A DNA stretch of 21,962 nucleotides, taken from positions 1-21,962 of the IMG/VR virus record IMGVR_UViG_3300032731_000226. One strand, 5' to 3'. Origin of the DNA: a virus. Shown one piece after another: positions 1-21,962 of the stretch (within the stretch, counting starts at the first letter, position 1; every line of letters begins with the position of its first letter). A program made the position numbers and the translations under genes. Under the pieces are notes generated by a model. That model was not told the origin of the DNA. It was given only the letters and a program-made list of their open reading frames with translations, and did not search any database.

Positions 1-1
1 C

Positions 2-124
2 GATGGTAGACTTAGAGATTGTCATCCTCAAATAGCTCAAGATTATTATGGTTTTACAGATAAAGAAATAAAAGAAGCTCAGGACTATGGATATATTCTT
101 GAAATAGATAACAATTTTAATTAA
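2..124 (+). CDS. C-terminal end of an unidentified protein (5' truncated)
   Basis: An open frame enters from the left edge and ends at TAA, giving 40 residues that include QDYYGFTDKEIKEAQDYGYI and end in EIDNNFN. The start lies outside the window. The piece is charged and Tyr-rich with no recognisable motif. It has the AT-rich codon use of its neighbours and the same strand, so it is probably the tail of another small accessory gene. No function can be given. Confidence 0.5.
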   Translation, partial: DGRLRDCHPQIAQDYYGFTDKEIKEAQDYGYILEIDNNFN

Positions 125-329
125 ATTAAAAAAAAAAACCAAACTTAATACAGCTCAAGTCGTAGTTTTTTGTGCTAGTAGTTTTTGTGAGATTGTTGAT
201 GGTAATTTAAAAAGAATATGTGATTGGAACTTCAACCTAGCAGATAACCTTGAAGTCCAAATGAATGATAATGAAGAGTTAGTGAAGTTTTTAAGTAAAA
301 TATTATCAATTAAAGAAATAGAATTATGA
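108..329 (+). CDS. Small hypothetical protein without an ATG start
   Basis: A frame open from 108 to TGA at 327-329 encodes about 70 residues containing AQVVVFCASSFCEIVDGNLK and ending in KILSIKEIEL. Its stop overlaps the ATG of the Cys-repeat gene (ATGA), an arrangement typical of translational coupling and the main reason to think it is real. No ATG lies in a sensible place, so ATT at 114 or 120 would have to start it. An 11-A run at 128-138 lies in the first codons. The mixed hydrophobic and acidic composition looks coding, but I do not recognise a family. The start coordinate is only the limit of the open frame. Confidence 0.4.
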   Translation: MTILIKLKKKTKLNTAQVVVFCASSFCEIVDGNLKRICDWNFNLADNLEVQMNDNEELVKFLSKILSIKEIEL

Positions 330-658
330 AAACAATAGAAGAAATTTTAAAAATGACAAAGGAAGAAATATTAGATTATAAATGGTCTAATGATTTAAAC
401 ATTACAAAAGAAAATACTGGTTGCTCTGGTTGCTCTGATTGCTCTTATTGCTCTGATTGTCCTTATTGCTCTGATTGCTCTTATTGCTCTTATTGCTTTG
501 ATTGCTTTGATTGTTTTGATTGCTTTGATTGCTCTAATTGTTCTAATTGCTCTGATTGTTTTGGTTGTAGAAATGCTAAAGGTCTTAAATATGCTATATG
601 TAATATTGAAATGACAAAGGAAGAATATGAAGACAAACTTAACCAGTTAAAAAAATAA
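326..658 (+). CDS. Cys-triplet repeat protein (C-x-x array)
   Basis: This is a 110-aa protein in three parts. Residues 1-32 are a charged head containing MTKEEIL. Residues 33-81 have cysteine at every third position, 17 in all, with the two residues between drawn mainly from SD, SY, FD and SN. Residues 82-110 are a charged tail containing MTKEEYEDKL. The strict spacing would stack cysteines on one face of a three-residue-per-turn coil, or supply many CxxC pairs for metal or disulfide binding; both ideas are inference. Similar Cys-triplet proteins of unknown role occur in phages and metagenomes. The gene is coupled to the preceding frame by ATGA and lies 4 nt before the YopX-like gene. With no signal peptide it should be cytoplasmic. 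Confidence 0.8.
   Translation: MKTIEEILKMTKEEILDYKWSNDLNITKENTGCSGCSDCSYCSDCPYCSDCSYCSYCFDCFDCFDCFDCSNCSNCSDCFGCRNAKGLKYAICNIEMTKEEYEDKLNQLKK
351..625 (+). repeat. 17-nt direct repeat flanking the Cys-codon array
   Basis: The same 17 bases (aaatgacaaaggaagaa) occur at 351-367 and 609-625, one on each side of the TGC/TGT-rich repeat block at 422-568. Both copies are read in the same frame as the peptide MTKEE. This could be an internal duplication that brackets the array, or convergent use of a common acidic-helix sequence. Confidence 0.6.
422..568 (+). repeat. In-frame short tandem codon repeat (Cys-x-x)
   Basis: About 16 degenerate 9-nt units of the type TGC-TCT-GAT, TGC-TCT-TAT, TGC-TTT-GAT and TGT-TCT-AAT lie head to tail. 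The third bases vary (TGC/TGT, GAT/TAT), so the peptide pattern is kept better than the DNA. The near-identical units could expand or contract by slippage in steps of whole triplets without breaking the frame. Confidence 0.8.
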
Positions 659-662
659 GATT

Positions 663-1073
663 ATGAAAATAAAATTTAGATATATTCTAAAAAATATTGA
701 TGGAATATTTATTGAATATTATACACTAGAAGAAATTGAAGAAATGGAATTTGAAGATAATCATACAATAAAAAATCCACATATAGAAAAAATCGCCCGT
801 AATTTATTCACTGGACTTCTTGATAAAAACGGAAAAGAGATTTATGAGGGGGATATTGTTGAAATATATAGTTATATTTCAGAAGAGGGTGATAAAATAG
901 ACAAGGAAATTTATGAAGTTAAATGGTTTGGTGATAAAGATTATCCTGCTTTTGATTTTGTGGGTTGGGAAGGTGATACTAATGGATTAGCTTATATTTA
1001 TCAATCAATGGAAGAGGATTGGAAAATGGAAATAATCGGAAACATTTACGAAGATAGCCATTTACTTAAATAA
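663..1073 (+). CDS. YopX family protein
   Basis: A 136-aa protein with the hallmark of the phage YopX family (PF09643). Residues 49-68 read FTGLLDKNGKEIYEGDIVEI, and the C-terminus carries MEIIGNIYED (about 122-131), the usual closing motif. The order is N-terminal strand-rich lead, the FTGLxDKNGKEIYEGDI core, a variable middle and the GNIYE end. YopX proteins are common small phage and prophage proteins whose role is not established. Length is typical. It starts 4 nt after the Cys-repeat gene and so probably shares its transcript. Family assignment is confident; function is open. Confidence 0.88.
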   Translation: MKIKFRYILKNIDGIFIEYYTLEEIEEMEFEDNHTIKNPHIEKIARNLFTGLLDKNGKEIYEGDIVEIYSYISEEGDKIDKEIYEVKWFGDKDYPAFDFVGWEGDTNGLAYIYQSMEEDWKMEIIGNIYEDSHLLK

Positions 1074-1092
1074 ATATAATTAAAGGATTATG
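1069..1092 (+). repeat. Repeated leader, copy 1 (aataaatataattaaagg..ATG)
   Basis: The 24 bases up to and including the start codon at 1090 match the leader at 6826-6849 exactly, and match that at 5620-5644 except for one extra base (AAAGAGATT for AAAGGATT). AAAGGA gives a plausible ribosome binding site 3-4 nt before ATG. It is one of few clear Shine-Dalgarno-type leaders in the window. Confidence 0.7.
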
Positions 1093-1269
1093 AAAAGAAA
1101 AAAAATGATAAAAGCGTGGGCAATATTATTAAATAATAATGATATTGTATATCCACTTTATAGAACAAAAAAAGAAGCAATTTATGATTTTCCAAATAGT
1201 GATGGTAATGCTATTTCTAAAATAGAAATTAAAATATTATTTGACCAACCTATACATTCCATTCACTAA
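1090..1269 (+). CDS. Small hypothetical protein
   Basis: A 59-aa frame starting MKRKKMIKAWAILLNNN and ending DQPIHSIH. It is supported by the AAAGGA ribosome binding site in the repeated leader and by codon use like its neighbours. The basic start is followed by a short strand-like stretch and YPLYRTKKEAIYDFPNSD. There is no signal peptide or membrane segment. It follows the YopX-like gene by 16 nt. No family recognised; function unknown. Confidence 0.55.
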   Translation: MKRKKMIKAWAILLNNNDIVYPLYRTKKEAIYDFPNSDGNAISKIEIKILFDQPIHSIH

Positions 1270-1303
1270 TCTTAGCCATATTTAATAATTAACCTATACA
1301 TAG

Positions 1304-1414
1304 ATGAAACACCGTCTTAAAAAAATAATAAAAAAAGCACGTAAATATGTGCCAGACACCTATGAGTATTTAAGACACAAATATTGGTTATATAAGATGA
1401 AGAAAGATTTATAA
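1304..1414 (+). CDS. Very small basic protein
   Basis: A 36-aa frame beginning MKHRLKKIIKKARKYVP and ending YKMKKDL. It is strongly basic (Lys/Arg/His about one third of residues) with aromatic residues in the second half (YEYLRHKYWLY), so it could bind nucleic acid or membrane; that is inference from composition only. No Shine-Dalgarno sequence precedes the ATG. It fills the gap between two more convincing genes on the same strand, which is the main support. Confidence 0.35.
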   Translation: MKHRLKKIIKKARKYVPDTYEYLRHKYWLYKMKKDL

Positions 1415-1429
1415 ATTAAATAAAAACAA

Positions 1430-1780
1430 ATGAAAACATCATTAGAACTAAGTAAAAAATTAAAGGATAATGAGTGCGAGTTAGAGAGTGAATTTTATTG
1501 GGCTTATTGTAAATATTTAGATACTTGGACATTAGAATTTAGTAAACGAAAAACTAAAAAAGGATTTTTAGTAACTAAAATTTACCCAGCACTAGACATT
1601 CTAAATGATATTTGTGTTAAGCACGCTAAGGAGTTTTTTGGGGAAAATTATCTACTCTATACAGAATATATTTTTACTCTTATTCAATTAAATGAAATTG
1701 AACTTAAACAAAACAAAATCAAAGATGAGATTGAGGAGTATATATGGGAGCATTGCAGTTTTAACGATAAAAATAAGTAA
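1430..1780 (+). CDS. Hypothetical protein, phage accessory type
   Basis: A 116-aa, largely alpha-helical protein. The first half is Trp/Tyr-rich (FYWAYCKYLDTWTLEF). The middle reads IYPALDILNDICVKHAKEFF. The C-terminal helix is rich in Glu and Lys (IELKQNKIKDEIEEYIWEHC). No signal peptide or known catalytic motif is visible. The leader is A-rich without a Shine-Dalgarno site. I do not recognise the family. Its position suggests one of the small accessory genes often found upstream of terminase. It is followed by the hairpin region before groES. Confidence 0.65.
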   Translation: MKTSLELSKKLKDNECELESEFYWAYCKYLDTWTLEFSKRKTKKGFLVTKIYPALDILNDICVKHAKEFFGENYLLYTEYIFTLIQLNEIELKQNKIKDEIEEYIWEHCSFNDKNK

Positions 1781-1782
1781 AC

Positions 1783-1816
1783 AATAGGTAAAGTAAAGGT
1801 AAAGGGTTTACCTATT
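1783..1816 (+). promoter_or_regulatory. Inverted repeat with alternative pairings upstream of groES
   Basis: AATAGGTAAA (1783-1792) is repeated as its exact complement TTTACCTATT (1807-1816). Between them a second AGGTAAA (1797-1803) can pair with the same 3' arm (1807-1813), leaving only GGG as loop. One 3' arm can therefore form either a 10-bp stem with a 14-nt loop or a 7-bp stem with a 3-nt loop. No T-run follows, so a simple terminator is unlikely. An operator or RNA switch for the groES-terminase operon is possible. Confidence 0.5.
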
Positions 1817-1917
1817 AAACATAAATTAAAATATAAACAGTAATGCTTCTAATGTTTTAGCTGAATGGCTTATCTACTTAATAGAAAATAACCTAACCAA
1901 TTAAAATATAAAGAGGT

Positions 1918-2208
1918 ATGAAAATTATTCCACTCAACGACTACTTGATCGTTGAACCATTAAAAGACAATAACAAATCTGAATCCGGTTTAACCTTGCC
2001 TGATTCTTCTAACACTGATAAGAAAGGTATGGGTAAGGTTGTTGATTTTGATTTAGAATTAAATTTAAAAGTTGATAAGGAAAAGGAAATTAAAAAAGGT
2101 TATGGAGTTTTATATAAACTATACGCCCCTAGTAATATTAAATACGACGGCAAAGATATGGTAGCCGTTAATTATAAAGACGTGATAGCAATTATTAAAG
2201 ATGACTAA
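1918..2208 (+). CDS. groES: GroES-like co-chaperonin (Cpn10)
   Basis: A 96-aa protein of the Cpn10 family and normal family length. The N-terminal strand IIPLNDYLIVEPL is followed by the mobile-loop region with SGLTLPDS (residues about 23-30), then KKGMGKVVDF. The C-terminal half has KKGYGVLYKLYAPSNIKYDG and ends in YKDVIAIIKDD, matching the GroES pattern. GroES caps the GroEL ring to enclose folding substrates. Phage versions can replace the host lid and help fold the capsid protein. No GroEL is present here, so it would work with host GroEL. AAAGAGG precedes the ATG with only 1 nt of spacing. It overlaps the small terminase gene by 8 nt, which suggests coupled translation. Confidence 0.87.
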   Translation: MKIIPLNDYLIVEPLKDNNKSESGLTLPDSSNTDKKGMGKVVDFDLELNLKVDKEKEIKKGYGVLYKLYAPSNIKYDGKDMVAVNYKDVIAIIKDD

Positions 2209-2722
2209 AAAAAAAGTAAAAAAAAATAAAGAAGAAAAAGGAGTTGCTGATTTAGAATATAGAGCAATGGAACTTAAATATTATGGTAAAAGTTTAGCAG
2301 AGATTGAAGAAGAATTAAAAGCGGAAGGTCATAATGTAAGTTGGCAAGTAATAGGCAGATGGTTTAGAGAAGACGGTAAACTATATAAAAAGTTTGATAA
2401 GTTTTGTACAGATATAAATGAAGCTAAACTTAAATTATCTAAACAGCAGATAGGTAGTTTATCAGAGGAATCAATTAAAACTATTGTCCGAGCATTAAAA
2501 GATGACAATGTTAAATTAGCTGAAAGGATACTAACTCAAACTGGAACGCTTGAACCTGAAACACAACCTATGGCTTTAGGCGGGGGTAGCTTTTCATACG
2601 AAAAATTAATGATAACAAATGAACAATCAGACACACAAAATAACAATCCAAGACTTAAAGGACAAGATGATGCAGTTGAAGTTGAATCGGAGGTTATACA
2701 TCAAGGAACAGTTGAAGATTAA
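2201..2722 (+). CDS. terS: Terminase small subunit (putative)
   Basis: A 173-aa protein directly before the large terminase. It has a Lys-rich start (MTKKKVKKNKEEKG), then an HTH-like region (residues about 22-55, MELKYYGKSLAEIEEEL and VSWQVIGRWFRED). A helical oligomerisation region follows (IKTIVRALKDDNVKLAERILTQTG, about 93-116), a pattern shared with small terminases. The C-terminal tail is polar and disordered-looking. The small subunit would recognise the packaging site and load DNA onto the large subunit. It begins inside the end of groES and its end overlaps the large-subunit gene. Identification rests on position and architecture, not on a conserved catalytic motif. Confidence 0.72.
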   Translation: MTKKKVKKNKEEKGVADLEYRAMELKYYGKSLAEIEEELKAEGHNVSWQVIGRWFREDGKLYKKFDKFCTDINEAKLKLSKQQIGSLSEESIKTIVRALKDDNVKLAERILTQTGTLEPETQPMALGGGSFSYEKLMITNEQSDTQNNNPRLKGQDDAVEVESEVIHQGTVED

Positions 2723-4397
2723 AAATCAATCAGCTAAAATTGTTTCTTTTGAATTAAATATAATTCAGGAAAAAGTTGATGAAGTAGTTAGTAAACTTGA
2801 AGACGCTGGAAAGCCAGTAAGGATTAAGATTTTAAAAGCTAGACGTGAAGGGATGACAACTTATGTTGCTGGTAAGATTTTTCATAATACTGTCACCAAT
2901 CCGAACATTGATAGTTTAGTTATTTCCCACGAGCCACAAAGTACAGATGCTATTTTTGATATTTATAAATTATTCTATGAAAGTCTTGAAGATATATTTA
3001 GACCAATGTGTAGGTATGATAATAAGAACGAATTGGTGTTTGACAATCCAAACGATAAAGAGAGATTAATTAATAGAGGATTTAAAAGTAAGATAAAAGT
3101 TGCTACGGCTAATAAACTACAACTTGGTCGTGCCAGTTTAAATAGAAACTTACACGGATCAGAGGTTGGCTTTTGGAAGAACGCTAGAACTTTAATGACT
3201 GCCGTATTACAGACAGTTCCTGATTTAATCGGTACTAGCGTATTTTTAGAAAGCACAGCCAATGGCGTTGGCAACTGGTGGCAGATTAGTTTTATGAGGT
3301 CGTGGCGTAAAGAAGATGATTATGTAGCTTTATTCTTTGCTTGGTTTGATTTCCCTGACTATCAAAGAGAAGTTACAAAGTTAGAAGCTAAGGTAATAAT
3401 ACAAACTTTAACAGACGAGGAAGATATATTAATTAAAAATCATAAATGTACAGTACAGCAGTTGGCTTGGCGTAGGTGGATGATTATAAATAAGTGCCAA
3501 AATGATTTAGATATTTTCCATCAAGAATATCCGTCAACAGTTGAAGAGGCATTTATAAGCTCTGGTCGTCCGGTATTTAACCGTACTAAGTTACAATTAC
3601 AAAATCTTAGGAACGGAGTACGTGGCTATCTTGAGCAAATGGGTGACGACATTGAGAATTGTGAGTTTATAAAAGACCGGAAAGGTGAACTAATTATTTA
3701 TACTAAGCCAAATTCTAACCGCAGTTATGTTATAGGCGGTGACGTTGCCGAGGGTGAATTGATTGAAAGTGAAACCGAAGATATTGTTGAAGCGTTTGAA
3801 CAAAAGAAAGGTGACTACTCGGTATTGGTTGTTATTGATTCTAAGACGCGCAACGTGGTCGCGGTGTGGCGCGGACACATTGATCCCGATTTATTAGGCG
3901 ACAGAGCCGTAGAACTTGCTTATTATTATAATGAAGCATTAATAGCTATTGAGGCAAATAAAGACGGTGGAACTACTAATAAAAAGATATATAAGTTATA
4001 TCCTCGTAGAAAAATATATTTTCACGAAATAGTTGATACAGCTAGAAATAAACGGACTAAGAAAATGGGCTGGCTAACTGATAAGAAAACAAGACCTTTT
4101 GTTATAAGTGAGGTCAGAGCATACATTAGAGATATTGATGGAAAGATGAATGACAAAAATATTTTTAGCGAGTGTATGACGTTTATAGTAACGGAGAGTG
4201 GCAAGCCAAATGCGGAAGCTGGCTGTTATGATGATTGCGTATTTGCTTTCGGTATTGCTTTAAATGTTTTAAATAAATATGCTTTTAAGTTAGTCGTTAT
4301 TAGCAGACATCCGGAACGTAAGTTAAAAAATCCTAAGCTAGAGAATATTTGGGAAGATACTTTACTACCGGACTTTGACGAGTTTAAAAGTAGTTAA
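2667..4397 (+). CDS. terL: Terminase large subunit (ATPase and nuclease)
   Basis: About 576 aa. The packaging motor couples ATP hydrolysis to DNA translocation and cuts concatemers. Numbered from this start: a Walker-A-like arm ARREGMTT at about 58-65, a Walker-B equivalent SEVGFW with Ser165-Glu166, and the coupling motif STANG at about 196-200. The RNase H-like nuclease follows, with Asp359 (GGDVAEG), Glu429 (AIEAN) and Asp522/Asp523 (CYDDC). The order and spacing are those of the family. The Walker A loop is the deviant RRxGxTT form. I chose ATG 2667 because AAAGGA sits 4 nt before it. An upstream ATG at 2619 (592 aa) has no ribosome binding site. TTG at 2712, after AAGGA, is also possible. 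The gene overlaps the small terminase in another frame. Confidence 0.93.
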   Translation: MMQLKLNRRLYIKEQLKIKNQSAKIVSFELNIIQEKVDEVVSKLEDAGKPVRIKILKARREGMTTYVAGKIFHNTVTNPNIDSLVISHEPQSTDAIFDIYKLFYESLEDIFRPMCRYDNKNELVFDNPNDKERLINRGFKSKIKVATANKLQLGRASLNRNLHGSEVGFWKNARTLMTAVLQTVPDLIGTSVFLESTANGVGNWWQISFMRSWRKEDDYVALFFAWFDFPDYQREVTKLEAKVIIQTLTDEEDILIKNHKCTVQQLAWRRWMIINKCQNDLDIFHQEYPSTVEEAFISSGRPVFNRTKLQLQNLRNGVRGYLEQMGDDIENCEFIKDRKGELIIYTKPNSNRSYVIGGDVAEGELIESETEDIVEAFEQKKGDYSVLVVIDSKTRNVVAVWRGHIDPDLLGDRAVELAYYYNEALIAIEANKDGGTTNKKIYKLYPRRKIYFHEIVDTARNKRTKKMGWLTDKKTRPFVISEVRAYIRDIDGKMNDKNIFSECMTFIVTESGKPNAEAGCYDDCVFAFGIALNVLNKYAFKLVVISRHPERKLKNPKLENIWEDTLLPDFDEFKSS

Positions 4398-4406
4398 TTA
4401 ATTAAC
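4393..4406. repeat. 14-bp AT-rich palindrome at the end of terL
   Basis: GTTAATTAATTAAC is a perfect palindrome that includes the large terminase stop codon. It lies just upstream of the leader of the next gene. It is AT-rich, so chance is a fair explanation. It could be a protein binding site or nothing. Confidence 0.25.
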
Positions 4407-4416
4407 AATAAAAAAA

Positions 4417-4746
4417 ATGAAAAAAAGATTAAAAAATTTACAAAAAATATCTATACCTGTCCGTATAATTAAATGTGATAATTTTGATAATATAGATGAT
4501 GAGATTAAATATTTGGAAAATAGACTTAGCGATAAAACACTTAATTGTGGTGCTATGCATATGTATATCAAACGGCATCATCTACCTAAAACTATAAGTG
4601 ATGAAACATATAATTGGTGGCGTAACTGGGTTGAACCATTGCCAGCTGAAAATTTTACAGATGAACATATTGCTACTATGTTTGATGAATGTAAAAAGTC
4701 TGAACTTATGGAGAAACGTCAAAAGTTTGACGGCATTCTTAAATGA
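4417..4746 (+). CDS. Hypothetical protein after terminase
   Basis: A 109-aa protein with a basic N-terminus (MKKRLKNLQK), an acidic stretch (NIDDEIKYLENRL), then MHMYIKRHHLPKTISDETYNWWRNWVEPLP, which is rich in Trp and His. There is no signal peptide or known motif. It starts 19 nt after terL with an A-rich leader and no Shine-Dalgarno site. It is the first of eight small genes separating terminase from portal. Function unknown; the coding call is supported by length, codon use and tight spacing. Confidence 0.65.
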   Translation: MKKRLKNLQKISIPVRIIKCDNFDNIDDEIKYLENRLSDKTLNCGAMHMYIKRHHLPKTISDETYNWWRNWVEPLPAENFTDEHIATMFDECKKSELMEKRQKFDGILK

Positions 4747-4782
4747 TAAACGTTTTCCATTAAATATAACTTAAAAAAACCT

Positions 4783-5208
4783 ATGCTAAATCTTAAAATC
4801 CCAAAATGTTTAATGAACTTTGTAAATAGGCATACTTGTATTTTAGAAAAACGTGGATTTGAAACTAGGCTTGATTTTTCTAATAATACATTAACTGTTT
4901 TTAAAACTAAAGTTATAAAATCAATCGTTGCCGAAGAGGAACACGAAAAACTAGCACACAATGAAGTAGTTCATATTGAGTTTATCTTTAACCAAAGGAT
5001 TTTAGATAAAACTAGATATAGTAAATCCGGTGTGCCTAAGCAACCAAATTATATTAATATAAGCCGAGAGGAATTTGAAACCTACAAAGAACATCCTGAT
5101 GTATCTAATATGCTTTACAATTCTTATGAGGGTCGTGAGATATGTGAAGGTCTTAGAAACGGGGACTTCTCATTATCTTATAAAGGAATAAAATTAATCG
5201 TTGAGTGA
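4783..5208 (+). CDS. Hypothetical protein
   Basis: A 141-aa protein. Its N-terminal part contains NRHTCILEKRGFETRLDFSN and a strand-like NTLTVFKTKVIKSIV. The C-terminal half contains YINISREEFETYKEHPDVSN and ends SYKGIKLIVE. The predicted mix of strands and charged helices suggests a small cytoplasmic globular protein. No family recognised. The stop TGA at 5206-5208 lies 1 nt before the ATG of the next gene, so the two are probably translated together. Confidence 0.65.
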   Translation: MLNLKIPKCLMNFVNRHTCILEKRGFETRLDFSNNTLTVFKTKVIKSIVAEEEHEKLAHNEVVHIEFIFNQRILDKTRYSKSGVPKQPNYINISREEFETYKEHPDVSNMLYNSYEGREICEGLRNGDFSLSYKGIKLIVE

Positions 5209-5209
5209 T

Positions 5210-5389
5210 ATGAATTTAAGTCAAATAAAATCAGAAGTTGAAAAAATGGTTAATTCTAATATAGATGATAAGGAATGGGAATATTTATTTAATAAGTTTT
5301 GTAGACCAAAAACAATTAAAATATCAAAGAGGTATCATAAAGTTTTAATTGATAATATTATTATTTATTATAATAAACTTAAAAATTAA
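5210..5389 (+). CDS. Small hypothetical protein
   Basis: A 59-aa frame starting MNLSQIKSEVEKMVNSN and ending IIIYYNKLKN. I chose the ATG at 5210, immediately after the upstream TGA. A TTG at 5201 would add MSD and overlap the upstream gene. The protein is amphipathic-helical with a basic middle (RPKTIKISKRYHK). No Shine-Dalgarno site or recognisable family. Function unknown. Confidence 0.5.
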   Translation: MNLSQIKSEVEKMVNSNIDDKEWEYLFNKFCRPKTIKISKRYHKVLIDNIIIYYNKLKN

Positions 5390-5408
5390 AATATATAAAA
5401 TAAAACCA

Positions 5409-5621
5409 ATGCTCTTTGTTGACGACAACAATTTAAACCACCGTAGATTTATAAAAGTCTATGGACGTGCTAGGCTAGTCAGATTTTTATGGTATATGAA
5501 TAAAGGTTTAAGGAAGACCGAGATGTCAGCTTGTGCGCAGGGCTGGGGCAAGTATAAACGAATGACTTATAAAAACGTCAGATATTGGTATGATTTGTTT
5601 GAAGAATATAGAAAAGTTTAA
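5409..5621 (+). CDS. Small basic protein, possible HTH
   Basis: A 70-aa protein starting MLFVDDNNLNHRRFIKVYGR. The middle reads VRFLWYMNKGLRKTEMSACAQGWGKYKRMTYKNVRYWYDLFEEY, a spacing reminiscent of a helix-turn-helix, with TYKNVRYW as possible recognition helix. DNA binding is inferred from basic charge and this pattern only. The frame is open further upstream to 5349, but those extra residues overlap the previous gene and are AT-biased noise, so I chose the ATG at 5409. The last codons and the sequence just after them (5609-5636) recur exactly after the methyltransferase gene. Confidence 0.5.
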   Translation: MLFVDDNNLNHRRFIKVYGRARLVRFLWYMNKGLRKTEMSACAQGWGKYKRMTYKNVRYWYDLFEEYRKV

Positions 5622-5636
5622 TAAATATAATTAAAG
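5609..5636 (+). repeat. 28-nt direct repeat, left copy
   Basis: These 28 bases, from tagaaaagtttaataa through ataattaaag, are identical at 5609-5636 and 6815-6842. Here they cover the end of the preceding coding sequence (reading through YRKV and the stop) and the leader of the Cys/HTH gene. The downstream part is also shared with 1069-1084. The two copies bound the three-gene block with the methyltransferase. Confidence 0.75.
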
Positions 5637-5641
5637 AGATT

Positions 5642-5818
5642 ATGACAAATTGTCCACTATGTAATGGGACTGGTAAATGGCAAACACTAGAATTAACTAG
5701 ACAAGAAAAAATTAAAGAAGCTAAAAAGCTAAAAGAAGCTGGTTTATCTATACAACAAATTATGAGAGTTATGGGTTATAAATCAAATATTAGTATTCAA
5801 TTATTATTAAAATCTTAA
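5642..5818 (+). CDS. Small CxxC / HTH-like protein
   Basis: A 58-aa protein beginning MTNCPLCNGTGKW, a DnaJ-like CxxCxGxG knuckle with Cys4 and Cys7. Then comes a charged helix (RQEKIKEAKKLKEAGLS) and IQQIMRVMGYKSNISI, which has helix-turn-helix spacing. A single CxxC would need dimerisation or a partner to bind zinc. A small transcription factor is plausible but unproven. It uses the repeated leader with an AAAGAG ribosome binding site 5-6 nt before the ATG. It ends 3 nt before the next gene. Confidence 0.6.
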   Translation: MTNCPLCNGTGKWQTLELTRQEKIKEAKKLKEAGLSIQQIMRVMGYKSNISIQLLLKS

Positions 5819-5821
5819 TAT

Positions 5822-6070
5822 ATGGAACAATCTTATTTATTAGATTTAAGAGAAAAAATAGAGAATAGTTATCAAGCTAATCCAACTGGATGTGGTGGAA
5901 GTTTTGGTGAAATACTTTGTTGGGAAATTCACACAAACGGTTTAACATTTATATGGCTTGCTAAAAAATGGGGAATAAGTTTACCAACTTTAGGTGAATT
6001 AATTAAAGACCATTGTGATAGATTACAGGAATTACCAAAGGTAAATCACGATTATAAATATAATCATTAA
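5822..6070 (+). CDS. HTH-like hypothetical protein
   Basis: An 82-aa protein. Residues about 45-70, LTFIWLAKKWGISLPTLGEL, have the look of a helix-turn-helix of the kind seen in small phage regulators: a hydrophobic helix, a turn at WGIS and a second helix TLGELIKDHCDRL. The N-terminus contains TGCGGSFGE. It has no signal peptide. It starts 3 nt after the Cys/HTH gene and ends 6 nt before the methyltransferase gene, so the three probably form one unit. DNA binding is inferred. Confidence 0.6.
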   Translation: MEQSYLLDLREKIENSYQANPTGCGGSFGEILCWEIHTNGLTFIWLAKKWGISLPTLGELIKDHCDRLQELPKVNHDYKYNH

Positions 6071-6076
6071 GAACTT

Positions 6077-6817
6077 ATGAAGAATAAAATAATATTAGGC
6101 GACTGTTTAAAAATTATGAAACAGATACCTGATAAGTCAGTTGATATGATTTTATGTGATTTACCTTACGGAACAACAGCTTGTAAGTGGGACACTATAA
6201 TACCTTTTGAACCTTTATGGAAAATATATAAAAGAATTATTAAAGATAACGGAGCGATAGTTTTAACTGCCTCACAACCTTTTACCAGTGCTTTAGTGAT
6301 GAGTAATATTAAGATGTTTAAGTATGAGTGGATTTGGGAAAAACAAAAAGCTAGTAATTTTATGTCAATGAAATATCAACCAGCTAAATATCACGAAAAT
6401 ATATTAGTTTTTTCAAAAGGCAAAACTATTTATAATCCGATTATGTGGGAAACAAAAAATATTGATAAAAGAAAAATTATAAATAATCCAATAAATAATA
6501 AAGAAAGTCATCTTGGTAAAATAGATAGAACACGAAATAAAGATAATGGAGAAAGATACCCTAAATCAATAATTAAAATAAATAAATCTATAAATAAAAA
6601 TTTACACCCCACCCAAAAACCAGTAGCCCTATTTGAATATCTTATAAAAACCTACACAAATGAAAATGATTTAGTTTTAGATAACTGTGCTGGAAGTGGC
6701 ACGACAGGTGTAGCTTGTATTAATCTTAAACGAAACTATATCTTAATAGAAAAAGATGAGAAGTATTACGAAATTATAAAAGATAGAATTAAAAACTTAC
6801 CACCTAAATTAATTTAG
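6077..6817 (+). CDS. DNA methyltransferase, beta class (N6-adenine or N4-cytosine)
   Basis: A 246-aa AdoMet-dependent amino-methyltransferase. The catalytic motif IV is DLPYG (residues 28-32) in the context LCDLPYGTTACKWD. The motif VIII-like KYHENILVFSKG lies at about 104-115, HPTQKP (motif X) at 177-182, and the AdoMet-binding motif I LDNCAGSGTT at 201-210, followed by YILIEKDEKY. Catalytic motif before AdoMet motif is the beta-class order. It would methylate an exocyclic amino group in a short DNA site. No restriction enzyme is nearby, so it is probably an orphan enzyme that shields phage DNA. Its TAG stop is the first codon of the right copy of the 28-nt repeat. Confidence 0.92.
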   Translation: MKNKIILGDCLKIMKQIPDKSVDMILCDLPYGTTACKWDTIIPFEPLWKIYKRIIKDNGAIVLTASQPFTSALVMSNIKMFKYEWIWEKQKASNFMSMKYQPAKYHENILVFSKGKTIYNPIMWETKNIDKRKIINNPINNKESHLGKIDRTRNKDNGERYPKSIIKINKSINKNLHPTQKPVALFEYLIKTYTNENDLVLDNCAGSGTTGVACINLKRNYILIEKDEKYYEIIKDRIKNLPPKLI

Positions 6818-6842
6818 AAAAGTTTAATAAATATAATTAAAG
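6815..6842 (+). repeat. 28-nt direct repeat, right copy
   Basis: This is identical to 5609-5636. Its first three bases supply the TAG stop of the methyltransferase, and its end supplies the leader of the 56-aa gene. At the left copy the same TAG is out of frame (TAT AGA). The repeat therefore carries a fossil of the end of the 70-aa gene, which suggests the block 5637-6842 arose by duplication or insertion joined at this sequence. Confidence 0.75.
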
Positions 6843-6846
6843 GATT

Positions 6847-7017
6847 ATGGAACAACAAGAAACAATAAATATACGTGATGAATTAAAACAAGACCTTATA
6901 GAAGCTGGAAAAGTAGTAAGTAAAATGGGAGATGATATTATGTTTAAGAAAAATTGGACTAAGAAAGAAAGAAGAGAAGTAGAACGTAAATTAAGTATTA
7001 TGGAATTAATGTCTTAA
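6847..7017 (+). CDS. Small charged hypothetical protein
   Basis: A 56-aa protein starting MEQQETINIRDELKQDL and ending KLSIMELMS, almost wholly alpha-helical and highly charged (KKNWTKKERREVERK). The AAAGGA ribosome binding site in the repeated leader lies 3-4 nt before the ATG. Two stops in a row (TAATAA) end it. It is the last gene before the intergenic control region. No family or function recognised. Confidence 0.5.
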   Translation: MEQQETINIRDELKQDLIEAGKVVSKMGDDIMFKKNWTKKERREVERKLSIMELMS

Positions 7018-7058
7018 TAAGGGCAATTTTTGTATTCATTTAAGTCAATGTTTATAGG

Positions 7059-7068
7059 TAAGCGCTTA
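7059..7068. promoter_or_regulatory. 10-bp palindrome, possible operator
   Basis: TAAGCGCTTA is a perfect palindrome with a GC core in an AT-rich gap. It lies 19 nt upstream of the -35-like hexamer. An almost identical AGGGCAATT pair (7020-7028 and 7076-7084) flanks it as direct repeats about 56 nt apart. An operator for a phage regulator is plausible by inference. Confidence 0.4.
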
Positions 7069-7086
7069 ACATTTCAGGGCAATTAG

Positions 7087-7114
7087 TTGCGTTGTTTTTT
7101 GTTTGCCTTATAAT
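7087..7114 (+). promoter_or_regulatory. Sigma70-like promoter for the structural genes
   Basis: A -35-like TTGCGT (7087-7092) is separated by 16 bp from a perfect -10 TATAAT (7109-7114). Transcription would start near 7121, giving an about 90-nt leader to the portal gene. Position at the head of the portal-to-tail series fits a late promoter. The 14-bp palindrome ATTAATATATTAAT (7113-7126) overlaps the -10 end and start site, where a repressor would block it. Confidence 0.55.
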
Positions 7115-7181
7115 TAATATATTAATGGCACGTGTACAATGCCAGTAATATCTAACAATTTAAACACCGCCGGCTTGCTTT

Positions 7182-7211
7182 AAGCAGTTTTTATAACTGC
7201 TTTTTATTTTT
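7182..7211 (+). terminator. Hairpin terminator running into the portal start codon
   Basis: AAGCAGTT (7182-7189) and its exact complement AACTGCTT (7195-7202) form an 8-bp stem with a 5-nt loop, followed by the T-rich run TTTATTTTT up to the portal ATG at 7212. It could end transcripts of the upstream gene block. Because it lies downstream of the putative promoter, it could also act as an attenuator for the structural operon. Confidence 0.65.
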
Positions 7212-9398
7212 ATGCCTATATTTAAAAAGAAATCTAAAGAAACAGAAGAAAAAAAAGAAGACAAAACAGATGACATTGAAAATGGCGTTGTATTGTTTAG
7301 TGATGAAAATGTTACTTTAAATAGTAAACTTGATAAACGTGATGAGGAAGGCGACCCGTTGTATAAAAAAATGAATGACCAGTGGGAAATTAACCGTCAA
7401 ATGGTTGAGAATACTGAAACTATTGAGATAGACGGCAAACAAAAAACTAGGATAACTAATAGCATATTCCCAAAGATTAGAACAATGGTTGGTCTTGAAA
7501 CTGATCAGATGACTAAGCCAGTAGTTCGTATGCCTTTATGGAAAACTGTTGAGGATGGAGAAATAGACCCAAAGAAACGTGACGAAATGTTAGAAAAGGC
7601 AGATGACTTTGAAACTTATTTTAGGCAAAAATGGCAAGATGACCAAGGGCAGACTATTTTAACAAAACTGTTCTTTCAAAAGCATTTTTATGATGATGGA
7701 TTCTTAATACCTAATTGGAATTTTGATGAAGATGACTTTGAATTTATAAACATAAGGACAAAAGATGTAAAGATTGACCCAAATTGTACAACAATAAAAG
7801 ACGCTGAATGGGTTAAATTGATACAATTTTTCAATAAATCAAAGGCTATTGATAGGTTTGGAGCAGATAACGCCGAGAAAATTAAATACGGTGCTTATGA
7901 TATTAATGAGTCTAGCAGTGAATATGGCAAAGACAAGTCAATGGATAATGACGGTGATAAGCTAAGAAAATCAACAGTTAAGGTTGAAACTTGGCTGTTT
8001 GACGGCTTTATTATCTACAGAGCCGAAGGTAAAGAAGGAAAAAAAAGTAAAATCATTTTAAATAAATTAGTTAATCCTTACTATGATTTTGATAGCGAGG
8101 GTGAACAATATCGTAAGTTTATTGAAGGCAAGGCTGATAAAAAAGGTCAACTCGCTAAGTTTGCCGAGGCTAAGGATAAAGAAACCGGAGAATTTAATGA
8201 TGATAAAGTTAATGAAATTTATGATGGCATAAAAGAAGGCGAGGTAGAAGGCGAGGAACTTGATGATACATTTAAGTCGGTAAAAAACTATTTTAAATAT
8301 CCACGCAAAGCTATTATCCATTTCCCAGCATATAGTACCGGCGATAGCTTATATAGTTTTCCAAACTTTAAACAGGGCATACCACTGGCTGACAGCATTG
8401 AAATAACAAAGCAAAGGTTTAAAAGATATGAGGAACACGCATCCGAGCCAACAACATATTATAACTCAGGCAATATTACTGCTGATGAGGCTAAGAAATT
8501 TCAAAGGCGCAGAGCTGGTGAAACAGTTGGTATACCTTTAGAAGGTGATGAAAGTTTAAGGGATAATGTTTTATGGGATAATGGAAAAGAAATGCCGGTG
8601 TCAGTGTTTAACAATATGGCTGATAACGAAAATAAACTTGATGATATATTCGGCAATAATGATATTTCAAGGGGCGTAAGCGACCCAGCTAATAAGACCA
8701 AAGGTGGGATTGAAGCGGTACAACGCGCGGATCAGACGCCTATAAGACTACTTACTAGAAATGACGAGGACGCTATGCAGGAAGTCTTTGAATGGATGAT
8801 GCAGTTTATTGCTCTATTTTATCCAGAACCAAATCATTTTATTGAACGTAATGATGATGAACTTGGCAAATATCAAACACCAATTACTAGCGAGGATGTT
8901 ATAGAAGGAATCAAAGTTTTAGTTAAGACTGGAAGCACAATGCCGGTTAATAAAGAAGCACAGCGTGAAGAGTTAAGAGTTGACGCGGCCAGAGGCATTA
9001 TCGCTCCGGAAACTTACTTTGAAAACCTTGACGAGATTGATGACCCTAAGAAACACGCTTATCGTTTAGCTAACTGGAAACAGGGTTTTGTATCAGACGC
9101 GCCGGTCAATAGCGCACCAACTGAAGGCGGTGAACAGGAAGATTTAGGGCAAGAGGGCGACCCTAATGTACGGATGGCAATGGAAGAAAATGTACAAATG
9201 GAAACTGGACTTAATGTTGATATAAAAAAGGGCGAAGATAGTAAAATTCACTATGACTTACATTTAAGGGGCATTCAAAAAGTAGAGGCAATGCCAGAGG
9301 GCAAGGAAAAAGAAACAGCTAAGGCCGCCTTTGTAGAGCATTTAACTGAAACCAAGGAAGCTCTAGCCCAATTAGGTATTAACGTAGATCAATTATAA
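7212..9398 (+). CDS. Portal protein
   Basis: A 728-aa protein. Portals form a dodecameric ring at one capsid vertex through which DNA enters and leaves. The Lys/Glu-rich N-terminus is followed by NSIFPKIRTMVGLETDQM (about 83-100) and the stem/wing region DVKIDPNCTTIKDAEWVKL (about 185-203). Later come LADSIEITKQRFKRYEEHA and DISRGVSDPANKTKGGIEAVQ, the usual helical and crown segments. A Lys/Glu-rich insert at about 295-355 makes it longer than many portals. The acidic C-terminus contains GGEQEDLGQEGDPNVRM. It follows the promoter-terminator region; no Shine-Dalgarno site is possible in the T-run just before the ATG. Confidence rests on overall pattern and place before scaffold and capsid genes. 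Confidence 0.85.
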   Translation: MPIFKKKSKETEEKKEDKTDDIENGVVLFSDENVTLNSKLDKRDEEGDPLYKKMNDQWEINRQMVENTETIEIDGKQKTRITNSIFPKIRTMVGLETDQMTKPVVRMPLWKTVEDGEIDPKKRDEMLEKADDFETYFRQKWQDDQGQTILTKLFFQKHFYDDGFLIPNWNFDEDDFEFINIRTKDVKIDPNCTTIKDAEWVKLIQFFNKSKAIDRFGADNAEKIKYGAYDINESSSEYGKDKSMDNDGDKLRKSTVKVETWLFDGFIIYRAEGKEGKKSKIILNKLVNPYYDFDSEGEQYRKFIEGKADKKGQLAKFAEAKDKETGEFNDDKVNEIYDGIKEGEVEGEELDDTFKSVKNYFKYPRKAIIHFPAYSTGDSLYSFPNFKQGIPLADSIEITKQRFKRYEEHASEPTTYYNSGNITADEAKKFQRRRAGETVGIPLEGDESLRDNVLWDNGKEMPVSVFNNMADNENKLDDIFGNNDISRGVSDPANKTKGGIEAVQRADQTPIRLLTRNDEDAMQEVFEWMMQFIALFYPEPNHFIERNDDELGKYQTPITSEDVIEGIKVLVKTGSTMPVNKEAQREELRVDAARGIIAPETYFENLDEIDDPKKHAYRLANWKQGFVSDAPVNSAPTEGGEQEDLGQEGDPNVRMAMEENVQMETGLNVDIKKGEDSKIHYDLHLRGIQKVEAMPEGKEKETAKAAFVEHLTETKEALAQLGINVDQL

Positions 9399-9481
9399 TT
9401 AAATATAAATCGCTCCACTAGAGTTAGAAGTAGTTTAAAATCTGCTCACTATCAATAGTAAGTGATGAAAGGAACTTTAAA

Positions 9482-10399
9482 ATGGACAAGTCAAATGACA
9501 CAACTCCCAAAGACGGGGATGATGTAGTAGAAGAAGAATTGGATTTATCAGAAGAGGATTTACATTCTGATGAAAAAGATGATGAGAAAGACGATGAAAA
9601 AAAACCCGACGGCGAAGATGAGGAAGATGACAACGATGATGATGCTGACGCTTTAGAAGAAGTTTTGGAAAAATCGGTTGATGATTTAACCGACGAAGAC
9701 AAAGCTCTCATAAAAAAGCACGGCGAACATTTATCCGATGCTAATAAGGATAAATTTAAAACCATTATCGGTGGGGATACTGAAGAGTATTCCAAGGAGC
9801 GTTTTGATGGTTTAATGTCAACAATGAATAAGAATAAAGACGAGTTTAATAAAAAACTTGAGGAAATGTCTGAAACTCATAAAAAGGAAATTGAGGCATT
9901 AAAACAACCCGACGACACTAAACTCACAGATGAGGAAAAACAAGCTAAATCAGAAAAAGAGGCAGGCAAGGAGTTTGTAGAAAAAGTTATGAAAGATGAC
10001 CCTGTTTATAAAAGGATGGCAAAGGAGCAAAAAACAGAAGAAAATCTACAAGCTACTATAAAAGAATCTTCAGAGCATTTTTCAGAGCTTGATAAAATTA
10101 GTAATCAAGACTTTAAAGACGGCAAGGTTCAAAAGAAATATTATGATTTAGCCAGTGAATACACTAAGGAGTTAGGTATCTTTGTAAATGTTTTGGCGGC
10201 GTATAAGCTAGAGCAACAGCGTGATAAGGTTACTAGCGATACAAAGCATAAGATTAACAAAGATATTAAGCGTAAAAAAGACGCTGACTTAAAGCCAAAG
10301 CAAAAAGGCGGAGGCGGTAAAGCTCCTAAGGAATTTGACCCATCTACTGGAACTGCAGATGAACTGTGGGATAGTGTTGAAGAAGATTTAGCATCTTAA
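9482..10399 (+). CDS. Scaffold-like head protein
   Basis: A 305-aa, very acidic and charged protein located exactly between portal and capsid, where scaffolding genes lie. Residues about 10-70 are an Asp/Glu run. The middle is helical and coiled-coil-like (KNKDEFNKKLEEMSETHKKEIEALK). The C-terminus has basic DIKRKKDADLKPKQKGGGGK and a short acidic end (TADELWDSVEEDL), a layout common for scaffold proteins with a capsid-binding tail. It would guide assembly of the procapsid and then leave. AAAGGA lies 9 nt before the ATG. The 83-nt gap upstream holds a small ACTATcaATAGT inverted repeat and nothing else notable. Confidence 0.7.
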   Translation: MDKSNDTTPKDGDDVVEEELDLSEEDLHSDEKDDEKDDEKKPDGEDEEDDNDDDADALEEVLEKSVDDLTDEDKALIKKHGEHLSDANKDKFKTIIGGDTEEYSKERFDGLMSTMNKNKDEFNKKLEEMSETHKKEIEALKQPDDTKLTDEEKQAKSEKEAGKEFVEKVMKDDPVYKRMAKEQKTEENLQATIKESSEHFSELDKISNQDFKDGKVQKKYYDLASEYTKELGIFVNVLAAYKLEQQRDKVTSDTKHKINKDIKRKKDADLKPKQKGGGGKAPKEFDPSTGTADELWDSVEEDLAS

Positions 10400-10417
10400 T
10401 TATTAACCAGAAATATT

Positions 10418-11395
10418 ATGGCCGTAACCGATTGGGGTAGGCTAACATCAATTACTAGAACAAAAGTTATGCCTTTCGTGGTTAATCAAGTTTCAGAAGA
10501 TTATCCATTGTTAAAAAGATTTTTAACCAAAGGCGAGAAAAAATCCGGTGGTTCTAGGATTGAACAACCTATCACTTATAAATATAAAACTCAAGGCGGA
10601 TGGTATTCCGGAATTGAAGTTTTAAACACAGCACTTGAAAATACCAGAACTCGTGCTTATTGGGATTGGAAACAATTATACGAACCATTGGTTTTTGATA
10701 ATATGGAAATATTTAAAAACTCCGGTGGTGAAGATATAAAAATTGTTGACCTTATGAAACAGGAAGCGCAAGAAGTTAGAGAGTCTTTACGCAATAACTT
10801 CGCAACATCTCTTTATTCTGATGGTACTGGTGATGATAATAAAGAGCTTACAGGTCTTGACGCTGCCATTGATGACGGTACAAACGTCACAATTTATGGT
10901 GGCATTACTATTGGAAATTATAGTTGGTGGGCTGCACAGTACACAGCAGTTAGTGCTGCTATCAGTTGGGCTGCCGTAGCTACAATGTACGATAGTTGTG
11001 CATCCGGTACAGATGCTCCAAGCATTGGTGTTACCACTCCAGCTATTTGGACTGATTTTGAAGCATTGCTAGAGCCGAATGTCAGATACAATTTTCAAGC
11101 CAATGGTTATCCTAAATTTGACGGTGGCATCCAAGATGCAGTCTTATTCAGGGGAATGAAAATCATTAGTGATGAATATTGCACAAGTGGTGAAATGAAT
11201 TTTATTAACGATCGTTATATGAAATTTGTTATTGCCTCTAAGCATCCGAAATATGCTACTGACGCAAACGGTTTTACCACTACTGATTTGAAAGAACCTT
11301 CTGATCAAGATGGTCAAGTTGGTTTCTTACTATGGTGGGGAAATCTTACTAACTCCAGACCTAATAGGAATGGGAGATTAGTATCTATCAGCTAA
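10418..11395 (+). CDS. Major capsid protein (HK97-fold type)
   Basis: A 325-aa protein following the scaffold-like gene. It has the features of HK97-type capsid proteins in this kind of phage: a helical N-arm (MAVTDWGRLTSITRTKVMPF), a strand-rich region ITYKYKTQGGWYSGIEVLN (about 52-70), the spine-helix region VDLMKQEAQEVRESLRNNFA (about 111-130), and DGTGDDNKELTGLDAAIDDG just after it. A C-terminal region follows with RGMKIISDEYC and LLWWGNLTNSRPNRNGR. Many copies would form the icosahedral shell. The leader TTAACCAGAAATATT resembles those of the two paralogous genes downstream. The GroES-like protein upstream may aid its folding. Confidence 0.85.
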   Translation: MAVTDWGRLTSITRTKVMPFVVNQVSEDYPLLKRFLTKGEKKSGGSRIEQPITYKYKTQGGWYSGIEVLNTALENTRTRAYWDWKQLYEPLVFDNMEIFKNSGGEDIKIVDLMKQEAQEVRESLRNNFATSLYSDGTGDDNKELTGLDAAIDDGTNVTIYGGITIGNYSWWAAQYTAVSAAISWAAVATMYDSCASGTDAPSIGVTTPAIWTDFEALLEPNVRYNFQANGYPKFDGGIQDAVLFRGMKIISDEYCTSGEMNFINDRYMKFVIASKHPKYATDANGFTTTDLKEPSDQDGQVGFLLWWGNLTNSRPNRNGRLVSIS

Positions 11396-11405
11396 CCAAA
11401 CTTCT

Positions 11406-12194
11406 ATGAATAAATTAAAAAACTACGCAGGCCTTTTCATAGTTAGTTTATTGGTTGTGGCAGTAATCGTTATAGGTTGTAACGGTTTTACAGCTAAAGC
11501 TGATACTGACGCTGATAGGCTTGATGAGATAATGACAAGTTATCTCCAAATTCAATCTAAAAAATTGGATTTAGAAATTAAGAAATTAGACGTTGTAAGT
11601 AATTCTGTTAGCGAAGTAAATGTAGTTGATGAAAATTTTGGAGCAGTCACTCCTTATATTGAAAACTACTTTGATAATATTAACCGTAATGGTAAATATT
11701 ATAGTGCTTTACCGATTGAGCTTACCGGAACAGCCGGAACTTTAAGCGTAGGTGGTACTTTGACCGTGACTGGTGCTACTACTATTACTGGCGCGATTGG
11801 TGCTGGTGTAGTCGTAACTGATACATTTACCCAAGGCGGTGGAGTAACAGCAACATCTACTAACGGTTCAGCTGGTACATTCCTAGCTACTGCATTTGAT
11901 ACTGAAAATATTATTAGGATTACGGCTAATTTAGCTGCTCCTACTTTTACTTTTACAGCTAGTTCATCTCTAACTTCTTTTATTCCTACTACTGGCGACC
12001 ACAGAATGTTAAGAGTTGAAAATGTTTCTGCAGTAACAAGCACAACTATCGCATTTGGTACTGGTGTTACAGGATTTAATGCATCTACTACAAGTTCATT
12101 TGTAATCGCACCTAGTGAAAACGCTATCCTTCATTTCTGGAGAGTAGCAACAGGTGGCGATATTGAAGTAGATATGATTGGTACACATCAATAA
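11406..12194 (+). CDS. Exported Thr-rich protein with lipobox-like signal
   Basis: A 262-aa protein 10 nt after the capsid gene. The N-terminus is a signal sequence: basic MNKLKNY, a hydrophobic core FIVSLLVVAVIVIG (about 11-24), and VIGC with Cys25, which fits a lipobox. A helical region follows (RLDEIMTSYLQIQSKKLDLEIKKL), then a strand-rich Gly/Thr/Ser body (LSVGGTLTVTGATTITG) and a compact C-terminal domain ending in EVDMIGTHQ. If processed as a lipoprotein it would be anchored to the outer face of a membrane, odd for a gene embedded among capsid genes. The Thr/Ser-rich strands resemble surface proteins of Parcubacteria and phage fibres. Role unknown: capsid decoration, host-surface protein or receptor masking are options. 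Confidence 0.65.
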   Translation: MNKLKNYAGLFIVSLLVVAVIVIGCNGFTAKADTDADRLDEIMTSYLQIQSKKLDLEIKKLDVVSNSVSEVNVVDENFGAVTPYIENYFDNINRNGKYYSALPIELTGTAGTLSVGGTLTVTGATTITGAIGAGVVVTDTFTQGGGVTATSTNGSAGTFLATAFDTENIIRITANLAAPTFTFTASSSLTSFIPTTGDHRMLRVENVSAVTSTTIAFGTGVTGFNASTTSSFVIAPSENAILHFWRVATGGDIEVDMIGTHQ

Positions 12195-12232
12195 AGTTAA
12201 TTTCTTATTAATCAATTTTAACCCACAATATT

Positions 12233-12709
12233 ATGTCCAAAGGTGGAACAATGTCAAACGACATTTCAACTCTTGGTGGAATAGCGGGCGCAATAAAGAC
12301 AGACGGCAATCGTGAATTTATTTATTGCTACGTAGCCGCCGCCGCCGCACAGGGTGCGCCACTCGTATTGACTTACGATGGTGATGAGGCTACTAACCCT
12401 AAAACTGCCGCACCGGCAACATTAGCTGTTTATCAGTTAATCGTATTCCCACTTGCCCTTCAAGGTAGTACTGCCGGATTTGCTTGGTGTCAATATAGAG
12501 GCGACGCCGAGGTTTTAGTTACTGGTGCAACCGACGTTGCCAAAGATGACTTCTTAGAAGTCACTAATACTGAAACAGCGTTGGAAAAAGACGCTACTAC
12601 AGTATCAGTAAATTCAGTAGCTATTGCCCAAGAAGCATACACTGACGCTGCCGATTTATTAACAAATGTTTATTTGTTAGGTAATAGAGTTATTATAGCT
12701 GCCAGTTAA
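12233..12709 (+). CDS. Small head protein, paralog A (decoration-like)
   Basis: A 158-aa protein, paralogous to its downstream neighbour. Shared segments include NDISTLGG, AGAIKTDGNRE, LTYDGDEATNPKTAAP and STAGFAWCQY. The predicted strand-rich compact fold, small size and place after the capsid gene suggest a capsid decoration or cement protein, by inference. Both copies contain conserved Cys residues (YCY and WCQY). An internal ATG at 12251 lies behind AAAGGTGG, but the paralog has ATC there and must start at MSKGGT, so I keep the first ATG. There is no signal peptide. Confidence 0.68.
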   Translation: MSKGGTMSNDISTLGGIAGAIKTDGNREFIYCYVAAAAAQGAPLVLTYDGDEATNPKTAAPATLAVYQLIVFPLALQGSTAGFAWCQYRGDAEVLVTGATDVAKDDFLEVTNTETALEKDATTVSVNSVAIAQEAYTDAADLLTNVYLLGNRVIIAAS

Positions 12710-12737
12710 ATTCTATTTATTATTAACCCATAATTAT

Positions 12738-13226
12738 ATGTCTAAAGGTGGAACAATCCAAAACGACATTTCAACTCTTGGTGGGGTAGCTGGTGCTATT
12801 AAAACTGACGGTAATCGTGAATACATATATTGCTATGTTACTGCCAGTGCTGCAAGAGGTAAGCCGTATGTCTTGACGTATGACGGGGATGAAGCAACTA
12901 ATCCAAAAACTGCTGCTCCATCAACATCTGCTGTTTATCAGCAAATTGTTTTCCCAGTTAAGGCTCAAAGCTCTACCGCGGGCTTTGCTTGGTGCCAGTA
13001 TAAAGGAGATGCTTATGTTTTAGTTGATGGCTCAACTTCCGTAGCTAAAGATGACAATTTAGAAGTTATCACTGCTGGCGTGGCTCTAATTGTTGACGGA
13101 ACTTCTGGTGCTACTACCAAAACTATTAGATCATTAGGTATCGCTCAAGAGGCTCAAGCAACTGCTGCCGCTACACTAACCTATGTTTATCTTTTCGGTG
13201 AAAAAGTAAATGTTGGTGGTTCTTAA
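12738..13226 (+). CDS. Small head protein, paralog B (decoration-like)
   Basis: A 162-aa protein starting MSKGGTIQNDISTLGG, paralogous over its whole length to the gene 28 nt upstream. It differs mainly in the loop TAGVALIVDGTSGATTKTIRS, which is longer here. Both genes have the same type of leader (TTAACCCA, then AT-rich to ATG). Tandem duplication followed by divergence would allow two different subunits on the capsid surface or at different vertices. Function as decoration protein is inferred. A hairpin lies just after its stop. Confidence 0.68.
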   Translation: MSKGGTIQNDISTLGGVAGAIKTDGNREYIYCYVTASAARGKPYVLTYDGDEATNPKTAAPSTSAVYQQIVFPVKAQSSTAGFAWCQYKGDAYVLVDGSTSVAKDDNLEVITAGVALIVDGTSGATTKTIRSLGIAQEAQATAAATLTYVYLFGEKVNVGGS

Positions 13227-13246
13227 ACCGTATTGTTGATTTTTAA

Positions 13247-13271
13247 AGCCTCTGACAAAATGTCGGGGGCT
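13247..13271 (+). terminator. Strong hairpin after the capsid genes, terminator-like
   Basis: AGCCTCTGACA (13247-13257) pairs fully with TGTCGGGGGCT (13261-13271), counting two G-U pairs, around an AAA loop: an 11-bp stem. No T-run follows on the + strand, so termination may be weak. It could instead stabilise the 3' end of the abundant capsid and decoration messages. A second small hairpin, CCGCA-CAT-TGCGG, lies at 13298-13310. Confidence 0.45.
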
Positions 13272-13332
13272 GGATAAAATTAATTAATCGTTGCTCACCG
13301 CACATTGCGGAAGTAACAGAAAGGTAAAAAAT

Positions 13333-14007
13333 ATGAAAGGAAAATTTACACCCATTGAACAAATCAAACCAGACTTAGACCCAAATCAAGCCTGCGTAGT
13401 TTTTAATCCATTACCAGAAGATTTTAGTTTTAAATTTGGCGGTGAATTAATAACATTAAAATCAGAAGAAGGCAACATTATGTCAAAGCCTGTGGCTTTT
13501 CATATGGCAAAACATTTAGCTAAAAAAATTGCTTATGAAGGGCTTTTTGAAGCATTGCAAGAAAAACACAAAGATAATAAGGACATTGCTATGTGGAAAA
13601 AACAAACTGATATGAGAGTTAAACCTGAAACCATTGTCGGCATTATTAATTTATTAGTTAAAGATTTGAAAGGCTTTACTGGTGCTGAAAAACTTGTTGA
13701 AGCTATGAAAGAAAGATTAGATAAGAGTTCTACTATTGAAAAAGCAAAAGAAAGGTCTAAGAAAAACGCTGACGAAAATGATGACGAGGAAGATGAAATT
13801 GTAACTGACGCTGCCAAAGATGATAAAGACGAAAAGCCTAACAAACCTGTTGACGAAGATGAAGATATTGATGAAGACATTGACGAGGAAGAAGACGAGG
13901 AAACACCAGCTGACGAGGAAGATGAAGATGACGAGGAAGATGAAAAACCAGCTAAAAAGAAAGAAGTTAAAAAGAGTAAAACGACTTCCATAAAATCAAA
14001 AAAATAG
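13333..14007 (+). CDS. Acidic-tailed head-region protein
   Basis: A 224-aa protein. The N-terminal domain (about 1-140) starts MKGKFTPIEQIKPDLDPNQA, with KPVAFHMAKHLAKKIAYEGLF and KPETIVGIINLLVKDLKGF, probably folded and mixed alpha/beta. Residues about 145-205 are a run of Asp and Glu broken by Pro and Lys. The last 15 or so are Lys/Ser-rich and basic. Start chosen at ATG 13333 because AGAAAGG precedes it; the frame is open to a TTG at 13291, which would translate the small hairpin there. Genes of this type sit between decoration and adaptor genes in related phages, as far as I can recall, without known function. The acidic tail may mimic DNA or bind basic partners. Confidence 0.65.
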   Translation: MKGKFTPIEQIKPDLDPNQACVVFNPLPEDFSFKFGGELITLKSEEGNIMSKPVAFHMAKHLAKKIAYEGLFEALQEKHKDNKDIAMWKKQTDMRVKPETIVGIINLLVKDLKGFTGAEKLVEAMKERLDKSSTIEKAKERSKKNADENDDEEDEIVTDAAKDDKDEKPNKPVDEDEDIDEDIDEEEDEETPADEEDEDDEEDEKPAKKKEVKKSKTTSIKSKK

Positions 14008-14022
14008 GGTAGTCATTTTATA

Positions 14023-14053
14023 GGTTACTCAATCCACCTCCTTTTGAGTAACC
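14023..14053 (+). promoter_or_regulatory. Hairpin with an anti-Shine-Dalgarno-like loop
   Basis: GGTTACTCAA (14023-14032) and TTGAGTAACC (14044-14053) form a perfect 10-bp stem. The 11-nt loop is TCCACCTCCTT, which contains CACCTCCTT, the sequence at the 3' end of bacterial 16S rRNA. No T-run follows, so it is not a standard terminator. It sits in the 87-nt gap between the acidic protein and the adaptor gene, whose own ATG has AAAGG about 20 nt upstream and a 9-A run (14081-14089). Confidence 0.55.
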
Positions 14054-14094
14054 AATTAAGATAATTATAAAGGTAAAGCTAAAAAAAAATATAT

Positions 14095-14793
14095 ATGAGT
14101 GCATATACAGGGCAAAATTATGTGGATGGGGCTAGAAAAAGTTTAGATGACCCCTTAAAAGAAGCTTGGAGCGATGAAAATTTGCTGGAGTTTGTTAATG
14201 ATGCTCGAGAAGATATTTGGAACGATGCTAAATGGAATTTTAAAAAGTTATTTTCAAATAGTGGTAGTGATGGCGATTATAATACAGTCGTTGATCAAGC
14301 TACTTACTCAATCCCTACTTCTATTGATATATTATTAGGCATAGTAGTCATACTAGGCAATATTAAGTATCCTTTAAAGCCTTTAAGTTTTAGAGATTAT
14401 ACAAGCCGTACTCAAGGCATAGCCGTTGGCGGGTTGCCAACTGGATTTTATAGAGATGGTGATGAAGTATTATTTGACCCTGCACCTAATGAGGCTGACT
14501 CTAATAATATTTATTGGTATGGCTGGGGTAATGTTACTAGACTTGCTTTGGCTGATGAAGAGGGTGATTTTCCAGCTTCATTTTATACGGCTATTAAATT
14601 ACATACTATTGGTTCTGCTTGGGACGCTGATGAAGATGGAATAAATGCTGAAAGATATTGGCGCAGATATGTTGACAGAGTTAAAAAATTAAAACCAAGG
14701 TACGTACCGGAACAATTAGCTTATGCTGATGGTGATAATAGTTTTGGCTGGGTTAGCGAGGATTCACCACAAAGATTAGGTACTATCACTTAA
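14095..14793 (+). CDS. Head-tail adaptor-like protein
   Basis: A 232-aa protein. The start is typical of adaptor/connector proteins: YVDGARKSLDDPLKEAWSDENLLEFVNDAREDIWNDA, helices with the W-x-D-x-x-L-L-x-F-x-N-D-A pattern. A strand-rich middle follows (TYSIPTSIDILLGIVVILG, LPTGFYRDGDEVLFDPAPN), then a helical end YWRRYVDRVKKLKPRY. Such proteins ring the portal and join head to tail; gp11 of T7-like and gp4-like proteins of P22-like phages play this role. It is 4 nt from the next gene, the large beta-rich tail protein, as expected for adaptor and nozzle/hub partners. Confidence 0.7.
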   Translation: MSAYTGQNYVDGARKSLDDPLKEAWSDENLLEFVNDAREDIWNDAKWNFKKLFSNSGSDGDYNTVVDQATYSIPTSIDILLGIVVILGNIKYPLKPLSFRDYTSRTQGIAVGGLPTGFYRDGDEVLFDPAPNEADSNNIYWYGWGNVTRLALADEEGDFPASFYTAIKLHTIGSAWDADEDGINAERYWRRYVDRVKKLKPRYVPEQLAYADGDNSFGWVSEDSPQRLGTIT

Positions 14794-14797
14794 TATT

Positions 14798-16540
14798 ATG
14801 AGAAATGTACAACCACCATTTGGACAATCTAGGGTTATTGGTGGGGTCAATACGGAAGATTATAAACTTGACCTTGCTGAAAATGAACTTGGGTCAGGGA
14901 CACGCAACGGCGTACTGACTAAGATTGGTATTATAAAAAAACGTGAGGGTTCAAGTGAGGTTGGTACTTCAACAGGTGTGTTACCAGTTAGAACATTACA
15001 ACAATATATTGATAGTGACAGTAATAGTTATATTCATAAAATAGTAAATACATTTTTGGTGAGAAGTGATGTTGCAGGTGCAAATAAAGTCAATGTAAAG
15101 ACAGGACTGACAGCAAATTTAGCTACTAAAGGATTATTGTTCTTTTCAATAGATGGTACAAGCGTTGGTAGCGGTACGGCAAGCTCCGGGACAGCCTCAA
15201 CATTAGTTGATACTGGAATTGGTTGGACAGTAAATGAACATATAGACAAAGTAGTTAAAATTACAGTTGGCACTGGTGTAGGACAGGTTAAACAGATTTT
15301 AAGCAATACCGCAGATACATTAGCTATTTTTGGACGGTGGGATACTAACCCTGATGGGACTAGCCAATATGTTATTCAAAGTACAGTAAAATCAGCCATA
15401 TATTCAAACGGTACTGATCAGCCATTTAAAGTGGTTAGCACAACGGCCACAAGTTTAGGTGCGACTTACCCTAAATTTACAGAGGCCATAGTACATTTAA
15501 AACGTATTTTCTACATTGACCCGGATAATAATAAAAAGATTAGGTGGACTGACCCGTTTATTTCTGATGGTGTACTTGAAAGTGATACCCAAAATTTCTG
15601 GGATATTGAAGAGGGTGCAATCGCGCTTGGTCGCGCCGGCCGTAATACATTGGTTATTTATACTTCAAATAAGACCGGTGCTTTACTCGGCGATGAGCCT
15701 GATAATTTCTCATTTGCTTGGGTTGATCAAAAAAATGGTTGTATTGCTAAAGAGAGTGTTAAAAGTTGGGATAATTATAGTATTGCACTAGCAGATGATG
15801 GAGTTTATAGATGCGATGGTGTGTCAAATATACGCGTGTCACGCAAGATAAGCCCTGAATTGAAAGCTATACCCAGACCGTACAGAAGTTTGATTGAGGG
15901 CTTCGTTTTTGACGATAAATACCACCTTACAATGCCTTACTCAAGCACTTCTACCTATAATGATAAAATATGGGTTATGGACTTAATATGGTCGCCTACG
16001 GTTATAGATGAAAAAGGTGAGAGTGATGGTGCGTGGATTCCTTATGAGAGTTTAAACATTAGTACATTTGCTCAAGTAGTTAATTCAGATAATGAGGCAA
16101 TGTTATATTTCGGTAGTGCTACGACTTATAAGATTTATAGACTTTATGATGAAACTTTTAATGATAGTGATTCTCCGATTAACTTTGATGTCTATACTAG
16201 AGGATTTACTTTAGGAATACTTATCAGAAAAAAGAGAATGAAGAAATTGACAGTCTTGGCCGGTGCAAATGATGCTCAATATTTATTAAGTTGTAATTAT
16301 GATTTAGACCAAAAAGGATTTAGTTTTATTGGCAATGTAGATACAAATGTTAAAGGTTCTTTATATGACGTAGCAACCTTTGATGTAGCTACGTTTGGCG
16401 GAGCTGATATAGCAGTTGGAATATTCAAAAATTCTGGTAGTGGTCGAATGGTTCAATATCATTTTTACAACAGAGAATTAGATCAGCCAATGGAAATTTA
16501 CGGCTGGGAACAAGTTTACAAACTTAAAACATATAAATAA
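14798..16540 (+). CDS. Large beta-rich tail protein (hub/nozzle-like)
   Basis: A 580-aa, almost wholly strand-rich protein. The N-terminus GGVNTEDYKLDLAENELGSG (about 15-34), followed by RNGVLTKIGIIKKREG, resembles phage tail hub/stabilisation proteins with beta-propeller-like folds. A Gly/Thr-rich insert lies at about 118-170. Later segments include KRIFYIDPDNNKKIRWTDP, IALADDGVYRCDGVSNIRV and KIWVMDLIWSP, spaced like successive blades. A short internal repeat, DVATFDVATFGG, lies near the C-terminus. The 580 aa exceed P22 gp10 and are below T7 gp12, both tail proteins attached under the adaptor. The assignment to this role comes from position and fold pattern. Its TAA shares its last A with the ATG of the next gene. 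Confidence 0.65.
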   Translation: MRNVQPPFGQSRVIGGVNTEDYKLDLAENELGSGTRNGVLTKIGIIKKREGSSEVGTSTGVLPVRTLQQYIDSDSNSYIHKIVNTFLVRSDVAGANKVNVKTGLTANLATKGLLFFSIDGTSVGSGTASSGTASTLVDTGIGWTVNEHIDKVVKITVGTGVGQVKQILSNTADTLAIFGRWDTNPDGTSQYVIQSTVKSAIYSNGTDQPFKVVSTTATSLGATYPKFTEAIVHLKRIFYIDPDNNKKIRWTDPFISDGVLESDTQNFWDIEEGAIALGRAGRNTLVIYTSNKTGALLGDEPDNFSFAWVDQKNGCIAKESVKSWDNYSIALADDGVYRCDGVSNIRVSRKISPELKAIPRPYRSLIEGFVFDDKYHLTMPYSSTSTYNDKIWVMDLIWSPTVIDEKGESDGAWIPYESLNISTFAQVVNSDNEAMLYFGSATTYKIYRLYDETFNDSDSPINFDVYTRGFTLGILIRKKRMKKLTVLAGANDAQYLLSCNYDLDQKGFSFIGNVDTNVKGSLYDVATFDVATFGGADIAVGIFKNSGSGRMVQYHFYNRELDQPMEIYGWEQVYKLKTYK

Positions 16541-16725
16541 TGTCTAAAAAATATAACCACGAAGATAAAAATGTAAATGGTGAATTTGATGAGGTTTATA
16601 AGAAGACTGATTTGAGTAGAGTAGACGAAGAGCAACCACAAAATCCGCGTGTCGGTATGCAATGGTATCAACCATCAACAGATACTTTAAAAATTTATAA
16701 TGGCACAGCTTGGTTTACACATTAA
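16540..16725 (+). CDS. Small tail-associated protein with YNGxAW module
   Basis: A 61-aa protein translated from an ATG that overlaps the upstream stop (TAATG). The first half is charged (EDKNVNGEFDEVYKKTDLSR). The second half, NPRVGMQWYQPSTDTLKIYN plus GTAW, is the short beta module often found inside phage tail fibres (WYxTxxxxLKIYxGxxW). The next gene carries a similar module around MQYYDGSNWQEF. A free-standing module of this size could cap or connect a fibre. Coupling to the hub-like gene implies a tail role. Confidence 0.7.
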   Translation: MSKKYNHEDKNVNGEFDEVYKKTDLSRVDEEQPQNPRVGMQWYQPSTDTLKIYNGTAWFTH

Positions 16726-16736
16726 TTTAAAACTAT

Positions 16737-18188
16737 ATGAAAAATCTTAACTTAATATTATTACTAGCTCTAGCATTTATCTTAACTGGATGTGATGCGA
16801 CTTTTTCTGATGAGCCGGCACGTGAAAGAGGTATTGGCGCAGCCATAACTAAACCTTATACTTTTTCGCCTAGTGGTGTTATTCGCTCATCAGAAATGAA
16901 CTCAAATTTTGATACAATTTATACCTTAGTTAATGGCAATTTGAATAATGCCAATATTATAGCGTTAGCAGGTATTGCCGCTTCAAAAATTCAAGGTACA
17001 GCAGTTGTTCTTACACCTACGGCTTATTCTCAAACAATAAATAGTGCCATAACTTTAAATGGTGCGCTTTTAATGTCAACGACAACTGGTGCATTTTTAC
17101 CACCTAGTTTAACCGCAGCGCAACGTGATGCTTTAACTCCGACCGCTGGTTGGACACATTGGAATACAAGCTCGACTAGCATGCAATATTATGACGGTAG
17201 TAATTGGCAAGAGTTTAGTTCGGGTGCGTCTGCTTATACTGGAGGTGACGGTATCGCTGTTACTGGTAATAGCGTAGCAGTTGATTTAGTAGCTAGTAAT
17301 GGTTTGGAATTTTCATCTAATGATGAGCTAACCGTTTCAACTTCTACTAATATTATTTTAGAAGGTGGTAATTTATCAGTATCAACTTCAACAACTTATG
17401 CGTGGACTGGGGCTCATACTTTTTCTGCTACTACTACAATGGCTACTTCTACAATAGTAGAATTAACTGTTTCTAATGATGCTACTTTTAATGGCATTTT
17501 ATATATAGGAGCAACTTCATCGGCTAGCTTAGTTGATAGCACAAATGCTGATGATTTACACGACCATAACTTAATAGGGACAGGTAGTAAATATCCTAAA
17601 GATTATTGGAATTTTAGTATTCCGTTTTTAATATCAAGTAATATATCATCAGGTGATTTTTGGACTGCTACTAATTTAAGCGTTTCAGGTAATCACTCAT
17701 CACAATATTTTGTATCTGCTCCAACTGGCGCACCACTTTTAATTACAGCAAGTTCTACTTTCCCGGGATTAAGTTGGGATGATGGCAAAGATGTTATAGT
17801 AGAATTTGGAATGCAAACAGTTGATGGTGTTAATGAAGACCACGGAATTGGTTTAATTCAAAGTTCAATAGAAGAATTAAATACAAGTGCTACTGACGCA
17901 GTTATATTCCTTATTTGGAGTGATGCACTTTATGCTAAAACAAGTAATGCTGGAGTAGGCTTGACTAATAAAATAATTACAGGAATTACTTTAACCGATA
18001 TGAATACTTATAGGATAGAATTTGACGCTGGAGTTTCTGCTAAGTTTTATGTAAACGGTTCACTTGCTACTACTACTACTACGACTTTACCAGATGGAAC
18101 TACTGATATTAAGTTTGGTTTTGGTGGTTTAAATGCTACTGATTATATTAAGTATGTTACAGAACCGATGTTTAGCGTGGAAAAATAA
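16737..18188 (+). CDS. Lipoprotein-signal fibre/adhesin-like protein
   Basis: A 483-aa protein. The signal is MKNLNLILLLALAFILTGC, with lipobox LTGC and Cys19. Residues about 40-90 (KPYTFSPSGVIRSSEMNSNF, then AGIAASKIQG) match a segment common at the start of phage fibre proteins. A YYDGSNW module follows, then a Thr/Ser-rich strand region (ATTTMATSTIVELTVSNDAT). The last 190 or so residues look like a concanavalin/LamG-type sandwich (FWTATNLSVSGNHSSQYF, YRIEFDAGVSAKFYVNGSLA). A six-Thr run is encoded by 18069-18086. A fibre with a lipoprotein signal is unusual. It suggests a protein held on the host surface, perhaps binding sugars. Confidence 0.72.
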   Translation: MKNLNLILLLALAFILTGCDATFSDEPARERGIGAAITKPYTFSPSGVIRSSEMNSNFDTIYTLVNGNLNNANIIALAGIAASKIQGTAVVLTPTAYSQTINSAITLNGALLMSTTTGAFLPPSLTAAQRDALTPTAGWTHWNTSSTSMQYYDGSNWQEFSSGASAYTGGDGIAVTGNSVAVDLVASNGLEFSSNDELTVSTSTNIILEGGNLSVSTSTTYAWTGAHTFSATTTMATSTIVELTVSNDATFNGILYIGATSSASLVDSTNADDLHDHNLIGTGSKYPKDYWNFSIPFLISSNISSGDFWTATNLSVSGNHSSQYFVSAPTGAPLLITASSTFPGLSWDDGKDVIVEFGMQTVDGVNEDHGIGLIQSSIEELNTSATDAVIFLIWSDALYAKTSNAGVGLTNKIITGITLTDMNTYRIEFDAGVSAKFYVNGSLATTTTTTLPDGTTDIKFGFGGLNATDYIKYVTEPMFSVEK

Positions 18189-18205
18189 ATATTAAATAAA
18201 TATTA
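18184..18205 (+). repeat. Tandem 11-mer in the gap after the lipoprotein gene
   Basis: AATAAATATTA is repeated twice without a break and followed by a partial third unit (AATATTA). It begins at the stop codon of the upstream gene and fills most of the 36-nt gap. It is probably AT-rich slippage; a role in transcript processing is possible but unsupported. Confidence 0.5.
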
Positions 18206-18224
18206 AATATTAATCAAAAAACTT

Positions 18225-18653
18225 ATGAGAAAATATCTACACAGTGGGGAACAAACCTCACTAAACGCTCAAAAAGCAACCGGAGCAGGCACAGCTATTA
18301 GTGTTAATGAGTTTAGACATAAAATGCTTACATTAGCAACTGCTGGAATGGCCGCCGGTGATGAAGTAACTATTAAAGTACAAGGTTCTCAATCCAAAAC
18401 TGTACCGACATTTGGAAGTGCAAAAAGTGCTAGCAATAGATGGGATTATATTCAAGTAGTTGACCTTCAAAATGGCGATAAGATTAATGGTGATACTGGC
18501 ATACCTTTTACATTTACTGATGATGGCACTGCTGATGTAAAACAATTTGCTATCAATGTTGATGGTTTAAGATGGATTTGTTTAAATATTACAGCTAACA
18601 ATGATACAACCAATGTTGCCGTTACTGGCTTAATTGATGTTTATAATGATTAA
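18225..18653 (+). CDS. Small beta-rich structural protein
   Basis: A 142-aa protein. It contains AISVNEFRHKMLTLATAGMA, VTIKVQGSQSKTVPTFGSAK, SASNRWDYIQVVDLQNGDKI and FAINVDGLRWICLNI. This strand pattern, with a conserved NRWDYIQVxDLxxG segment, looks like a small beta-sandwich of the type encoded near phage fibre genes; I know no defined function. There is no signal peptide, unlike its two large neighbours. The leader TCAAAAAACTT-ATG lacks a Shine-Dalgarno site. It may be an accessory or capping subunit of the fibre set. Confidence 0.6.
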   Translation: MRKYLHSGEQTSLNAQKATGAGTAISVNEFRHKMLTLATAGMAAGDEVTIKVQGSQSKTVPTFGSAKSASNRWDYIQVVDLQNGDKINGDTGIPFTFTDDGTADVKQFAINVDGLRWICLNITANNDTTNVAVTGLIDVYND

Positions 18654-18664
18654 AATATAAAACT

Positions 18665-19480
18665 ATGTTAAAAGATAAAAAGTTTTTAATTTTACTGGGA
18701 TTTTTATTAATCTTGGTAGTGTTTAATTTGTGCCAATTAGTTGCAAATAAACAAAATGATAATTTTGGAGCTAGAACTTCTGATGATCAATGGGATAATG
18801 ATGGAGATGATATTTATTACACTGATGGCAACGCTGGTTTTGGTACTAATACGCCAAATGAAGGATTAACTCTATCGTCAAGTACTTTAATGGTTCACGA
18901 ACTTGGTTATCCGGAAAATGTAACTACGGCAACAACTACCGGTGGTTCTTTAATAGCAACGACCACTCATTATTTTCTAGTTTCTGCTGTAAATGGAAAT
19001 GGTGAAACAAAGACGGTAAGTGAGCAAACTTGTGTTACCAGTGATGTTGGTGAATCAGCCATAGCCACTAAATGTAATATAACTTGGGAAGCTATTTCTC
19101 TAGCCGATTCTTATAATGTTTGGGTATCAACTTCAACCGGAGCGTTTACAAGATATTTTTCAACTACTACTATTCCGGCTCAAATTGCTACCACTACAAA
19201 TGCTTCAGTTGGAACATTAATAACAGAAACAGACGCTTATATAAATCAAATAGGGGCTAACGCTGATAATTTCTTTTTAGGAAATAAAACTGGTATTGGT
19301 ACAGCTACACCTAGAGAATTATTGGATATTTATAGCACAGCAACTCCAACACTTCATCTTAGTACTTCGGCGGTGGATAAAGGCGGTTCTATTGAAATGA
19401 AAAATAGTGCTGGAACGCTAAGCTGTTTTTATATAGTTGGCACAACACCAACTGTTGTGGCAGGAGCTTGTAGTAATTAA
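18665..19480 (+). CDS. Membrane-anchored or exported fibre-like protein with FnIII-like domain
   Basis: A 271-aa protein. Basic MLKDKK is followed by a 20-residue hydrophobic stretch (about 7-27, FLILLGFLLILVVFNLCQLV). There is no clear cleavage site, so it may stay as an N-terminal anchor. Then come an acidic linker (SDDQWDNDGDDIYYTDGNAG), a GFGTNTP motif (59-64), a fibronectin-like domain (about 80-190; HYFLVSAVNGNGETKTVSEQ, ADSYNVWVS) and a second GIGTATPRELLDI motif (about 210-222). The C-terminus reads GGSIEMKNSAGTLSCFYIV. The GxGTxxP motif occurs in phage fibres and Parcubacteria surface proteins. Probable surface adhesin or fibre; function inferred. Confidence 0.62.
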   Translation: MLKDKKFLILLGFLLILVVFNLCQLVANKQNDNFGARTSDDQWDNDGDDIYYTDGNAGFGTNTPNEGLTLSSSTLMVHELGYPENVTTATTTGGSLIATTTHYFLVSAVNGNGETKTVSEQTCVTSDVGESAIATKCNITWEAISLADSYNVWVSTSTGAFTRYFSTTTIPAQIATTTNASVGTLITETDAYINQIGANADNFFLGNKTGIGTATPRELLDIYSTATPTLHLSTSAVDKGGSIEMKNSAGTLSCFYIVGTTPTVVAGACSN

Positions 19481-19488
19481 ACAAATAT

Positions 19489-20364
19489 ATGAATTTAAAC
19501 CAATTAAAACAACTTAATAGTAAAATCAAGGATGCTGAAAAAAAACTCAACAGAGTTTTGGTTGCTATAAATACTTCTAAGGCTGAATCGGAAGAATATA
19601 AAATTAAGGCAGATGAAGCTAAAAAACTATATAAAGAATCTTTGCCAAAAAAAGACAGTTTGGAAGTAGATATTTATAAACTTGGTTTAAAAGTTAATAA
19701 AATTAATGTAGGTATTTCAGAAAAGCAAATTGAACGCACTAATATTGAAAATGAATTATCAGTATTAAATACTCAAATTAGTGAGAAGACTACCGAATTA
19801 ATATATATTCAAGATAAGGCTAATAAAGAGATTAATAAAATTAATTCAAAATTTAATGATGCTGAAAGCCAGTTTAATAAAAAAATGGTTAAAATTAAAA
19901 ATGAATTAGATAGTTTTGAATCTGATAAAAAAGATAAGGAAGATAAGTTAAAGACAATAGATGACAAGATTGAAAATAGTAAAAAAGTAAAATCTGAATT
20001 GATCACGGAAATTGATGATTTAGAATTAACTAAAAAATCATTAAAATCTGATATTAAAGATTTAAAAACTAAATTTGAAGAAGCTGAAAATAAAGTGCTT
20101 GAATTAAATAATAATATATCAGACCTTGATGATGAATATAAAAAAGCTAATAAAAAATTAAAAGAGCTTATAGATAAAATTGAAAAACTTGAAAAGGATA
20201 AAATAAAGTTACAAAATGACGTTGATAAATTAAAGAAAGAAAAGATTTATGTTTCACAGTTTCATCAATATTTAAAAGACATGGAGTTAGAAATAAAAAG
20301 AAATTATAGTGACGCTGGATTACAATATCAATTTTATGAACCATTTAATAAAAAAGATGAATAA
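19489..20364 (+). CDS. Long coiled-coil protein
   Basis: A 291-aa protein whose residues about 1-255 form an almost unbroken heptad-rich, Lys/Glu/Asp-rich coiled coil (KLKTIDDKIENSKKVKSELI is typical), with one break at ESLPKKDSLEV. The C-terminal 35 residues are globular-looking (VSQFHQYLKDMELEIKRNYS and YQFYEPF). There is no signal peptide, although both flanking genes have export signals. It could be an intracellular chaperone or rod partner for the fibres. It overlaps the next gene by 8 nt (ATGAATAA), implying coupled synthesis. Superficial similarity to SMC or tape-measure proteins is expected from coiled-coil composition and is not evidence of that role. Confidence 0.65.
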   Translation: MNLNQLKQLNSKIKDAEKKLNRVLVAINTSKAESEEYKIKADEAKKLYKESLPKKDSLEVDIYKLGLKVNKINVGISEKQIERTNIENELSVLNTQISEKTTELIYIQDKANKEINKINSKFNDAESQFNKKMVKIKNELDSFESDKKDKEDKLKTIDDKIENSKKVKSELITEIDDLELTKKSLKSDIKDLKTKFEEAENKVLELNNNISDLDDEYKKANKKLKELIDKIEKLEKDKIKLQNDVDKLKKEKIYVSQFHQYLKDMELEIKRNYSDAGLQYQFYEPFNKKDE

Positions 20365-21962
20365 ATATTTATTATTAGGATTTTCAATCTTATTGTTATT
20401 TTTTGTTAGTGCTGATAATGTGTCGGCCGCTAGAACAGAGGGATATTGGAGTCCTATAACATCATCTTTTTTACATACAACTAAACCAACTGGTTATAGC
20501 TTACAAATTCAAGGCAGTAATAAATATCTTAACTTTAATTCCTTGCGTGGCGTATCAGGTTATGGTTTTAGAGATAGTGCTGGCGATATGCAAGTCAAAA
20601 ATAGTGGAGGCTCTTGGGCTGATATAGTTTTTAGTGGAGGAGATGTTATATTCGGCACTCTAAACGCAGGCACTACAACCCTCGCAGCCACAGGCACTAA
20701 TCCAATCTTAACAGTTACACAAGGTGGTACAGGCAATGCTTTAAGTATTACAGGAACAACTACTATGGCAGGTGATTTAATTGTAGATACTAATACTCTT
20801 TATGTAGATTCTATTAATAATAGAGTTGGAATAGGTAGAATCCCATTGGTAGAATCCCTTGAGGTAGAAAATGGTATTGACTTATTCCATACTGCTATTG
20901 AAGCTAATGACCACGCCTTTGAGATTGCCTTAGACGCTGCTGGATTTGGAGATGTTAAAGCCATAGATATTAACTACACTTCTGGAGCAATAGCTGACGG
21001 ACAAGATGAAGGAGTTGTTTTAGTTAATATTGATGAAACTTCTGCTACTGGTGGGGATGTATTTGCCTTAGAAGTATTGGCTACGGATGGTTCTGCTGAT
21101 ATTTATGGATTAAAAGTCGCAGCTTTAGTTAATCCTGTTCATCAAGATTCAGGAACATTCGCTAATCCCACTACAGGAACAGACAATAGTACATCAACTG
21201 ATGTGGCTGCTATGATAGATGGAGATTCTGGAACATTAACTTCTATCTTTGAAGCTGATAATGAATATATAATAATAGGTGCAGCAACAGCATTTGAAGA
21301 GCTTGAATTTATTCTCACTACAGTTTCAAGTGGAGCGGGTGTAAATCCTACATTTTGGTATTCAACTGCAGGAGCGGGACAGTTTACTCAATTTACTCCC
21401 ACAGACGGAACTAATGGATTTAGAAATACAGGTGTTGTTGCTTGGGATGCAAGCGATTTAACTGCTCATACTACCAATGATGATACTGGAACTTATGATA
21501 TTAAAGTTATAAGAACAAGAAATAATTTAAGCACAACTCCAATTTTAGGATATGCCAAGTCGGCAGCCACTACTGAATATATTTGGGATAAGAATGGGAA
21601 TATAAATTTATTATCAGTTATTGCTCCTACTATTTGGGGTGCTTCTACTTCTGCTACCGACCTAACCATAAGAGGCACGTCACACGGAGATAATAATGGC
21701 GATATAATTTTAAATGATTTAGGTGGGAATGTAGTTTTAAAAGATACAACATCTGCTACTACTGGTAATATTTTTAAAGGTGCTAATAGATTCATGCACA
21801 ACTTCCACGACCCAAATGGAAATGGATTTATTCCTATAGGAAGAAATACTTTTGTTGGAGAATTAGCAGGTAACTTCACAATGGGAAGTACTGCCGCAGC
21901 AGGTACATATGAAGCTTCTTATAATGTCGGGATAGGATATGCTGCCCTCTACTCCAACACCA
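20357..21962 (+). CDS. Secreted tail-fibre-like protein (3' truncated)
   Basis: The frame is open from ATG 20357 to the right edge with no stop: 535 residues seen. The N-terminus MNKYLLLGFSILLLFFVSAD is a Sec-type signal with possible cleavage after VSA at 17-19 or 22-24. A strand-rich body follows: TTTLAATGTNPILTVTQGGT, RVGIGRIPLVESLEVENG (about 157-174), and Gly/Thr-rich domains with TFWYSTAGAGQFTQF. Near the edge come IGRNTFVGELAGN and NVGIGYAALYSNT, the kind of repeat that leads into the C-terminal head and chaperone domain of trimeric fibres. That end is outside the window. A signal peptide on such a fibre-like protein is unexpected for an intracellularly assembled virion. Confidence 0.72.
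   Translation, partial: MNKYLLLGFSILLLFFVSADNVSAARTEGYWSPITSSFLHTTKPTGYSLQIQGSNKYLNFNSLRGVSGYGFRDSAGDMQVKNSGGSWADIVFSGGDVIFGTLNAGTTTLAATGTNPILTVTQGGTGNALSITGTTTMAGDLIVDTNTLYVDSINNRVGIGRIPLVESLEVENGIDLFHTAIEANDHAFEIALDAAGFGDVKAIDINYTSGAIADGQDEGVVLVNIDETSATGGDVFALEVLATDGSADIYGLKVAALVNPVHQDSGTFANPTTGTDNSTSTDVAAMIDGDSGTLTSIFEADNEYIIIGAATAFEELEFILTTVSSGAGVNPTFWYSTAGAGQFTQFTPTDGTNGFRNTGVVAWDASDLTAHTTNDDTGTYDIKVIRTRNNLSTTPILGYAKSAATTEYIWDKNGNINLLSVIAPTIWGASTSATDLTIRGTSHGDNNGDIILNDLGGNVVLKDTTSATTGNIFKGANRFMHNFHDPNGNGFIPIGRNTFVGELAGNFTMGSTAAAGTYEASYNVGIGYAALYSNT

Follow-up and report, generated by a model that had tools for sequence, protein, structure and literature searches.

Recurrent export signals on fibre-like late proteins of a tailed-phage family suggest display outside the infected cell

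Tailed-phage fibres are taught to be cytoplasmic products. Superinfection-exclusion lipoproteins of the T5 Llp type are phage-encoded and displayed by the infected cell, and are small dedicated proteins. The phage tail proteins PblA and PblB are not known to carry a Sec signal, and lysis functions bring them to the surface. Encoded by Streptococcus mitis phage SM1 and by pneumococcal prophages, they serve as adhesins on the lysogen (PMC8637289). The mosaic adhesive trimer (MAT) fibre proteins of Bdellovibrio are phage-fibre-like, bear signal peptides and act as surface adhesins; the genes described belong to the predator, and none is reported within a phage operon (PMC10769870). Surface-adhesion genes with concanavalin-like lectins have been proposed for groundwater Patescibacteriota phages, where they are described as auxiliary, and the main text mentions neither signals nor tails (PMC12911398). 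Our searches of the open-access literature turned up no description of Patescibacteria tailed phages whose fibres bear export signals.

We analysed an IMG/VR record over its full 21,962 bases (the window), evidently a genome fragment, in which four fibre-like proteins of a late operon carry predicted export signals. Unlike lipoproteins of the T5 Llp type, as these are generally described, the window proteins are fibre-like, about 260 aa or more, and encoded inside a structural operon. They are also signal-bearing, unlike PblA and PblB, and thus fall outside the class of surface tail proteins that lack a signal peptide. With the groundwater phages they would share phage-encoded cell-surface adhesion and the host group that we predict for the window. 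The likeness to MAT proteins is a weak fold match of the modelled small beta protein (18225, below) to Bd2133. The MAT superfamily has a conserved domain behind the signal and a trimeric S74 or NS74 tip; no Pfam S74 domain was found in 20357, which is cut at the contig end, or in the other tested members.

The window encodes 27 coding sequences (named here by their start positions) and is part of a tailed-phage late operon. TerL (2619, phrog_2), the major capsid protein (MCP; 10418..11395, + strand, phrog_9953, E 9e-50) and neck proteins lie in one operon, as expected for Caudoviricetes. The neck proteins are an SU10-type adaptor (14095, PF24175, E 9e-13) and a gp10/Hc3-like head-closure protein (14798..16540, + strand; phrog_3287, E 2e-10; phrog_578, E 8e-5). 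The identity of the latter places these genes in the neck/tail module of a tailed phage, and a similar-looking head-closure ORF occurs in the same order in the related contig L127. A portal at 7212 is weakly supported. Relatives of the MCP detected by tblastn include Mx8/Mx9 and the TM7 phage DolZOral124_53_65. Searches with PADLOC and of the PDB were empty or marginal.

The remaining genes of interest are all on the + strand. Directly 3' of the MCP gene, 11406..12194 encodes a predicted lipoprotein in which a short acidic/coil stretch precedes Thr/Ser-rich beta repeats. A 61-aa ORF lies between the head-closure gene and that of a fibre-like predicted lipoprotein (16737..18188). The next gene (18225..18653), which serves as the marker of a conserved module (family alignments A5/A6), encodes a small beta-sandwich protein without a signal; its AF2 model (pLDDT 78, pTM 0.74) folds as a sandwich, and a fold search returned weak similarity to the prophage proteins YomS and XepA. 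Then come a membrane-anchored protein (18665..19480), whose transmembrane core is followed by NDNFG-ARTSDDQW, and a coiled-coil protein without a signal (19489..20364, alignment A3), whose C-terminus resembles the ..AGxxY.. seen in relatives. Directly downstream lies the fibre gene (20357..21962), whose product has a predicted cleavable signal (VSA|ARTEGYW) and, behind it, the module SNKYLNFNS..GYGFRD..KNSGGSW. The window ends inside this gene, whose 3' part is lost at the contig end. Its N-terminal ART module had no sequence match in the PDB, an A7 profile search of the PDB was empty, and the AF2 model of the ART domain reached a pTM of 0.47.

Signals were called with a simple rule of our own, which combines a 10-residue uncharged core of mean Kyte-Doolittle hydropathy of at least 2.0 with a basic n-region. 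With the rule fixed, only 4 of the 27 coding sequences passed (11406, 16737, 18665 and 20357), and a stricter version accepts 0.25% of the N-termini of window ORFs after their residues are shuffled. The proteins 11406 (MNKLKNYAGLFIVSLLVVAVIVIGC, lipobox VIGC, Cys25) and 16737 (MKNLNLILLLALAFILTGC, lipobox LTGC, Cys19) have the basic n-region, hydrophobic core and Cys-terminated lipobox of Sec lipoproteins and are predicted to be exported. The N-terminus of 18665 (MLKDKKFLILLGFLLILVVFNLCQLVANKQNDNFGARTSDDQW) is of the anchor type. In 20357 (MNKYLLLGFSILLLFFVSADNVSA|ARTEGYW) we find the n-, h- and c-regions and the (-3,-1) small residues of a Sec/signal peptidase I substrate, with a predicted AXA site, VSA|A, at residue 24. 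Alternative in-frame upstream starts of this gene (ATG 20336, GTG 20309) keep the hydrophobic core. We found no conserved internal start that would give a signal-less form, as there is a GTG at codon 22 in the window and nothing near the site in the relatives L068 and L074. The oddities of 18665 and 20357 are not independent, since both proteins share an N-terminal motif, (A)RT..W. A preliminary description of the window had reported these four N-termini, with two lipoboxes, one anchor and one VSA-type site, within a phage structural operon, and our analysis bears out the positions, the signal types and the setting.

Close relatives of the window are few. Scans of viral contigs with single proteins (MCP, head-closure, TerL and full 20357) gave no useful relatives; two candidates, L002 and L007, proved to be chance matches in unrelated frames. 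The GYGFRD..KNSGGSW module, searched as a degenerate DNA pattern, was recovered in 23 viral contigs and 31 genome contigs, most of the latter from Patescibacteria (Kaiserbacteria, Adlerbacteria and others). We define the family as phages sharing a three-gene module, consisting of the small beta protein (18225), the coiled coil (19489) and the fibre (20357), and gathered its members by profile searches. Late ORFs of at least 100 aa were counted, and scored positive when a single N-terminal signal was their sole membrane segment; genes were called mechanically as ORFs, and many loci are fragments. On this basis 31 of 132 late ORFs (23.5%) in 17 module-sharing phages carry signals, versus 4 of 196 (2.0%) in 14 control phages chosen from BLAST hits, not randomly (Fisher p 5.5e-10), and 2 of 187 (1.1%; p 3e-11) in 27 other viral contigs, AT-rich ones included, that share only the fibre pattern or near variants. 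The export signals are a family trait and not a quirk of one contig.

The signals recur in particular slots of the operon. The slot after the MCP gene is signal-bearing in the window (11406), L110, L117, L119 (LSGC), L072 and G748; that between the small beta protein and the coiled coil in the window (18665), L071, L110, L111 and L113; and the fibre slot in the window, L066, L068, L069, L071, L074 and L078. The small beta protein of L117 also bears a signal, and G748, a complete genome with a 107-bp terminal repeat, has seven signal-bearing genes. Residues 4-50 of 11406, which take in the hydrophobic region, match a signal-bearing protein of G748 (E 3e-6), and residues 169-246 match L117 4717 (E 2e-7). 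The coiled-coil protein of the 19489 type has no signal in any relative, and the operon order around it is conserved (alignment A3). A tree of 14 members pairs the window with L066 as fully supported sisters, the rest being poorly resolved with low support, and shows at least three changes in signal presence.

The slot of 16737 illustrates how such proteins vary. Its first ~190 residues are 48% identical to L127 1852-3333, and L127 has the head-closure gene, a 61-64 aa ORF and the 16737 homologue in the window's order, as well as four consecutive signal-bearing ORFs. The domain TKPYTFSP..SSEMNSNFDTIYTLVNG lies behind a lipobox in the window, behind a signal and a LysM domain in L127 (Pfam E 5e-4, just under the cut-off) and behind nothing in L126. 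LysM also follows the signal in L117 (E 1e-12), and in L009 the 16737 slot is taken by a protein with a signal of the signal peptidase I type. The predicted anchors of this slot are exchangeable, and a predicted export signal recurs there though it is absent in L126. Since lipid, LysM and transmembrane segments can each retain a protein at the envelope, their use speaks for display on the infected cell.

Orthologues of 20357 divide evenly, with a signal in 7 of 14 and none in the other 7, L067, L070, L072, L073, L075 and L077 among them. The signal-less fibres begin M-ARTDNCW, M-ARTDSKW, M-ARTQGFW or M-GRRDELW, and Met removal is expected before Ala, Gly or Ser. The AXA-type fibres read VSA|ARTEGYW (window), TNA|ARTSEVW (L069), VSA|GSVYDTW (L068) and SKA|AFDGSLW (L074). 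In all four, the predicted (-3,-1) site nearest the domain coincides exactly with the N-terminal start of the signal-less homologues and puts Trp at +7, where these have it too; the window, L068 and L069 each have one or two further rule-conforming cleavage sites. In anchor-type members a short spacer precedes the motif (INFG-ARTDGVW, DNFG-ARTSDDQW). The ART..W motif also occurs behind the signals of non-homologous proteins (L110 6371, L113 6342, L117 7069 and 18665 of the window), and 11 of its 12 family occurrences fall within the first 40 residues, versus 0 of 7 in 245,000 control residues. We infer that ART..W may be a single docking end produced by two routes, Met removal and signal cleavage. 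Hydrophobic starts, the feature on which the preliminary description had rested its reading, are absent from some homologues (the six named above and L126) and present in others; as the signal-less exceptions keep the same mature N-terminus, they strengthen the interpretation as signals.

The recurrence of signals in relatives suggests that these phages put fibres on the outside of the infected cell. We favour, with about half of our confidence, the explanation that the four proteins are fibres which the Sec pathway exports to the surface of the infected cell, where they would act as adhesins or receptor-binding fibres. Made during infection as Sec substrates, the four signal-bearing fibre-like proteins would cross the cytoplasmic membrane. 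Lipid would hold 11406 and 16737 at the cell exterior, and a transmembrane anchor 18665, while cleavage by signal peptidase I would release 20357 from the membrane, exposing ART..W as its new N-terminus. The displayed proteins, as phage-encoded surface adhesins or receptor-binding fibres, might bind the cell to partners or occupy the phage's own receptor. What we observe directly is the signals and their enrichment across the family, a mature N-terminus that matches that of the signal-less forms, and the exchange of anchors. Among the predicted elements, namely export itself, surface location, host and role, the export of the four proteins is the best-supported step, and the occurrence of several canonical signal types in one operon, in fixed slots of independent contigs, supports export and display, as does the presence of the fibre module in Patescibacteria-encoded proteins, many of them signal-bearing. 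The MAT fibres of Bdellovibrio give a precedent for exported adhesins that resemble phage fibres. A role as surface adhesin or receptor mask is slightly favoured by the anchors. Display on the cell and assembly outside the membrane, the two roles that the preliminary description had put forward, were the right alternatives, since the signals are real by the tests applied, recurrent and on fibre-like proteins; a single fixed set of four is not supported, as signal type and number differ between phages and several orthologues have no signal.

Some features would be awkward if display were the only function. A mature N-terminus matching that of the signal-less homologues would lack an obvious reason, the G748 virion would be left without an ART fibre because its only copy is signal-bearing, and the coiled-coil partner lacks a signal throughout. 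Alternatively, the exported fibres may be virion parts that are cut to ART..W and stay at the envelope until, at or after release, virions take them up through that end, their signal-less relatives docking by the same end in the cytoplasm. We regard this as possible but rather unlikely. Operon position and signal-less orthologues suggest that the fibre-like proteins could be virion tail fibres. Docking from outside is favoured by the conserved mature end, which would be reached through Met removal (M-ARTDxxW) or signal cleavage (VSA|ARTEGYW, TNA|ARTSEVW) and is common to non-homologous proteins near their starts, and by the single ART-fibre copy of the complete genome G748; the conserved order around the signal-less coiled coil is also in line with it. 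However, the lipid-anchored and LysM-bearing members look built for staying in the envelope. We know of no tailed phage that loads fibres outside the cell, which also counts against such docking. The broader proposal of a Patescibacteria tailed-phage family that finishes its virions outside the membrane, by Sec export, signal peptidase cleavage to an ART..W docking end and pickup at the cell surface, is doubtful; if true, it would place a step of tailed-phage assembly in the extracytoplasmic space. With about a quarter of its late genes bearing Sec signals, and with one fibre family in predicted exported and non-exported forms that have the same mature N-terminus, this group makes it possible to test directly whether tailed phages can turn the export machinery of the host to virion or surface purposes.

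It is improbable that the hydrophobic N-termini are virion elements, such as membrane-active entry segments, that stay uncleaved in the particle. Many podoviruses have membrane-active ejection proteins, and the anchors of 18665, L066 and L111 have no clear AXA site beside the core, both of which would suit such elements; the basic n-regions, the two canonical lipoboxes, the AXA sites exactly at the domain start and the LysM immediately behind the signal in L117 and L127 would not. Very improbable is hitch-hiking, in which fibre genes recombined with host surface-protein genes and gained host signal peptides without phage function, as might be suggested by the GYGFRD module in host exported proteins and by a 542-aa alignment of 20357 with one Patescibacteria-encoded protein, because many lineages have signals in fixed slots, on several mutually unrelated genes of each phage, and because the predicted cleavage stays in register with an ART..W end that the examined host proteins (SAWTGP..) lack.

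Patescibacteria are ultra-small and parasitic, and live attached to other cells. The host of the window is probably a patescibacterium, given the genetic code of a sister phage, L077, and the occurrence of the fibre module mainly in Patescibacteria genomes. If so, phage-encoded surface fibres could alter the attachment of these cells to others. The GYGFRD module occurs in Patescibacteria-encoded proteins, many of them signal-bearing, and the protein that aligns with 20357 over 542 aa comes from a genome in the same class as a Kaiserbacteria genome. The relative of the MCP in a TM7 phage agrees with such a host. No match to 20357 was present among the records of the phage collection, and no provirus was detected in 380 sampled Patescibacteria genomes, where the A5 profile matched only a common N-terminal repeat domain. 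In L077, which has the same three-gene module, in-frame TGA codons align with conserved glycines (12/12, 12/12, 12/12, 9/9 and 8/9, besides weaker columns), and this phage evidently reads TGA as Gly, as in code 25 of Gracilibacteria/Absconditabacteria. Two genes of the window terminate at TGA, so the window is not from a code-25 phage.

We identified a homologue of the body of the window fibre protein 20357 in the Patescibacteria genome G628, where its chromosomal ORF spans no fewer than 1603 aa and runs off the end of contig 20 (loci L109/L104). In the related locus L127, three more consecutive signal-bearing ORFs (3-1797, minus strand) lie beyond the homologue of the gene for the fibre-like predicted lipoprotein 16737, and two of the three have in common a GAAVSQFG or GAVSQYG stretch directly after the signal. 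The phage L077 (IMGVR_UViG_3300025154_000172), sister to the family to which the window belongs, uses TGA for glycine across its late genes (genetic code 25).

The late region of the window also contains a tandem duplicate (12233-12709 and 12738-13226; 158 and 162 aa) that likely encodes a head-decoration protein, with a similar leader, TTAACCCA..AAT, upstream of both copies. The leaders of the 15 late genes examined are AT-rich; just one carries a Shine-Dalgarno-like sequence, and several genes have a TTAAC/TTAAT element approximately 15 bases 5' of the start.

The window further encodes a small protein with a series of Cys-x-x-Cys units (GCSDCSYCSDCPYC...; 326-658, phrog_15341) and a phage GroES-like co-chaperonin (1918-2208, phrog_3188). 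Chaperonin genes are present too in MW202566 and in the related TM7 phage DolZOral124_53_65.
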